64,000 nt of DNA from Gemmatimonadota bacterium (GTDB lineage Bacteria; Gemmatimonadota; Gemmatimonadetes; Longimicrobiales; Gaopeijiaceae). This document shows positions 1 through 64,000 of this stretch, in pieces. Within the stretch, counting starts at the first letter, position 1, and the number at the start of each line of letters is the position of its first letter. A model generated the notes under the pieces. The model did not search any database, was not told where the DNA came from, and saw only the letters and a list, made by a program, of their open reading frames with translations. The stretch covers positions 1 through 64,000 of the forward strand of contig JAJDYN010000035.1 of assembly GCA_022825135.1 (NCBI GenBank). The letters run 5' to 3'. The translations under genes and the position numbers were made by a program.

Positions 1-285
1 CCGGTGCTACCCGCGCCGACGGTTGCCTCGAAGTGCGCGGGCCGGTCGCTGGTGCGAGCTTGGTGGTACAAGGCCCAAGGGCTCGCGGATCTGGAACCGA
101 AGCGCGGGCGGGGCTGGCACTCGCTGAGGCGCAAGTTTGCGAGCGACCTGATGGACCAGCCGCTCAAGGTCCTCTGCGAGTTGGGCGGATGGAAGACCGC
201 CAAGACGGTGCTCGAATGCTACCAGCGAGCCGACGAGGGACAGCTTCGGAAGGCACTGGAAGCCCGCCGGAGACCACGCGGCTGA
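1..285 (+). CDS. Tyrosine recombinase/integrase, C-terminal fragment (cut by window edge)
   Basis: The reading frame is open from the first base to a TGA at 283-285, so the gene starts upstream of the window. The visible 94 residues hold the end of a tyrosine recombinase catalytic domain: a HxxR box (HSLRRKF), a GGW element in place of the usual LGH (ELGGWKTAKT) and the probable nucleophilic tyrosine in LECYQ near the C-terminus. Such enzymes cut and rejoin DNA through a 3'-phosphotyrosine and usually belong to integrative elements or phages. No other phage or element gene follows on the right, so this may be the edge of an element lying to the left. A GTG at 4 is only an internal codon. Confidence 0.75.
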   Translation, partial: PVLPAPTVASKCAGRSLVRAWWYKAQGLADLEPKRGRGWHSLRRKFASDLMDQPLKVLCELGGWKTAKTVLECYQRADEGQLRKALEARRRPRG

Positions 286-395
286 GGTTCTCCACTCGGC
301 GGGAGTCAGACAGCGGGAATCCGATCCAGAAATCCCATAACATCAAGTGATCGCACAAGATATAACCTTGAACGGTTCCGCCGTAACGCCATCAA

Positions 396-857
396 CTACT
401 CCACGTACGCCCACAGCCACTCCCGGCTCTCGCGGTCCAGCGCGCCGGTATCGCGCACGTAGTAGAGATCGCCGGAGACGTCCCGGATCAGGAAGCCCGC
501 AGCCGACACCTCCCGGGGCCAGTCGTCGCGCCTGGTCTGGAAGGAGCGCGGACCCTGGCGCGTCTCGACCCGCCAGTACCGGATCTCGACTTCCTCCTCC
601 ACTGCGTGGATGCGCGTCACCTCCAGCACGAAACCGGCCTCGGCGAGTGCATCCTCGAGGGCCGCGCGCGAGCTCGCGTCGAGTTCGCCCGCATCGCGCA
701 CCAGGGCGACCTCCTCGTCTTCGGCATCGCGCAGCGACACGAATCGTCCCGGCTCCGACCAGGGAAAGCAGCGGTGCACCTTCACCCGGACCTCGCGGTC
801 TCCGGTCCGCGCCCATAACTGTCCGTCGATTTGCCGCTCCAACCGCAGGCTTCGCAT
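396..857 (-). CDS. DUF1854 family protein, partner of the adjacent ABC transporter
   Basis: This 153-residue acidic protein resembles the DUF1854 family: an early RxVHRCFPWSEP segment, then FVSLRDAEDEEVALV, and a final part rich in W, Y and R (IRYWRVETRQGPRSF). It follows the ABC gene by 3 bases and has a strong ribosome binding site (GGGGAGG, 8 bases before ATG), so the two are probably co-transcribed. In other bacteria a DUF1854 protein next to this kind of ABC transporter has been named cyanophycin metabolism-associated, but no cyanophycin synthetase or cyanophycinase is present in this window, so that role is not supported here. There is no signal peptide. The molecular function is unknown. 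Confidence 0.75.
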   Translation of the reverse strand: MRSLRLERQIDGQLWARTGDREVRVKVHRCFPWSEPGRFVSLRDAEDEEVALVRDAGELDASSRAALEDALAEAGFVLEVTRIHAVEEEVEIRYWRVETRQGPRSFQTRRDDWPREVSAAGFLIRDVSGDLYYVRDTGALDRESREWLWAYVE

Positions 858-860
858 GTC

Positions 861-3170
861 TCAATCCTCCCCTTGCCGTGGACCCTGCAACTCCAACTGC
901 ATCTCGTGCAGGCGGCGATAGATGCCGTCCTGCTTCGCCAGCAGCTCCCCGTGCGTTCCGGCTTCCGCCAGCCTGCCGTCCTTCATCACGAAGAGGCGCG
1001 ATGCCCGGTGCAGCGTGGACAGGCGGTGCGCGATCGCGAACACCGTGCGCCCGGCCACCAGCCGGTCCAGCGCCTCCTGAATCTTCCGTTCCGTCTCCGT
1101 GTCCACCGCGCTCGTGGCCTCGTCGAGGATGAGGATGCGCGGATCGTGCAGGATCGCCCGCGCGATGGACACCCGCTGTCTCTCGCCGCCGGAGAGGGTC
1201 TGTCCCCGTTCTCCCACCACGGTGTCGTAGCCGTGCGGCAGGCGGCAGATGAAGTCGTGCGCGTTCGCTGCCCTGCCCGCTTCGATCACCCGTTCCAAAT
1301 CCGCCTCGGGATGTCCGTAGCGGATGTTCTCGACGACGGTGCCGTGGAACAGGTACGGGTCCTGGAGCACCATGCCCATCTGGCGGCGGTAGTGCCCGAT
1401 CTCGAGCGACCTGATGTCGACGCCGTCGATGCGGATGGTCCCGCCGGTGGTGTCGTAGAAGCGCGCGATCAGGTTGACGACCGTCGTCTTCCCGCCCCCC
1501 GACGGCCCCACCAGCCCGATCATCTCGCCGGGCTCCACGTCGAAGCTCACCCCGCGCAGGACCTGCCGCACGCCGTCGTACCCGAACGTCACCGAGTCGA
1601 AGGACACCCGGCCCGCCAGGGGCTCCAGGCGCACCGGACGCGGCTGCTCCACGATCTCCGGCTCGGTGTCGAGCACCTCGAAGACCCGGTGCGCCGAGCT
1701 CGTCGCCCGGTTCATGGTGCGCGCCATCTGGCCGATGATCTCCACCGAGCCGATGAACATGGTCGTGTAGAGCAGGAACGAGACGAAGGTGCCCGCGGAC
1801 AGACCGGGCTCCGCGCCGGGCCCTTCCAGCAGCCGCGGCAGCGCGAACGCCCACACCGCGACCGTGGTCCCGTGCACCGCAAGCATCAGCCCCGGCCAGA
1901 AGGTCGTCCACATGCGGTGGATGCGGTTGTACTCCTCCGTCACGCTCGCATTGCGCCGGTCGAAGCGCCGCGTCTCCCGCTCCTCCTGGTTGAAGGTCTT
2001 CACCACGCGCATGCCGGGGATCGTGTCGGAGAGGATGTCGGTCACGCCGGACCACTTGCGCCAGGCGCGCATGAAGAGGCGCTGGATGCGCTCCCCGTGC
2101 AGGAAGATGGCCCAGCAGAAGAGCGGAACCGGCGCCGTCATCACCAGTCCCAGCCTCCAGTCCAGGCTCACCAGCACGATGCCGAGTCCCGTCAGCATCA
2201 CCAGCGACAGCGACACGTCCACCACCCCGAAGGCCAGGAATTCCCACAGCCGGTCGGTGTCCGAACTCACGCGCGTGATGATGCTTCCGGTCTTCTTGCG
2301 CATGTAGAAGGACAGGGACAGCCTCTGCAGGTGCTCGTAGAGCTCGGTGCGCAGGTCGCGCGCCACCCACTCGCCCAGCACCGAGAGCATGCGCAGCCGC
2401 ACGAGGGCGCCCGCCTGGCGCACGACGTAGACCAGCGCCATCGCTCCCACGGCGACCCAGGCCGCCAGCGTGCCGCGGGAGAGGTCCAGCGTGCCGTCCC
2501 GCACGGGCCGGACGACGTCGTCCAGCAGGTATCCGGCGAGGTAGGGCGGGATCAGGCTCACCAGGGTGATCAGCCCCGCCGCCGCCAGCCCGATGGTCAC
2601 CTCCCTGCGGTACGGCCGGAGGTAGCCGAGCAGCCTCCAGATCACGGCCACGCGAGAGCCCGCGACCAGCGCCTGGGCCTCGCGGATCGGCGCCGCCACG
2701 CTCTCCGCGTAGGTTTCGTCCGGCTCCGCCGGCTCGACGCGTCTGCCGCGCAACTGCTCCTCGACCACGAAGCGCAGGTTTTCCATGGCGCGGCGCTGCC
2801 TGTGCGTGTAGCGCACTGTGGCGAGGGGCGGCTCGTCGGGCTCGGCCAGGAAGGACAACATGGTGCCGGACAGGCCCGGCGATTCGCTGACCGCCCTGAC
2901 CGAGGAGCGCGGAACGCTGCGGACCTCCCACTCGGCGGGTGCGTTCGCGGCACGGGAATCGTGACCTGCGATCTTCCGCCTGTGCGCCACGGCCAGGCAT
3001 TCAGCCCCCAGGGCGACCCAGGTCTCCGCCAAACGAAGCCTGGCGTCCAGGTCGGCCAGGGCGTATAGCTGCACCGGCGCGCCATCCCACTCCGCCTCGA
3101 TGGCGGCCCTCGCCCCGGCGGGCATTTTCCCCGGCTGGTTGGTGTACCGGGCGACGATCTCGCGGTCCAT
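861..3170 (-). CDS. ABC exporter, fused permease and ATPase with N-terminal extension
   Basis: The protein (about 769 residues) has an N-terminal soluble extension of roughly 180 residues, a six-helix exporter permease (roughly 180-490) and a C-terminal nucleotide-binding domain with Walker A (GPSGGGKTT), the LSGGERQRVS signature, Walker B (ILILDEATS) and the switch histidine (IAHRLS). It is a type IV half-transporter expected to work as a homodimer in the inner membrane; the substrate cannot be read from sequence. The extension looks like the one in ABC proteins paired with DUF1854, and a DUF1854 gene follows directly. The start is uncertain: ATG at 3170 follows a GGGGGGAG run, but TTG 3245 and ATG 3227 are in frame and open; I prefer 3170 because a terminator-like hairpin with its T-tract covers 3241-3293. 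Confidence 0.88.
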   Translation of the reverse strand: MDREIVARYTNQPGKMPAGARAAIEAEWDGAPVQLYALADLDARLRLAETWVALGAECLAVAHRRKIAGHDSRAANAPAEWEVRSVPRSSVRAVSESPGLSGTMLSFLAEPDEPPLATVRYTHRQRRAMENLRFVVEEQLRGRRVEPAEPDETYAESVAAPIREAQALVAGSRVAVIWRLLGYLRPYRREVTIGLAAAGLITLVSLIPPYLAGYLLDDVVRPVRDGTLDLSRGTLAAWVAVGAMALVYVVRQAGALVRLRMLSVLGEWVARDLRTELYEHLQRLSLSFYMRKKTGSIITRVSSDTDRLWEFLAFGVVDVSLSLVMLTGLGIVLVSLDWRLGLVMTAPVPLFCWAIFLHGERIQRLFMRAWRKWSGVTDILSDTIPGMRVVKTFNQEERETRRFDRRNASVTEEYNRIHRMWTTFWPGLMLAVHGTTVAVWAFALPRLLEGPGAEPGLSAGTFVSFLLYTTMFIGSVEIIGQMARTMNRATSSAHRVFEVLDTEPEIVEQPRPVRLEPLAGRVSFDSVTFGYDGVRQVLRGVSFDVEPGEMIGLVGPSGGGKTTVVNLIARFYDTTGGTIRIDGVDIRSLEIGHYRRQMGMVLQDPYLFHGTVVENIRYGHPEADLERVIEAGRAANAHDFICRLPHGYDTVVGERGQTLSGGERQRVSIARAILHDPRILILDEATSAVDTETERKIQEALDRLVAGRTVFAIAHRLSTLHRASRLFVMKDGRLAEAGTHGELLAKQDGIYRRLHEMQLELQGPRQGED

Positions 3171-3240
3171 TCTCCCCCCGTGCCTCTTCATCTCCTCCCG
3201 CCTCTTCATCTCCGCGCGCTGTCGCATCACTCCCTCACTC

Positions 3241-3293
3241 CGCAAAAGAAAACGGCCCGTCGAGTCCGCCGTGGAAGCGGACCCGATGGGCCG
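3241..3293 (-). terminator. Intrinsic-terminator-like hairpin in the leader of the ABC operon
   Basis: Two nested perfect stems are visible: an outer CGGCCC (3253-3258) with GGGCCG (3288-3293) and an inner GTCCGC (3264-3269) with GCGGAC (3277-3282), loop 3270-3276. Read on the minus strand the hairpin is followed at once by a T-rich tract (TTTTCTTTTG, 3252-3243). It points into the ABC gene about 70 bases before its likely start. There is no convincing minus-strand gene just upstream for it to terminate, so it may be an attenuator of the ABC-DUF1854 operon, or it may simply block read-through. Confidence 0.6.
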
Positions 3294-3880
3294 GACTTTC
3301 TCGGAAAAGCCTCTGGCTCTGTTAGGGTTCAGCCTCCCGGGGCGGGGTGCCCCCGGCGACGTGCGCTGCCGCGCGGCCGGCGGGCACGACGATCCGGAAT
3401 TGCACCGGAGCGGGACGCACGCGCGCCCTCCGGGCCCGGATCGGATGGAATTGAGGAACTCTCATAAGCCGGTCGATGATTTTATCGAGTTGATGGCGGG
3501 CTCGATGTGGCGTCGGCCTGCCCTGGATCGATGCGTTTGCCTGCCGGAACCCCCGCCGGAGCCGTGGCGGGAAGCCGGGCAGTTGCCCCTGTACGCTCGG
3601 CCGATGCGTCAGGTTTCAGACCTCCATCGCGGACTTGCGGCCCGTCCGCCGAGCGGAGCCCGGTCTCCAACGCTCCCACTCGCCCTTGCAGCCTGTTTGG
3701 AGTTTGCGGTATTCTCGTGCGCATAAACCGATGAATCGAGATTAGATCGTACTCGTGATCGCTTTTAATGACAGTATCGGTGCCATATCGGCGCGAAGGA
3801 AGGCGCGAGACCACGAAGCCGCGCGGAGCCGCTGACATGCAATCGAGACCTTCGGCTCCCACTGCGGGACGGAGCACACG
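3294..3880. other. Long intergenic region with no recognised gene
   Basis: About 590 bases separate the leader hairpin of the ABC operon from the GPP34-P450 gene. Open frames on both strands here give low-complexity R/P/A-rich products with no recognisable domain and I do not accept them. The stretch 3690-3790 is more A/T-rich than its surroundings and is the likely promoter area for the plus-strand gene at 3881. It must also contain the promoter of the minus-strand ABC operon. I saw no tRNA and no named riboswitch. Confidence 0.6.
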
Positions 3881-5878
3881 ATGCTGAGGTTTGCGGAGGA
3901 AATCCTTGTTCTCGTCCTGGACGAGGAGCGGGGAGATCTGGGCCCCAACCTGCCCGCGCGCTCACTCGACCTGGCGCTCGCCGGAGCAGTGCTGATGGAT
4001 CTCGCGCTCGAGGACCGCATCGACACGGATCTCGAGCGCCTGATACTCGTGGATCCCACGCCCTTCGGCGACGATATCCTCGATCCGACGCTCGCCGAGA
4101 TCGCGAAGGACGGTCGATCGCGCGACACGGCCTATTGGCTCGGCCGGATCGCTGCGCGCGGAGACGGCATCCGGCGCACCGCGCTCGCCCGTCTTATCGA
4201 GCGCGGAATCCTGAGATCGGAGGCGCAGGGGCTTCTGTCGCTGGTTCCCAGCGTGTCCCGATCGCGGCTCTATCCCGCTGCCGACGGGCAGCCGGTCGAA
4301 GAAGCCAGGCTGCGGATCATGCGGATCCTGTTCAGCGACGAGGTTCCCGACCCGCGCGACATTGCGATCATCGCGCTGGCAAACGCCTGCGGCGTGTTCC
4401 GCACCATTCTGTCGTCGGAGGAGCGGGAGCAGGTCGAGGATCGCATCGACTTGCTGAAGAACCTCGACCTGATCGGCCGGACGATGAGCCTGGCGATCGA
4501 AGGACTCAAGGAGCCCGACGATCCGCCTCCGGGGCCTCGGCGACTGAAGGAGATCCCGGTGGTGCCGGGCCTTCCGCTGGTGGGCAACGGCCTGGCCATG
4601 CGGAAGGGAGTCGTGACCTTCCTTGCACGCCAGCACCGTAAGCTGGGTCCAATCTTCAGAATACGTGTTCCGGGGCGCCGGTTCGTGTGCATCGCGGGGC
4701 CGGAAGCGGCCAATTTCCTGACCTCGCGCGGAAAGACCGTGTTCCGGTCGCTCGAGCCCATGGCGAACTTCCACAAGCAGATGGACGCATCGCGTTCGAT
4801 CCTGACCATGGACGGGATCGATCACGTCATGACACGGAAGGCCCAGGCCAGGGGGTACGCCGTCCGGGTCATGAGGGACCGGTCGCAGGAGGTTGTCGAC
4901 ATCACGCGCGACGAACTCGGCAAGTGGCCGGTGGGAGAACCCTTCGAGGCGCTGCCGGCATTCCAGAACGTCATCGCCGAGCAAATGGGCTACATGATGG
5001 CGGGCTATTCGCCGCAGGGCTACAGGCGCGAACTTTGCACACTCCTCGGCGGGTTGCTCCTCAGCGCCTCGGTGTTTCCGCACATCATGAAGCTCCCGCG
5101 GTACCGGCGTGCCCGCGCACGAGGCCAAGAGCTGGCCCGGGCGGTTCTCGCGCACAAGCGCAAGGTGGGGCCACGCAGATCGACGCCGGACTTCATCGAT
5201 CTGATGCTCGAGCTGCGCGAGGCCGATCCCCAACTCCTGCCCGAGACCAACCTGAACCTGACCGTGCTGGCGCCGTACATGGTCGGACTGGATACCACGG
5301 CGAGCACGTGTGGGTTCATGCTCTACAACATGCTGAAGCGTCCGGGGCTCATGGAGCGCATGACCGCCGAGGCGGACGCCCTGTTCGCGGAGGGCCCGGT
5401 GTCCGGCGAGGGGTTGCGGGGGCTCGATGTCTCGCGCCGCGTGGCGATGGAAACCCTGCGGCTTCATCCGGTCTCGCCCGCCGTACTTCGGACGACCGCC
5501 AACTCGTTCGAGTTCGCGGGTCACAGGGTCCCCGCGGGCACCCAGGTCATGATCGGCACGGCGGTCGGGCACACGCTCGAAGAGTTCTTTCCGGACCCGG
5601 AGCGCTTCGACATCGACCGCTACACGCCGGCTCGCGGCGAACACCGGCAACGCGGGGCCTACGTTCCCTTCGGGGCCGGCAACCACCGGTGCCTCGGCAG
5701 CGGTCTCGTCCCGGTCCAGCTCGGCCTCACCATGGCCACGATACTGAGGGAACTCGTTCTGGAACCGCTCGATCCGGATCATGCGCTGCGGGTGAGATCG
5801 TTCCCGACCATGCAGCCGGTGGACTTCAGGGTCCGTGTGCTCGCTCGCCGGACGCACGACGCTGCACTGGCCAACTGA
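3881..5878 (+). CDS. GPP34 domain-cytochrome P450 fusion protein
   Basis: The 665-residue product joins two domains. Residues 1 to about 205 match the GPP34 (Golgi phosphoprotein 3) fold: an opening with an LVLDEERGDLG segment, LALAGAVLMDLAL, a VDPTPFGDDILDP segment and ERGILR. From about 220 a complete cytochrome P450 follows: a proline-rich hinge (PVVPGLPLVGNG), I-helix G469-x-D-T-T, ExxR at E524-R527 and the heme loop FGAGNHRC with the thiolate ligand Cys604. In eukaryotes GPP34 binds phosphatidylinositol 4-phosphate at membranes; bacterial members are little studied. I infer a membrane- or lipid-docked monooxygenase, substrate unknown. There is no N-terminal signal. ATG 3881 has GGAG 9 bases upstream, and no stop or frameshift separates the domains, so the fusion is real in this assembly. 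The next gene, an acyltransferase, begins within 20 bases. Confidence 0.9.
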   Translation: MLRFAEEILVLVLDEERGDLGPNLPARSLDLALAGAVLMDLALEDRIDTDLERLILVDPTPFGDDILDPTLAEIAKDGRSRDTAYWLGRIAARGDGIRRTALARLIERGILRSEAQGLLSLVPSVSRSRLYPAADGQPVEEARLRIMRILFSDEVPDPRDIAIIALANACGVFRTILSSEEREQVEDRIDLLKNLDLIGRTMSLAIEGLKEPDDPPPGPRRLKEIPVVPGLPLVGNGLAMRKGVVTFLARQHRKLGPIFRIRVPGRRFVCIAGPEAANFLTSRGKTVFRSLEPMANFHKQMDASRSILTMDGIDHVMTRKAQARGYAVRVMRDRSQEVVDITRDELGKWPVGEPFEALPAFQNVIAEQMGYMMAGYSPQGYRRELCTLLGGLLLSASVFPHIMKLPRYRRARARGQELARAVLAHKRKVGPRRSTPDFIDLMLELREADPQLLPETNLNLTVLAPYMVGLDTTASTCGFMLYNMLKRPGLMERMTAEADALFAEGPVSGEGLRGLDVSRRVAMETLRLHPVSPAVLRTTANSFEFAGHRVPAGTQVMIGTAVGHTLEEFFPDPERFDIDRYTPARGEHRQRGAYVPFGAGNHRCLGSGLVPVQLGLTMATILRELVLEPLDPDHALRVRSFPTMQPVDFRVRVLARRTHDAALAN

Positions 5879-5895
5879 ACCAGGCACCAGGTCTC

Positions 5896-7098
5896 TTGAC
5901 CGGCGCACCCACCCGGGTCACCATCCCGCGCTACCACTCCCTCGACCGGCTGCGCGCATCCATGATGCTGCTCGGAGTGGTGCGGCACGCCGCGATGAGC
6001 TACGAGCCCACTGTTTTCGAGGCGTGGCCGTACAAGGACCCCCAGGCCGACGTCCTCGTCCACTGGTTGATCGTCTTCATCCGCGTGTTCCAGTTACCGG
6101 TCTTCTTCGCGATTGCGGGGTTCTTCGCGGCATACCTGGTCCAGGCGCGCGGCATCCGGGGGTTCCTGGGGCATCGATGGAGCCGGGTCGGGGTGGTGTT
6201 CCTGGTGGCGTGGCCCGTGGTGGCGGGCACGATGTATTTCGTGGTGACGTTCGCCTCCCGGTTCAGTTCCGTCCCGCCGAGCCATACCTACAGCGTGGAC
6301 GAGCTGACCACGGCCCATGCTTTGCGCTACATCTTCATGCACCTGTGGTTCCTTTATCATCTGATGATTCTCTGCGTGGTCGCGAGCGGTGTGCGGTTGC
6401 TCGTCGTCCGCATCCCGGAAGGCGTGCGCGCCCGGGCGCTGGACCTCTGCGAGCGTCTGGTGCACCGGGGGGGCATCGCGGTGCTGGCCCTGGCCGCGGG
6501 CGCCATACTGTACCGGATGCAGTCGTGGGAAATCGACTACTACGCCGGCCCGTTCCCACCCCTGCGCATGCTGGCGCTGTGGGGGTTGTTCTTCGCGTTC
6601 GGCTGGTTGCTGTTCTGCCGCCGAGAGACGCTGGAAGGCTTCAAGCGTCCGGCATGGCCCCTTTTCGCCGCCGGAATCGCGTGCTTCTTCGCCTACCGAT
6701 TCTTCGCTGACGCTGGCTGCCACGCCGGCCCGGACAGAGTCTGCACGGGAACTTCGGAGGTATACCACCTGGGGACCGTCGTCTTCCTCTCACTGTCCAT
6801 GTGCGCGTTGGCCTATAGCCTCATCGGACTGTTCCTGCGCTACATGAACCGGCCGAGCCCGCGCTGGCGTTACATGGCGGACGCCTCCTACTGGATCTAC
6901 ATCGTCCACGTGCCGTTCGTGATCATGTTGCCCCTCCTCTTCGCGAGGATACCGCTTCCCGGGATCGTCAAGCTCGCGCTTGTCGTGACGATGGCCACCG
7001 GCCTGATCCTGTTGACCTACCGGTACTTCGTGCGGTCCACCTTCATCGGGAAACAGCTCAACGGGCGCCGCTACCCGCGAGGCGCGGTCACGCCCTGA
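5896..7098 (+). CDS. Acyltransferase-3 family membrane protein (OpgC-like)
   Basis: This is a multi-pass membrane protein of about 400 residues. The first helix region carries the family's opening (YHSLDRLRASMMLLGVVRHA), with the His-Asp-Arg pattern typical of acyltransferase 3, and about ten hydrophobic segments follow. Members move acetyl, succinyl or other acyl groups onto sugars, lipids or antibiotics; glucan biosynthesis protein C is one relative. The frame is open upstream into the P450 gene, but there is no ATG before 5962; TTG at 5896, 18 bases after the P450 stop, is the best start. The close spacing suggests co-transcription and perhaps a shared lipid or natural-product substrate, which is inference. 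Confidence 0.8.
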   Translation: MTGAPTRVTIPRYHSLDRLRASMMLLGVVRHAAMSYEPTVFEAWPYKDPQADVLVHWLIVFIRVFQLPVFFAIAGFFAAYLVQARGIRGFLGHRWSRVGVVFLVAWPVVAGTMYFVVTFASRFSSVPPSHTYSVDELTTAHALRYIFMHLWFLYHLMILCVVASGVRLLVVRIPEGVRARALDLCERLVHRGGIAVLALAAGAILYRMQSWEIDYYAGPFPPLRMLALWGLFFAFGWLLFCRRETLEGFKRPAWPLFAAGIACFFAYRFFADAGCHAGPDRVCTGTSEVYHLGTVVFLSLSMCALAYSLIGLFLRYMNRPSPRWRYMADASYWIYIVHVPFVIMLPLLFARIPLPGIVKLALVVTMATGLILLTYRYFVRSTFIGKQLNGRRYPRGAVTP

Positions 7099-7102
7099 CG
7101 GC

Positions 7103-7894
7103 TCAGCGGCCCTCTTCCACCTGGGCGTACGCGTCGTGCTCGTGGATCGACTCGTAGTTGACCACGTGGACCCTGAACCAGGTGACCTTCGTGAGTGCCC
7201 GCAGCCGGAGCGTGACCTCGCGCACCAGGTCCTCCACGAAACGCGGGTTGTCGTACGCCCGCTCGGTGACCCATTTCTCGTCCGACCGCTTGAGCACGGG
7301 GTAGAGGTCGCACGACGCCGATTCGTCGACCAGCTCCACGAGGTCCTCGATCCACAGCTCGCCGTCGAAGCGCACCTCCACCGTCACGATCCCGCGCTGA
7401 TTGTGGGCGCCGCGGGCGCTGATCTCGCGCGAGCACGGACAGACCGTCGTCACAGGCACCTTCACCGTCAGGACGAAGTCGTCCTCCGCTCCGCTGGAAG
7501 CGTCGAAGACGCAATCGTATGACAGCAGACCCCGGGCCCGGGTGATCGGCGCCCTCTTTTCCATGAAGTACGGGAACGAAACGCGCAGGTGCGCGGTTGC
7601 CGCGTTCAGGCGCTTGCGCATGGTTCGCAGAATGGTCGGCAGGGCCTCGACCGAGATCTCGCCGTCGTGGGAGTTCAGGATCTCCATGAAGCGGCTCATG
7701 TGGGTCCCCTTGAAGTGAGAGGGGAGATCCACGGACATGTCGACGGAACTCACGGTATGCTGCGCGGTCTTGCGCCGGTCTCGCACCGCGATGGGGAAAC
7801 GGATGTTCTGAACGCCGACCTTGGCGATGGGAACCTCGCGCTGGTCGGGGATCGCCTGCACGTCCGCAAGCGGCGTCTGGAGCGTCTCTGTCAT
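7103..7894 (-). CDS. folE2: GTP cyclohydrolase FolE2 (type IB)
   Basis: The 263-residue protein converts GTP to 7,8-dihydroneopterin triphosphate, the entry step for tetrahydrofolate and for 7-deazaguanines such as queuosine. FolE2 is recognised by DLPSHFKGTHMSRF near residue 60, the metal/catalytic cysteine region VTTVCPCSREIS and the late HEHDAYA segment. Type IB enzymes use metals other than zinc and often replace FolE under zinc limitation. The ATG at 7894 overlaps the stop of the MazG-like gene by 4 bases (ATGA), so translation is coupled. QueE lies two genes upstream, which points to queuosine precursor supply. Confidence 0.93.
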   Translation of the reverse strand: MTETLQTPLADVQAIPDQREVPIAKVGVQNIRFPIAVRDRRKTAQHTVSSVDMSVDLPSHFKGTHMSRFMEILNSHDGEISVEALPTILRTMRKRLNAATAHLRVSFPYFMEKRAPITRARGLLSYDCVFDASSGAEDDFVLTVKVPVTTVCPCSREISARGAHNQRGIVTVEVRFDGELWIEDLVELVDESASCDLYPVLKRSDEKWVTERAYDNPRFVEDLVREVTLRLRALTKVTWFRVHVVNYESIHEHDAYAQVEEGR

Positions 7895-8262
7895 GTGTCT
7901 TCCGACCCGCCGGCGGGTTCCGGGCTGGCCACGCGTCGCCCGTCGATCTTTCGCATCTTCTGCTCCACGACGGTCGCGAGGTCGATTCCACGGCTGTTCG
8001 CGAAGTTGATGAGCGCAATACACACGTCGGCGGCCTCGTCTTCGAAAGCCGCATCTTCGACGCTGCGGCCCTTCCACACCTTCTTTTCGAGGTTGGCCAG
8101 CTCGCCGGTTTCGCCAGCCAGTTCAAGGGCGAAGAAGCGGGGCGGGCGGACGGGGAAGGCGGCTGCCTGATAGCGCCGAAACTCCGATTGCAGGGTTCGC
8201 AGTCCGCCGTAGCCGGCGGGCAGCATTCGGCTGGCTGATTCCCGCGAGGTGTTGTCGGGCAT
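7891..8262 (-). CDS. MazG-like nucleotide pyrophosphohydrolase
   Basis: A 123-residue all-alpha protein with the MazG/NTP-PPase metal site: an E-x-x-E-x-x-E helix (ELAGETGELANLEKK) and a second helix E-x-x-D (EDEAADVCIALINFA). The family hydrolyses NTPs or modified nucleotides to monophosphate and pyrophosphate. It shares a 4-base overlap with folE2, so it is translated with it. It could act on a (d)NTP or on the dihydroneopterin triphosphate made by FolE2; the latter is speculation from context. A second, distinct MazG protein is encoded at 12130-12456 next to queG. Confidence 0.8.
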   Translation of the reverse strand: MPDNTSRESASRMLPAGYGGLRTLQSEFRRYQAAAFPVRPPRFFALELAGETGELANLEKKVWKGRSVEDAAFEDEAADVCIALINFANSRGIDLATVVEQKMRKIDGRRVASPEPAGGSEDT

Positions 8263-8362
8263 GTGTGAACTCTTATCCGGTCAGGTCGGGCGGCCGGTCC
8301 GCCCGGCCCGGGAGAAAATGCCACAAACGTTGCATGTTGTCGACGCTAACGCCGGAGCCGCC

Positions 8363-9085
8363 TCAAACGCCCTTCGCGTCTGCGCCCCAGATGTGCTTGT
8401 GGAGCTGGGTCTGGAAGCGGACCGGCAAGCCATCCTCCAGAATCCAGCCGGCCATCTCCTCGAGGTTCGTCTCCCCCCACACAGGCGACATCAGCAGGGC
8501 GTTCAGCGATCCGTCCCCGACGCGGTCCCCGAGGCCCCGCTCGGAGATGACGTCCCGAGCCCACTGGTAGTCGGCTCGATCCCGGACGACGAACTTCACC
8601 TCGTCCCGGGCGGTCAGGTGGTCGAGGTTCGACCACAGGTTGCGCGCGACCTCGCCCGATCCCGGGCACTTCAGGTCCATGATCTTGTGCGCGCGCGGAT
8701 CGAGCGGTCCGACATCAATGGCTCCGGACGTCTCCACCAGCACGGTGAACCCCTCTTCCAGCAGCCGGTCCACCAGCGTGTAGGCGCCTGCCTGTGCGAG
8801 CGGCTCCCCGCCCGTGAGCTCCACCAGGTCGCATCCGTGCGCGCCCACCGCGGCGATGATCGCGTCGAACGACATGCGCTCCCCCCCGCTGAATGCATAG
8901 GCCGTGTCGCACCAGACGCAGCGGAGCGGGCATCCGGTCAGGCGCACGAAGGTGCAGGGCATCCCCGCCCAGGTCGACTCCCCCTGGATCGAGTGGAAGA
9001 TCTCGGTCACGCGCAGCGATTCCCTGCGGACGGACGGGCGCGACGGGGCCTCCGCAGCGGAAAGATCGCTTCCGGCCTCCGTCAT
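8363..9085 (-). CDS. queE: 7-carboxy-7-deazaguanine synthase QueE (radical SAM)
   Basis: The 240-residue enzyme converts carboxytetrahydropterin to 7-carboxy-7-deazaguanine, the ring contraction step of queuosine and related nucleosides. The radical SAM cluster motif CxxxCxxC is Cys52, Cys56 and Cys59 (GCPLRCVWCDTAY), preceded by the family's SIQGES segment and followed by the SAM-binding LTGGEPL. KFVVRDRADY and LLMSPVWGE match QueE. The start ATG overlaps the stop of the preceding unknown gene by 4 bases. QueD and QueC are not in this window, so the pathway must be completed elsewhere; QueG for the last step is encoded on the other strand at 12453-13619. Confidence 0.94.
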   Translation of the reverse strand: MTEAGSDLSAAEAPSRPSVRRESLRVTEIFHSIQGESTWAGMPCTFVRLTGCPLRCVWCDTAYAFSGGERMSFDAIIAAVGAHGCDLVELTGGEPLAQAGAYTLVDRLLEEGFTVLVETSGAIDVGPLDPRAHKIMDLKCPGSGEVARNLWSNLDHLTARDEVKFVVRDRADYQWARDVISERGLGDRVGDGSLNALLMSPVWGETNLEEMAGWILEDGLPVRFQTQLHKHIWGADAKGV

Positions 9086-9516
9086 CCCGCCTGCTCCTCC
9101 CGGCGCTCGATCCCTTCGTCGAGCAGCGACTTCACCCGGTCCAGCGGCAGCTCGCGCAGCCGTCCCTCGGCGGCGGGGCGTCCCCGCTCGCGGCAGAGCA
9201 CCGGTGTCTGCACGTGTCCGATCACGCCGAGCCCGGTGGCCGCCCAGCGCGGAAACACGAGGTAGCCGACGTAGGGCGCGCGCAGGTCCGGCGTCTGCTC
9301 CACCTCGAGCGACACCGTGTACGGGTGCCCGTCCGCGCCCTCGAAGGCCGGCGGCCGGTCGTGCGTATCCAGGTAGCCGCCCAGGGTCGCGTCGGGCACG
9401 CCGTGGACGTGGTCGGGCTCGTGGCTGGAGCCCCCGCGAGCGCCATCCGCCGCCGTTGCGGGCGCGTCGTTCTCGCTGCGCCGGTCATGGTGCACGGTTC
9501 GTGGCATGTCGTTCAC
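9082..9516 (-). CDS. Unknown protein between a DNA methyltransferase and queE
   Basis: A 144-residue protein I do not recognise. Its N-terminal 50 residues are polar and His/Asp-rich (HEPDHVHGVPDATL); the middle holds YTVSLEVEQTPD and YVGYLVFPRW, which look like beta strands; the end is a charged helix. There is no signal peptide or membrane helix. It overlaps both neighbours by 4 bases (stop/start ATGA junctions), so it is translationally coupled to the methyltransferase before it and to queE after it. That tight arrangement argues it is a genuine gene and possibly related to deazaguanine or nucleic-acid modification, but no function is claimed. Confidence 0.7.
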   Translation of the reverse strand: MNDMPRTVHHDRRSENDAPATAADGARGGSSHEPDHVHGVPDATLGGYLDTHDRPPAFEGADGHPYTVSLEVEQTPDLRAPYVGYLVFPRWAATGLGVIGHVQTPVLCRERGRPAAEGRLRELPLDRVKSLLDEGIERREEQAG

Positions 9517-10478
9517 GGTGAGTTGTCCACGGGCACCGCAGCGGCTGGCGGGCCTTCCGCCAATCCCGAAGCCCGCGGTTCAAGCCCCTCCCACTGCACC
9601 TCCGGCACCCCCGCGAATCTCTTCGCCATCACGTCCAGGGCCTCGGGGTTGTTGTCCACGAGGATGAAACGGCGTCCCAGCTCGTGCGCCGCCATCCCCG
9701 TGGTGCCGCTCCCCGCGAAGAAGTCGAGCACCAGGTCTCCCGGGCGGGATGAAGCCGTCACGATGCGCCGGAGGATGCCCAGCGGCTTCTGGGTGGGATA
9801 CCCGGTTCGCTCCGCGCCGCTGGTGGGCACGATGGTGTGCCACCAGGTGTCGGTGGGCAGTTTCCCGCGCGCGGCCTTGTCGGGACCCACCAGCCCCGGC
9901 GCCATGTACGGGATTCTCTCGATCGCGTCCACGTCGAAGACGTAGTCCGACGGGTTCTTGACGTAGAACAGGATGTTGTCGTGCTTTGCCGGCCACCGCG
10001 TCTTCGGCCTCGCCCCGAAATCGTAGGCCCAGATGATCTCGTTCAGGAGGTTGTCCGGCCCGAACAGTTCGTCGAGAAGGAAGCGGCAGCGGTGCACCTC
10101 CCGGTAATCGATGTGGAAGTAGAGCGACCCGTGCGGGGCGAGGACGCGGTACGCCTCGACCAGTCTCGGCTCGAGAAAGGCGAGGTAGTCGTCGAAGCTG
10201 TCTCCGAACCGCCTGGTGCCCAGGGTCGCGGTCCTGTAACGCGCCCCCTTGAAGCCCGTGCGGTCACCGTTGCGCGCGCGCGTGGTGCGGATGCGGGTGT
10301 GCCGCTGCGTCCTGCCGGTATTGAAGGGCGGGTCGATGTAGATGAGGTCCGCCAGCCCGTCCGGCAGGCCGCGGAGCACCTCGAGGTTGTCTCCCAGCAG
10401 GATGCGGTTCAAGTCTCTTCCAGGTTTGCGGTCCCGACTCCAGGTTCGGCGATCCCGTCCGAGCGCCGGCCCCGTCAT
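9513..10478 (-). CDS. Site-specific DNA methyltransferase (amino-methyl, beta-type order)
   Basis: The 321-residue protein carries the catalytic DPPF motif (residues 49-52, IYIDPPFNTG) first and the SAM-binding FAGSGTT motif (254-260) near the C-terminus, with TQKP before it. That order is the beta class of N6-adenine or N4-cytosine methyltransferases. The region between (60-230) would hold target recognition. No restriction endonuclease is adjacent, so it may be a solitary methylase. It heads a tightly overlapping minus-strand group with an unknown gene and queE, followed after 100 bases by MazG-like and folE2 genes. The product base and target sequence cannot be read from the sequence. Confidence 0.9.
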   Translation of the reverse strand: MTGPALGRDRRTWSRDRKPGRDLNRILLGDNLEVLRGLPDGLADLIYIDPPFNTGRTQRHTRIRTTRARNGDRTGFKGARYRTATLGTRRFGDSFDDYLAFLEPRLVEAYRVLAPHGSLYFHIDYREVHRCRFLLDELFGPDNLLNEIIWAYDFGARPKTRWPAKHDNILFYVKNPSDYVFDVDAIERIPYMAPGLVGPDKAARGKLPTDTWWHTIVPTSGAERTGYPTQKPLGILRRIVTASSRPGDLVLDFFAGSGTTGMAAHELGRRFILVDNNPEALDVMAKRFAGVPEVQWEGLEPRASGLAEGPPAAAVPVDNSP

Positions 10479-10541
10479 TCACACCCGCAAACTAGGACCG
10501 ACCGGCGGGGGATCAAGCCACGGTGGCCATGGCGTCGGTAG

Positions 10542-11058
10542 AGCCAGCACCAGGCGGGCCGCCGCCGGCTCGTTGCCGGGCAACCGTCCCGTGGCCGGGG
10601 AAGGTATCGATCCCCCGGCGCCTATCGACGAAACCAGAACTTCATCGGACCAGCCGGTTGCTCCATCGAGGACGCTACGTTCGTTCCCATCGGTGCGGAC
10701 AAGCTTCTGGATGCCATGGGCATCTGGGAGCGGTACATGCACCAGGACCATCCTGACCGCCTGATCCAGCTCGCCATCCTGCATGCCGAGTTTGAGGCGC
10801 TTCACCCGTTTCATGACGGCAATGGCCGCATCGGCCGCATGCTCGTCCCGCTGTTCATGTGGGAGCGTCCAGATTGCCCGTGAGACCGCCCCTTCGCCGC
10901 CAACGGCACGAAGAATCCTGCAGCGGCTGTGTGACGCCGATATACTTCACGAAGCTGTCCCCGGACGAGGCCGTCGACCCGGGCTCTTTGTGTTCCCCCG
11001 CCTCCTGCGCGTCGTGGAGGGCAGCGAGCCCATGAAACCCGAGGAACCCAACCGATGA
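10542..11058 (+). pseudogene. Fic-domain protein, degraded remnant
   Basis: Two pieces of a Fic protein remain in different frames. The first, open between stops at 10539 and 10881, encodes YRRNQNFIGPAGC, the usual approach to the Fic core, and the catalytic loop HPFHDGNGRIGR. It ends at once in a TGA (10881-10883), with most of the following core helices missing. The second piece, one frame over, encodes a C-terminal winged-helix-like end (RRILQRLCDADILHEA, LFVFPRLLRVVEG) and stops at 11056-11058. The N-terminal part with the inhibitory helix region is absent. An intact Fic enzyme would AMPylate target proteins; this one cannot be made. Its last codons overlap the start of the next gene. Confidence 0.8.
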
Positions 11059-12080
11059 AATCCGCGCTGTTCCACGAATACGGCGGTCCGGAGGTCGTAC
11101 GTATCGAGGAGGTGCCCGATCCGGTGCCCGGCCCCGGCGAGGTACGGATCGCCGTGCGGGCGGCCGCGATGAACCACCTCGACCTGTGGGTGCGGCGCGG
11201 CCTGCCCATCGACATCGCGCTGCCGCACATCGGCGGGTCGGACATCGCGGGAGTGGTGGACGCTGTGGGTCCCGGCGCCGCGCACGTTCCGGTCGGTACG
11301 CGGGTGGTGGTGGACCCCTCGCTGGACTACGACTGGTACGATGGCGCCGCGGCCGGGCGCACCCTGCCGTCCCGTGAGCTCCGGATCGTCGGTGAACACA
11401 CGCCGGGCGGCTTCGCCGACTACGCCGTGGTGCCCGCCGCCAACCTGGTCGAGGTCCCGCCGGATGTCCGGTTCGAGGACGCCGCCGCCGCCAGCCTGGT
11501 CGGGGTGACCGCCTGGCACGCGGTGGTGGTGCGCGGACAGGTCCGCCCCGGCGAGCGGGTGCTGGTGACCGGTGCGTCGGGGGGCGTCTCCACCATGGCC
11601 GTACAGATGGCGCGGCACGCGGGCGCGGTGGTGTACGCGGTCACCAGCGGGGCCGACAACGTCGCCCGTGTCCGCGAGCTGGGGGCAGACGTCGTCTACG
11701 ACCGGCTGGAGGTCGACTACGCACGCGCTCTCTGGAAGGACACCCGCAGGCAGGGCGTCGACCTGATCGTGGACTCGGTCGGCGCGGCCACCTGGAAGTC
11801 GAATCTGCGCGCCCTGCGCCAGAGCGGCCGTCTGGTCTGCTACGGAGCCACCACCGGCCCCGTCGGCGAGACCAGCCTTCCCCTCCTCTTCTGGAAGAAG
11901 GCGTCGATCCTCGGCAGCACCATGGGCACGCCCGCCGACTACCGCCGGGCGATGCAGCTCGTCTTCGACGGCGTCATCCGGGCCCCCATCGACGAGGTCC
12001 TCCCGCTCGGGCGGGCGCGCGAAGCGCACGGGCGGCTCGAGGCGGGCGAGGTCTTCGGCAAGCTGGTGCTGCGGCCGTGA
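11055..12080 (+). CDS. MDR-superfamily alcohol dehydrogenase/quinone oxidoreductase
   Basis: A 341-residue medium-chain dehydrogenase/reductase. The N-terminal GroES-like half is followed by a Rossmann domain with the glycine-rich NAD(P) loop TGASGGVSTMA around residue 170. The position that binds catalytic zinc in true alcohol dehydrogenases is occupied by Asn (AAMNHLDLWVRRG), and no four-cysteine structural zinc lobe is present (residues 90-115 contain no Cys), so it may act without zinc as a quinone or enal reductase. It starts on an ATG overlapping the tail of the Fic remnant. Substrate unknown. Confidence 0.85.
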   Translation: MKSALFHEYGGPEVVRIEEVPDPVPGPGEVRIAVRAAAMNHLDLWVRRGLPIDIALPHIGGSDIAGVVDAVGPGAAHVPVGTRVVVDPSLDYDWYDGAAAGRTLPSRELRIVGEHTPGGFADYAVVPAANLVEVPPDVRFEDAAAASLVGVTAWHAVVVRGQVRPGERVLVTGASGGVSTMAVQMARHAGAVVYAVTSGADNVARVRELGADVVYDRLEVDYARALWKDTRRQGVDLIVDSVGAATWKSNLRALRQSGRLVCYGATTGPVGETSLPLLFWKKASILGSTMGTPADYRRAMQLVFDGVIRAPIDEVLPLGRAREAHGRLEAGEVFGKLVLRP

Positions 12081-12129
12081 GCGCGTACGAGACGCGCCGA
12101 CGGAAGCCTCCGATACCGGGGGCCGGGCC

Positions 12130-12456
12130 ATGGACCTGAAGGAAGCCCAGGCCCGCGTCGACGCCTGGATCTCGCGATTCGAGGAAGGCTACTGGCCTCC
12201 CCTCGTCAACCTCGCGCGCCTGGTCGAGGAGGTCGGGGAGCTCTCGCGCGAACTCAATCACCGCTTCGGCTCCAAACCCAAGCGGGCCGACGAAGCCGAG
12301 AAGGACCTGGCGCTCGAGATCGGCGACATCCTCTTCGTCCTGATCGCCCTCTCCAACGAACGGGGCATCGATCTCGACGATGCGCTGGAGCGGGTGCTCG
12401 AGAAGTACGAGACGCGCGACGGTGATCGCTGGACCCCCGCGTCCCCGCGAGCGTGA
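12130..12456 (+). CDS. MazG nucleotide pyrophosphohydrolase
   Basis: A 108-residue MazG-type protein with both halves of the magnesium site: EEVGELSRELN near residue 36 and EIGDILFVLIALSNE near 66. It would hydrolyse nucleoside triphosphates to monophosphates, as house-cleaning or regulatory enzymes do. The stop overlaps the GTG start of queG by 4 bases, so the two are coupled. It is clearly different from the 123-residue MazG-like protein linked to folE2; both sit beside queuosine genes. Confidence 0.88.
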   Translation: MDLKEAQARVDAWISRFEEGYWPPLVNLARLVEEVGELSRELNHRFGSKPKRADEAEKDLALEIGDILFVLIALSNERGIDLDDALERVLEKYETRDGDRWTPASPRA

Positions 12457-13619
12457 AGTCCGCCGCCGAACTCCGCGACCGCATCGGTGAACGCGCCCGC
12501 GCCCTCGGTTTCGACCGTGTGCGCTTCACCACCCCGGCAGCCAGCGGGCACATGGACTTCTACCGCCGCTGGATCGAGGAGGGCGCCCACGGCGAGATGG
12601 GCTACCTCGCCCGGGAGGACTCCATCGCGCGCCGGGGCGACCTCCGCCTCACCATGGCGGACGTGCGCTCGGTCGTGCTCGTGACCCACAACTACTACCA
12701 GCCCGATCCTCCCGGGCTCGCGGAGGACCGGGAGCGCGCCGTGATCGCCCGCTACGCGCGCGGGGACGACTACCACGACGTCATCAAGCGGCGCCTTGTG
12801 AAGCTGCTCGCCGAGGTCGCGCGGGACGCCGGACGCCGCGTCTCCGGGCGCGCCTATGTGGATACGGGCCCGATCCTCGAGCGCGAGCTGGCCTCGCGCG
12901 CGGGGCTCGGATGGCTGGGGAAGAACACGATGCTGATCCACCCGGGGAGCGGCTCGTATTTCTTCCTGGGAATCCTGCTCCTCGACCTCGAGCTGCCGGA
13001 GGATGAGCCCTTCACCGAGGACCGCTGCGGGACCTGCCGGAGCTGCCTCGACGCCTGTCCAACCGGCGCCCTGCTGGGACGCGATGCGCGGGGCGCGCCG
13101 GTCATGGATGCGCGGCGCTGCATCTCCTATCTGACCATCGAGCACCGGGGGCCGATCCCCCGCGAGCTGAGGGCTCCGATCGGCAACCGCATCCATGGCT
13201 GCGACATCTGCCAGGAAGTATGTCCCTGGAACGTGAAGTTTCAGACGCCCGCCGGCGAGCCGGCGTACCGCGCGCGGCCGGAGCTGGACGGCCCGTTGCT
13301 GGTGGAGCTGGCCGAGCGCCTCCTCGCCATGGACGATGCCGCGTTCTCACGCGCCTTCCGCGGCTCTCCCATCAAGCGGGCCAGGCGCAACGGCCTGCTG
13401 CGCAACGTCTGCGTGGGGCTCGGGAACCAGGGAGGCGAGGATGCGGTTGCCGTGTTGATCCGGGCGCTTCACGACAGGGCGCCGCTGGTGCGTGGGCATG
13501 CGGCATGGGGGCTCGGGCGAATCCCGGAGTCAACGGAGGCGTCAGCCGCGTTGCGCGCGCGCATGGAGGTGGAAGACGACGCCTCGGTGCGCGAGGAGAT
13601 TGCGCGGGCGCTGGATTAG
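12453..13619 (+). CDS. queG: Epoxyqueuosine reductase QueG
   Basis: The 388-residue protein performs the last step of queuosine formation, reducing epoxyqueuosine in tRNA to queuosine with a cobalamin cofactor and two 4Fe-4S clusters. The N-terminal half has the nitroreductase-like cobalamin domain (LGWLGKNTMLIHPG is typical). The clusters are bound by the ferredoxin-like CxxCxxCxxxCP (CGTCRSCLDACPTGA) and CDICQEVCPWN. The C-terminal 70 residues form HEAT-type helices (AVLIRALHDRAPLVRGHAAW) that help bind tRNA. The start is GTG 12453, overlapping the mazG stop. Confidence 0.94.
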   Translation: MKSAAELRDRIGERARALGFDRVRFTTPAASGHMDFYRRWIEEGAHGEMGYLAREDSIARRGDLRLTMADVRSVVLVTHNYYQPDPPGLAEDRERAVIARYARGDDYHDVIKRRLVKLLAEVARDAGRRVSGRAYVDTGPILERELASRAGLGWLGKNTMLIHPGSGSYFFLGILLLDLELPEDEPFTEDRCGTCRSCLDACPTGALLGRDARGAPVMDARRCISYLTIEHRGPIPRELRAPIGNRIHGCDICQEVCPWNVKFQTPAGEPAYRARPELDGPLLVELAERLLAMDDAAFSRAFRGSPIKRARRNGLLRNVCVGLGNQGGEDAVAVLIRALHDRAPLVRGHAAWGLGRIPESTEASAALRARMEVEDDASVREEIARALD

Positions 13620-13640
13620 GGCTGGCCGACAGGCTGCCCC

Positions 13641-14177
13641 TCAACCCGGGGGGGCGGCAGCTCCGCCGTTGGTTTCCGTGTAGGCGGTGGCGAACTCCTC
13701 CACCCTGGCCGTGATCGCAGCCTCGAGGGCGGCCTGGGCATCGGCGACCGCGGCCACGCCCACGTCCGTCGCGAACCAGGTCACCGCCTCGGCCAGCGTG
13801 ATCTGGTTGTCCCGCGTCATCTGGGTCGACTGGTGGACACGCACCGCGACCGAATAAGCCAGCGCCCCCGTCACGGCCACGCCGTCGCCGGGCGCGCACT
13901 CCAGGATGATGCGCAGCTCCGGGAGACCGGGGTTGCGGAGCATCTCGCCCTGGGTCAGCAGGTCCACGCCCGCCGCGGCCAGGGTTGCCTCGGCCTGGAC
14001 CTGCACCGACTCGTCGGTGACCCCCGCGCCGGCGCAGGCGGCGCCCGTCTGCGCGCTCACGAAGACGCCGCCCAGATCCTCGAGGGTATAGCGGTTCCAC
14101 ACCGTGTCCTGGGCCGCACTGTCCGCCGGAAGGCAGATCAGTCCGAATGCCATTGCCATCAACGCGTAACGCTTCAT
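13641..14177 (-). CDS. Secreted protein of unknown function
   Basis: The 178-residue product has a clear Sec signal peptide (MKRYALMAMAFGLICLP, cleavage after SAA) and a mature part containing one AACAGAG cysteine and one later cysteine (LECAPGD). No family is recognised. The start at ATG 14177 is supported by a GGAG about 8 bases upstream; a longer frame to 14234 would run into the hairpin at 14234-14259. It lies downstream of that hairpin, so it is probably transcribed apart from the ankyrin operon. Confidence 0.7.
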   Translation of the reverse strand: MKRYALMAMAFGLICLPADSAAQDTVWNRYTLEDLGGVFVSAQTGAACAGAGVTDESVQVQAEATLAAAGVDLLTQGEMLRNPGLPELRIILECAPGDGVAVTGALAYSVAVRVHQSTQMTRDNQITLAEAVTWFATDVGVAAVADAQAALEAAITARVEEFATAYTETNGGAAAPPG

Positions 14178-14233
14178 TCCGTGCTCCGTAAGCGGACGCT
14201 CGCTGACGTCCTCGGCTTCAGTTGGCCAAACCA

Positions 14234-14259
14234 AACCCCTCGCACAAGTACGAGGGGTT
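14234..14259 (-). terminator. Hairpin ending the ankyrin operon
   Basis: A perfect 9-base stem, AACCCCTCG (14234-14242) with CGAGGGGTT (14251-14259) around an 8-base loop, lies 30 bases after the stop of the ankyrin gene. On the minus strand it is followed by a T/G stretch (TGGTTTGG), weaker than a classical U-tract. Its place suggests it ends transcription of the three-gene DUF1592-DUF1552-ankyrin group. Confidence 0.65.
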
Positions 14260-14288
14260 CGGCACCGGGCGGGGAGCGATCCCGTGCT

Positions 14289-16055
14289 TCAGCAGGATCT
14301 GCAGTTGTGGTTGTTCTTCGACCCCAGCTTCTCCAGCATGGCGACGGTCGGCGGATGGGGCTGAGCCCGCTGCTCGGGGCTGTTGGCCATGTCGGCGACG
14401 GTATGTCCCCGCCGGCTGAGCAGGGTCACGTCGGCGCCCCGTTCCACCAGGAACAGGATGGTCTCGTTGTCACCCCGTGCCGCTGCATGGTGGATGGGCG
14501 CGAACCCGTCCTTGTCGCGGATGTTGGGATCGATGCCCACTTCGTCGACCAGGAAGCGCACCGCCGGCAGCCAGCCATCGGGCACGTGCCGGTGCGTCTG
14601 CGCTACGCGTGAGGTGCCGAAGCCGACGCCCGAGGCGGCGTGCAGCGGATGGACGCCGGGTCCCCCGTGCGGAACCGGTTCCAGTCCGGACGGATCTTCT
14701 TCCGGCTCGCCGGGGCGCTGGAAGAAGAAGCGCCGGGGGCTGATCATGTTGTACGTCCAGATGTTGGGGTCGGCGCCGTTGTCGAGCAGCAGCCTCATGG
14801 CCTGCACGTCGGCGGCGTAGGCGGCCCGCCAGAACGGGGTCGCGCCCGCGAAGTCGACGCCCATGCGGCCCGCGTTGTAGGCGGCGTACCAGATGTGCGT
14901 GGTGGTGCGGGCGTTGGGGTCGGCCCCCGCGTCGAGCAGCAGCTCCATGAGTTCGAGGTAGTCCGTTTCCTGCTGGCGGAAGGCCTGCGGCTGCGGATAC
15001 CAGGTGCGCAGCGACCACTCGATGTTCAGCGCGGCGAACAGCGGACCCGCGCCGTCGTCGCTCAGGAGGTTCGGGTCGGCCCCGGCCTCCAGCAGTGTTC
15101 TCGCCAGATCGTAGTTCCCGTTGATGGTCGCAAGCAGCAGGGGCGACGACTGATCCCCGCTCTGCAGGTTGATGTCGGCGCCACCGTCCAGCAGCACCTG
15201 CATGGCTTCGGCGTTTCCGTTGCGAACCGCGTAGTGCAGCGGGGAGAACCCTCCCTGAACACCGATCTGCTCGATGGACGAGAGCACCTTGGGCCCGTCC
15301 GGCGGCGGCTCCGGCTCATTCCCCTGACCGGCACCCGGAAAACCACCGCGTCCCTGTCCAGGCCGCTGGGCGTCCGGCTCTTCCTCGGGCTCCGGCTCCT
15401 TTTCCGCTTCGCGGATACGCTGCCGGCGGGTCCGCTCCTCGCGGTCCGCGGCTTCGATCTCGGCATAGTCGCGCGTCTTGCTGACCAGGTCGGGGTCTGC
15501 GCCGGCATCGAGGAGCGCCTGGAGCGCCGCCGCCGCATTGCGCGCCGCCGCGAACATGGCCGGCGTCCGGCTGGAATAGCCGTCGCGCACGTTCACATCC
15601 GCTCCGTGCTCGACCAGCGCGTTCACCACTCCGACCACGTCCGCCTCGGCGGCGAAGTGAAGCGAGGCGGCCCCGGTGCCGGTCAGGATGTCGGGACTGG
15701 CGCCGGCGTCGAGAAGCGCCGTGACCACCTCGGCGTTGCCGGCCCGGCTGGCCAGGTGGAGGGGCGTGTAGCCGCCCACGCGGGTGGCCGGCTGCAGGGT
15801 GGCGCCCGCGAAGATGAGCGTCTCCACGATATCCAGCTGGTCGTTCAGCGCCGACCAATGCAGCGCGGTCATGCCATCAGGCTGAGCCGCGCTGGGATCC
15901 GCTCCCTGCCTCAGCAGGTTGCGAATCTCCTCGACCTCGCCCCGCTGCGCCGCATCGGCCACGGGGGACTCGTCGGGCGTGGCGGCGACCAGCAGCAGCG
16001 CGCTGACCGCCAGCGTGCGCTTCATCCAGGGTGCGAAAGTTCGCTTGCTTGCCAT
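14289..16055 (-). CDS. Exported ankyrin-repeat protein
   Basis: A 588-residue protein with an N-terminal signal segment (MKRTLAVSALLLVAATP) and about ten ankyrin repeats in two blocks: roughly residues 30-190 and 255-570. Typical units are PLHLASRAGNAEVV and ALLDAGASPDI. A charged, Glu/Pro/Gly-rich spacer (around 195-250) separates the blocks, and the C-terminus ends in a CRSC pair. Ankyrin repeats bind proteins; here the signal sequence places it in the periplasm or outside. The ATG at 16055 has GAGGAG 6 bases upstream (TTG 16061 is also in frame). It follows the DUF1552 gene by about 20 bases, so it belongs to that operon. Its partner is unknown. Confidence 0.87.
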   Translation of the reverse strand: MASKRTFAPWMKRTLAVSALLLVAATPDESPVADAAQRGEVEEIRNLLRQGADPSAAQPDGMTALHWSALNDQLDIVETLIFAGATLQPATRVGGYTPLHLASRAGNAEVVTALLDAGASPDILTGTGAASLHFAAEADVVGVVNALVEHGADVNVRDGYSSRTPAMFAAARNAAAALQALLDAGADPDLVSKTRDYAEIEAADREERTRRQRIREAEKEPEPEEEPDAQRPGQGRGGFPGAGQGNEPEPPPDGPKVLSSIEQIGVQGGFSPLHYAVRNGNAEAMQVLLDGGADINLQSGDQSSPLLLATINGNYDLARTLLEAGADPNLLSDDGAGPLFAALNIEWSLRTWYPQPQAFRQQETDYLELMELLLDAGADPNARTTTHIWYAAYNAGRMGVDFAGATPFWRAAYAADVQAMRLLLDNGADPNIWTYNMISPRRFFFQRPGEPEEDPSGLEPVPHGGPGVHPLHAASGVGFGTSRVAQTHRHVPDGWLPAVRFLVDEVGIDPNIRDKDGFAPIHHAAARGDNETILFLVERGADVTLLSRRGHTVADMANSPEQRAQPHPPTVAMLEKLGSKNNHNCRSC

Positions 16056-16076
16056 GTCCAACTCCTCGCAGCGTGC

Positions 16077-17465
16077 CTACACGGCAAAGGTGCCAGTGCT
16101 GTTGCCGAACGATTCGAGCTCGGTCAGGCCCATCCGATGCAACAGGTCGAGCATGACGTTGGCCATCGGGGTTCCCATGGGAGCCACCACGTGGCGCTCT
16201 CCCTCCAGCAGTCCGTTCGCGCCGCCGACCATGAAGAGCGGGCAGCGGGCGTGGTTGTGGATGTTGGGGTCGGCCATCGCCGATCCGTACATGACCATCG
16301 TCTTGTCGAGCAGCGTCGCATCCCCGTCCTGGGTCGCCTGCAGCTTCTCCAGGAAGTACGGAAGCATGCCGACGTGATAGGTGTTGATCAGGGCGAAGTC
16401 GAGAATGCGCTCTTCGCGGCCGCCGTGGTGGCTGCCCGCGTGGAAGGGCGTCGAGGAACCGCTCTCCGGGTAGATCCTGGGCGACGCGTCCCGGCCCAGC
16501 TTGAACGAGAAGACCCGGGTGGTGTCGGAGGTGAAGGCGAGCAACTGCAGGTCGAACATCACTTCCATGTGCTCGCGGAAATCATCCGGCACGCCCACGG
16601 GGGCTTCGGGGATCTCGCGCTCCTCTCCGCTCGTGTTCTGCATCTCGATGCGCGTGATGCGCTGTTCCAGGTCGCGGATGTTGTCGATGTAGCGGGCGAC
16701 GCGCTGCTGGTCGGCCGGCCCCAGCTCACGCTTCAGGCTGGTGATCTCGCCCAGCATCCAGTCGAGGATGCTGCGATCGGTGCGGAGGCGGTGCGCCCGC
16801 TGCTCCGGGGTTCCGCCGGCTCCGAAGAGCTGCTGGAAGACGGCGCGCGGATCGCGGATCATCGGCAGTGGCTCGCTGGGAGACGCCCAGCTGACCGTGT
16901 CGGTGTAGGCGCAGGCGTAGCCGTAGGCGCATCCGCCGGCCTGGTCGACGTTCTCGATGGTGAGCTGCATCGACGGAATCGGGGTCTCCTGTCCGAACTG
17001 CTGGACGTACAGCTGGTCCATGGAGGTCCCGATGTGCAGATCCGAGCCCTGGGTCTGCTTCGGGTGCGCCTGGGTCAGGAACACCGCCGTGGTGCGGAAG
17101 TGGTCACCGCCGATCTCCTCGGGCGAGAACGCGTCCGCCATGCGGGAGTCGGTGTTGGTGACGATGGTGAGGTACTTCCGGAAGGGCTCGAGCGACCGCA
17201 GGCTGGTGGGCGAGAGGTCGAAGTCCTTGCCCTCGGCTGCGGGGGCCCAGAGGTTCTGGGAGGCACCCCAGTCGTTGCAGCCGGCCGCGCCGTGCACCTG
17301 CTCGATGAAGACCATGCGGGTGTCGTTGGCCGCCCGCCCCCCGGCGGTCGCCGACCACAGCCTTCCCGCCGGAATCATGGCGTCGAGCAGCGGCAACCCA
17401 ATGACGCCGCTCATGCTCTGCAACATTCTGCGCCTGGAGATGCTCTTTCCGGTGATGAAATTCAT
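16077..17465 (-). CDS. DUF1552 protein with twin-arginine signal
   Basis: A 462-residue protein of the DUF1552 family. It opens with a Tat-type signal (SISRRRMLQSMSGVIGLP), so it should be exported folded. Family features include the DTRMVFIEQVHG start of the mature part, SMDQLYVQQFG, KLGRDASPRIYPESG and the late VMYGSAMADPNIHNH, a His/Asp-rich stretch similar to those in the DUF1501/sulfatase-like exported proteins. DUF1552 genes are commonly found beside DUF1592 genes in Planctomycetota, Acidobacteriota and Gemmatimonadota; the activity is not established. It lies about 100 bases after the DUF1592 gene on the same strand. Confidence 0.9.
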   Translation of the reverse strand: MNFITGKSISRRRMLQSMSGVIGLPLLDAMIPAGRLWSATAGGRAANDTRMVFIEQVHGAAGCNDWGASQNLWAPAAEGKDFDLSPTSLRSLEPFRKYLTIVTNTDSRMADAFSPEEIGGDHFRTTAVFLTQAHPKQTQGSDLHIGTSMDQLYVQQFGQETPIPSMQLTIENVDQAGGCAYGYACAYTDTVSWASPSEPLPMIRDPRAVFQQLFGAGGTPEQRAHRLRTDRSILDWMLGEITSLKRELGPADQQRVARYIDNIRDLEQRITRIEMQNTSGEEREIPEAPVGVPDDFREHMEVMFDLQLLAFTSDTTRVFSFKLGRDASPRIYPESGSSTPFHAGSHHGGREERILDFALINTYHVGMLPYFLEKLQATQDGDATLLDKTMVMYGSAMADPNIHNHARCPLFMVGGANGLLEGERHVVAPMGTPMANVMLDLLHRMGLTELESFGNSTGTFAV

Positions 17466-17561
17466 CGTTTCAGACTCCGTTCGAAGTACAACTCTGCGAA
17501 GGCACCGGCTCGTGCGGTGCTCGGGCAATCGATTCGTTCAGGGACTTCATGTCCTTCAGGT

Positions 17562-20015
17562 TCAGCTTCCGGACGGGGCGGCGACGGCCTCCGGCGCCAC
17601 CAGCGACGAGCGGAAGGCCGGGCTCTCCACGACGCCCAGGACGAACGAGGAGAACCTGTAGTCGTTTTCCGCAGCCGCCCGCACGATCCCGCGCACGGTC
17701 GGCATGTCGTAGTACTCGACGCGCCGGCCGAGGCCGTACGCCATCAGGTTTTCGGTGAAGATGCGGTAGAACACCTCCGGGCGCTTCAGAAGCGCGTTGC
17801 GAAGGTCGGCCGGACCCGTAAGCAGCGTGCCGTCGTAGAGCTCGCCGGCCGGATCCACGGGGTTGCCCTCGTCGCGGATGCGCCAGGCACCGGTCACGTC
17901 GAAGTTCTCGAGCGCCAGCCCCACCGGGTCGATCAACTGGTGGCAGGACATGCACACCGGGTTGGCGCGGTGGATCTCCATGCGCTCGCGCACGGTGAGG
18001 AAGCGGCCGTCTTCCGCGCCCTCGGTCTCCTCGAAGGCGGGCACGTCCGGCGGCGGCGGCGGCGGCGGAGTTCCCAGCAGGACCTCGAGCACCCACTTGC
18101 CGCGCAGCACCGGGGAGGTGCGGTCGGCGTGCGAGGTCATCGTCAGCACGCTGCCGTGGCCGAGGATGCCGCGCCGGTTCTCGTCGGGGTACTGCACCCT
18201 GCGGAACTCCGGCCCGGTCACGCCCGGGATGCCGTAGTGCCGCGCCAGCCGCTCGTTGACGAAGGTGTAGTCCGCGGTCAGAAGCTCGGCGACCGGGCGG
18301 TCCTCGACCGCCATGTTCGCGAACAGCAGCTCGGTCTCGCGGTGCATCGCGTCGGCGAGGGTGCCGTCGAAGTACGGGTACGTGAGCGCGTCAGGATCGA
18401 TTTTCTCCAGATCCTGGAGCCGCAGCCACTGGGCGCCGAAGCGTCGGGCGAGCCCTTCCGCGGCCCGCGCGTCGCCGAGCATGCGCCGAGCCTGCCGCAT
18501 CAGCCCGTCGTCGTCAGAGAGTTCGCCCCGCGAGGCGGCGTCGACGAGCTGTTGATCCGGCGGGGCGCCCCAGAGGAAGAAGGAGAGGCGCGAGGCCAGG
18601 TCGGCGTCGGTGATCGTGTAGGGAGTACCCACGGTGGCGCCGGGGGCGCGCTCCATGCGGAAGAGGAAGTGGGGGCTGGCGAGGATCGCCTGCAGCGCCA
18701 GCTGCACACCGCCCTCGAATCCGCGCTCCTCCTCGCCCTGGTCGTAGAAGGCCATCAGCGATTCCACGTCGAAGTCGTCGACGGGACGCCGATAGGCCTT
18801 GGTGGCGAGGCGGGCAACGATGTCCCGCGCGCAGGGCCGGGCTTCCCCGGGCGAGGTCGGGCGGCAGGTGAAGATGAGCTGGCGTGTGGGCGTGTCCGAG
18901 ACGCCGGTCACCTCGTAGGGGCCCAGTACGGAGAGCCGCTGCAGGTGGGGCATGGTGGTCACGCCGTAGCCGATGCCGATCTGGCCGTCCGCCAGGGTGT
19001 GGTCGATGGGGCGGATCAGGTCGTCCAGTTCGCCCTCGAACCGCTTCAGGAAGGCGGCGGTCACCCGGCGCGGGCCGGCACGCACGTAGATGGAGTCGGT
19101 GAGGACGTTGAGCCCGGTCGGCTCCGACTCCGACATCCAGCGGTCGATGGTCACGAGCGCCACCCGCTGGCCGTCGATCGACACCTCCATCTGCTCGTTG
19201 CCGAAGGTGCGCCCGAAGACCTCGCCCTCGACGGCCGGATAGGGCTGGATGTGGAAGACGTACTTGCCGTCGGCCGGGAAGTTGTGAATCACCGAGACGC
19301 CGCCCCGGGTGCCGAAGGGCGCTCCCTCCACGCGATCCTTCTGGGAGGTCGTGCGCGGCAGCCGGTAGCGAATCGAGTTGGGCTCCGCGTCGGGGTCGCC
19401 CACGGCCACCCGGCTGATGTAGTTGGCCGCCCGCAGGTAGCCCTCCATCAGGGTCGCGGAGGGAGCCTGCACGTCGGCGATGTTGTCGAAGTTGGCGCTG
19501 CGGGTGTCGAGGGGAAGGAACTCCCCGACATCGACCTGCAGGCCGAGCAGGTCCTCGACGGCGCTGGCGAACTCGGCGCGGTTGAGTCGCTGGAAGGTGC
19601 GGAAGCCGGGATTGGGGTTCTGCTCCCACGCCGCGTCCACGCGGGTTTCGAGCTCTTCCGCCAGGGCCTGAAGGGTGTCTCCCGCGGGCCTCGGGAATCC
19701 CTGCGGGGGCATCATGCCGGCGCGCAGCTTGCGGATCATCCGCTCTGCGGTCTCGGCCATTTCCGGCGCCGACTCCACCTCGAAGGCCTGCAGCGAGAGG
19801 TTGCCGGTCAGGAGGGCATCGTTGTGGCACACCTGGCAGTAGGTGCGGACGACGCCGGTAAGCGACTCGGCGTGCTCCGGGGCACCAGTCTCCGTACTCC
19901 CCGCGACCGGGGTGGACGGCGTGTCGACGGGGCCGGCGGGAGCGGGCTCTGCGGGTCGGTTCGCGAGTACGAGAAGCAACCCGAGCGTGGTGAGCGCGAC
20001 GGGAAGAGAATTCAT
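17562..20015 (-). CDS. DUF1592-type exported protein with cytochrome-c-like CxxCH sites
   Basis: An 817-residue exported protein with the planctomycete-type domain series DUF1587-DUF1595-DUF1592-DUF1588-DUF1585. A signal segment (residues 1-20) is followed by a cytochrome c-like CxxCH (YCQVCHNDALLTGNL) close to residue 60. Later parts match the family: NRAEFASAVEDLLGL, ASRLSFFLWGAPPD, YTFVNERLARHYG, and a second CxxCH near the C-terminus (PVCMSCHQLIDPVG). A proline run (TPPPPPPPDVP) precedes the last domain. Heme binding at two sites and a role in extracellular redox or polymer breakdown are inference. ATG 20015 gives the signal peptide; it heads the operon with DUF1552 and ankyrin genes. Confidence 0.9.
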   Translation of the reverse strand: MNSLPVALTTLGLLLVLANRPAEPAPAGPVDTPSTPVAGSTETGAPEHAESLTGVVRTYCQVCHNDALLTGNLSLQAFEVESAPEMAETAERMIRKLRAGMMPPQGFPRPAGDTLQALAEELETRVDAAWEQNPNPGFRTFQRLNRAEFASAVEDLLGLQVDVGEFLPLDTRSANFDNIADVQAPSATLMEGYLRAANYISRVAVGDPDAEPNSIRYRLPRTTSQKDRVEGAPFGTRGGVSVIHNFPADGKYVFHIQPYPAVEGEVFGRTFGNEQMEVSIDGQRVALVTIDRWMSESEPTGLNVLTDSIYVRAGPRRVTAAFLKRFEGELDDLIRPIDHTLADGQIGIGYGVTTMPHLQRLSVLGPYEVTGVSDTPTRQLIFTCRPTSPGEARPCARDIVARLATKAYRRPVDDFDVESLMAFYDQGEEERGFEGGVQLALQAILASPHFLFRMERAPGATVGTPYTITDADLASRLSFFLWGAPPDQQLVDAASRGELSDDDGLMRQARRMLGDARAAEGLARRFGAQWLRLQDLEKIDPDALTYPYFDGTLADAMHRETELLFANMAVEDRPVAELLTADYTFVNERLARHYGIPGVTGPEFRRVQYPDENRRGILGHGSVLTMTSHADRTSPVLRGKWVLEVLLGTPPPPPPPDVPAFEETEGAEDGRFLTVRERMEIHRANPVCMSCHQLIDPVGLALENFDVTGAWRIRDEGNPVDPAGELYDGTLLTGPADLRNALLKRPEVFYRIFTENLMAYGLGRRVEYYDMPTVRGIVRAAAENDYRFSSFVLGVVESPAFRSSLVAPEAVAAPSGS

Positions 20016-20229
20016 GCGGGCCTCACGCTGCTGTAACCGGGAGAGGGGCGTTTGGAGGGCCGAAAAGCCCATTCGCCTGCCCCGGATTTTGCCTCAACTT
20101 CAAAGAACCATAAGAATAGCCTTCCCCCCTCGGACACGCTAGGGCGGATGAGCGCTGAACCGGGGGACCGCCGGGCCCTCGATTCAGGCCCGGGATCGAC
20201 GTGTTTCCCGCAACCATTCCAGGCATCGG

Positions 20230-20790
20230 ATGACACTATATCCTGCGATCGTGCAGTTGCTCGGCGGAGCTTCGCTTGCCGGGGCGGCAGCTTCCCTGGC
20301 GCTCCTGGCGGGGCTACTCGTGCCGGGAGGCCGCGCCTGGCTGCGCGCCTCGCTCGCGGGCTACGAGCGCCACGTCATCGGCTGGGCCTGGGGCATCGCC
20401 TCCATCGCGACCGCCGGCAGTCTCTATTTCTCCGAAATCGTCGGCTTCGTGCCGTGTCCGTTCTGCTGGTATCAGAGGTACGCGATGTACCCGCTGGTGG
20501 TGGTGCTCGGGGTGGGGCTGCTGCGCCCGTCTGCGAGGATCTGGCGGTTCGCCATTCCACTCCCTGTGGCTGGGCTGGCCATCGCCGCCTACCACGTCGC
20601 GCTCCAGTTCCAGCCCACGCTCGATCTGGTCCCCTGCGAGGGCGGGGTTCCCTGCTCCGGGCGCTACGTGGCCGTCTTCGGGTTCATCTCCATTCCCGCC
20701 ATGGCGGGCGCGGCCTTCCTGATGATCACCGCGCTCCTGCTGCTGCTTTGGCGGCTGGAGAGGGATTCCGGTCCGGACGAGGAGGCCTAA
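20230..20790 (+). CDS. Disulfide bond formation protein, DsbB/BdbC family
   Basis: A 186-residue inner-membrane protein with five hydrophobic segments. The two periplasmic cysteine pairs of the DsbB/BdbC family are present: Cys76-x-x-Cys79 (VPCPFCWYQR) and Cys136/Cys142 (VPCEGGVPC). It passes electrons from a DsbA-like oxidase to quinone, keeping thiol oxidation going in the envelope; no dsbA is adjacent. The short CEGGVPC loop resembles the BdbC type. The 3' end overlaps the convergent epimerase gene by 4 bases. Confidence 0.88.
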   Translation: MTLYPAIVQLLGGASLAGAAASLALLAGLLVPGGRAWLRASLAGYERHVIGWAWGIASIATAGSLYFSEIVGFVPCPFCWYQRYAMYPLVVVLGVGLLRPSARIWRFAIPLPVAGLAIAAYHVALQFQPTLDLVPCEGGVPCSGRYVAVFGFISIPAMAGAAFLMITALLLLLWRLERDSGPDEEA

Positions 20791-21944
20791 CCCCTCGCGC
20801 GCCCGCTCCGGTGCCACGCCGCCAGCACCTCCGCTTCGTGCTCCGGGGTGGCGCCGGCTCGCAGGTTGGCCTGGCGCTCCGGCGGCCGGGAGAAGTGGTA
20901 CTCGAGCGTATCGCGGGCCGTCTCGGCGAGGGGACGGAAGGTGAGCCCGGCCTCCACCTCCGGCGTCAGGTCGAAGCGCGCGAAGCCCTCGAATCCGGGA
21001 ACCGGCGGCCGCCACACGGGCATCTCGCGGTACGGGCGCATTCCCCTCTCGATGAGGAAGTCGGTGTCGACCCAGGTGAACGTCGTCTCCGCCGTGGTCA
21101 CCGCCCGAATGCCGTACAGCAGCTCCGTCATGGGCCGCGGCGTGGCCGGCCCGATGCCGTTGTACTCACCCGTGTGGCCGGTCTCGGCCATGCGGATCAT
21201 CCACTCGGTGAGGTCGCGCACGTCGATGATCTGGACGGTGTCGGAGCCGTCGCCCGGGGCCAGCACTTCGCCGCCCCGGTGGATGCGCACCGGCCAGTAG
21301 GTGAAGCGGTCGGTCTCGTCCTCGGGGCCGATGATGAGCCCGGGGCGCACGATGTTGGCGCGGCCAGCGAAGATCCTCTGCGCCTCCCGCTCCGAGAGCG
21401 CCTTGGCGAGGCCGTAGGGAAGGTTCTCCGATCCCGGTTCGATGCCCGCGGTCTCATAGGTGAAGGTCGGAGCGTCGGAGGTCATCGGCACGCTGCTCAG
21501 ATCCGAGTACGCCGACCGCGAGGACACGTAGAAATACCGGTCCACCGAGTCGCGCAGGAATTCGGCGGCGAGGCGCACCCAGTCGGGGTTGGAGCGCGAG
21601 TTGTCGATCACCACGTCCCAGGTGTGGCCGCGGAGCGCGTCCAGCTGGCCGTTGCGGTCCCCGATCAGCGTCTCCACGTCGGGGAACATCCCCGGGTTGG
21701 AGCGCCCGCGGTTGAAGAGCGTGACCGAGTGGCCGCGGGACAGGGCGTAGCGCACCTGGAAGGGCCCGATGAAGCCGGTGCCCCCGAGGATGAGGATGCG
21801 CAGCGAGCGGGGCGCTTCCTGTGGCGCCGCGGGCCCGCGCGGCGGACCCGGATGGGGCAGCGCGGCGCCGGGCACGGCGCCCAGTCCCAGCGCTGCTCCC
21901 GCCGCCGCGGACATCTTCAGGAACTCTCGTCGATCGGCAGGCAT
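20787..21944 (-). CDS. NAD-dependent epimerase/dehydratase-like protein with Tat signal
   Basis: A 385-residue extended short-chain dehydrogenase. After a Tat-type leader (DRREFLKMSAAAGAALGLG) the Rossmann domain begins with the nucleotide loop GGTGFIGPFQ, and an atypical catalytic region follows (SSRSAYSDLS, then YGLAKALSE with the Y-x-x-x-K motif). Epimerases of this group are normally cytosolic because they need NAD(P); the twin-arginine signal would allow export with cofactor bound. ATG 21944 gives the RR motif; a longer start at 21959 is possible. Convergent with dsbB, sharing 4 bases. Substrate unknown. Confidence 0.82.
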   Translation of the reverse strand: MPADRREFLKMSAAAGAALGLGAVPGAALPHPGPPRGPAAPQEAPRSLRILILGGTGFIGPFQVRYALSRGHSVTLFNRGRSNPGMFPDVETLIGDRNGQLDALRGHTWDVVIDNSRSNPDWVRLAAEFLRDSVDRYFYVSSRSAYSDLSSVPMTSDAPTFTYETAGIEPGSENLPYGLAKALSEREAQRIFAGRANIVRPGLIIGPEDETDRFTYWPVRIHRGGEVLAPGDGSDTVQIIDVRDLTEWMIRMAETGHTGEYNGIGPATPRPMTELLYGIRAVTTAETTFTWVDTDFLIERGMRPYREMPVWRPPVPGFEGFARFDLTPEVEAGLTFRPLAETARDTLEYHFSRPPERQANLRAGATPEHEAEVLAAWHRSGRARG

Positions 21945-22105
21945 GACTTGCTCCTCCATGCGGGATCGGCTCCACGGCGACGCCCCGCCGGGAACTGGCC
22001 GCTTGCACGTGGTGGCCTAACTTTGGTCGAGCCCCCGTACCCTAACCACCGCTTGTCACGCAAGCGAGCACAGGCGCGCGCCATGCCCCTCCCGAATCAG
22101 GCTTC

Positions 22106-23866
22106 ATGAACGCGACCGCGCCGGGAGCATCCGGGGCCGGGCCGGAGGAAGGCAGGATCTCGCGCGCCGACAGGATGACCGTGTTCCTGGCCATCCTGCT
22201 CGCGCTGCTGCTCGCCGCCCTCGACCAGACCATCGTCGCCACCGCGCTCCCGAAGATCGTGGAGGACCTGGCCGGGGTGGAGCGCTACACCTGGGTGGCG
22301 ACCATGTATCTGCTGGCCTCGACCTCGCTCGCGCTGGTCTACGGCAAGCTGGCCGACACCTACGCGCGCAGGCACGTGACGCTGGCGGCTGTTGGCCTCT
22401 TCCTGGGCGGCTCGGTCGCCTGCGGCCTGGCCGGGATAGCAGGGCCGCTGCCATTGCTCGGCGACGGCATGAGCCAGTTGGTGATCTCCCGGGGAATTCA
22501 GGGCATCGGGGCGGGCGGCATCTTCGCCATGACCTTCATCGTCATCGCGGATCTCTTCACTCCCGCGGAGCGCGGCAAGTACCAGGGCTACGTCGGCGCG
22601 GTCTTCGGCGTCTCCTCCGTATTGGGACCCCTGCTGGGAGGGCTGCTCACGGACCACGCGGGCGGCTGGATGCCGGGGATTTCCGGCTGGCGCTGGGTCT
22701 TTCTGGTCAACCTGCCCATCGGCGGGGTGGCCCTGTGGCATATCCTGCGCCGGATGCCGCTGCTGGAGGCGGCCCCGGGGGCGACGCGGCCGGACTTCGT
22801 CGGGGCGGGCCTTCTGGTCGGTGGTCTGGCGCCGCTGGTCCTCGGGCTCCAGATCGACAAGCAGGCCAGCCCCTGGCTTCCCTGGCTGGCTTCGGCGTCC
22901 GCGGCGGCGGAGGGATCGGCCGCGGGCGGGGGATGGCAGTTGTGGGCGACGCCGGGCCTGCTGGCGGTGTCGGCGATTCTGCTGATGGCGTTCGTGCGCC
23001 GGTCGCGCACCGTGACCGGGCCGATTCTCGAGCCCCGGCTTTTCTCGGAACCCGTCTTTCGCCGCGCCACCCTGGCCACGTTCTTCTTCGGCGCCGCCTT
23101 CATCTCCGTCAACATCTTCGTCCCCCTCTTCCTCGTCTCGACCAGGGGGGTCTCCGCTACCGAGGCGGGCGTGGTGCTGATCCCGTTCTCGCTCGGCATC
23201 GTGACCTCGGCCACCCTTGCGGGACAGGTCGCCAGCCGCATCGGCTACCGGCGCCAGATCGTCGCCGGGACGGCGGTGTTCTTCCTGGGCGCGGCGCTGC
23301 TGGCGCGCATGGATGCCGACACGGCGTACGGCCAGGTCTACCTGTACATGACTCTCTGCGGCCTGGGCGCCGGGCCCGGCATGCCCCTCTTCACCCTGGC
23401 CATCCAGAACGCCACCGACGTCCGCTTCGTCGGCCAGGCGACCAGCGCCTCCCAGTTCTTCCGCCAGACGGGAGCGACGGTGGGGGCGGCGGCCATGGGC
23501 GCGGTGCTGACCTTTACACTGGCGGCTACGTTCGGCGTGCTGGACAATGAACTGCGGGACCGGACCGGGGGCAGGGTGACGGCGCAGGCCTACGTCTCGA
23601 CCGGCGGCGCCGGGCTGTCGGAGGCGATCCTCGCGGCTTTCGAGGAGAGGGCCGCGGAGGCCGGCACCGCGGATCGGGCGGGCGCGCTGCGCGCCGAAGG
23701 CCTCAGGGTGGCCCGGGACTCGGCGGAGCGGGTGCGGCTGGCGTTCACAGGCGCTTCACACCGCATCTACTGGATGGCCGCGTTCCTCACGCTCGTGGCC
23801 GGGCTGCTGGCGGCGCGCATCCCGGAGATTCCATTGCGGCGCACCCACGACCGGGAGCCGAGGTAG
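22106..23866 (+). CDS. MFS drug exporter, DHA2 (14-helix) family
   Basis: A 586-residue inner-membrane antiporter of the EmrB/QacA type. TM1 contains the family motif LDQTIVATALPKI, followed by LVYGKLADTYARR (motif A between TM2 and TM3) and GPLLGGLLTD (motif C in TM5). About 14 hydrophobic segments are spread along the protein, with a longer soluble stretch near residues 490-550. Such pumps export toxic lipophilic compounds using the proton gradient. No regulator or membrane-fusion partner is adjacent. Confidence 0.9.
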   Translation: MNATAPGASGAGPEEGRISRADRMTVFLAILLALLLAALDQTIVATALPKIVEDLAGVERYTWVATMYLLASTSLALVYGKLADTYARRHVTLAAVGLFLGGSVACGLAGIAGPLPLLGDGMSQLVISRGIQGIGAGGIFAMTFIVIADLFTPAERGKYQGYVGAVFGVSSVLGPLLGGLLTDHAGGWMPGISGWRWVFLVNLPIGGVALWHILRRMPLLEAAPGATRPDFVGAGLLVGGLAPLVLGLQIDKQASPWLPWLASASAAAEGSAAGGGWQLWATPGLLAVSAILLMAFVRRSRTVTGPILEPRLFSEPVFRRATLATFFFGAAFISVNIFVPLFLVSTRGVSATEAGVVLIPFSLGIVTSATLAGQVASRIGYRRQIVAGTAVFFLGAALLARMDADTAYGQVYLYMTLCGLGAGPGMPLFTLAIQNATDVRFVGQATSASQFFRQTGATVGAAAMGAVLTFTLAATFGVLDNELRDRTGGRVTAQAYVSTGGAGLSEAILAAFEERAAEAGTADRAGALRAEGLRVARDSAERVRLAFTGASHRIYWMAAFLTLVAGLLAARIPEIPLRRTHDREPR

Positions 23867-23890
23867 CAGCCAGGAAAGGAGGTTGAAAGC

Positions 23891-26416
23891 ATGAATCGAC
23901 GCGCAACTCGGGCTCGGGGTGTCGTTCCGGCGGCTGGCCGACCGGCCGGGCTCCTTCTGGCTTTGGCGCTGGCGCCGGCGCTGGTATCCGCCCAATGGAC
24001 CAACCGCTACCCGAGAGTGGAAGGCTACGGCCACCAGATCTATCTGGAAGGCTACGAGATGCCCACCCTCACCAGCGGTCCCATCGACCCCGCGGCTTCC
24101 CCGGACGGGACGCGCCTTGCCTTCGCGTCGCACGGCTGGATCTGGGTGATGGACCTGGTGGACGGCGGCGCGCGCCGGCTGACCTCGGGCGGGGCGATGG
24201 ACGCGCGCCCGGCCTGGTCGCCGGACGGGGCCCGCATCGCGTTCGTGCGCGACGACACGCGCGACACCTGGATCGTGGTGGCGGATGTCGCGACGGGCGC
24301 GGAGGTGTTGACCGAGAACACCCCCGCGATCGAGCTCGACCCGGCCTTCTCGGCCGATGGCTCCCGGCTTTATTTCGCGTCCGCTTCGGCAGGCACCATC
24401 GACCTGTGGGCGCTCGAGCTCGCGAGCGGGGAGAGGGTCCGGATCACCGACGTCCGGGGGATCGAGCTGAAACCGCAGCCCGGCGCGGAGGCCCTCGTGT
24501 ACCTGGCCAAGGGCGGCGGCGGTGGCGACCGGGTGCTGGTGCGCGAACTGGACGCCGCCGGGTCTCCGGCGGGTCCCGGGCCGCGCACGCTGCTCGAGGG
24601 CAGCATCGCCTCCATGGCGCGCCCGGCGCTCAGTCCCGACGGGTCGACGGTGGCGGTGAACTGGCCCACACAGGCGGGGTGGGAGCTGCGGCTGGTGAAC
24701 GTGGACAACCCGGCGGGGTCGATCCTGCTGGTCGGGCCTCCGGACACGGGGGGCGGCACCCCGCTCACCCCGGCGTGGAGCATGCCCGGCGGGGAGTGGG
24801 TGTACTTCTCGCGCGGGGACGGCAACCGGCCGATGCGCCTCTACCGGGTGCCCGCCGCGGGCGGGCCGGCCGAGGAGGTGGTGGTGCGCACCTGGGACTG
24901 GGGGGTCGGGACGGGCACGCTGCGGGTGCGCACCACCCTGGAGGAAGGAGGCCCGCCCGCGGCCGCCCGCCTGGACGTGGTGGACGCCGCCGGCCACCCC
25001 GCCGTCCCGGCCGGCACCCGGCCCTGGTTCGACGGCCAGAGCGGGCGGGTGTACGCGTACTCGACCGGGATCGCCGAGTACACGGTGCCGGCCGGCAGCG
25101 CCACCGTGGCGGCCGTGCAGGGGCTCGCGACCCCCGAGGTCGCCCGCACGGTCGAGGTCGCGGCCGGCCGGACCACCGAGGTGGAGGTGACGCTCGCCCC
25201 CGTCTGGGACGCGCGCGCCGCGGGATGGGTGTCGGGGGAGCACCACTTCCACCTGAACTACGGGGGCCCCTACGATCTGGCCCCGGCCGACCTGGTGCCC
25301 ATGATGCGGGGCGAGGCGCTCGACGTCGCCACCCCGCTGCTGGCCAACCTGCACAACCGCTTCGAGGACCAGGACCTGTGGGGCTGGGAGCGGGCGGGTG
25401 AGGGCCCGCTCATCCGCTTCGGCCAGGAGGTGCGCTCCCACTTTCTCGGCCACGTGGGGCTGATCGGCATCGGCGACTTCTTCTGGCCGTGGGTGTGGGG
25501 CCCCGGCTACCAGGTCTACGGCACCGACGACCGCGAAAACGCGGAGGCGCTGGGCCACGCCCGCTCGCGGGGCGGCTTCGGGTACTACGTGCATCCGGTG
25601 AACGCGCGCACCGCCGAGCGCGCCGAGCCGTGGTCGGAAGTTCCCTTCGAGGACCTGGCCCCCGGCGTGCCCGTCGAACTGGTGGCGGACGCGGTTCTCG
25701 GCGACCTGGACGCGCTGGAGGTGGTCTGCCTGTGGAGCGACGAAACCACCACCACCCAGGTGTGGCACCGCTTCCTCAACCTGGGCATTCCGGTGGCGCC
25801 CAGCGCCGGCACCGACGTGATGAACAACTTCTTCCGCACCATGGCGGTGGGGACCACGAGGGTATACGCGATGACCGGCGGCCAGCTCAACTGGCCGGCG
25901 TACATGGCCGCGCTCAGCCAGGGGCGCACCTTCGTCACGAACGGTCCCTTCGTGGACTTCCGGCTGGAAGGGGCGGGGCCGGGCGGGGTGGTGGCATCCG
26001 GATCCGCCTCCTGGACGCTCGACCTGAGTTCGGCGGGTTCCGTAGAGCGCGTGGAGGTGCTCGTAAACGGAGAGGTGGCATGGCAATCCGACGGTCTCGC
26101 CGGGCCGGGCGCGCGGCGCTACGAAGGAACGCTCGACCTTCCCGAAGGCGGGTGGGTCGCGGTCCGCGCGGTGGGCGGCAACACGGAATGGCCGTCGATG
26201 GCCAGCTACCCGTTCGCCCACACCGCCCCGATCTGGATCGGCGAAGTCGGGAGTACGGAGCCGGGGGCCAGAATGCGCGCCGCCCGCGAACTGGCGGAGG
26301 TGTTGCGCGTCGCGCGAAACCGCCTTGTCATCGGCTACGGAGACGCCGATATCCCGAACCTGCTGGGCCGCTTCGACCGGGCCAGGACGCAACTGGAAGA
26401 GTGGGCGCGCCCCTAG
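23891..26416 (+). CDS. Exported PD40 beta-propeller and CehA/McbA-type metallohydrolase
   Basis: An 841-residue secreted protein. A signal peptide (about 1-34, LALALAPALVSAQ) is followed by TolB/PD40 propeller repeats (roughly 55-320; units such as AWSPDGARIAFVRDD) and a small beta domain. A CehA/McbA family PHP-type metal-dependent hydrolase starts near residue 440, with the metal motif H451-H-x-H454 in GEHHFHLNYGG; later LANLHNRFEDQD and SAGTDVMNN fit the metal site. CehA members hydrolyse aryl carbamates and related esters, but the natural substrates of this large exported branch are unknown. A TonB receptor gene follows after 150 bases on the same strand. Confidence 0.85.
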   Translation: MNRRATRARGVVPAAGRPAGLLLALALAPALVSAQWTNRYPRVEGYGHQIYLEGYEMPTLTSGPIDPAASPDGTRLAFASHGWIWVMDLVDGGARRLTSGGAMDARPAWSPDGARIAFVRDDTRDTWIVVADVATGAEVLTENTPAIELDPAFSADGSRLYFASASAGTIDLWALELASGERVRITDVRGIELKPQPGAEALVYLAKGGGGGDRVLVRELDAAGSPAGPGPRTLLEGSIASMARPALSPDGSTVAVNWPTQAGWELRLVNVDNPAGSILLVGPPDTGGGTPLTPAWSMPGGEWVYFSRGDGNRPMRLYRVPAAGGPAEEVVVRTWDWGVGTGTLRVRTTLEEGGPPAAARLDVVDAAGHPAVPAGTRPWFDGQSGRVYAYSTGIAEYTVPAGSATVAAVQGLATPEVARTVEVAAGRTTEVEVTLAPVWDARAAGWVSGEHHFHLNYGGPYDLAPADLVPMMRGEALDVATPLLANLHNRFEDQDLWGWERAGEGPLIRFGQEVRSHFLGHVGLIGIGDFFWPWVWGPGYQVYGTDDRENAEALGHARSRGGFGYYVHPVNARTAERAEPWSEVPFEDLAPGVPVELVADAVLGDLDALEVVCLWSDETTTTQVWHRFLNLGIPVAPSAGTDVMNNFFRTMAVGTTRVYAMTGGQLNWPAYMAALSQGRTFVTNGPFVDFRLEGAGPGGVVASGSASWTLDLSSAGSVERVEVLVNGEVAWQSDGLAGPGARRYEGTLDLPEGGWVAVRAVGGNTEWPSMASYPFAHTAPIWIGEVGSTEPGARMRAARELAEVLRVARNRLVIGYGDADIPNLLGRFDRARTQLEEWARP

Positions 26417-26565
26417 CAGCCCGGACAGGCGACAGGTTACTTTGCCCCTCCTCGGAAGGGCTCGATTCACGTCGGAAACGACTGTACTTGCGACAATATC
26501 CGTCACAGCAACGACAAATCCGTTCTTCCGGACGCCATTTGGCATCCGCATGGGAGGAGAGTTCG

Positions 26566-29304
26566 ATGAAGGCGATCAGCACGAGGTCTCAGCGGTGGTT
26601 CCCCTGGATGTTCGTCGCCCTGGGAACTCTCTTCAGCGCCCCTCTCGCCGCCCAGCAGGGGACCCTCTCCGGGCGTGTGACGGACGCGGAGGCGGGGACG
26701 CCGGTGTCGGGCGCGACCATCGAGATCGTGGGGCAGATGCTGGGCGCAACCGGGGCCGAGGGTGACTTCTCCGCATCGGTTCCCGCCGGCGCCTATTCGG
26801 TGATCGTGACCCTGATCGGCTACGAAACCACCCGCCTGGACGGGATCGCGGTGGACGCGGGTTCGACGACGGAGATCGAGATCCCGATTCGCTCGCGGGC
26901 CCTGATCCTCAACCCGGTCGTGGTCACCGCGTCACGCCGTCAGGAGAAGGCGCTCGACGCTCCCGCGTCGGTTGCGACGGTTTCCGAGGCGGAAGTCGCG
27001 AGGGTCGCGGCGGTCACCGTGGCCGAGCACGTCAAGACGCTTCCCGGGGTGGATGCGGTCCAGACGGGCATCGCCCAGGGGACCGTGGTGGCGCGCGGCT
27101 TCAACAACGTCTTCTCCGGAAGCCTGCTGACGATCATCGACAACCGCTACGCGCGCGTTCCGTCGCTCCGGTTCAACGCATACCAGATGTTTCCGACGAC
27201 CGACCTGGATATCGACCGGATCGAAGTCTCGCTGGGCCCCGGGGCGGCGCTCTACGGACCCAACGCCTCGAACGGCGTGATGCACATCATCACGTCCTCG
27301 CCGATCGACCGGCAGGGCACCACGATCTCGCTGGCGGGCGGCGAGCGCTCGCTCTTCCACGGCCAGTTCCGGTCCGCCCACTCTCCGTCGGAGAACTTCG
27401 GGCTGAAGATCTCCGGCCAGTACCAGCGCGGGAACGACTGGGAATACGACGATCCCGGCGAGGCACAGGCCCGCATGGGCGCATGCGGCATGATCTGCAC
27501 CCGGGACTACGACTCGGAGCGATACTCCGCCAACGCCCGCCTCGACTTCCGGTTCGACGACGACGGGTCGTTCATCGTGAACGGCGGCACCAGCACCCTT
27601 GCCAAGGGTGTCGACATGACGGGCATCGGGGCCTTTCAGGTGAAGAACTGGACGTACAACTTCGCGCAGGCCCGCCTGTCGAAGGGCCGGCTCTTCGCGC
27701 AGGCCTTCCTCAACATGACCGATTCCGGGGGCGATCTCAACGCGCCGGTCCAGGACGGAACCTTCGGCCTCCGCACCGGCGCGGCGGTCGTGGACCAGTC
27801 GCGCACCATGGCGGCCCAGATCCAGCACGGCTTCGACCTGGGCTCCCGGCAGAGCTTCACCTACGGCGTCGACTGGCAGCGGACCGATCCGCGCACCGGC
27901 GGGACGATCTTCGGGCGGAACGAAGACGACGACATGATCTCCGAAGTCGGCACCTATCTGCACTCGGAGACGTCGCTGAGCGACCGGATCGACCTCGTCA
28001 CGGCGATCCGGCTGGACGATCACAACCGGCTTGCCGACGTGAACCTGTCCCCCCGCGCGGCGCTCGTGGTCCGGCCGGCCGACAACCAGAACTTCCGCTT
28101 CACCTACAACCGGGCGTTTGCGACCCCGACCACCACCAACCTCTTCCTGGACATCATCGCGGCGCAGATTCCACTCGATCCACTGCCCCTCGCCTACAAC
28201 ATACGCGCGCTTGGGGTGCCCTCCGGCGGCTTCACCTTCAGCGCCCAGTGCCCCGGCGGGCTCATGTCGTACTGCATGCGCTCGCCCTTCGCGCCGGGGC
28301 AGGCCCTTCCGGCGAACGCCGCGGCGCTGTGGCCAGGACTCCTCGAGATGCTGCCCGCGCTTCTCAGCCCCGGTTTCCAGCCCTTCGCCGACATCCTGAA
28401 GAATCTTCTGCAGAATCCCGGCGCGGCGCCGGGTGATCCCGCGATCGGCACCGTGCTGCGCCGGCTGAACCAGGCGGCCATCGATCCGGCGGATGCGTTC
28501 CCGCTCGACGGCTCGCCGGCTGAGACCATCACCGATCTCACCTCGACCATCAACAACACCTACGAAATCGGGTACAAGGGCCTGATCGACGACCGCGTAC
28601 TACTGGCCGCCGACGTGTACTTCAGCCGGGTGGAGAACTTCGTCGGCCCGCTCCGCGTCGTGACCCCGAACGTCTTCTTCGATCCCGAGAGCACCACTGC
28701 CTTCGTCGTCCACCGCCTGACACCGCTCATCCAGGCCGGTGTGGTGACCATGGAGCAGATCCGGCCGATCGTCGAGGGAGTGGCCCAGCTCCCCCTCGGC
28801 ACCGTGGTGCCCGACCAGGTCGACAGCCCCGACCTCCTCGTCACCTATCGCAACTTCGGCGAGGTCGACTTCTGGGGAGCGGACCTGTCCGCGCAGGTCA
28901 TCGCGTCGGACCGGGTGCGGATCAACGCGAGCTACTCCTTCCAGAGCGACGAGTGCTTCGACTTCAACAACGACGGCAACTGCACCAGTTCGGACGACAT
29001 CGCGCTCAACGCTCCCAATCACAAGGGGTCGGTGGGGTTCACCTTCGACGACCGCGCCACCGGATTCTCGTTCGGGGGGCGGATGCGGATGACCACGGCG
29101 TTTCCGATGAACTCCGGCGTCTACGTCGGCGACGTGGACGGCTACAGCGTGCTGGACGCCTCGGTCGGATACCGGCTCCCGTTCCAGCCGAGCACGCATG
29201 TCTCGCTGACCGCGAACAACATCCTGAACAACCTGCACCGGGAGTTCGTGGGTGCGCCGGAGATCGGGAGAATGCTGCTGGCGCGGGTGAGGTACGACTT
29301 CTGA
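26566..29304 (+). CDS. TonB-dependent outer-membrane receptor
   Basis: The 912-residue protein has a signal peptide (ending PLAAQ), a carboxypeptidase-regulatory-like beta domain (about 32-110, GTLSGRVTDAEAGTPVSG), a plug (about 120-235; ALDAPASVATVSEAEV, LGPGAALYGPNASNGVMHI) and a 22-strand barrel ending in a terminal aromatic (RYDF). It imports large or scarce ligands such as siderophores, cobalamin or glycans with TonB energy; the ligand cannot be inferred. An aliphatic, proline-rich loop lies around residues 540-640. The ATG at 26566 has GGAGGAGAG 5 bases upstream. It may serve the exported hydrolase upstream. Confidence 0.92.
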   Translation: MKAISTRSQRWFPWMFVALGTLFSAPLAAQQGTLSGRVTDAEAGTPVSGATIEIVGQMLGATGAEGDFSASVPAGAYSVIVTLIGYETTRLDGIAVDAGSTTEIEIPIRSRALILNPVVVTASRRQEKALDAPASVATVSEAEVARVAAVTVAEHVKTLPGVDAVQTGIAQGTVVARGFNNVFSGSLLTIIDNRYARVPSLRFNAYQMFPTTDLDIDRIEVSLGPGAALYGPNASNGVMHIITSSPIDRQGTTISLAGGERSLFHGQFRSAHSPSENFGLKISGQYQRGNDWEYDDPGEAQARMGACGMICTRDYDSERYSANARLDFRFDDDGSFIVNGGTSTLAKGVDMTGIGAFQVKNWTYNFAQARLSKGRLFAQAFLNMTDSGGDLNAPVQDGTFGLRTGAAVVDQSRTMAAQIQHGFDLGSRQSFTYGVDWQRTDPRTGGTIFGRNEDDDMISEVGTYLHSETSLSDRIDLVTAIRLDDHNRLADVNLSPRAALVVRPADNQNFRFTYNRAFATPTTTNLFLDIIAAQIPLDPLPLAYNIRALGVPSGGFTFSAQCPGGLMSYCMRSPFAPGQALPANAAALWPGLLEMLPALLSPGFQPFADILKNLLQNPGAAPGDPAIGTVLRRLNQAAIDPADAFPLDGSPAETITDLTSTINNTYEIGYKGLIDDRVLLAADVYFSRVENFVGPLRVVTPNVFFDPESTTAFVVHRLTPLIQAGVVTMEQIRPIVEGVAQLPLGTVVPDQVDSPDLLVTYRNFGEVDFWGADLSAQVIASDRVRINASYSFQSDECFDFNNDGNCTSSDDIALNAPNHKGSVGFTFDDRATGFSFGGRMRMTTAFPMNSGVYVGDVDGYSVLDASVGYRLPFQPSTHVSLTANNILNNLHREFVGAPEIGRMLLARVRYDF

Positions 29305-29338
29305 GGACGCGCCGGCCAGCGGGCGAATCCCGGCAGAG

Positions 29339-29986
29339 TCAGTCCAGCGGCGTCACCTCGAGCCGCGAGATGTGCAGGTTGAGCATGTGGTTGACGCGGA
29401 AGCCGTAGATCCCGTCCATCGCGACTTCGGCGCGCGGCAGGACGGCCACCTGGGCATCGTTGACGAAAAACCGCACTTCGTCCGCGTCCGCCTCGGCGGC
29501 GAGGATGTTTTTCGCCGTGGTCCCGTCGCCGCGGTCCGCCCAGCCCAGAATGGCTTCGTGGCCGGTCCAGGGGAGGACCGTGGGCGCGTCGGCGCCCTCG
29601 CGCCGCTTGACGATGAACTCGCCCCCGTCGCGGATGAGGAAGTAGGTGTACTCGATGTCGGCGCCGTCCAGGCCGAGTCCGCCGGTGAAGAAGCCGAACG
29701 CCTCGCGCATCATCCCGTGGGGTTCGAAGAGGAAGACCTCCATCTCGATGCGGTATTCGCCCGACGCTTCCATCTCCGGATCCCAGTAGATCGCGGCGGG
29801 GCCCGAGGTCACGTGCCACCCGGGCGGCATCGACACGAACATCTCCAGCTGGTCCTCCGAGGCGCCGGGCTCGTCGAAGCGGACCTGCCAGTCCTCCGGT
29901 CGCTCGAAGTCCTGGGCGGCGAGGGCGGGGGCGGTGAAGGATGATGCGAGGGCGAGGAGCGGGATCAGGAGGACGGGTCTCGTCAT
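29339..29986 (-). CDS. Exported protein, concanavalin/LamG-like beta-sandwich suspected
   Basis: A 215-residue protein with a signal peptide (TRPVLLIPLLALASSFTAPALA). The mature part is beta-rich with segments such as YRIEMEVFLFEPHGM and DEVRFFVNDAQVAVLP that resemble a concanavalin-type beta sandwich (as in DUF1080/LamG-like domains), but the match is only by eye. It is convergent with the TonB receptor gene, 35 bases away. Function unknown. Confidence 0.7.
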   Translation of the reverse strand: MTRPVLLIPLLALASSFTAPALAAQDFERPEDWQVRFDEPGASEDQLEMFVSMPPGWHVTSGPAAIYWDPEMEASGEYRIEMEVFLFEPHGMMREAFGFFTGGLGLDGADIEYTYFLIRDGGEFIVKRREGADAPTVLPWTGHEAILGWADRGDGTTAKNILAAEADADEVRFFVNDAQVAVLPRAEVAMDGIYGFRVNHMLNLHISRLEVTPLD

Positions 29987-30182
29987 GGTGTCGCTGGCCT
30001 GTGACAGGGGATTGATGCGGCGCAGGAAGATCTGCGAAAGTGTCCCTGAAGGTCAATCGTCGCCGCGCCCGCCGCCGCCGGTGACGATGTCGGGGATCCC
30101 GGACGTTTCACGAGGCGAGCGCCGGGCATATGTTGTCTCAAACCCCGCTCGCCGGGGCATGACCTGCAACACGGAGGATGAG

Positions 30183-30653
30183 ATGCGACTTCGCAACGTA
30201 TGGCTCTCGGGAACGGCGATTCTGGCGGGACTCGCATTCTCTTCGGGGGCCGAAGCCCAGGGCGAGGAACGTTACGGCGCCTGGCTGATGGATTCGGACC
30301 GGCCCCCGCCGGCCTCCAACGTCATGACCTACGAGCCCTATGGCGATGGCGGCATGCGCATCACGGTCGCGAGCACGAACGCGCGCGGCGAGAGTTCAGA
30401 ATGGGGATACGTGACTCTGTTCGACGGCGTGTTCCGCGCGGTGGAGGGGCAGGAGAACGCCGAGACCGCGGTCGAGGTCGTGGACGAGCGCAGCACGCGC
30501 ATCCTGAACAGCCGGGGCGGCAGGGTCTACCAGGTCATCATCAACACCCTCTCCGAGGACGGCAACACGATTCAGAACGAGTACGTGCGCCTCGACGAGG
30601 AGGGGAAGATCACCGGGGTCGGGCACGCGACGTACCGGCGCATCATGGATTAG
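30183..30653 (+). CDS. Small exported protein of unknown function
   Basis: A 156-residue protein with a signal peptide (MRLRNVWLSGTAILAGLAFSSGAEA). The mature part is mostly beta (MRITVASTNARGESSEW, RTRIL-type strands) and ends GHATYRRIMD. ATG 30183 is preceded by GGAGGATGAG. I do not recognise a family. It is convergent with the RidA-like gene, 45 bases away. Confidence 0.7.
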   Translation: MRLRNVWLSGTAILAGLAFSSGAEAQGEERYGAWLMDSDRPPPASNVMTYEPYGDGGMRITVASTNARGESSEWGYVTLFDGVFRAVEGQENAETAVEVVDERSTRILNSRGGRVYQVIINTLSEDGNTIQNEYVRLDEEGKITGVGHATYRRIMD

Positions 30654-30698
30654 CCGGGGAGCCGCTGGACGCGGGAAGGTCGAGCACCTCGCCGGTTC

Positions 30699-31259
30699 CT
30701 ACGGGTCGCCCTCCGGGACCGCCGCGATGCACTCCACCTCGACGCGCGCGTCGAACGCCAGCCCGGCCGCGGCCAGGGCGGACCGGGCGGGCGGATCCTC
30801 GGGGAAGTACTCCAGGTAGACCTCGTTGAAGGTGGCGTAGTCGGCCATGTCGGCGAGGAAGACGGTGCACTTGACCACGTCCTCCCACCCCGCCCCGGCT
30901 GCCTCCAGCACGGCCGCGAGGTTGTCCATGGTCTGACGGGTCTCCGGGATGATGCCGCCTTCGGCCAGCGTGGGCGGGGACACGCCCGGGAGCGCCCCGA
31001 TCGCACCCGACAGGAAGATCAGGTCGCCGCTCCGCACCGCGGACGAGAACACCGGCAGCCGGGCCACCCCCTCGGGCTGGATGATCTCCTTGCGCGGCGC
31101 GGGTTCGGCCGCGGCCCGGCCGGCATCCGCGTCCGGCGACCCGGCCGGCGCGCACCCGACCGCAAGCGCGCCCAGCATGCATGCGGCGCCCCGCCACGAC
31201 CGCCGCTTCCCCACCGCACGCGCCACGCGCGCGACCTGGGCCCCGGTTTCCACCCGCAT
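30699..31259 (-). CDS. RidA/YjgF-family protein with lipoprotein-like leader
   Basis: The C-terminal 130 residues are a RidA domain: LPVFSSAVRSGDLIFLSG, ETRQTMDNLAAVLEAAG, VVKCTVFLADM, and ARSALAAAGLAFDARVEVEC with the conserved arginine. RidA proteins hydrolyse reactive enamines or imines, normally in the cytosol. Here a leader of about 40 residues carries a basic start and a lipobox (LGALAVGC), suggesting an exported lipoprotein. The start is ATG 31259 or GTG 31265, which overlaps the stop of the serine hydrolase gene, so they form a two-gene operon. Confidence 0.82.
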   Translation of the reverse strand: MRVETGAQVARVARAVGKRRSWRGAACMLGALAVGCAPAGSPDADAGRAAAEPAPRKEIIQPEGVARLPVFSSAVRSGDLIFLSGAIGALPGVSPPTLAEGGIIPETRQTMDNLAAVLEAAGAGWEDVVKCTVFLADMADYATFNEVYLEYFPEDPPARSALAAAGLAFDARVEVECIAAVPEGDP

Positions 31260-31261
31260 CC

Positions 31262-32383
31262 TCACCCGCTCCACGGCCACTCCTCCATCTCGATGCCCTT
31301 CGCCGCGAAGAGCAGTTCGAGCGCCCGCTCCCACGACTCCCAGCTGGTGGTCCGGCCGTACACCGAGTTGGTCTTGTGCGCCACCACCAGGTCGAGGGCG
31401 GGGAACACCGTGATCCACTGGCCGACCGCGCCGCGCCCGGTGTAGGCCCCCGCGAACGGACCGGCGGCGCGCGGACCATCCCACACCCACCACATGTAGC
31501 CGTAGCCGAAGTAGCCGTCCCGGCGCCGCTCCGGGTTCATCTCCTCGAGCGGGGTTACGACGCTCACGATGCGCCGCGCCCACTCGCGCGAGATGATCTG
31601 CTCCCCGTCCCACGATCCCTCGTTGAGCATCAGGTGCCCGATGCGCGCCATGTCGCGGGTTGAAAGCCAGAAGTGGTACGCCGGATTGCGCGAGATGGAA
31701 AGATTGCCGGACTTGCGGTGCATGGAGCGGTCCCAGTCCTGGAACCGGAGGGGAATCGCCAGCTGCGCCTGGGCTTCGTCGTAGAGATCGCGGCCCGTGA
31801 GCTGCTCGAAGACGGCCCCCGCGGCGTTGAAGTCCCAGTTGCTGTAGAGCATGTAGGTGCCCGGCTCCTGCGACCCGCGCGGCGGCGCCTCGGAGAGATT
31901 GTCGCCGCCGTTGGAGGCGGGGTGGTAGACGCCCGAGCGCGCGGTGACGAGGTGGTCCACCGTGGCGCCCAGCTCGATGGGGAGCAGCCCGCCGATGTCG
32001 TCCACGCCCAGATCGGCCATGGTGGCGTTCAGGTCGATGGTGCCGTTTTCGACCCAGTAGCCGTACAGCATCGCCAGGATGCTCTTGCGCACCGAGGCCA
32101 GATACGACAACTCCTCGATGTCGCCGTACTGGAAGACGATGCGGCCCCGGTCCGCCACCACGATGCCGGTGGAGTTGGCGCTGTCGCGCACGAAGTCGCG
32201 CACCAGCCCGAGCGCGTCGGCATCCCAGCCGAAACCGGCCAGTCCCTCCCGGGGAACGATCTCCCACTCCTCCCCCGGGAAGACGCAGGTCGGGCAATCG
32301 GTGCGCGACTCGAGCGCGAAGAGCAGTCCTGCGGGGGCCATCAGGACCCACGCAACGAAAAACGGTGCGAGGAAGCGTCTCAT
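31262..32383 (-). CDS. Exported serine hydrolase, class C beta-lactamase fold
   Basis: A 373-residue protein with an N-terminal signal/anchor (MRRFLAPFFVAWVLMAPAGLL). The beta-lactamase-related catalytic motifs are S-x-x-K (LASVRKSILAML) and Y-x-N (LYSNWDFNAAGAV). The family covers DD-peptidases, esterases and amide hydrolases; the specific substrate is unknown. The ATG at 32383 overlaps, on the opposite strand, the ATG of the DUF167 gene. It is coupled to the downstream exported RidA gene. Confidence 0.85.
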   Translation of the reverse strand: MRRFLAPFFVAWVLMAPAGLLFALESRTDCPTCVFPGEEWEIVPREGLAGFGWDADALGLVRDFVRDSANSTGIVVADRGRIVFQYGDIEELSYLASVRKSILAMLYGYWVENGTIDLNATMADLGVDDIGGLLPIELGATVDHLVTARSGVYHPASNGGDNLSEAPPRGSQEPGTYMLYSNWDFNAAGAVFEQLTGRDLYDEAQAQLAIPLRFQDWDRSMHRKSGNLSISRNPAYHFWLSTRDMARIGHLMLNEGSWDGEQIISREWARRIVSVVTPLEEMNPERRRDGYFGYGYMWWVWDGPRAAGPFAGAYTGRGAVGQWITVFPALDLVVAHKTNSVYGRTTSWESWERALELLFAAKGIEMEEWPWSG

Positions 32384-32663
32384 GGCGGTTCTCACGGTGA
32401 AGGTGGCTCCCGGGGCCCGGAAGGACGAAATCACGGGCTGGATGGAGGATACGCTGAAGCTGCGCGTCGCGGCGCCCCCGGAAAAAGGCAGGGCCAACGC
32501 GGCCGTAGTGGCGTTGCTGGCGCGCACGTTCTCGACGCGCAGGGACCGGATCGTCATCGTGGCCGGGGCCGGGTCGCGGCGCAAGCGGGTCCGGATCGAG
32601 GGCCTGTCGCCGGAAGATGCGCGCGAGCGGATTCGCGCAACCCTGGACAAGCGAGCTCGATGA
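32382..32663 (+). CDS. DUF167 (YggU-like) protein
   Basis: A 93-residue protein of the DUF167 family: VKVAPGARKDEI near the start, LRVAAPPEKGRANAAVVALLA in the middle (the family's hallmark) and a basic C-terminal strand. Function unknown; homologues are widespread. The ATG at 32382 is preceded by GAGGAAG about 7 bases away. It starts inside the initiation codon of the divergent serine hydrolase gene. Confidence 0.88.
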   Translation: MAVLTVKVAPGARKDEITGWMEDTLKLRVAAPPEKGRANAAVVALLARTFSTRRDRIVIVAGAGSRRKRVRIEGLSPEDARERIRATLDKRAR

Positions 32664-32696
32664 GCGGCTGTCTCCAACGCCCGGGGATCGCCGTGG

Positions 32697-33947
32697 CTAC
32701 CTCAGGAAGATGTCCTTCGGGATGTACCCGGTAACGACCTGGGTCAGGTCGACCACCTCGCTGACCCGGAAGTCCACCGCGATGCTGGCCAGGGAGAGCG
32801 CCTCGGCGGGCGACAGCCCCTTCTCCTCACCCAGGAAGTTCACGACCTCCCAGGTCGCGTGGCGGGCGGCGCGGTCGAGATCCAGGTCGATGCCCATGAT
32901 CATGTAGTACTCGTCGTCCTCGGCGCGCGGCGCGGAGATGGTGCGGTCCTTGTGCACGGCGAAGCGGAACACGCCCGAGAGCGACTGCTCGATCGCGGTG
33001 CCGCTCACCTCGCCGTCGCCCTGCGCTCCGTGGGGGTCGCCGGTGTAGAAGAGTGCGCCCTCGTGGAAGACAGGCAGGTACACGGTGGTGCCGGCCTTGA
33101 GGTCCTTGACGTCCAGGTTGCCGCCGAACGCGCCGGGGGGGCGCGAACCCTGAACCCCCGGCACGGTCACGCCCGGCTGGCCCACCACGGGGTCGGGCGC
33201 CACCGCCAGGATGCCCATGAAGGGCGCCAGCGGCACATGGATGTCGTCGGAGATGAGGGCTACCTCGCGCCCGTCCACGTCCCCGGTCCGGATGACGTGG
33301 CGGGTTCCGGGCGGGATGTCGAGCGGCGGGTCGTCGGGATGGGCGCCCGGATAGTCCATCGAGAACACGCCGCCCCGGGCGGAGGTGTTGTTGATGCCCC
33401 ACGATACCCGCGTCTCGATGGAGAGGATCTCGACCTCGAGCACGTCCCCGGGCTCGGCGCCCTCGACATGGACGGGACCGGTGATGACGTGGCCGCTCCG
33501 CCCTTCGCGCGGGCGTCCCTCCCGGGAGGCCCAGAAGTCGAGCACGTCCTGGAGGATCTCGTCGCGCGGGAGCCCGAGGCCGGTCAGGTAGGCCACCGGC
33601 TCCTCGCTCTGGGTGGCGCCGGCGTGGGTGAGGGTGTTGATGCGCACCGTCTCGCCCGGCTGGACCCGCAGCACGGGCTCCCTGTCGATGGGGAACCAGC
33701 CCCAGGCCACGTTCTCGGGGGTGGAGGGCACGAAGTGATCGGCCTCGGCAGCGGGCTCGGCGCTGCGCATTTCGGGCGCGGGCGCGCTCCCTTCCGGGGC
33801 GCCCACCTCACCGTCCGGGGCGCCGCAGGCGGATGCCAGCGCGACCATCAGCGCCGGGCCCAGGCAAGTTACCGGCCACCGGCCGGGGGACGGTACGGAT
33901 CCTCGATGGCTTCTCCGACTCTCGCCGTGGATTCCTGTGTCGTGCAT
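32697..33947 (-). CDS. Exported acetamidase/formamidase family protein
   Basis: A 416-residue protein with the FmdA/AmdA fold: a start TVRINTLTHAGA, GHVITGPVHVEGAEPGDVLEVEI, and VFHEGALFYTGDPHGAQGDGEVSGTAIE, the strongest family signature. These enzymes hydrolyse formamide or acetamide to ammonia and the acid. The first 45 residues are atypical: a basic leader and a lipobox-like segment (LMVALASACGAPDG) that would attach it to the membrane outside the cytosol. Start ATG 33947. A TSUP permease gene diverges from it. Confidence 0.86.
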   Translation of the reverse strand: MHDTGIHGESRRSHRGSVPSPGRWPVTCLGPALMVALASACGAPDGEVGAPEGSAPAPEMRSAEPAAEADHFVPSTPENVAWGWFPIDREPVLRVQPGETVRINTLTHAGATQSEEPVAYLTGLGLPRDEILQDVLDFWASREGRPREGRSGHVITGPVHVEGAEPGDVLEVEILSIETRVSWGINNTSARGGVFSMDYPGAHPDDPPLDIPPGTRHVIRTGDVDGREVALISDDIHVPLAPFMGILAVAPDPVVGQPGVTVPGVQGSRPPGAFGGNLDVKDLKAGTTVYLPVFHEGALFYTGDPHGAQGDGEVSGTAIEQSLSGVFRFAVHKDRTISAPRAEDDEYYMIMGIDLDLDRAARHATWEVVNFLGEEKGLSPAEALSLASIAVDFRVSEVVDLTQVVTGYIPKDIFLR

Positions 33948-34099
33948 CTCCTGCTCTCCTCTTTCTGGCACGTTGCGAACTGCTGAAGTACCCTTAGCGA
34001 CCAATCAGCCTCGAATCAAACGAGCTGCCACGGGATCGAGCGGACCCAGCCACAATCCCGCCTGCGCGCAACCCGCGTTTCCCCCAGCGGAGAACTGAC

Positions 34100-35005
34100 G
34101 TGTTCGATACCAGCGACCCCCGGCTGTACCTGTTCGCCGCCCTGGCGATCGTCGCCCTGCTGTTCCTCCACCAGTGGGTGAGCACGGCGCGCGCGAGCGC
34201 CGGCGACGGCTCGGGGAAGGGCGGGACCCGAGGGAAGCCCAGCCTGTTCGAGTTGGCGGTGGGCTTCGGCACCAACTTCTTCGACACGCTCGGGATCGGT
34301 TCCTTCGCGCCCACCACCTCGCTCTTCAAGCTGGCGAAGACGGTGCCCGACGACGAGATCCCGGGCACCATGATGACCGGCCATACCCCGCCCGTCATCA
34401 TCCAGGCGTTCATCTTCATGGCCATCATCATCGTGGATCCGGTCACGCTCTTCACGCTGATCGCGGCGGCGGTGCTCGGGGCGTGGCTGGGTGCGGGGGT
34501 GGTGACCCGCCTGCCGCGCCACTTCATCCAGATCGGAATGGGCATCGCGCTGCTGATCGCGGCGGCCACTTTTCTGCGGTCCATCTTCGGCACCGACCCG
34601 GTGGGCGGGCTGGCGACCGGCCTTGCCGGCAGCGACCTGCTGATCGCCGCCATCTGCCTGTGCGTGCTGGGCGCGCTCATGACCATCGGCATCGGCATGT
34701 ACGCGCCCACCATGATCGTGGTGAGCCTGATGGGCATGACCCCCGCGGTGGCCTTCCCGATCATGATGGGGTCCGCGGCCTTCCTGATGGCGGTGGCGGG
34801 GATCCGATTCGCGCGCGCGGGCCGCTACGGGCTGAAGGCGGCCCTGGGTCTGGCCATCGGGGGCATCCCGGCCGTGCTCATCGCGGCGTTCATCGTCCGT
34901 TCGCTGCCGCTCGACGTGATGCGCTGGCTGGTCGTGGTGGTGGTGCTGTATGCCGCCGTGGCCATGCTCCGGTCGGCCGCGCAGGAGCTGCGCAAGGGCA
35001 GCTGA
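34100..35005 (+). CDS. TSUP (TauE/SafE) family permease
   Basis: A 301-residue membrane protein with about eight hydrophobic segments. The half-repeat pattern of the sulfite exporter TauE/SafE family is visible (VGFGTNFFDTLGIGSFAP in the first half, GMYAPTMIVVSLMGMTPAVAFPIMMG in the second). Family members move sulfite, sulfoacetate or other organosulfur anions. GTG start at 34100; there is a 150-base divergent spacer from the acetamidase gene that must contain both promoters. Confidence 0.85.
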   Translation: MFDTSDPRLYLFAALAIVALLFLHQWVSTARASAGDGSGKGGTRGKPSLFELAVGFGTNFFDTLGIGSFAPTTSLFKLAKTVPDDEIPGTMMTGHTPPVIIQAFIFMAIIIVDPVTLFTLIAAAVLGAWLGAGVVTRLPRHFIQIGMGIALLIAAATFLRSIFGTDPVGGLATGLAGSDLLIAAICLCVLGALMTIGIGMYAPTMIVVSLMGMTPAVAFPIMMGSAAFLMAVAGIRFARAGRYGLKAALGLAIGGIPAVLIAAFIVRSLPLDVMRWLVVVVVLYAAVAMLRSAAQELRKGS

Positions 35006-35006
35006 A

Positions 35007-36104
35007 TCAGTTCGCCTCCCAGAGCTCCGTCCTGGGCTGGAAGGCCTTCCAAGCGAACCAGAAGGCGATGTAGGCGCCCTCGACCGGCTCCAGGCGTGTG
35101 CCTTCCATGGGGCCCTCGAAGGCCACGCCGTCCACGCGCCAGCTCGAGCCCGTCCCGGCGTCCACGATGTCGCCTCCCGTGAACTCGAAGCTGAGGGTCT
35201 GCCCGTCCACCACGGGGTTCAGCGCGAAGGCCGCCTCCCCGGCGTTGTCCCACACCACCAGGACCGGCTTCCCGCCCACCATGTCGTTCACCACGGTCAC
35301 CGGCGACCCGTCGTTCCCGAGTTCACCGAACGGATAGGCCTTCCCGCCGTCCGCATCGTCCAGAACTCCGAGCACGCGCTCCTTGACCGGACGGCGCGCG
35401 TCGGTCACGGGTTGGGGATAGAAGAGCCGGGTGTTGTCGAGGCTCTCGTAATCGCCATAGGGATAGCGGTCGTACTGCGTACTCAGGCCGCCGTCGGGGC
35501 GCACCACCACCAGACCGTCCTGATGGAGCCCGCGCCAGCGGTCCCAGGTGACCTCCGTGGAGGCGATCAGCGGTAGCGGCTGCCCCAGTTTGGACCCGCA
35601 GCCGGCTTCGCGCAGCATCTGGGGCCAGAGCGAGCGCTCCCCGTCGGTGCGGTCGTACATGATCAGGTTGTTCTGGAAGAGGAGCCCGGATACTCCGAAC
35701 TCGGCACCCGCGACCTCGCTGCGGTCGAACACGATGCTCGATCCCGTAAGGGGACAGTAGGTGACGGCGACCTGCCGCTGGCCCAGCGTCAGGTTCACGA
35801 TCTCGTGCCACCACAGGATGCGATGGGGCACGGCGAACGCCTGCCCCTCCAGCTCGAAGCTGATCACGCGGTCGCTCTCCCACAGAAAGCCGGTCTGCTG
35901 ATCGAAGATCCCCACCATGGGCGGATTGGTGAGGGCCGGAATGCCGTCGACCCCCACCCCGCCGTCGAAGACCAGGTCGGTGTTGATGGCGCAGTTGGGG
36001 CCGACGTCGACCGGCGCCGTGGGTTCGGGGCCCGTCGGTGCGTCGGAACAGGAGAGCAGCAGCGACACGCCCGCGGCGGCGAGCGACAGGGGCTTGGAGC
36101 GCAT
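35007..36104 (-). CDS. DUF3179 lipoprotein
   Basis: A 365-residue lipoprotein with lipobox LLLSC at residues 15-19. The DUF3179 domain is marked by VPHRILWWHEIVNLTLG, VAVTYCPLTGSSIVFDR, FGVSGLLFQNNLIMYDR and SLWPQML. The family is usually exported and lacks a settled function. Cys residues (YCPLTG, GCGSK) are conserved positions in the family as I know it. It is convergent with the TSUP gene, with stops only 1 base apart. Confidence 0.87.
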   Translation of the reverse strand: MRSKPLSLAAAGVSLLLSCSDAPTGPEPTAPVDVGPNCAINTDLVFDGGVGVDGIPALTNPPMVGIFDQQTGFLWESDRVISFELEGQAFAVPHRILWWHEIVNLTLGQRQVAVTYCPLTGSSIVFDRSEVAGAEFGVSGLLFQNNLIMYDRTDGERSLWPQMLREAGCGSKLGQPLPLIASTEVTWDRWRGLHQDGLVVVRPDGGLSTQYDRYPYGDYESLDNTRLFYPQPVTDARRPVKERVLGVLDDADGGKAYPFGELGNDGSPVTVVNDMVGGKPVLVVWDNAGEAAFALNPVVDGQTLSFEFTGGDIVDAGTGSSWRVDGVAFEGPMEGTRLEPVEGAYIAFWFAWKAFQPRTELWEAN

Positions 36105-36248
36105 GGTGTGGTTCGGCCCGGATCGGCGGGGAGGGCCCGGCATCGTGCCGGGCCGGAACATGACCGCTATCATAACCCGGCGCGCCGGTAAGGTGTCCAC
36201 TGGCCCGTCGAGCCTCCATCCAGCCAATCGATCCGGGGGAACGACCGC

Positions 36249-37289
36249 TTGCTCAACTACATCTGGGCGGCTCTGCTGATTTCGGCCTTCGTCTTCGCGG
36301 GGGTTTCCGACATCGGCGATCTCGGCCGGGACACCTACCGCAACGGCCAGCCGCTCCCGCTGGTATTGGAGTTTCCCGAGGGCACCGCCGCCAGCGGTGG
36401 GCGCACGCCGGTGCGGATTCAAATCAACGCCGGGGTCTACCAGGACTTCTACGCCACGGACGAGAGCCCCGCGCCAAGCTACGACGGCGTCCTGCTGCGC
36501 ACCGGCGAGGGAATGGTGCTGCGCTTCGATGCGGGAGCCGCGCTTCCCGAGCCGCTGGAGACGATCCGGGGCGTGTCGCGCTCGAACGACGACGAGCTTC
36601 AGGGGACCGTCGAGGGGTTCCTGTCGCCCGTGCTGGGCCTGGGAGATGACCCCACGGCCGCTCAGGCGACCGTGCAGTTCGAGCCGGTCCGCTTCGTGAA
36701 GATGACGGCCATCGGCGCGGCGGCGCTGGACTTCGCGGAGACCGCCGCCGGGATCGCGATCGGGCTGATCGGGGTGCTCGCGCTCTTCCTCGGGGTGATG
36801 AAGATCGCGGAGGAGGCGGGCATCATCTACGCCATCGTGCGCGTGGTGCGTCCGGTGCTGCGGCCCCTCTTCCCCGAGGTCCCCGAGGACCACCCCGCCC
36901 TCGGCATGATCGCGCTCAACCTCACCGCCAACGTGTTCGGGCTGGGCAACGCGGCGACGCCCTTCGGCATCAAGGCCATGGAGGAGCTGCAGAAGCTCAA
37001 CCCGAGCGAGGACACCGCCACCAACCCCATGGTGATGCTCCTCGCGGTCAACACGGCGAGCGTCCAGCTGGTGCCCCCGGTCCTGCTGCTCGCGCTCCTC
37101 GGCCTCCAGATCAACCGGCTCATCTTCGCCATCATCATCACCACCGGGCTGTCGCTGCTCGTGGCGATCGTCGCGGCCCGGCTCTACGGGAAGCTGCCGG
37201 GCTCGCGCGCATCGGATCCCAACCGGACGGGGCCGTTCGGGGAGGCGCCGCCGCAGGCCGGCCGGGATTCCCGGCGCGGGGAGGGCTGA
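36249..37289 (+). CDS. spmA: SpmA-like nucleoside-recognition (Gate) membrane protein with insertion
   Basis: A 346-residue inner-membrane protein. From about residue 138 it matches spore maturation protein A: LGVMKIAEEAGIIY, LRPLFPEVPEDHPALGMI, and the signature NVFGLGNAATPFGIKAMEELQKLN. Bacillus SpmA is about 200 residues; the extra length is a soluble, beta-like insert of about 115 residues between the first and second membrane segments (roughly 22-137). Start TTG 36249. The next gene is spmB, 1 base after the stop. SpmA/B occur outside spore formers as a paired membrane system of unknown transport role, so the name does not imply sporulation. Confidence 0.88.
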   Translation: MLNYIWAALLISAFVFAGVSDIGDLGRDTYRNGQPLPLVLEFPEGTAASGGRTPVRIQINAGVYQDFYATDESPAPSYDGVLLRTGEGMVLRFDAGAALPEPLETIRGVSRSNDDELQGTVEGFLSPVLGLGDDPTAAQATVQFEPVRFVKMTAIGAAALDFAETAAGIAIGLIGVLALFLGVMKIAEEAGIIYAIVRVVRPVLRPLFPEVPEDHPALGMIALNLTANVFGLGNAATPFGIKAMEELQKLNPSEDTATNPMVMLLAVNTASVQLVPPVLLLALLGLQINRLIFAIIITTGLSLLVAIVAARLYGKLPGSRASDPNRTGPFGEAPPQAGRDSRRGEG

Positions 37290-37290
37290 G

Positions 37291-37833
37291 ATGGAACTCG
37301 CGCGTGAGCTGATCGGGCTCTTTTCCGCCTTCGTCATCCCCGTCATCCTGGTCGGCTTCCCCCTGTACGGGCTGTACAAGCGGGTGCCGGTCTACGAGAC
37401 CTTCGTCGAGGGGGCGAAGGAAGGGTTCGGGGTGGCGGTGCGCATCATCCCCTACCTCGTGGCCATCCTGTTCGCCATCGGCATGTTCCGCGCCAGTGGG
37501 GCGATGGACGCGCTCATCGCGCTGCTGAACCCGGTGCTGGAGCCGATCGGCTTCCCGGCCGAGGTCCTGCCCATGGCGATCATCCGCCCGCTCACCGGCT
37601 CGGGCTCGGCGGGGCTGGTCGCGGACATGGTCGCCCGGTACGGCGAGGACTCCCTGTTCGTCAAGATGGCCGCGGTGATGTTCGGCTCGACCGAGACGAC
37701 CTTCTACGTCGTGGCCGTGTACTTCGGCGCCGTCAACATCAAGCGCACCCGGCACGCCATTCCCGCCGGGCTGACCGCCGACATCGCGGCGATGCTGTTC
37801 GCGGTGTGGGTCGTGCGGCTGCTGTTCGGCTAG
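37291..37833 (+). CDS. spmB: SpmB-like nucleoside-recognition (Gate) membrane protein
   Basis: A 180-residue membrane protein matching spore maturation protein B: VPVYETFVEGAKEGFGVAV, FRASGAMD, EVLPMAIIRPLTGSGSAG and FGSTETTFYVVAVYFGAVN are near-diagnostic. Length equals that of Bacillus SpmB. It follows spmA directly and is certainly co-transcribed with it. The two are thought to form one membrane complex. Confidence 0.92.
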   Translation: MELARELIGLFSAFVIPVILVGFPLYGLYKRVPVYETFVEGAKEGFGVAVRIIPYLVAILFAIGMFRASGAMDALIALLNPVLEPIGFPAEVLPMAIIRPLTGSGSAGLVADMVARYGEDSLFVKMAAVMFGSTETTFYVVAVYFGAVNIKRTRHAIPAGLTADIAAMLFAVWVVRLLFG

Positions 37834-37861
37834 GCGTCAGCGCGCTTGCCGGGAGGGTGAC

Positions 37862-40800
37862 ATGATGCGTCGGCCGGGCCCCTGGATCCTCTTCGGCCTC
37901 CTCGGAGTCGCTGGCGTCGTCGTCGCGATCCGGTTCTTTCCGGCCGCCTTCCCCATCGTCACGCTGGATCTCGCCATGGACCGCGAGGCCGCCGTTTCCC
38001 GGGCGGACACCCTGGCGCGGCAGTACGGATGGGAGCCGGCAGACGCTCGGACGGCCGCCACGTTCGGACAGACCGACGCCGAGGTGCAGTCGTACGTCGA
38101 ACTGGAAGCGGGCGGGCGGGACGCGTTCGCGGGGCTCGCCGAGCGTGGCATCCATCAGCCGTACGTGTGGACGGTGCGACGCTTCCAGGAAGGGGCGATC
38201 GAGGAAAGCCGGGTTCGATTCACGCCCGCGGGCGAGCCGTACGGGTTCCGCCTTCGCCTCCCGGAGGACGATCCGGGAAGCAGCAATCTCGCCGAGGCGG
38301 AGGCGCGAGCCGTCGCCGAGGGGACGGCGGCGGAGTGGGGGGTGGATCTTGCCCCGTTCGAGCTCCTCGAGTCATCCCAGGAAACGCAGCCCGGCGGGCG
38401 CGTGGATCACACGTTCGTGTTCGAGCGGATGGACGCGAGGGTGGAGGAGGGCCGCTTTCGGCTGCGGATCCGGGTGGCGGGAGAGCGCGCCTCCGAGCTT
38501 GCGCACTTCGTCTTCGTGCCCGAGGGCTTCTCCCAGCGCTACCGGGACATGCGGTCGAGAAACGATGCGATCGCCTTCGCGTCGCAGTCGGTCTTCGTCG
38601 TCCTCTTCCTGCTTGTGGGAGGCGCGGGCGGCACGGCCTTCCTCATGAGGCAGCGTCTGGTCGTCTGGCGCCCGGCGCTCGTCTGGGGCGCCGTCACCGC
38701 CGTGCTGCTCGGCCTCGGGATCGTGAACAGCCTCCCGCTGAGCTGGATGAACTACGACCCCGCCGTCTCGGTCCAAACGTTCCTGGCCCAGCAACTGGTC
38801 CTCGCAGGCGCGACCGCCGCGCTTGGCGCTCCGCTTCTCGCGTTCATCTACCTCGCCGGGGAATCGCTCGGCCGGCACGCGTTCCCCGGCCACCTCCAGC
38901 AGTGGCGCTTCTGGTCGCCCCGGGTGGCGGCGTCCATGCCCGCGCTCGGCCGCACCGCCGGCGCGTACCTGCTCCTGGGCACGCAACTCGGCTACGTGGT
39001 GCTCTTCTACCTGGCCACGTCCCGGCTCGAGGGCTGGTGGTCTCCCGCCGAGGCAGTCGTCCAGCCGGACCTGCTTGCGACCGCGCAGCCCTGGCTTGTG
39101 GCGGTGTCGACTTCGCTCTTCGCCGCCTTCTGGGAGGAGAGCGCGTTCCGCGCCATTCCCATCGCGTGCGCTGCCCTGCTGGGCGCGCGCTATGGACGGA
39201 AGAGCCTCTGGATCTGGGGCGCCGTGGTGCTGCAGGCCGTCGTCTTCGCCGCCGGTCACGCCAACTACCCTCAGCAGCCCGCCTACGCCAGGGTGGTGGA
39301 GCTCACGGTTCCCGCCCTTCTCTGGGGCGTGATCTACCTCTACTTCGGCCTCGTGCCAACGATCATCTCCCATTTCACCTACAACCTCTCGCTGCTCTCG
39401 ATTCCACTCTTCGCGTCATCCGCGCCCGGCATTCTCCTGGACAGGGTGGTCGTGGTGGCGGCCGGGCTGGCTCCGCTTCTGGTTGTGGTCGGGGCGCGGC
39501 TGAAGGTGGGTGCGCGCGCGAAGGCGCCGGAATGGGCGTACAACCGCGCCTGGAAACCGCCTGCCGTGGAGGAACCGGACGCGGACGCGGAGCCGGGCGC
39601 GGAGGCGGGTCCCGAGTCGCCCGCTTCGGAGGCGTCTTCGGCCGCCCGGGGCTTTCTCTCGCGGCGCAAGCTGGTCTACGCGCTGGGTGCGGTCGGCGTT
39701 CTCGCCTGGGGTGTCCGAGGATTCACGGATGGCGGCGGCGCGGCGCGGTTGACCGCACCCAGGAGCGAGGCGATCGCCGTCGCCCTGGACACGCTGGAGG
39801 GCCGCGGGTACGCCGTGGGGTCGTGGACAGCGCTGGCCCAGGTGGTGTCCGGCCGAGGGGACGACGACCGGTACGTCTTCGACGAGGCCGGCCCGGAGGT
39901 GTACGAAGACCTCCTCGGGACCTATCTGCCCGGACTCCGCTGGATTGTCCGTTTCGTGGACTTCACGGCCGACCCAGAGCAGCGCGTCGAGGAACTGCAC
40001 GTCCACCTCGACGGGGCGGGCCAGCCCGTGCGGTTCCGGCACATCCTCCCCGAGGCCCGTCCGGGCGCGCGCCTGGAGGAGGAGGACGCGCGGGCGGCCG
40101 CGCTCGCCGCCGTCCAGGCAAGGTACGGAATGAGCCCGGAGTCCATCGACGAAGTCGGCGCCGTCCAGACGGCGCGCCCGGAGCGCACCGACTGGCGATT
40201 CACCTTTGAGGACCGGACGGTCCTCTCGGAGATACCCGGGGAAGCGCGACTGACGGTGTTGCTCGCCGGCGACGAGGTCGTGGACGTGACTCGCTTCGTG
40301 AACGTGCCCGAGGAGTGGGAACTCGCCCGGGGGGACGGCGAAGCGGTCCGCAACCTGGTGAACCTGAGTGCCGCACTGGTGCTCGTGCTCGGTTTCGCCG
40401 GGGCGTGCGTCCTGTCGGTGGTCACGTGGGCGAGGCGCGGACTGGATACGCGGTTGTTCGTCCGGGCTGGCCTGGTCGCCGCGGTGGCGCTGGGCCTCGG
40501 ACAGGCGAACTCCTGGCCGGCCACCGAGGCGATCTTCTCGCCGGCGCAGCCGTGGGGCCTTCAGGCGGGGATCGCCGCTTTTGCGGGCTTTCTCGGGGTC
40601 CTCTTCGGGGCAGCGGCGATCGGTCTGGGGACCGCGCTCGCGCACAGATGGCTCCGGGAGGGACGGGGCGGGCAGGCCGGGGTGCCTGCCTCGCCCTCGC
40701 TCGCCCTGGCGCTGGGCGCTGCCTTGCTGGGTCTCGTGGTGCTCGCGGAGCGGGTCGCCGGGGGGCTTCCCGCGTGGCCCGACGTCACGGGGGCCAACTC

Positions 40801-41251
40801 CTTCATCCCGACCCTTGCCGGGCCACTTGGGGCGACGACCGCGTTTCTCTTTGCTACGACCGGGCTGCTCCTGATAAGCGGCCTCGCGCTGAGGTCGGGT
40901 GCCGGCCTGCGCTGGCGCATCTCGTTGTGGGTCTGCATGCTGGCGGCCGGAATCCTCTTCGTTCCCGGGCCGCTCGAGGAGTCCGTGCTCACGTGGGTGC
41001 CCACCGCTCTCCTGGGTGGTGCAGCCTTCTTCGGGCTTGCGCGGCTCGGCGCGGCGGCGCCGGCGCTGATGCCCGGAATCGTCGGGACCGTGACATGCGC
41101 CGACTTCGTCGTGCAGGCAGCAACCGGACCGTACCCGGGGGCGAGGCTGGGCGGCGTGCTGGCGGTCATCGCAGTGGGCACGCTTGTTGCCGCATGGATG
41201 CGCGAGGTGGACGCCACGCCACGGGCATCGCCGCACCGGCAAGCAGGGTGA
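37862..41251 (+). CDS. Double CPBP-type intramembrane protease-like protein
   Basis: A 1129-residue membrane protein built of two similar halves. The first half (about 1-560) has an extracytoplasmic domain, then membrane helices with the three CPBP glutamic-protease motifs: E425-E426-SAF-R430, a His in FAAGHANYP and HFTYN. The second half (about 600-1129) repeats the soluble region (RFVNVPEEWE parallels HFVFVPEGFS) and the helices (LGQANSWP parallels LGIVNSLP). It keeps EES at 1039-1041 but has Thr where Arg is expected and lacks the His motifs (AATGPYPG). So only the first half should be catalytic. CPBP enzymes process prenylated or signal-type substrates in membranes. Start ATG 37862; 28 bases after spmB, probably in the same operon. 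Confidence 0.87.
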   Translation: MMRRPGPWILFGLLGVAGVVVAIRFFPAAFPIVTLDLAMDREAAVSRADTLARQYGWEPADARTAATFGQTDAEVQSYVELEAGGRDAFAGLAERGIHQPYVWTVRRFQEGAIEESRVRFTPAGEPYGFRLRLPEDDPGSSNLAEAEARAVAEGTAAEWGVDLAPFELLESSQETQPGGRVDHTFVFERMDARVEEGRFRLRIRVAGERASELAHFVFVPEGFSQRYRDMRSRNDAIAFASQSVFVVLFLLVGGAGGTAFLMRQRLVVWRPALVWGAVTAVLLGLGIVNSLPLSWMNYDPAVSVQTFLAQQLVLAGATAALGAPLLAFIYLAGESLGRHAFPGHLQQWRFWSPRVAASMPALGRTAGAYLLLGTQLGYVVLFYLATSRLEGWWSPAEAVVQPDLLATAQPWLVAVSTSLFAAFWEESAFRAIPIACAALLGARYGRKSLWIWGAVVLQAVVFAAGHANYPQQPAYARVVELTVPALLWGVIYLYFGLVPTIISHFTYNLSLLSIPLFASSAPGILLDRVVVVAAGLAPLLVVVGARLKVGARAKAPEWAYNRAWKPPAVEEPDADAEPGAEAGPESPASEASSAARGFLSRRKLVYALGAVGVLAWGVRGFTDGGGAARLTAPRSEAIAVALDTLEGRGYAVGSWTALAQVVSGRGDDDRYVFDEAGPEVYEDLLGTYLPGLRWIVRFVDFTADPEQRVEELHVHLDGAGQPVRFRHILPEARPGARLEEEDARAAALAAVQARYGMSPESIDEVGAVQTARPERTDWRFTFEDRTVLSEIPGEARLTVLLAGDEVVDVTRFVNVPEEWELARGDGEAVRNLVNLSAALVLVLGFAGACVLSVVTWARRGLDTRLFVRAGLVAAVALGLGQANSWPATEAIFSPAQPWGLQAGIAAFAGFLGVLFGAAAIGLGTALAHRWLREGRGGQAGVPASPSLALALGAALLGLVVLAERVAGGLPAWPDVTGANSFIPTLAGPLGATTAFLFATTGLLLISGLALRSGAGLRWRISLWVCMLAAGILFVPGPLEESVLTWVPTALLGGAAFFGLARLGAAAPALMPGIVGTVTCADFVVQAATGPYPGARLGGVLAVIAVGTLVAAWMREVDATPRASPHRQAG

Positions 41252-41288
41252 TGCCGGGAGCGGACACCGCGAGGCCGCTCGGGAAGTC

Positions 41289-42746
41289 ATGCACTATCAT
41301 CTGATCGGGATCGCGGGCACCGCGATGGCCTCGCTCGCCGGGCTCCTGCGCGCGAGGGGCGAACGTGTGACCGGGTCCGACCAGGGCGTCTATCCTCCCA
41401 TGTCGCTGATGCTCGACGAACTGGGCATCGAGTACGCGGACCGGTACGATCCGGCCAACCTGGCCGGCGATCCGGACGTGGTCGTGGTGGGCAACGCGAT
41501 CAGCCGCGGCAACCCGGAGCTTGAGGAGGTCCTGGACCGGCGGCTCCGATACACGTCGGCGGCCGCCGTGATCAAAGAGCGGTTTCTGGCGGGCCGCCAC
41601 GTGGTCGCGGTGGCGGGCACCCACGGCAAGACCACCACCGCGAGCCTGGTCGCATGGCTGCTGGAGGCCGCGGCGCTCGAGCCCTCGTTTCTCATCGGAG
41701 GCATCCCGGAGGACTTCGGCGTCTCGTTCCGGCTCACGGACTCCGAGGTCTTCGTCATCGAAGCCGACGAGTACGATACGGCGTATTTCGACAAGGGTCC
41801 CAAGATGTGGCACTACGTGCCCTGGACGGCGGTGGTGAACAACGTCGAGTTCGACCACGCCGACATCTTCCGCGACGAGATCGCCTACCGCTTCGCCTTC
41901 GAGCGCTTCATCAACCTGGTGCCGCGGGCCGGCACGCTGGTGGCGGGCTGGGATTCCCCGGCGCTGCGCGCGATGTGCGGGATCTCGCGGGCACCCGTGC
42001 AGTCGTTCGGCATCGGCGGGACGGAAAGCGCGTCTTCGCATCCGCGCTGGCGGGCCGAGCGCGTGCGCTGCGGGGAGGCGGGCACCCGCTTCGCGGTTCG
42101 GCAGGACGGTGAGATGCTGGGGGAGGTGGAAATGCGGCTCGCGGGGGACTTCAACGTCCTGAACGCCCTGGCGGCGATGGCGGCAGCAGCCGCGGCGGGC
42201 GCGCCGTGGGACGCGATCCGGGAGGGTCTGCGCACCTTCCGGGGCGTCCGCCGCCGCATGGAGGTGCGGGGGGAGGCGGGGGGCGTCACCGTGGTCGACG
42301 ACTTCGCGCACCACCCCACTGCGGTCGCGGCCACCCTGGAAGCGGCGCGGCAGCGGTTCCGCGGCCGGCGGCTGATCGCCGTCTTCGAGCCCCGCAGCTA
42401 CACGGCGCAGCGGCGGGAATTCCAGGAGGCCTACGGGACGGCGCTCGGGAAGGCCGACCACGCCATCGTAGCCGGACTCTTTCGACCCGAGCGCTACGAT
42501 GAGGCCACCCGGCTGGACCCGCCAGAGCTGATCGCGTCGCTGCGCGCCCGGGGGGTGGACGCCGACTACGAACCCGCGCTCGACGGCATCGTGCGCCGCG
42601 TCGTCTGCCGGACCGCGCCGGGCGACGTCGTGCTGATCATGTCCAACGGCGGCTTCGGAGGCATCCACGAACGGCTGCTGGCCGCGCTGGGCTCGGAGCG
42701 GGCTGCGCCTGGCGCGGAGTCGCACGGGAGCGCGGCCGTCGGATGA
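41289..42746 (+). CDS. mpl: Murein tripeptide ligase Mpl
   Basis: A 485-residue Mur ligase that reattaches recycled murein tripeptide (L-Ala-gamma-D-Glu-meso-DAP) to UDP-MurNAc. The N-terminal nucleotide domain starts HLIGIAGTAMASLAGLL, the ATP loop is GTHGKTTTASL (about 110-120), followed by GGIPEDFGVSF and EADEYDTAYFDK, typical of Mpl rather than MurC. The C-terminal domain has FEPRSYTAQRREFQ. Start ATG 41289. The stop overlaps the start of the LD-carboxypeptidase gene by 4 bases, giving a coupled murein-recycling pair. Confidence 0.93.
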   Translation: MHYHLIGIAGTAMASLAGLLRARGERVTGSDQGVYPPMSLMLDELGIEYADRYDPANLAGDPDVVVVGNAISRGNPELEEVLDRRLRYTSAAAVIKERFLAGRHVVAVAGTHGKTTTASLVAWLLEAAALEPSFLIGGIPEDFGVSFRLTDSEVFVIEADEYDTAYFDKGPKMWHYVPWTAVVNNVEFDHADIFRDEIAYRFAFERFINLVPRAGTLVAGWDSPALRAMCGISRAPVQSFGIGGTESASSHPRWRAERVRCGEAGTRFAVRQDGEMLGEVEMRLAGDFNVLNALAAMAAAAAAGAPWDAIREGLRTFRGVRRRMEVRGEAGGVTVVDDFAHHPTAVAATLEAARQRFRGRRLIAVFEPRSYTAQRREFQEAYGTALGKADHAIVAGLFRPERYDEATRLDPPELIASLRARGVDADYEPALDGIVRRVVCRTAPGDVVLIMSNGGFGGIHERLLAALGSERAAPGAESHGSAAVG

Positions 42747-43681
42747 CATCCCGGGATCCCGTCCACCCACCGCTCCGGCCGCGGGCGCTTCGTCCGGGCG
42801 CGCGCGTGGCGCTGACAGCCCCGGCGGGACCGCTCGGACCCGGTGTCCTCGACAAGGCCATCGACCGGTGCCGGAGGCTCGAGCTGGAACCGGTCGTGTA
42901 CCCGGCGGCGACCCGGCGGCGGGGCTATCTGGCCGGAAGCGACGAGGAAAGGCTCGCGGACCTGCAAGCCGCCTTCGACGACCCGGCGACCGACGCGGTG
43001 TGGGCGCTCCGGGGCGGGTACGGGACGCTGCGCATCCTCGACGGGCTGGATCTCGCGCGGCAGCGTCGCGCGCCCATTCCCTTCATCGGCTTCAGCGACA
43101 ACACCAATCTGCATGCCCTCCATGCCCGGGAAGGTGTGATCTCCTTCCACGGGCCGCATCCCGGGGCCGACTTTCCGCCGGAAACCGAGGCGTCGTTCCG
43201 CGCGGCGCTCTTCTCCGGCGAAGCCCCGGGACTTCTGTCTTCCCGGCCCCGGGATCCCGCTCCCCATGCGCTGCGGGGAGGGAGTGCGGAAGGAAGGCTC
43301 ATCGGCGGAAACCTCGCGATCCTGGCGTCTCTTTGCGGGTCGCGGGATGCCATCTCCGCCCGCGCCCGCATCCTGTTCCTCGAGGACGTCGGCGAACCCG
43401 CCTACAGGGTGGACCGGATGTTGCATCAACTGCTGCGCGCCGGCGTTCTGAACGGCGTCGCGGGACTCGCCTTCGGACGGTTCACCGGTGTGCGCGAGGG
43501 TTCCGACGACATCAACGCCGTGCTCGCGGAGTTCGCCGGCCGGCTCGGCGCCCCCTCGGTCGCCGACCTGCCCTTCGGTCACACGGAGCACAACTGCACG
43601 ATTCCCGTGCTCGCCAGGGCGCGTCTGGACGCGGATGCGGCCACCCTCACGGTGACGGAGCCGGCCGCTCAGCCGAGGTGA
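42743..43681 (+). CDS. ldcA: LD-carboxypeptidase (S66), murein tetrapeptide recycling
   Basis: A 312-residue serine peptidase of family S66 that removes the terminal D-Ala from recycled murein tetrapeptide to give the tripeptide used by Mpl. The nucleophile Ser is in IGFSDNTNLH, the conserved Glu in FLEDVGEPAYRVDRML and the catalytic His in LPFGHTEHNCTIP. There is no signal peptide, consistent with a cytosolic recycling enzyme. It is coupled to mpl by a 4-base overlap, a functional pair. Confidence 0.92.
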   Translation: MTSRDPVHPPLRPRALRPGARVALTAPAGPLGPGVLDKAIDRCRRLELEPVVYPAATRRRGYLAGSDEERLADLQAAFDDPATDAVWALRGGYGTLRILDGLDLARQRRAPIPFIGFSDNTNLHALHAREGVISFHGPHPGADFPPETEASFRAALFSGEAPGLLSSRPRDPAPHALRGGSAEGRLIGGNLAILASLCGSRDAISARARILFLEDVGEPAYRVDRMLHQLLRAGVLNGVAGLAFGRFTGVREGSDDINAVLAEFAGRLGAPSVADLPFGHTEHNCTIPVLARARLDADAATLTVTEPAAQPR

Positions 43682-43817
43682 GCCCGGCCGGCGCCAGTCT
43701 ATCCCTGGCCGCGCGCGCCGGGGCCCGAATGAGTAACTTCGGGAGACACCGAAGGGACGCATTGTCCTTCGTCATATCCTTCAACGCTGCGAACAAGCCG
43801 ATATCGGAGATCGATCA

Positions 43818-46415
43818 ATGAGATGGCGAGGACTGCTTGCGGGGGCGCTCTCCGGGCTCCTGGCCGCCAGCTGCGGCGGCGACGGCGGCACGGTCGATCC
43901 GGCCCCGCCGCCAGCCGCTCCTACGGGCACGGTCATCGGCCAGGTGACGGTCGAGGGCGCGCCGCTGCCGGGCGTGCTGGTGTCGCTGACCGGCGCCGCT
44001 GGCCAGTCCACCGCGACGGGCGCGGACGGCGGGTACCAGTTCGTGTCGGTGCCGGCGGGATCGCACACCGTGACGCTCGCGAGCGGGATCCCCAACGACG
44101 TGACCTTCTCGCGGACCACCGCATCGGTCACCATTACTTCCGCCGGGCAGCAGGTGCGCGCGGACTTCCCCGGCGAGTATCTGCGCACCTCCTCCATAAG
44201 AGGCAGGGTGCTCGCGGTGACCCAGGGCAGTCAGCCGGAACCGGTGGAGGGCATCGCGCTCGGCATGACGGGCCTGCAGGAAGCGGCGGACACGACCGAC
44301 GCGAGCGGCCGCTATGAGTTCGTGGCGCTGCGGCCTGGCGAGTACACGATATCCCTGCTCACGACCGCCGGTTTCGCCTTCGACGCAACCAGCTTCACTC
44401 AGACCCTTTCGACCGGGCAGAACCTCCAGCACGACTTCGTCGGCGCAGCCGACCTGTTCATCGCTTCCGACTCGCTGGACGTCGGCCGCGTCGCCATTCC
44501 CTACGCTCAGCAGCTGGTCGCGCGCGGCGGCACGACCGAGGGTCTGGTGTGGAGCCTCGAAGGCGGGACGCGCCTCCCCGAGGGGCTTGCCTTCACGAGC
44601 AACGGGCTGATCACCGGCACGCCGCGTGCCGTGGGCTTCACGGAATTCCGCGTCAGCGTGAGGAATGCCCAGGGGCGGCGGGCAAGCGCGGCGCTTTCGC
44701 TGCGCGTGTGCGAGGGCGCACTGGGCCTGGAGGAAGGGGACTACCAGGTCTTCCGCGCGGGCGAGCGCGGGGAGTGCGGCTTCTTCGTACGGGCTCCGCG
44801 GGCGGGCGCCTACTATCGCGTCACCATGGTGGGAACCGAGACGCCGGAGAGCCCGCGGGTCTACGATGTGGGACTCGCCGTTGCCGGGAGCTTCACGGGG
44901 TCTGCCGCGGCCGTGGTGGCGAGCTCGGAGCGGCCGGGCAGCCGCACGCGCCAGGAGGCGGCCTCCATCGGGGGCCCCTGGCTGGAAGAACTGATCGAAC
45001 GGGAACGCGCCTACGCCCGGAGTCACGCGCGCCTGCGCCGCAGCGAGGCCGAGCTGGTGGAACGCCTGTCGGCGGAAGGACCTCTCCCGATCCTCCCGGA
45101 TCTCTCGCAACAGGTGGCGCAGGCGACCGGCGGCGGGGCCGGGCGGCGCCGGGCGCCCGAGGAACTGGCCATCCGTCTCAGCGACGCGTTCGCCGGCAGC
45201 TGCACCGTCGACACCACGGTCACCGCAAGGCTGGTCGCCGAGAGCGAGCATCTGGCCTTCTACGAATACCAGACGACCTCTTCGCCCGACAATGTCCGGC
45301 AGATCCTCGACTACTATGCCGATTACGGCGAAGAGGTGATCGAGCGCTATTTCGGCGGCGTGAGCGATGTGAACGGGGACGGCATCGTGAACGTTCTCAT
45401 CCGTCCGGACCTTCCGGGCGCCACCCTGGCCTACGTGTGGTCCGCCGACATGACCCTGTCGCGGAACAGTTGTCCGGCGTCGAACGAAATGGAGCTGATC
45501 CACTTCGACGCCGAGTCCATCGACGACATCAGCGGCGACGACTTCTGGGCGCTGGGAACGATCGTGCACGAGATGAAACACGTGAGTTCGCTGTACAAGG
45601 GATATCGCAGGAGAGGCTCCAACCGGTTCCATCCCTTCTGGATCGAGGAAGGGACCGCCGATATCGCCAAGGAAGTATCCTCGCGCCTGGCGTGGCAGCG
45701 GGCAGGCGGCCCCGCCATGACGGATCGCGTTACGGGAGACGACCTGCGCAACGCCTTCCGGTCTACCGGTGGCAACGCCCGGGCCGAGGCCTACGGCACC
45801 TTTACCGCAATGGCCCGCACCGTCTTCGCGATCTCCCCGGATTCGAGCGCGCTGAGTTTCCATTACGGTGATGGAGAAATCGGCGACGTGTACGGATCGG
45901 GCTGGCATTTCCACCGCTTCCTGCGGGACCGGGTGGTGGGCACAGGCAGTGCCGTGGCGGACGAGCGCTTCATGCGCGTGCTGAACGACTCGCTCACCAC
46001 GGCCGGAGTCGCGGGTATCGAAGCCGTCACGGCCAGGCCCATGGAGGAGTTGCTGATCGAGCACGCCATCGCCATGACCTTCGCCGGAAGCGAGAGCGCG
46101 GCGGGGGCCGGCGTGCCCCATTTCACCACCTACGATTTCCCGACCGCGACGGAGATCTTCAGTCAGCCCGACCCCCCCGGCTTCTATCCCTGGCCGGTGA
46201 CCACCGTCGGCGAAGACACCGCCGACGACTTCGCGCCGGTCGCCGTGCCTCTGGCCACCTCGGGAAGGCGCACCTTCGACGGCCGGCTGGCTGCCAGCGG
46301 TTTCCGCATCCACGACTTCCGCGCGCGCGGCGCCGCAAACGGGGCCGCGTTCTACTTCGACATTCCGCCGTCCGCCCGGGTGATCGTGGCGCGCATTTCC
46401 GAGCCGGATCCGTAG
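43818..46415 (+). CDS. Exported metalloprotease, M30-like, with regulatory and Ig-like domains
   Basis: An 865-residue lipoprotein (lipobox LLAASC near residue 20). Two carboxypeptidase-regulatory-like beta domains follow (starting VIGQVTVEGAPLPGVLVSLT and SIRGRVLAVTQG), then a putative Ig domain (LPEGLAFTSNGLITGTP). The C-terminal catalytic part has H584-E-M-K-H588 as zinc site and PFWIEEGTADIAKEV downstream with a probable third ligand Glu. The overall motif set fits the M30/hyicolysin-like group. A preceding DVNGDGIVNVL segment looks like a calcium loop. It should act at the cell surface; substrate unknown. Confidence 0.82.
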   Translation: MRWRGLLAGALSGLLAASCGGDGGTVDPAPPPAAPTGTVIGQVTVEGAPLPGVLVSLTGAAGQSTATGADGGYQFVSVPAGSHTVTLASGIPNDVTFSRTTASVTITSAGQQVRADFPGEYLRTSSIRGRVLAVTQGSQPEPVEGIALGMTGLQEAADTTDASGRYEFVALRPGEYTISLLTTAGFAFDATSFTQTLSTGQNLQHDFVGAADLFIASDSLDVGRVAIPYAQQLVARGGTTEGLVWSLEGGTRLPEGLAFTSNGLITGTPRAVGFTEFRVSVRNAQGRRASAALSLRVCEGALGLEEGDYQVFRAGERGECGFFVRAPRAGAYYRVTMVGTETPESPRVYDVGLAVAGSFTGSAAAVVASSERPGSRTRQEAASIGGPWLEELIERERAYARSHARLRRSEAELVERLSAEGPLPILPDLSQQVAQATGGGAGRRRAPEELAIRLSDAFAGSCTVDTTVTARLVAESEHLAFYEYQTTSSPDNVRQILDYYADYGEEVIERYFGGVSDVNGDGIVNVLIRPDLPGATLAYVWSADMTLSRNSCPASNEMELIHFDAESIDDISGDDFWALGTIVHEMKHVSSLYKGYRRRGSNRFHPFWIEEGTADIAKEVSSRLAWQRAGGPAMTDRVTGDDLRNAFRSTGGNARAEAYGTFTAMARTVFAISPDSSALSFHYGDGEIGDVYGSGWHFHRFLRDRVVGTGSAVADERFMRVLNDSLTTAGVAGIEAVTARPMEELLIEHAIAMTFAGSESAAGAGVPHFTTYDFPTATEIFSQPDPPGFYPWPVTTVGEDTADDFAPVAVPLATSGRRTFDGRLAASGFRIHDFRARGAANGAAFYFDIPPSARVIVARISEPDP

Positions 46416-46504
46416 GCGGCTTCCTGGAGCGCTTGCGAGCGAGTCGCTGCCTCGCGTGCTAATTTGGCTGGCATTCGTGATCTGGTCGGCCAAGGGAGGC
46501 ACCG

Positions 46505-47869
46505 ATGTATGAAGGGCACACCGCAGGGCACACACCGAAGGGCTTCATCAACTCCGCGCGCCACGTCATTCCCGTTCTGCTGCTGAGCCTGACCGGGTGC
46601 GCCAACGCCCCACAGGCCGACGCGGAGCTGATGGAACGCGCCCGCGGTATCCACGAGCGGGTCATCACACTGGACACGCACGCCGACATCAACCCGGGCA
46701 ACTTTACCGCCGAGCGCAACTACACCATGGACCTGCCCACCCAGGTGAACCTGCCGAAGATGGAGGCGGGCGGGCTGGACGTGGCGTGGTTCATCGTCTA
46801 CGTGGGCCAGGGCGACCTGACGCCGGCGGGGTACGCCGAAGCCTACGACCAGGCGGTCGCCAAGTTCGACGCCATCCATCGCCTCACCGAAGAGATCGCG
46901 CCCGAACGCATCGGGCTGGCCCTCACCTCCGACGACGTCCGGCGCATCGCGGGCGAGGGGCGCAGCGTGGCCATGATCGGGGTCGAGAACGGATACCCGG
47001 TCGGGGAGGATATCGGCCGCATCCAGGAGTTCCAGGAGAGGGGCGCCCGCTACCTGTCGCTCGCCCACAACGGCCACAGCCAGCTCGCCGACTCCAACAC
47101 CGGCGAGGCGCTGGACGACTGGCTCCACGACGGGCTGAGCGATCTGGGGCGGCAGGCGGTGGCCGAGTTGAACCGGGTCGGCATCATGATCGACATCTCG
47201 CATCCCTCGAAGCGGGCCAACATGGAGGTGTTCGAGCTGAGCCGGGCCCCGGTGATGGCCTCGCACTCCTCCGCGCGGGCGCTAAACGACCACAGCCGCA
47301 ACCTCGACGACGAGCAGCTGATGGCGCTCCGGGACAACGGCGGCGTGGTCCAGACGGTGGCCTTCCGCGGCTACGTCGACGGGCCCAAGAACCAGGCGTA
47401 CCAGCAGGCCTCGCAGATGGTCATCGCCGAGGTCGCCGAGGAGATGGACTTCGAGATCATCGGCGGCGGCCGCGGGCGCGCCTTCTTCATGGCGCTGCAG
47501 GCGATGAGCCCGGAGGAGCGCGAGGAGTACCAGACCGGCCTGCGCATGGTCCAGGACGCGGCTGCGGAGCGGATCGCGATGGAGGTGGCGCCGGTGACGC
47601 CGCCGGTGGATGTCGCGGACTTCGTGGACCACATCGACTACATGGTCGGGCTGATCGGGCTCGAGCACGTCGGCATCAGCTCGGACTTCGACGGGGGTGG
47701 GGGCGTCACCGGGTGGGACGACGCCTCGGAGACCTTCAACGTCACCCTGGAGCTGGTCCGGCGCGGCTACACCGAGGAGGAGATCGGCATGCTCTGGAGC
47801 GGCAATCTGCTGCGCGTGCTGGACGACGTGCAGCGGGTGGCGGCGGAGATTCAGGCAGAGGGCGGCTGA
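46505..47869 (+). CDS. Exported membrane dipeptidase (M19 family)
   Basis: A 454-residue zinc dipeptidase of the renal dipeptidase type. The leader contains a lipobox (LLLSLTGC). The binuclear zinc site begins with THADI (DTHADINPG) and continues with MIGVENGYPVG, LSLAHNGHSQLAD, IDISHPS, APVMASHSSARAL, ending HVGISSDFDGGGG. The family hydrolyses dipeptides, including D-residue types. It stands alone downstream of the M30-like protease gene and may serve peptide scavenging. Confidence 0.92.
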   Translation: MYEGHTAGHTPKGFINSARHVIPVLLLSLTGCANAPQADAELMERARGIHERVITLDTHADINPGNFTAERNYTMDLPTQVNLPKMEAGGLDVAWFIVYVGQGDLTPAGYAEAYDQAVAKFDAIHRLTEEIAPERIGLALTSDDVRRIAGEGRSVAMIGVENGYPVGEDIGRIQEFQERGARYLSLAHNGHSQLADSNTGEALDDWLHDGLSDLGRQAVAELNRVGIMIDISHPSKRANMEVFELSRAPVMASHSSARALNDHSRNLDDEQLMALRDNGGVVQTVAFRGYVDGPKNQAYQQASQMVIAEVAEEMDFEIIGGGRGRAFFMALQAMSPEEREEYQTGLRMVQDAAAERIAMEVAPVTPPVDVADFVDHIDYMVGLIGLEHVGISSDFDGGGGVTGWDDASETFNVTLELVRRGYTEEEIGMLWSGNLLRVLDDVQRVAAEIQAEGG

Positions 47870-47882
47870 GCCGGTTCCGGCG

Positions 47883-47899
47883 CGCGGACCCGCGTTTTT
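47883..47899 (+). terminator. Weak terminator-like hairpin after the dipeptidase gene
   Basis: A short G/C stem (CGCG with CGCG around GACC, 47883-47894) is followed directly by TTTTT (47895-47899), 14 bases after the M19 stop codon. The stem is only four to five base pairs, so the call is tentative. Confidence 0.35.
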
Positions 47900-47965
47900 G
47901 ATAGTCGCGCCCGGCGTGGTTAGCTTTGCTTCCGGTTCCCCCGCAGTTGCTCCCCGGGAGATGAA

Positions 47966-48529
47966 ATGGTCCCCATTCTCGCCCTCTGGCTGCCGATTCT
48001 GCTCGCCGCCGTCCTCGTCTTCGTCGCCAGCTCGGTCATGCACATGGTCCTGGGCTATCACAGGAACGACTTCAGCGGAATCGAGGGCGAGGACGCCGTG
48101 ATGGACGCCCTGCGGCCCGCCAACCTGGCGCCGGGCGACTATTTCTTCCCCCACGCGGCCAGCCCCGAGGTCATGAGATCCGAGGCCTTCCAGGCAAAGC
48201 TGGAGAAGGGGCCCATAGCGTTCTTCACCGTCGGGGATCCGAGCGCGTTCACGAGCATGAACCGAAACCTGGCGCAGTGGTTCGTCTACTGTGTGGTGGT
48301 GGGGATGATCGTGGCCTACGTCGCCGGCCGCACGCTGGCGCCGGGGGCGGAGTATCTGACGGTCTTCCGCCTGGCGGGCACGGTGGCGTTCTGCTGTTAT
48401 GCGCTCGCGCTGCCGCTCAACTCGATCTGGTACCATCGCAAGTGGTCGACGACGCTCAAGTCGATGTTCGACGGACTGGTCTACGGGGTTCTGACCGCGG
48501 GTGCGTTCGGCTGGCTGTGGCCGGAGTGA
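47966..48529 (+). CDS. Membrane protein of unknown function (187 residues)
   Basis: The protein has an N-terminal helix (LWLPILLAAVLVFVASSVMHMVLG), a soluble middle with FFPHAASPEVMRSEAF, and two or three C-terminal helices (WFVYCVVVGMIVAYVAG and beyond). His residues in the first helix end (SVMHMVLGYHRNDF) could bind metal or heme, but this is not shown. I do not recognise a named family. A GGGAGATGAA precedes the ATG. The next membrane-protein gene begins 8 bases after the stop. Confidence 0.75.
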   Translation: MVPILALWLPILLAAVLVFVASSVMHMVLGYHRNDFSGIEGEDAVMDALRPANLAPGDYFFPHAASPEVMRSEAFQAKLEKGPIAFFTVGDPSAFTSMNRNLAQWFVYCVVVGMIVAYVAGRTLAPGAEYLTVFRLAGTVAFCCYALALPLNSIWYHRKWSTTLKSMFDGLVYGVLTAGAFGWLWPE

Positions 48530-48536
48530 GGTGCTG

Positions 48537-49445
48537 ATGGACAAAACCCGACATTCACGCTGGCGCGGGACGCTGCTCTGGGTGGGCGCGGTCCTGATCA
48601 TGGCCGGAGCGGCGATCTACCAGCGCCGGACCGGTCCCACCTATCCGCTGCGCGGCGAGGTCGCCGTGGGCGCCGACGCGTACCGCTACGAGTTGGTGCG
48701 CAGCCAGGAGACCATCGAGCGAGCGCGCGTCGCGTTGCCGAGACCGGGCGCGGGCGCCACCGGCACCATGACCTACCGGCGCTACCCGACCAGCGACGAC
48801 TTCACCACGGTGGAGATGGCGGTGGAGGAAGGGGAGGACGGTCCGGAGCTGGCGGCCTACCTGCCGGTCCAGCCGGCCGCGGGCAAGATGGAGTACTACG
48901 TGGAGCTGGAGACGGCGGACGGCGCGGTGCGCATCCCGGCCCAGCAGGGCGAGGACGCCAACATCATCCTCCGCTACAAGGATCCGGTTCCCGCCCCGCT
49001 GCTGGTCTCACATGTGATCGCGATGTTCTTCACCGTGCTGATCGGCATGCGCACAGGCCTGGGGGCGCTCTTCGCCCCGGGCAACATGCGGACGCTCGTC
49101 TGGGTGACCCTCATCGGGATGACGGTGGGCGGCCTGGTGCTCGGCCCCTTCGTCCAGAACTACGCATTCGGGGAGTACTGGACCGGCTTCCCCTGGGGCT
49201 ACGACCTGACCGACAACAAGCTGCTGATCATGTGGGTGGTGTGGGTCGCGGCGGCGTTCGCGCTGGGGGTGAAGCCGAAGCGGAAGGCCGGGCCGGGCCG
49301 GGTGACCGTGGGGGTGGCCGCGCTCGTCATGACCGTGGTGTACCTCATCCCGCACAGCATGCGCGGCAGCGAGCTGGACTTCGCGGCGGTGGACGCGGGC
49401 GTGCCTGCCGCCGAGGCCGTCGGGACCGGCCGCAACCAGGAATAG
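48537..49445 (+). CDS. Membrane protein of unknown function with periplasmic beta domain
   Basis: A 302-residue protein: one N-terminal helix (LLWVGAVLIMAGAAIYQ), a soluble beta-rich part (about 35-160), then four helices. Conspicuous motifs are SHVIAMFFTVLIGMRTG and GEYWTGFPWGYDLTDNK between helices, and HSMRGSEL near the end. No family name is recalled with confidence. It is coupled to the genes on both sides by short spacers and should work with them in the membrane. Confidence 0.75.
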   Translation: MDKTRHSRWRGTLLWVGAVLIMAGAAIYQRRTGPTYPLRGEVAVGADAYRYELVRSQETIERARVALPRPGAGATGTMTYRRYPTSDDFTTVEMAVEEGEDGPELAAYLPVQPAAGKMEYYVELETADGAVRIPAQQGEDANIILRYKDPVPAPLLVSHVIAMFFTVLIGMRTGLGALFAPGNMRTLVWVTLIGMTVGGLVLGPFVQNYAFGEYWTGFPWGYDLTDNKLLIMWVVWVAAAFALGVKPKRKAGPGRVTVGVAALVMTVVYLIPHSMRGSELDFAAVDAGVPAAEAVGTGRNQE

Positions 49446-49495
49446 GTGCGCGACAGAGCCGTCCCAACCTCGCACGGGTGCGCCCGGAGTCCATC

Positions 49496-49963
49496 GTGAG
49501 CGCCGCGCACCTCCACCTGCTCACCGTGCACCTGCCGGTTGTCCTGTGTCCTCTCGCGCTCGTGCTGTTCGTCTGCGCGCGCCTGCGCCACGACACCCCC
49601 GCGGCCCGCATCGGCCGCTGGCTGCTGGTGGCCTCCGCGGTCGTGGGCGTGCCCGCCTACTTCTCCGGCCCGCCCGCCTTCGAGTCGATGGAGACCGAGC
49701 TTGCCCCGATGCGCGATCTGGTCGAGTTGCACGCGGTGCTGGGCAGGGCGGCCTTCTTCGGATTGATACTCCTCGCCCTGACCGCGCTACAGATGGCGCT
49801 CCGCGAGATGCAGGAGGAGCCTGTGCCCGGGTGGCTGAACGGGATCGTGGTGGTTGGCACACTGCTCCTGAGCTACGTTCTGGCCTGGACCGGCCACCTC
49901 GGGGGCGCGATCCGGCACCCCGAAATCGGGGACGCGCTCTCCTGGCTGTTCCCCCGCTGGTGA
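49496..49963 (+). CDS. Small four-helix membrane protein, DUF2231-like
   Basis: A 155-residue protein with four hydrophobic segments and histidines at helix ends (AAHLHLLTVHLPVVLCPL, LVELHAVLGRAAFFG, AWTGHLGGAIRHPE). The pattern resembles DUF2231-type membrane proteins and could bind heme, which is speculation. GTG 49496 is the best start because it gives the full first helix. It follows the 302-residue membrane protein by 50 bases. Confidence 0.7.
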   Translation: MSAAHLHLLTVHLPVVLCPLALVLFVCARLRHDTPAARIGRWLLVASAVVGVPAYFSGPPAFESMETELAPMRDLVELHAVLGRAAFFGLILLALTALQMALREMQEEPVPGWLNGIVVVGTLLLSYVLAWTGHLGGAIRHPEIGDALSWLFPRW

Positions 49964-50087
49964 GCCCATCCGCCGCCCGTTTTTGGCATTGTACGCATTC
50001 CGGCTCCCGAGAGCCGTCATCCCAACCCGCGAAATCGTTTGCCCAAGTCGCTGCGATCCTCATCATCCTGATGCACCCGAGAGACCC

Positions 50088-51404
50088 ATGAGCCGTCCCG
50101 TTGCCCGCCTGCTCACGCCCTCGCTCACCGCTCCGTTGCTCCTTGTTGCCGCGCTCTTCTCCAGCGTCACATCGCTCGCCGCGGCCCAGGACGACGCGGC
50201 AGCGGAAGTGCGCGCCCTCATGGCACATCCCTCCGTCCAGGCCGCGTTCCGTCACATCGAGGAGAACGACCCCTGGACCATCGCGACCCTGCGCGAACTC
50301 ACCCAGATCCCCGCTCCGCCCTTCATGGAAGAGGTGCGCGGACAGCGGTTCCTGGAGCTGCTCCTGGAGTCGGGCGTCGACTCCGCCTGGGTCGACGAGG
50401 AGGGGAACGTCATCGGCCTGCGCCGCGGCGGCGGCTCCGGGACGATGATCTTCTCCGGGCACCTGGACACGGTCTTCCCCGAGGGCACCGACGTGACCAT
50501 CCGCGAGAGCGGAGACACGCTGTTCGCGCCCGGCATCGCCGACGACACCCGCGGCCTGGTGGCCGTGCTCGCCGTGCTGCGCGCGATGAACGCCGCCGAC
50601 ATCCGGACCGAGCAGGACATCTGGTTCGTGGGCACGGTGGGCGAGGAGGGCACCGGCGACCTGCGCGGGGTCAAGCACCTCTTTCGCGAGGGCTCGCAGG
50701 ACTTCAGCGCGTTCATCTCCATCGACGGGCTGGGCCACAGCGGGGTGACCAACGCCGGCCTGGGCTCGCACCGCTACCGGGTCGCCTTCAAGGGGCCGGG
50801 CGGCCACTCCTGGGGGGCGTTCGGGCTGGGCAACCCCATCCACGCACTGGGGCGCGCCGTCACGCATTTCGACGCCGAGGCCAAGCGCTACACCGACAAC
50901 GCCGCCCAGCGCACCAGCTACAACGTCGGCACGGTGGGGGGCGGAACTTCGGTGAACTCGATCCCCTTCGAGGCATGGATGGAGATCGACATGCGCTCGG
51001 AGAGCCCCGAGGCGCTGCTTGAGATCGACGCGGTCTTCCAGGCGGCGATGCGGCGCGGGCTCGAGGAAGCCAACGCGGTGCGCGCCCGGGGCGAGGAACT
51101 GACCCTCGAAATCACCATGATCGGCAACCGGCCCAGCGGCGAGATCCCGGAAGATCATCCCTTCATCCAGCGCGCGCTGGCGGCGACGGAGCTCATGGGC
51201 GGCATCACCTCGCTGCGGCGCTCCTCAACCGACTCCAACACGCCGATTTCGCTCGGCATCCCGTCCATCACCATCGGCGGCGGCGGCGCGGGCGGCAACT
51301 CGCACTCGCTCGCCGAGTTCTTCATGAACCACAACGGCCCCGTCGGCATCCAGCGCGCCCTGCTGATCCTGGTGTCGCAGGCGGGGATGGTGCCGGTGAT
51401 GTAG
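50088..51404 (+). CDS. Exported M20 family peptidase
   Basis: A 438-residue metallopeptidase with a signal peptide (ending SLAAAQ). The M20 metal sites are FSGHLDTVFPEG (His-x-Asp), PGIADDTRG, GTVGEEGTGDL (catalytic and ligand Glu) and GGNSHSLAEFF near the C-terminus. The dimerisation lid begins around GPGGHSWGAFG. It probably cleaves amino acids or acyl groups from short peptides in the envelope. A perfect 6-base hairpin (50001-50016) lies in its leader. Confidence 0.92.
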   Translation: MSRPVARLLTPSLTAPLLLVAALFSSVTSLAAAQDDAAAEVRALMAHPSVQAAFRHIEENDPWTIATLRELTQIPAPPFMEEVRGQRFLELLLESGVDSAWVDEEGNVIGLRRGGGSGTMIFSGHLDTVFPEGTDVTIRESGDTLFAPGIADDTRGLVAVLAVLRAMNAADIRTEQDIWFVGTVGEEGTGDLRGVKHLFREGSQDFSAFISIDGLGHSGVTNAGLGSHRYRVAFKGPGGHSWGAFGLGNPIHALGRAVTHFDAEAKRYTDNAAQRTSYNVGTVGGGTSVNSIPFEAWMEIDMRSESPEALLEIDAVFQAAMRRGLEEANAVRARGEELTLEITMIGNRPSGEIPEDHPFIQRALAATELMGGITSLRRSSTDSNTPISLGIPSITIGGGGAGGNSHSLAEFFMNHNGPVGIQRALLILVSQAGMVPVM

Positions 51405-51518
51405 GGCGGTCGCGCGCCCTCGGGCGGACGCGGGTGATCGTCTGCGCATCCATTCATCGGCGCTCCCCGCCGGAAGCCGTGGGGCGTGCCACGGCCGGCG
51501 CGCCTCCGGATCGATCCC

Positions 51519-52106
51519 ATGACCCTCTTCTCCTCCGACCGCGAACGCCGCCTCTGGATATGGACGGCGGTCGTCGTTGCGGCGATCTACTCCACCCTCG
51601 GCCTGGCACGCACGCTCGTCGACTACCTGGGCAACGACTTCTTCTCCGTCTGGCTCTTCCTGGCCGGTTGTCTTCTCGTCCTGCTGACCGTCGTCACCCA
51701 GGGGCTCAGGGTCCGCCCCGGAGGCGCCGAGATCGCGGTCGCCCTGGGCGTCGCGGCCGCCTACCTGCTGATCGTCGTCCGCATGTCGGTACCGACGGAG
51801 CGCTCCCACCTGGTGGAGTACGGCGTGGTTGCCGTCTTCATCCATGAGGCGCTGGCGGAACGCGCCAGTCAGGGCCGCCGGGTCCCGGTGCCCGCGCTGC
51901 TCGCGATCGCGGCCGCTTCCCTGGTCGGCTTGATCGACGAGGGGATCCAGAGGCTCATTCCCGGCCGCGTCTTCGACCCGGTCGACATTCTGTTCAACCT
52001 GCTGGCCGCCGTGATGGCCGTCACCGCGAGCGTGGCGCTACGTTGGGCGCGGCGGTGGGGCTCATCCGTGGTCAGGCGCGCCATGGGGGAACCTGGCCCC
52101 GAGTAA
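51519..52106 (+). CDS. VanZ-like membrane protein
   Basis: A 195-residue protein with five hydrophobic segments. The VanZ-like pattern is the charged HLVEYGVVAVFIHEAL helix and the later LIDEGIQRLIPGRVFDPVDILFN, which closely matches VanZ family members. Apart from teicoplanin resistance in VanZ itself, the role of the family is not known. ATG 51519 chosen because it leads directly into the first helix. Confidence 0.8.
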   Translation: MTLFSSDRERRLWIWTAVVVAAIYSTLGLARTLVDYLGNDFFSVWLFLAGCLLVLLTVVTQGLRVRPGGAEIAVALGVAAAYLLIVVRMSVPTERSHLVEYGVVAVFIHEALAERASQGRRVPVPALLAIAAASLVGLIDEGIQRLIPGRVFDPVDILFNLLAAVMAVTASVALRWARRWGSSVVRRAMGEPGPE

Positions 52107-52185
52107 CGCAGGTAACAGCGCGGGTCGTCCGCTTCGGCGGACAACGGTCACTTCACGCCGGATGACCCGGGGAGGAGGCATTCTC

Positions 52186-53496
52186 ATGCGCAGGCACATC
52201 ATGCTGTCCGGTTCGGTGTTGACTGCGGTTCTTGCCCTGGCGGGATGCCAGAGTGCGGAGCCGCCTGCTGAGCCGCCGGTTGAACCACCCGTTGAACCCC
52301 CGGTTGAGCCGCCGCCGGTCGAGTTCGAGCCGGGGCCGCTGGGCGCGGTCACGCTGGAGGCGGGCGAGGCCGTGCGGATCCGCATGCTGCTCGCGGAGAC
52401 GGTCGCGCCGACGCTGGGCACCGTATCCCGGCAGGCGGCCGCGTTCGCCGCCGAGGACTTCGGTCCCCTCCACGGGCGTTCGGTCGAGCTGGGCGATCCG
52501 GTGGACACGAGTTGTTCGCCGGAGGGCGGGCGCGCGGGTGCGTCCGGAATCGCCGGCGACCCCAAGGTGGCGGGCATCATCGGAACCAACTGTTCCGCCG
52601 CGGCGGTGGCGGCGTCGCCCGTCGTCAGCGACGCGGGCCTGGTCATGATCTCACCCAGCAACACGTCGCCGCGCCTCACTTCGGACCTGGCCGGAAACGC
52701 GAACCCCGACCATCACCCGGGCTACTTTCGCGTGTCGTCCAACGACCTCCACCAGGCCCGCGCGCTCTCGGACTTCGTCTACAACCAGCTGGAACTGCGC
52801 AGCGTGGCCACCCTTCACGACGGCGACCCCTACACGTCCGCCCTCGTGGCGGCGTTTGCGGACGGGTTCATGAGCCTCGGGGGCGCGGTGCCGGCCCAGG
52901 CCGCAATCGAGAAGGGCGACACCGACATGACGGACGTCCTCACCGAGTTCGCGGCAGTCGGCCCGGACGCCATCTTCTTCCCGCTGTTCGTGACGGAGGG
53001 ATCGGCCTTCGCCGAGCAGGCGCGGACCTTCGACGGGCTCGAGGGGACGACCCTGATTTCGGCGGGCGCGCTGCTGGTCTCCGCGTTCCTGGAAACTCCG
53101 CAATCGGAGGGGATCTACTTCGCGGGGCCGGAATCGGACTATGGCTCGAACGTCAACGGGGCGACGGGGCGGAGCGGGGAGCAGGTTCTTGCCGCGTTCG
53201 AGGCCAGGCATGGCGGCTTCCCCGGTTCACCCTACTGGGCGCACACCTACGATGCGACCACCATCCTCCTCTCGGCCATCGAATCCGTTGCCGTGGAGGA
53301 CGGCGCCAGGATGCACATCGACCGGGCGGCACTGCGCGAACAGGTGGGAGCAACCGCCATGAACGGCCTGGTCGGGACGATATCCTGCGACGCCTTCGGC
53401 GACTGCGGCACGGGACGGATGAACATCTACCACCACACGGACAGCAGCGTCACCGACGTTGCCCGGCTGCCGGTCGTCTACGTGTACAGTCCGTGA
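52186..53496 (+). CDS. Lipoprotein substrate-binding protein, ABC/leucine-binding type
   Basis: A 436-residue lipoprotein (lipobox LALAGC, Cys21) of the type I periplasmic binding fold used for branched-chain amino acids, amides and other small ligands. Residues 24-48 are a spacer of repeated PPxEP units (EPPVEPPVEPPVEPP). Binding-fold features: VAGIIGTNCSAAAVAASPV, LVMISPSNTSP, ATLHDGDPYTSALVAAF and IFFPLFVTEGSAF. No permease or ATPase gene is adjacent, so it may be an orphan or work with a distant transporter. ATG 52186 has GGGGAGGAGG 8 bases upstream. Confidence 0.87.
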   Translation: MRRHIMLSGSVLTAVLALAGCQSAEPPAEPPVEPPVEPPVEPPPVEFEPGPLGAVTLEAGEAVRIRMLLAETVAPTLGTVSRQAAAFAAEDFGPLHGRSVELGDPVDTSCSPEGGRAGASGIAGDPKVAGIIGTNCSAAAVAASPVVSDAGLVMISPSNTSPRLTSDLAGNANPDHHPGYFRVSSNDLHQARALSDFVYNQLELRSVATLHDGDPYTSALVAAFADGFMSLGGAVPAQAAIEKGDTDMTDVLTEFAAVGPDAIFFPLFVTEGSAFAEQARTFDGLEGTTLISAGALLVSAFLETPQSEGIYFAGPESDYGSNVNGATGRSGEQVLAAFEARHGGFPGSPYWAHTYDATTILLSAIESVAVEDGARMHIDRAALREQVGATAMNGLVGTISCDAFGDCGTGRMNIYHHTDSSVTDVARLPVVYVYSP

Positions 53497-53615
53497 CTTC
53501 AGTCGCTGACGCGCGGTGCTGCCAGAGTCGGGGACGTACAGCCCGTGACTGCCGCTGGCGCGCGGTGCTGCAGATCGGGGATGCCATCCTTGTTAATCGG
53601 GGATGCCATCCTTGT
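53484..53615. repeat. Small imperfect direct repeats after the binding-protein gene
   Basis: Two units of about 38 bases (53484-53522 and 53536-53571) share GTACAG, CCGTGACT and CGCGCGGTGCTGC; the first contains the stop codon of the upstream gene. Immediately after, a 20-base sequence (53574-53593) is repeated exactly at 53596-53615 with a 2-base gap. They look like local duplications and not like CRISPR units (only two copies, no uniform spacers). Confidence 0.75.
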
Positions 53616-53694
53616 ACCTCGTCGATCCGGCCGGAGAACAGAGCTTGGGGCGTCACCGGGGGCGGCTGCGAGCGAACGCCAAGGTGCTAGGTCG

Positions 53695-55260
53695 TCAAAC
53701 GAGTGACTCATCGGCGGCTTCCCTGGCAGCGGCGTCGATTTTCCACGGGATGTCGCAGTCGCGGTAAAGAGCGGCCCCGTTGGAGAGCACGAAACCATCG
53801 CCTTTCGCCGGGGCGCCGGGATGCGCCGATGGGAGCGGGGGCAGGTGTGCGGTCCGCGCGACCGGCCTTTTCGGCGCGTCGACCAGCATCCTCCCCTTCG
53901 GCGTGAAGAACAGCACGGTCCCATCCCCGTTCACGGAGACCTTCACCCGTCCCTCGTGAACCGCGCGATGATGCCGCCGGCAAAGCAGCAGCGTATTCTG
54001 CAGGCTCGTCTCGCCCCCGTCGGCCCAGTGCTTCACGTGATGCGCCTCGGTGAACCGGCATCCGCACCCCGGAAAGCGGCATCCCCGGTCCCGCTCCTCC
54101 AGCGCCCGCCGGATGTGTGGTGGAATCGTACGCGTCCTGCGGCCCACGTTCAGCACCGACCCGTCCATGGCGCGGACCATCGCGACCACCGAAGCGTCGC
54201 ACGCCATGCGCCGCGACGTTTCCGCGGAGACGCGGATGCCGTCCAGATCCGAGCGCCCAGGCTCGCCTTCGGCCGCGAGCGTCACGGCATCGCAGTGGAC
54301 CATGACCTGGTAACGCTCGGCGCGGGCGCCGGACTCGACGCGGGGTGACAGGGGCGCTGCATTCGTCGGTTTGGCTCCCGCGGTTCCGGCAGACTCTTCC
54401 AGTAGGATTGATCTGGATCCGGTCGTCCAAACGCCGTCCAGTTCATCGAGGTGGCCACCCGCCGCATCCACATCGCCAGTCCGTTCACGAGCTTCGCCTC
54501 CTCCGAACCCCGCCGCCAGCGCCCGCTCCGCCAGCAGCCCCACCGCATCCGCCCGGCGCTGCTTCGGCCTGGGACGCGTGTTGCCGTCATCGCCCCCGTG
54601 ACTAACGGCGCCCGCACCGCCCTCGTCACCACCGGCGCCCGCACCGCCCTCGCACCGGAACAGCGCATCCGACGCCGCCTCCACTGCCCGCATCAGCACC
54701 GCCCCCGCTTCCGGCTCGAGCCGCCCCTTCACCACGTACATGCCGTCCCCGTCCACGAACACCGAAAACGTCCGGCTGCGGCGCCGGGCCTGCTCTGCCG
54801 TCAGTTCCTCATCGCGGGACAGCTTCTTCCACATGCGCAGCGTCCGCTCCAGCCTGGCCGCCGAACTGGCCCGCGCGAACTCGAGCAGCTCCGCCTCGCG
54901 CTCGGGCGTGGCCACGCGCGTGAGCGCCCGCACCTTCGTGTAGGAGATGCTCCCTTCCGCCAGGGCATCCGCCGTCTGTGGCAGGCTTTCCAGCGCCCGC
55001 GCCGCCCGGACCCTTTCCCGCGCGGGGCCGATCTTCATGCCCAGCCGCCACGCGAGCCACTCGGCGCAGGAAGCGTAGCCGCCGTCCTTCCAGCCGCCCC
55101 GGCGGTCGAAGTCCGCGATGAGGGTCATCATCCGCGCCTCGGCGGAGTTGATTCGGGCGGCAAGTTCCGCGATGCGCTCGCCGAGCCGGTAGAGTTCGTC
55201 GTCCTCGGCGGAACAGGGTGCGTTGCGCGCGGCGCGGCCATAGTCTGGAGATGCGATCAT
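53695..55260 (-). CDS. DUF222-HNH endonuclease-like protein
   Basis: A 521-residue protein with an N-terminal helical DUF222 region (about 20-330; LAWRLGMKIGPARERVRAARAL, LPQTADALAEGSISYTKVR) and a C-terminal HNH nuclease motif (about 400-445; CRFPGCGCRFTEAHHVKHW, then LQNTLLLCRRHHRAVHEG). It matches the 13E12-repeat-like family common in Actinomycetota. A Gly/Asp/Ala-rich linker lies near 210-300. These genes are often multi-copy and may be mobile, but no ends of an element are visible. Nuclease activity is expected, biological role unknown. Confidence 0.88.
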   Translation of the reverse strand: MIASPDYGRAARNAPCSAEDDELYRLGERIAELAARINSAEARMMTLIADFDRRGGWKDGGYASCAEWLAWRLGMKIGPARERVRAARALESLPQTADALAEGSISYTKVRALTRVATPEREAELLEFARASSAARLERTLRMWKKLSRDEELTAEQARRRSRTFSVFVDGDGMYVVKGRLEPEAGAVLMRAVEAASDALFRCEGGAGAGGDEGGAGAVSHGGDDGNTRPRPKQRRADAVGLLAERALAAGFGGGEARERTGDVDAAGGHLDELDGVWTTGSRSILLEESAGTAGAKPTNAAPLSPRVESGARAERYQVMVHCDAVTLAAEGEPGRSDLDGIRVSAETSRRMACDASVVAMVRAMDGSVLNVGRRTRTIPPHIRRALEERDRGCRFPGCGCRFTEAHHVKHWADGGETSLQNTLLLCRRHHRAVHEGRVKVSVNGDGTVLFFTPKGRMLVDAPKRPVARTAHLPPLPSAHPGAPAKGDGFVLSNGAALYRDCDIPWKIDAAAREAADESLV

Positions 55261-55620
55261 CGGTTGCTCCCGAATATCGAGTTATTGTTGATGACTTGTG
55301 TACAAATATAACGGCACTGAAATCGACCTCTCAGGATGCCCCGTAGTGGCCGAAGTGGGGCCGGGAGACCATCGCAGGAGGAAACGGCCCGCGAAGGCTT
55401 TCAGACGACCGGTCAGCGCCCCTGCTGGACTATGGAATGCGGGATATTGGATCCTGCCGAAGAGCGGGTGCGAAACTCGTCAATGGCAGATCGGGACGCG
55501 CGCATGCGAAGCCGCGCCACGCTTGGCAGACCGTCCGTCTGGGCTGCCCGTCGAGCGGCTCTCCGGTGGTCAGGCCCGAATGGTGCCGGTGATCGGGCCG
55601 GGCTGGTGCCGTTGACCCCT
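55261..55620. other. Intergenic stretch before the HNH gene, promoter area
   Basis: No gene is accepted here. The part nearest the HNH start (55270-55325) is A/T-rich, including TTATTGTTGATGACTTGTG, unlike the G/C-rich surroundings, and should contain the minus-strand promoter. The rest (55330-55620) is plain G/C-rich sequence after the end of the gamma-glutamyltransferase gene. Confidence 0.55.
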
Positions 55621-59492
<3,872 letters not shown>

Positions 59493-59546
59493 CGAGGAGC
59501 GCTACCAAGCGCGTGCAGCCAACCTGAGCAGCGGAGGGGCGATATC

Positions 59547-59618
59547 ATGAGAATGAACGGTGAGCCACCGGGAGTCGCCCTGGTCGCTGGCCTCGGCCCA
59601 TGTTGCCTACTCGATTGA
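59547..59618 (+). CDS. Possible 23-residue leader peptide overlapping darT
   Basis: A short frame starts at ATG 59547 with a strong ribosome binding site (GGAGGGG, 7 bases away) and stops at TGA 59616-59618, inside the first codons of darT. The stop overlaps an in-frame TTG of darT (59615-59617), an arrangement that could couple translation. The peptide (MRMNGEPPG...) resembles nothing known. It may be a leader for toxin translation or a chance frame. Confidence 0.35.
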   Translation: MRMNGEPPGVALVAGLGPCCLLD

Positions 59619-60307
59619 GCAAAGCGCGAGTTGATGGCCCTCCAGCCGCCCCGAAGATCTACCATATCGTGCATGTTGATCGCCTATCCTCGATCATCGC
59701 CGACGGATACCTGTGGTGCGATGCTCGTGTCGCAGAGCTGATGCAGCAGGGGAGCAGGATGGGGACCACGATTGGTATGAACAGCATCAAGGAGCGACGG
59801 CTCAACGAGCTTACGCTCACCAGCCACCCCGATCTCTTCGTAGGTCAGTGCGTGCCCTTCTATTTCTGCCCTCGTTCCGTCATGCTCTACTTGCTCTACC
59901 GAGCGAACCACCGCGAGCTGTCCTACACGGGCGGGCAGGATCTCGTTGTTCACCTTGAGGCCGACCTGCGTCAGTGCGTCGCTTGGGCTGAGAGCAATCG
60001 ACTGCGATGGGCCTTCACGCTTACGAACGCAGGATCATGTTACTTCGAAGACCGCTCTGATCTATCGCAGCTTGGTGAGATCGATTGGGACGCCGTGAAC
60101 GCCAATCGCTGGAGCGGTATCGGCATTTCCCGTTCGGTGAAGGAGGGCAAGCAAGCTGAGTTCCTCGTAGAACGGTACTTCCCTTGGAAGCTGGTTACCC
60201 GGATTGGTGTTCGGACGGAGAGTTGCCGTACGCGGGTGAGGGCTGTACTGAGAAGGGCGGACCATCGACCCACTCTAAGCCTAGCGCCGGAGTGGTACTA
60301 CGGGTGA
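59600..60307 (+). CDS. darT: DarT-like DNA ADP-ribosyltransferase toxin
   Basis: A 235-residue member of the DarT family, which ADP-ribosylates thymidine in single-stranded DNA. Matching points: IYHIVHVDRLSSIIADG near the N-terminus, CVPFYFCPRSVMLYLLY, FTLTNAGSCYFED, the catalytic Glu187 in GKQAEFLVERYFPW and a terminal WYYG. GC content is clearly below the flanking genes, suggesting transfer. Start ATG 59600 lacks a good ribosome site of its own; TTG 59615 is the alternative. The antitoxin gene follows after 12 bases. Confidence 0.9.
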   Translation: MLPTRLSKARVDGPPAAPKIYHIVHVDRLSSIIADGYLWCDARVAELMQQGSRMGTTIGMNSIKERRLNELTLTSHPDLFVGQCVPFYFCPRSVMLYLLYRANHRELSYTGGQDLVVHLEADLRQCVAWAESNRLRWAFTLTNAGSCYFEDRSDLSQLGEIDWDAVNANRWSGIGISRSVKEGKQAEFLVERYFPWKLVTRIGVRTESCRTRVRAVLRRADHRPTLSLAPEWYYG

Positions 60308-60319
60308 GGAAGGAGTAGC

Positions 60320-61399
60320 GTGTTCGAGTTTAAGACCGGTGACATCCTCGCTGAAGACGCTGACGCCCTCGTCAACACGGTCAACTGCGTTGGTGTCATG
60401 GGGCGAGGGATCGCGTTGCAATTCAAGAACGCTTATCCGCAGAACTTCAAGGCTTACGCCGCGGCCTGTAAGCGAAAGGAGGTCCAGCCCGGTCGCATGT
60501 TCGTGTTCGAGACCGATGAACTGACTAACCCGCGTTACATCATAAACTTCCCTACCAAGCGGCATTGGCGCGGCAAGAGCCGGATGGAGGACATTGACGC
60601 AGGGCTACTTGCCCTTCGGAGAGTGATCCGGAAGATGGGGATCCGATCCGTCGCAATTCCTCCATTGGGAACTGGGCTCGGAGGGTTGGATTGGTACGAT
60701 GTGCGGTCGCGCATCGAGAAATCGCTGAGGGCTTGTAGCGACCTGAGGATCGTAATCTTCGAACCGCACGATGCACCGGAGCCGCTGCAGATGGCTCGAC
60801 AACGATCTGCGCCCAACATGACGCCGGGGAGAGCAGCTTTGGTGGGTTTGATGGATCGTTATCTGGGTGGACTCCTAGACCCTTTCTTGACGCTGCTCGA
60901 AGTACATAAGCTCATGTACTTCATGAAGGCGACTGGTGAACCCTCGCTGGAACGATTGCGGGTCGTAAAGGGGCCATACGGTCCCTATGCGGAAAACCTC
61001 ACTCACGTACTTCGCGAGGTTGAGGGCCACTTCATCTCGGGATATCGAGACGGTGGCGATGCGCCGGATAAACAGCTTGAACTGATACCGGACGGGATAG
61101 CGAGCGCGAGTCGATTCTTGGAGGAACATGCGACCACGCGGAAGCGATTTGATCGGGTGGTGGACTTGGTTGCTGGTTTCGAGTCACCCTACGGCTTGGA
61201 GCTCCTGTCGACGCTCCACTGGGTGATTACGCGAGAAACGGATGGTGTTCTGGACGATGCGGTTTCTCGATTCTATGCTTGGAATGATCGGAAGAAACGG
61301 TTCTCGGTCCGACAAATCCGGCTAGCTGCCCACGTTCTGGCGGAGAAGTCATGGATCGACCATGATCCGTGGTTCGCATTAACGACTCGGGTTCCTTGA
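60320..61399 (+). CDS. darG: DarG-like antitoxin: macrodomain ADP-ribosylglycohydrolase
   Basis: A 359-residue protein with an N-terminal macrodomain (about 1-155; DALVNTVNCVGVMGRGIAL, IPPLGTGLGGLDW) that removes ADP-ribose from DNA, and a C-terminal domain (about 170-359; LLEVHKLMYFMKATG, VKGPYGPYAENLTHVLREVEGHF) typical of full-length DarG and thought to bind the toxin. GTG 60320 has GGAAGGAG 6 bases upstream. Together with darT it forms a complete toxin-antitoxin pair; relatives act against phage. Confidence 0.93.
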   Translation: MFEFKTGDILAEDADALVNTVNCVGVMGRGIALQFKNAYPQNFKAYAAACKRKEVQPGRMFVFETDELTNPRYIINFPTKRHWRGKSRMEDIDAGLLALRRVIRKMGIRSVAIPPLGTGLGGLDWYDVRSRIEKSLRACSDLRIVIFEPHDAPEPLQMARQRSAPNMTPGRAALVGLMDRYLGGLLDPFLTLLEVHKLMYFMKATGEPSLERLRVVKGPYGPYAENLTHVLREVEGHFISGYRDGGDAPDKQLELIPDGIASASRFLEEHATTRKRFDRVVDLVAGFESPYGLELLSTLHWVITRETDGVLDDAVSRFYAWNDRKKRFSVRQIRLAAHVLAEKSWIDHDPWFALTTRVP

Positions 61400-61427
61400 A
61401 AAATGAGCATCCAGAGTTCATTTTTCA
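61397..61427. promoter_or_regulatory. Inverted repeat between darG and the DUF4143 ATPase gene
   Basis: TGAAAAATGA (61397-61406) and TCATTTTTCA (61418-61427) form a perfect 10-base inverted repeat with an 11-base spacer. The left arm contains the darG stop codon and the right arm ends 3 bases before the ATPase ATG. It could be an operator, a promoter spanned by a repressor, or an RNA hairpin blocking the ATPase ribosome site (AGGA lies just after the arm). A/T-rich sequence makes a strong intrinsic terminator unlikely, though it could also insulate the two units. Confidence 0.65.
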
Positions 61428-61430
61428 GGA

Positions 61431-62588
61431 ATGTTGATCCCGAGACCCGCCCACCTGGCCGCCATCGAGCGAAAGCTTGACGACAACCCCGTCGTCGCAC
61501 TCCTGGGGGCGCGACAGGTGGGCAAGACTACGCTCGCCCTGGCACTCGCCGCCAACCGGGAGCGGGTTACGCGTTTCGACCTGGAGGATCCCCGGGACCT
61601 CGCCAGGCTGAACGAGCCGACGCTGGCGCTGGAGCCCCTCCGCGGCCTGGTCATCATCGACGAAATCCAGACCCGTCCGGGACTGTTCCCCGTCCTGCGG
61701 GTACTCGCGGATCGGAATCCCCTGCCCGCGCGGTTTCTCGTGCTGGGGAGCGCATCGCCCGAGTTGTTGCGGCAAGGTTCGGAATCGCTCGCCGGCCGCA
61801 TCGCGTATCATGAGTTGACCGGCTTCGACCTGGCCGAGGTCGGCGGCGAGCATTGGCGCAAGCTCTGGCTGCGGGGCGGGTTTCCGCGAGCGTGGCTTGC
61901 CGAAGACGACGCCCGCAGCGAGGAATGGCGGAGGGATTTCGTTCGCTCGCTCGCCGGCCGCGATCTCCCGGGACTCGGCATCTCGTTGCCGCCTGTGCTC
62001 CTGCAGGACTTCTGGACCATGCTGGCCCATTACCACGGCCAGACCTGGAACGGGTCGGAGCTGGCGCGCGCGTTCGGGCTGGCTCACACGACGGTGCGGC
62101 GCTACCTGGACCGAATGACCGGAGCATACCTCATGCGACAGCTTCGCCCCTGGCGGGAGAACGTCGCCAAGCGAATCGTCAAGTCGCCCAAGACGTACAT
62201 CGCCGACAGCGGCCTGCTCCATGTGTTGCTCGACATCGCGAGCGCGCGGGACCTGGCCAGGCATCCCAAGGTGGGCGCCAGCTGGGAGGGATTCGCCCTG
62301 GAGCAGGTGGTTCGCCGCACCGGAGCTCGGGCGGACGAGTGCTATTTCTGGTCGGTCCATGGGGGACCGGAACTGGATCTGCTGGTGGTTCGCGGCCGAC
62401 GCCGGCGCGGCTACGAGTTCAAGCGAACGGACTCGCCCAGGGTCACGTCATCCATGCGCTCCGCGATGAGGGTGCTCGGGCTGGACGGCATCGATGTGGT
62501 TCATGTTGGACAGCACACCTTCGCCCTCGCGGAAGGGATTCGCGCGGTCAGCGGGCGCGACATCCTGACTGAGATCACCCCGCTGTAG
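61431..62588 (+). CDS. AAA ATPase with DUF4143 domain
   Basis: A 385-residue ATPase: Walker A GARQVGKTTLA near residue 30, Walker B GLVIIDEIQTRP, sensor-like LVLGSASPELLRQG, and the C-terminal DUF4143 region with a winged-helix part (LARAFGLAHTTVRRYLD) and a nuclease-like LDLLVVRGRRRRGYEFKR (D...E-x-K) segment. The family is common near mobile and defence genes; its role is not settled. G/C content is back to the chromosomal level here, unlike darTG. ATG 61431 follows an inverted repeat. Confidence 0.85.
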   Translation: MLIPRPAHLAAIERKLDDNPVVALLGARQVGKTTLALALAANRERVTRFDLEDPRDLARLNEPTLALEPLRGLVIIDEIQTRPGLFPVLRVLADRNPLPARFLVLGSASPELLRQGSESLAGRIAYHELTGFDLAEVGGEHWRKLWLRGGFPRAWLAEDDARSEEWRRDFVRSLAGRDLPGLGISLPPVLLQDFWTMLAHYHGQTWNGSELARAFGLAHTTVRRYLDRMTGAYLMRQLRPWRENVAKRIVKSPKTYIADSGLLHVLLDIASARDLARHPKVGASWEGFALEQVVRRTGARADECYFWSVHGGPELDLLVVRGRRRRGYEFKRTDSPRVTSSMRSAMRVLGLDGIDVVHVGQHTFALAEGIRAVSGRDILTEITPL

Positions 62589-62592
62589 CATT

Positions 62593-64000
62593 CTACCGCC
62601 GCCAGGCCTGAGGACCCGGCATTCCCCGGCTGAACAACACCTCGACCCCCGATCCGGCGGCGCCCGCCGCTGCGTCTGCAGCCACCTGGTTGGCGGGCGG
62701 CGGGTCGCGCAGGATGGCCCGCACCTGTCCGTCGCGGGGGTCGCGCACGATCGCCATCGGGAGGTCGGTCTCGCCGTCCAGGGTGACGGAACCCCCCGGC
62801 CCGGTGAGCGTGATGGTCGCGAGACTGCCCTCCCATCCGGGCCGCACCGGCAGCGCGAAGGCGAAGCTGGAGCTGCCGTCCCCGTCGGCCACCTCGGGCA
62901 TGGCGAAGGCCAGGGAGAAGAGCTCGGTTCCGGCGCCGGAGCGCCCGATGAGGCGGTAGGCGCCGCCGGACCGGGGCAGCGACGCCGGCGCGTCGACCAC
63001 GAAGGCGGGTTCCAGGAAGGGCACGGTGTCCGAGCCGATTCCGCCCCACAGGAGGAGGGATCGGGGCGCAGCGGAGGCCAGCGGCGGCGCGTCCAGCGTT
63101 GCACTGTCGGCCTCGCTCAGGCGGAAGCGCAGCGCGTTGGTGAAGTGGTAGTCGCTGATCCAGTCGGGGGGGCCGCAATAGGACATGAGGTCAGCGGTTG
63201 AAGGAGCGACCAGTTCGCCACCCGCGCGCACGTCGTAGCCCCACGCCCCGATCGAGCCGTCCGGGTACGGAAACGAGGGGTCGGGAGCGCCGGCGCCGCC
63301 GCAGGGCGCATGGTGCAGATCCAGGTTGTGGCCGAGTTCGTGGGCGATAATGTCCGCCCGGGGGAACGAGAAATTCGTCCTCCCGGGCCGATAGGCAACT
63401 CCGCCCGCGCCCGTGACCGTCCCTCCCATCATGCCCATGTAGTGGCCCGTGCCGCCCTCCATCGCCCGGATCGCCGCGGACTGCCGAAGCAGGACGAACG
63501 CGCTGTTGCTCGAGCTCACCACGGGTTCGTGCGCCGTCACCCGGATCTCGCCGATCGGAAGAAGATGCAGGTCCCCGAACATCTCGTGGCTCCCGAGATC
63601 CTCTGCCATGGCCCGGGTCACGTCCACCATCGACGAGTCGTGGGTCGCGCTCCACACGAACGGAATCAGCGTCAGGTCGAAGGGCGGCATCTCCTGGACA
63701 TCGACTCCCAGACGTCCGGTCTCCGGGATCCGCCTCGCCACGCCCCACCCCGGATCCAGCGTACCCTCCGGATCCACCTCGATCACCATCTCCAGTCCCG
63801 GCTGCACCACACGGCCCGGTATCGCCGCGTTCGCCGAACTCGACAGGCTGCTCTCGTCCACCTCGGTCGCGATCGGTGTGGAGGTGCCGGGGATCTCCGC
63901 CACATGCGTCTCCCGGCCATCGTGATAGAAGCGGGCCCGAACCGGCGGTATGTCCGCGTCGGCGGCCTGCCGGGCCGTCACGAACACACGCAGCAGCGCC
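62593..64000 (-). CDS. Exported metzincin-type metalloprotease, M66-like, N-terminus beyond window
   Basis: The frame is open to the right edge, so the N-terminus and signal are missing. The visible 469 residues begin with an LRVFVTARQAADADIPP domain, then a catalytic domain with the extended zinc motif HELGHNLDLHH and a Met-turn DLMSYCGPPDWISDY, as in M66-like (StcE-type) proteases. A beta-rich C-terminal part follows, with GSVTLDGETDLPM. It would be secreted and cleave proteins or glycoproteins; the target is unknown. It is convergent with the ATPase gene, 4 bases apart. Confidence 0.83.
   Translation of the reverse strand, partial: ALLRVFVTARQAADADIPPVRARFYHDGRETHVAEIPGTSTPIATEVDESSLSSSANAAIPGRVVQPGLEMVIEVDPEGTLDPGWGVARRIPETGRLGVDVQEMPPFDLTLIPFVWSATHDSSMVDVTRAMAEDLGSHEMFGDLHLLPIGEIRVTAHEPVVSSSNSAFVLLRQSAAIRAMEGGTGHYMGMMGGTVTGAGGVAYRPGRTNFSFPRADIIAHELGHNLDLHHAPCGGAGAPDPSFPYPDGSIGAWGYDVRAGGELVAPSTADLMSYCGPPDWISDYHFTNALRFRLSEADSATLDAPPLASAAPRSLLLWGGIGSDTVPFLEPAFVVDAPASLPRSGGAYRLIGRSGAGTELFSLAFAMPEVADGDGSSSFAFALPVRPGWEGSLATITLTGPGGSVTLDGETDLPMAIVRDPRDGQVRAILRDPPPANQVAADAAAGAAGSGVEVLFSRGMPGPQAWRR

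Follow-up and report, generated by a model that had tools for sequence, protein, structure and literature searches.

A GPP34-cytochrome P450 fusion gene and its acyltransferase neighbour in a Gemmatimonadota bacterium

Background

Animal and yeast cells have the GPP34 domain in their Golgi apparatus. In GOLPH3, the residues of the phosphatidylinositol 4-phosphate (PI4P) pocket are given as W81, R90, R171 and R174 in the text of one source (PMC4414131) and as R90, R171, N172 and R174 in that of another (PMC12494035). The role of the domain in prokaryotes is described as nearly unstudied in the main text of a paper on SCO4440, a GPP34 protein of Streptomyces coelicolor studied in relation to wall-deficient cells; the term P450 is absent from that main text (PMC12402492). 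The literature on 'GPP34' is dominated by an unrelated insecticidal protein, Gpp34. No description of a GPP34-P450 fusion was found in the titles and abstracts of the literature searched, the coverage of which lies mostly outside subscription journals and preprints.

Sterol gene clusters occur across sponge-symbiont phyla, including Gemmatimonadetes, and are linked to horizontal transfer in the main text of PMC9531527; functional sterol methyltransferases (SMTs) of sponge symbionts are described in that of PMC10070321. The word GPP34 is absent from both main texts. The bacterium studied here is related to sponge symbionts. We describe a GPP34-P450 fusion gene from a 64,000-nucleotide stretch of its DNA (the window) and compare it with these systems.

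Results and discussion

Structure and reality of the fusion gene

As a sequence-only reading had proposed, the window encodes a GPP34 domain and a complete P450 in a single frame (Table 1): Pfam places GPP34 within residues 1-210 and p450 within residues 215-665, and the heme cysteine and ExxR motif lie exactly where that reading had put them. The P450 motif set (C604, E524/R527 and D471-T472) is complete. C604, E524 and R527 are invariant across the 36 fused proteins in our alignment, a hand-chosen sample in which both Pfam families are matched by every member (36/36).

Table 1. Features of the fusion locus, in window positions
Feature	Position	Strand	Basis or remark
Two-gene unit (fusion and acyltransferase)	3867..7087	+	DNA conserved without the window's flanks
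GPP34-P450 fusion gene	3881..5878	+	single 665-codon frame, ATG start, 665 aa
GPP34 (GOLPH3/Vps74-like) domain, residues 5-204	3893..4492	+	PF05719, E 3.2e-38
24-residue linker, residues 205-228	4493..4564	+	residues 211-221 have pLDDT < 50 in the model
Cytochrome P450 domain, residues 229-630	4565..5770	+	p450 PF00067, E 4.4e-53
I-helix VGLDTT, residues 468-473; acid-alcohol pair D471-T472	5282..5299	+	motif inspection/alignment
ExxR, E524-T-L-R527	5450..5461	+	motif inspection/alignment
Heme-binding motif FGAGNHRCLG with C604	5669..5698	+	motif inspection/alignment
TGCCTCGGCAGCGG	5690..5703	+	codons C604-L-G-S-G, uninterrupted in the window; in relatives an integrative element sits between copies of these 14 bases
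Acyltransferase-3 (PF01757) gene, 400 aa	5896..7098	+	PF01757, E 2.5e-22; the TTG start is a guess

The idea that two separate genes were joined here through assembly or chance read-through has a negligible probability. In a search of 200 genomes of the phylum, in which P450-half matches at E 1.7e-47 or better were kept (43 places), 41 of the 43 have a GPP34 match in the same open frame; the exceptions are G078:C17, where the GPP34 match is divided between two frames, and G123:C96, where it is missing. The sole source for distribution beyond the phylum was one scan of a second contig collection, from which the best 80 of 132 matches were taken. Among these, 29 of the 31 loci with both halves (L005-L035) hold them in a single frame, with one in-frame stop (L012) and one frame change (L034) inside the linker. 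Relatives thus do not generally encode the halves separately; such separation would have favoured a frameshift in the window. In seven comparisons, dN/dS was 0.15-0.24 for GPP34 and 0.19-0.23 for P450, which indicates purifying selection on each half. The L033 fusion comes from a 5.18 Mb record whose title calls it a chromosome. Although the pattern is broken in the four relatives named above, the shared frame, the purifying selection and the chromosome record led us to reject a frameshift or assembly artefact.

Some relatives have a break after C604. At L197 inserted DNA that includes a tyrosine recombinase makes the break, and eight loci searched gave no Rfam match at gathering thresholds; on these two observations a group II intron was rejected as the cause.

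The GPP34 half

The GPP34 profile score is 132 bits against a curated cut-off of 29.1 (PF05719), and a profile built from 31 domains matches GOLPH3 (3kn1) at E 3.3e-21. This half is predicted to adopt the GOLPH3/Vps74 fold: an AlphaFold2 model has a pLDDT of 92, and 7/7 Foldseek matches at E<=0.001 are GOLPH3 or Vps74 (TM on query 0.75 for 9qpq and 0.70 for 3kn1). GOLPH3 has a hydrophobic beta-hairpin that enters the bilayer; model strands 111-113 and 119-121 sit where this hairpin region aligns, near which fused GPP34s have about four residues more than aligned solo relatives. Because the domain match begins at protein residue 2-5, there is no N-terminal coatomer-binding (arginine) tail. The fused domains form one clade (99/94) in a tree of 20 fused and 11 solo GPP34s. 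Around 49 solo loci (L036-L084, among the best 80 of 132 matches), the neighbouring genes show lineage-specific synteny only.

The sequence-only reading had also taken the domain for a PI4P reader that docks the enzyme, and here it fails. Pocket scoring covered the W81, R90, R171 and R174 columns. The window counterparts are P25, A34, D95 and R98 (1/4 retained); across the fused proteins W81 is kept in 0/36, R90 in 0/36 and R171 in 1/36. The PI4P reading is unsupported because three of the four residues are replaced, and we rejected it on that basis. Clear as the GPP34 fold and GOLPH3 homology are, and although R174 is retained in 21/36 fused proteins (including window R98), docking on a membrane marked by PI4P or another phosphoinositide is very improbable. 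The PI4P pocket is not what the fused bacterial group has kept.

The P450 half

Among PDB entries, CYP51 matches the P450 half best in both sequence (E 2.2e-35) and fold (TM 0.82 on target, 26% identity in the fold alignment). All 50 Foldseek matches listed are P450s, from E 8e-20, and the scores of BM3-type and CYP3A structures come close to that of CYP51. In NCBIfam the top P450 models belong to terpene and RiPP oxygenases and score far under cut-off. The CYP51 I-helix signature contains His-Thr; it is absent from the window protein (VGLDTT) and from the C3-type fusions described below, and CYP51 membership was rejected on this motif. The CYP51-likeness of sequence and model may be just that of a generic lipid P450. 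Window-type and C3-type P450 halves are about 32-34% identical. In a quick tree that included three unfused rows, the fused P450 halves had SH-aLRT 99; one origin is not established, because support dropped to 83/59 when G123's P450 was added.

The acyltransferase and the two-gene unit

The gene behind the fusion is an acyltransferase-3 (AT3) gene, as had been claimed, with 17 bases between the fusion's stop codon and the TTG at 5896. The PF01757 match (79.8 bits against a cut-off of 31) covers residues 14-375, which is the whole domain, and a simple hydropathy count gives eight TM-like stretches. The family motif is R-x10-H, to which R20-x10-H31 corresponds, invariant in 15/15 aligned. Known AT3 enzymes acylate mostly sugars. 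The best NCBIfam match is MdoC/OpgC, but its 145.2 bits lie under the equivalog cut-off of 338; by the MdoC model the protein is therefore not a glucan succinyltransferase, and MdoC/OpgC identity was rejected.

The acyltransferase is a conserved neighbour in relatives, another point on which the first reading was borne out. Nine of 23 window-type loci have the P450 gene cut by an insertion or contig end, and an AT3 gene follows in all 14 uncut ones (second collection, best 80 of 132 matches). Ten loci match window positions 1-12000 at the nucleotide level, with the matched stretch beginning at 3867-3881 and ending at 7082-7087. Other genera have the pair without the window's flanking DNA, as do records labelled Chloroflexota and Acidobacteriota (one scan). 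The acyltransferase is the sole constant neighbour of the window's fusion, which lies outside any sterol cluster; no sterol genes were recognised beside the window pair.

Partner genes in other subfamilies

Partner genes differ by subfamily: an acyltransferase in the window type, a sulfotransferase in another, and a Rieske/sterol set in the C3 type. A sulfotransferase adjoins the fusion in nine loci (L029-L034, L145, L147 and L153), one of which also adjoins a CysN/APS-kinase protein. The 24 C3-type loci include a Rieske/KshA_C gene in 19, an SMT in 13, a 3beta-HSD/SdmB-like gene in five and a steroid 5-alpha-reductase in three, with RND-type genes near 22. None of the tested partner types lies alongside the fusions of L135 and L148. 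One or two representatives of each partner were used to identify it (PF19298, PF02544, PF01073, PF08498 and PF13469). By sequence, the C3 Rieske oxygenase appears KshA/SdmA-like and the dehydrogenase SdmB-like; their best NCBIfam models, SdmA and SdmB respectively, both score far under cut-off.

Sterol genes in the source genome and the phylum

The window's genome contains a second fusion, inside a C3-type steroid gene cluster, and an SMT (C20:53553-53732, E 2.9e-21; protein Sterol_MT_C E 1.1e-20). The SQHop/OSC cyclase family (PF13243) has no match in this genome, which is 93% complete, and the squalene-epoxidase family is represented by a single fragment of 35 positions (E 6.5e-4), which would fall short of the cut-off without its neighbours in the frame. 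De novo sterol synthesis was rejected for this genome on the lack of a cyclase match. Since sterol-modifying genes are present but no cyclase was detected, the lipid is probably taken up.

Among the 200 phylum genomes, the fusion occurs in 21/23 with Sterol_MT_C versus 8/177 without, an association confounded by kinship, as only five of 93 genus codes (g1, g2, g4, g16 and g51) contain fusion genomes. The co-occurrence table is 21/8/2/169 rather than 22/8/1/169 because G149, where an SMT adjoins a Rieske gene at the end of a contig, showed only a 3' P450 remnant and was not counted as a fusion genome; G096, one of the 23 SMT genomes, has a mere 25-position match. Eight of the 29 genomes with a fusion lack an SMT match. 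A strong cyclase match (E < 1e-45) is found in four of the 29, and a short one near E 1e-8, over the cut-off, in four others (G054, G056, G060 and G072); some may therefore make sterols or hopanoids.

Proposed function and alternatives

Bacterial P450s are usually without an N-terminal membrane anchor. In the reading that we prefer, with confidence just short of even, the fusion is a P450 at the membrane periphery that hydroxylates a lipid of the sterol class, probably obtained from outside the cell, which is then conjugated, here by acylation. The GPP34 half would replace the missing anchor as a peripheral adaptor, binding through the hairpin and surface contacts and not through PI4P, and would keep the heme domain on the inner membrane at its lipophilic substrate. 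The P450 half would hydroxylate a sterol-class or other polycyclic terpenoid lipid, plausibly taken up from a sponge host, and the neighbouring membrane acyltransferase would esterify the hydroxylated product; in sister subfamilies, a sulfotransferase or enzymes acting on the sterol nucleus and side chain would stand in the acyltransferase's place. The lipid-docked oxidation and acylation route first proposed thus survives in part: oxidation followed by conjugation fits the wider family, with its sulfotransferase and sterol-gene neighbours, and the PI4P docking falls away.

The same machine may have another substrate in the window-type pair, such as a carotenoid, a polyketide or a fatty acyl chain, with only the C3 type being sterol-related. 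We regard this as a substantial but lesser possibility, to which the lack of a recognised sterol gene beside the pair, its recurrence alone in other phyla, the low identity to C3 P450 halves and the terpene-oxygenase near-matches all point. A sterol-class substrate is favoured instead by the single clade of fused GPP34s, by the sterol-cluster paralogue and SMT in the same genome, and by CYP51 as the best match in sequence and fold. Detoxification, in which P450 and transferase would form a phase I/phase II type route inactivating a host defensive sterol, terpenoid or other compound, would account for the pairing with different conjugating enzymes by subfamily (AT3 or sulfotransferase), the RND-type genes and the varied surroundings of the pair; the C3-type neighbours (SMT, HSD, 5-alpha-reductase and Rieske) resemble tailoring, not degradation, and we consider this route unlikely.

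A bolder version of the sterol reading, which we consider less likely than not, makes the GPP34-P450s a sterol-remodelling family of sponge-associated bacteria, mostly non-makers of sterol. A PI4P-independent Golgi-type adaptor would present host sterol to the P450, lineage-specific partners would acylate, sulfate, methylate or reduce it, and the window pair would be a mobile unit passed between phyla within sponges. More generally, the partner genes of this family in several bacterial phyla hint at a route, so far little studied, by which bacteria remodel sterols and other membrane lipids. The bacterial GPP34 domain gains a concrete enzymatic partner, and a further P450 architecture enters the question, relevant to sterane biomarkers, of which organisms make or edit the unusual sterols of sponges. 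Three gene sets can be tested: the fusion with the acyltransferase, with the sulfotransferase, and with SMT and Rieske genes. The GPP34 fusion may also supply a natural membrane-adaptor design for P450s.

Comparison with known systems

The sponge-symbiont clusters, as set out in the main texts of PMC9531527 and PMC10070321, resemble the fusion loci in clustering SMT, sdmA/sdmB-like genes or P450, in the phyla concerned and in horizontal transfer. The core clusters of those texts contain LSS/ERG7, CYP51 and ERG24, whereas the fusion loci contain GPP34-P450 with Rieske and SMT or HSD genes, and the cyclase of the former has no match in the window's genome. SCO4440, from the main text of PMC12402492, likewise carries a bacterial GPP34 domain. 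GOLPH3/Vps74 shares the fold, the overall sequence profile and strands at the hairpin-aligned region with the window protein, which differs in its pocket residues, in lacking the coatomer-binding tail and in being joined to an enzyme. CYP51, a sterol enzyme (sterol 14-alpha-demethylase), differs from the P450 half in its partner genes, in identity and in the I-helix. The top matches to this half include the Methylococcus capsulatus CYP51-ferredoxin fusion (7jj1, 6mcw), in which a bacterial P450 is likewise joined to an accessory domain; there ferredoxin lies behind the P450, whereas here GPP34 lies in front.

The GPP34-P450 fusion gene and its acyltransferase neighbour

The sequence-only reading described a GPP34 domain joined in a single frame to a complete cytochrome P450, and this is borne out by Pfam matches to both halves (GPP34, residues 5-204, E 3.2e-38; p450, residues 229-630, E 4.4e-53) and by the P450 catalytic marks, all of which are present: I-helix D471-T472, E524-x-x-R527 and FGAGNHRC604LG. 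The adjoining Acyl_transf_3 (AT3) gene encodes eight TM-like stretches in a simple hydropathy count. Its R20-x10-H31, which we take to be the R-x10-H motif of AT3 proteins, is invariant in 15/15 aligned relatives. The nearest NCBIfam model is MdoC, but the match falls far short of its cut-off (145 vs 338 bits).

Positions of the two fusion genes of the window's genome and of the acyltransferase gene
Feature	Position	Strand	Remarks
GPP34-P450 fusion gene	window 3881-5878	(+)	665 open codons
Acyl_transf_3 gene	window, putative TTG start 5896, stop 7098	(+)	Pfam E 2.5e-22
Second fusion of the window's genome	contig C3, 40069-42036		Rieske/KshA_C gene before; 3-beta-HSD-like gene and steroid 5-alpha-reductase gene after

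Extent and maintenance of the fusion family

The fusion is real and conserved. Among the best 80 of 132 relatives in genome_contigs, both halves were detected in 31 loci (L005-L035), in a single frame in 29; the best segments of L005-L027 share 79-92% identity with the window. The exceptions are L012 (6001-7998), with one in-frame stop in the linker between GPP34 and P450, and L034 (1534-3512), with a frame change within the linker; the contigs of L027 and L035 end within the P450. Across 200 genomes of the phylum (G-numbers), the P450 half matched 43 places at E 1.7e-47 or better, and at 41 of them a GPP34 match lies in the same open frame. At G078:C17 (105260-105918) the GPP34 match is spread over two frames, and the P450 of G123:C96 is without one. 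Weaker P450 matches start at E 2.0e-29; to judge from their positions, the fusion truncated at its contig end on G067:C12 (L152) and the 3' remnant on G128:C42 are the only ones of these that coincide with a fusion locus. Relatives that always encode the parts separately, with a frameshift in the window, are thus not what is seen: most are fused in one frame. The parted halves in L012, L034 and G078:C17 may have arisen through decay, fission or an error in assembly.

In a tree of 20 fused and 11 solo domains, the fused GPP34s group in a single clade (support 99/94). The P450 halves form one clade in the best tree, weakly supported with G123 added (83/59) and at 99 without it. In seven comparisons dN/dS is 0.15-0.24 over the two halves, which shows that both are maintained. 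The best-matching P450 lacking GPP34 is that of G123:C96 (L202, 2377-4767 (-); 29% identity); behind it, in the same frame, lie apparently two cNMP-binding domains (by eye), another unusual P450 fusion.

Predicted folds and the PI4P pocket

A profile of 31 GPP34 domains matched human GOLPH3 (3kn1, E 3.3e-21) and yeast Vps74, the three other sequences listed having E 0.24 or worse. Modelled with AlphaFold2 (pLDDT 92), residues 1-217 gave seven Foldseek matches at E <= 0.001, every one GOLPH3 or Vps74. In the full-length model (pLDDT 83.9, pTM 0.66), the top fold match of the P450 half is CYP51 of Methylococcus capsulatus (7jj1, TM 0.82 on target), with BM3 and other P450s close behind; CYP51 also heads its sequence matches (E 2.2e-35).

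The pertinent passages give the GOLPH3 PI4P pocket as W81, R90, R171 and R174 (PMC4414131) or, alternatively, as R90, R171, N172 and R174 (PMC12494035). Carried to the window through the GPP34 profile alignment, the counterparts of the former set are P25, A34, D95 and R98. Among 36 fused proteins, W occupies the first place in 0/36 and R the second, third and fourth in 0/36, 1/36 and 21/36, respectively. The first three residues are also absent from close solo GPP34s (7/7 each); of four more distant ones, three carry K at the third position. Because the counterparts of W81, R90 and R171 are replaced in nearly all fused and in the close solo proteins, this bacterial group keeps the GOLPH3 fold and not the PI4P pocket, and the suggestion that the domain reads PI4P is not sustained.

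Partner genes by subfamily

Eleven gene classes were scored across 80 loci. The two locus sources partly overlap (L139 and L025 are apparently the same contig), so the locus sets were not added together. Among 23 window-type loci (L005-L027, close to the window copy), eight (L016-L022, L024) have an insertion that breaks the gene after C604, and one, L027, ends inside the fusion gene; AT3 adjoins the fusion in the remaining 14/14 (truncated in L009, where the contig ends), so the acyltransferase neighbour first noted in the window is upheld. In L028, AT3 lies ~0.9 kb beyond the fusion. A sulfotransferase (PF13469 in the two scanned) touches or nearly touches the fusion in L029-L034, L145, L147 and L153, accompanied in L147 by a CysN/APS-kinase protein.

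The C3 type, a steroid-cluster subfamily including the second fusion of the window's genome, comprises 24 loci (L116, L118-L134, L136, L137, L151, L152, L203, L204). Their fetched flanks contain a Rieske oxygenase resembling the KshA_C-type one of L116 in 19/24, a sterol methyltransferase (SMT) in 13/24, an SdmB-like dehydrogenase in 5/24 and a steroid 5-alpha-reductase in 3/24; three of the five loci without a Rieske gene (L118, L127, L152) are truncated at the ends of their contigs. The sister-type L150 has a Rieske gene too, and L135 and L148 have none of the scored partners. The fetched flanks also contain an AcrB-type RND gene in 22/24 C3-type loci (in L116, for example, at 9868-13050 (-)), a possible lipid or drug export partner. 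An mpaB/rubber-oxygenase-type protein lies near the fusion in L203 (9207-10418 (-), PF09995), L204, L120 and L128.

C3-type P450s (L116 6016-8046 and aligned loci) retain the heme Cys and ExxR and hold TAM-YMGDQVG, IASV-YLGDAFS and the like at the I-helix place. Because the acid-alcohol pair is absent, their chemistry may differ, through unusual oxygen activation or another reaction.

Sterol genes in the window's genome and the phylum

The window's genome (3.54 Mb, 93% complete) has four P450 places, two of which are GPP34 fusions. Beside the second fusion, the 3-beta-HSD-like gene scores best with SdmB (209 bits) and HpnA (205), neither reaching the cut-off, and the steroid 5-alpha-reductase matches PF02544 (E 1.1e-51). 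Contig C20 carries an SMT; no SQHop/OSC-type cyclase was found in this 93% complete assembly. Sterol_MT_C occurs in 23/200 phylum genomes, and the fusion in 21/23 of these vs 8/177 others (Fisher p ~7e-20, kinship ignored; all fusion genomes fall in five genus codes). A cyclase match at E < 1e-45 is present in 4/29 fusion genomes (G061, G098, G162, G173) and a short one (~100 of 319 positions, near E 1e-8) in G054, G056, G060 and G072. Since the other 21/29 have no cyclase match listed, most fusion genomes, as drafts from which the gene may be missing, seem to modify sterols instead of making them.

The window's genome encodes a further GPP34 protein (L115 4914-5645 (-), G000:C28), which has an alanine-rich tail and adjoins a fatty-acid-desaturase-like gene (by eye). 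In eight Acidimicrobiia-type records (L042, L043, L052, L055, L066, L068, L074, L079), solo GPP34 genes are divergent from an adjoining P450-like gene (by eye), an arrangement that may be the fusion's split equivalent.

Probable movement of the two-gene unit and an element at the heme-cysteine codons

In a nucleotide comparison with window 1-12000 (flanks up to 6 kb), similarity is limited to 3867/3881-7082/7087 in ten loci (L008, L010-L015, L026, L142, L144). Under bin labels that are the submitters' own, L011-L013 (Caldilineaceae) have flanks common to one another, as do L015 and L026 (Acidobacteriota); L011 and L015 have the fusion-AT3 pair alone in common. From the window, dS is 0.45-0.63 to L011 and L015 and 0.42-0.49 to L008, a Gemmatimonadota record. 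This pattern fits a recent transfer of fusion and AT3 between phyla. L006, L023 and L025, titled Gammaproteobacteria, are probably mislabelled Gemmatimonadota, since they contain the window's own flanking genes at ~90% identity.

In 13 relatives (L016-L022, L024, L197, L198-L201), an integrative element that encodes both a Phage_integrase and a GmrSD protein lies exactly at the Cys604 codons. That of L197 is ~10 kb long, its ends (2466-2480 and 12569-12583) both bearing the 14 bases TG(C/T)CTCGGCAGCGG; the same site in the window (5690-5703) is uninterrupted. Eight loci show the left junction only, four the right only and L197 both, with one arm common to nine left junctions and another to five right junctions. 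The attachment site of this element family is apparently an active-site codon of a P450. Window 4-285 encodes the C-terminal part of a tyrosine recombinase resembling the L197 integrase (by eye); the right arm of that element was searched for in the window and not found.

Discussion

The C3-type substrate is most likely a sterol because of the neighbouring genes; for the window type a sterol may be proposed by homology and from the genome's SMT, the weakest step. Steroid clusters (ERG24, CYP51, LSS, often with SMT) and their horizontal transfer are described for ten phyla of Ircinia symbionts (PMC9531527, 2022), and sponge-symbiont SMTs are shown to produce 24-isopropyl sterols, with many homologues near sdmA/sdmB (PMC10070321, 2023); GPP34 is absent from both main texts. 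GOLPH3-like proteins are stated to be previously undescribed in prokaryotes in a passage of PMC12402492 (2025). Records of the close relatives L007 and L014 bear the name Palauibacter, placed in Palauibacterales (PAUC43f), which has been reported in no fewer than 30 sponge species (PMC10469786); from these relatives we infer a sponge origin of the window DNA. As far as our searches reach, the fusion architecture is undescribed, GPP34 and P450 each being known families; its link to sterol tailoring and recurrence across phyla give it added interest.

Bacterial P450s are normally soluble. We propose that GPP34 would act as a membrane-facing adaptor for an otherwise soluble P450, keeping its membrane-apposed pose without PI4P and offering the heme pocket a lipid of the bilayer; the new hydroxyl would then be conjugated with an acyl group by AT3 (window type) or with sulfate (L029-L034 type). 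For comparison, GOLPH3 is described as inserting a hydrophobic hairpin in the bilayer, with an acidic face above it (PMC12494035).
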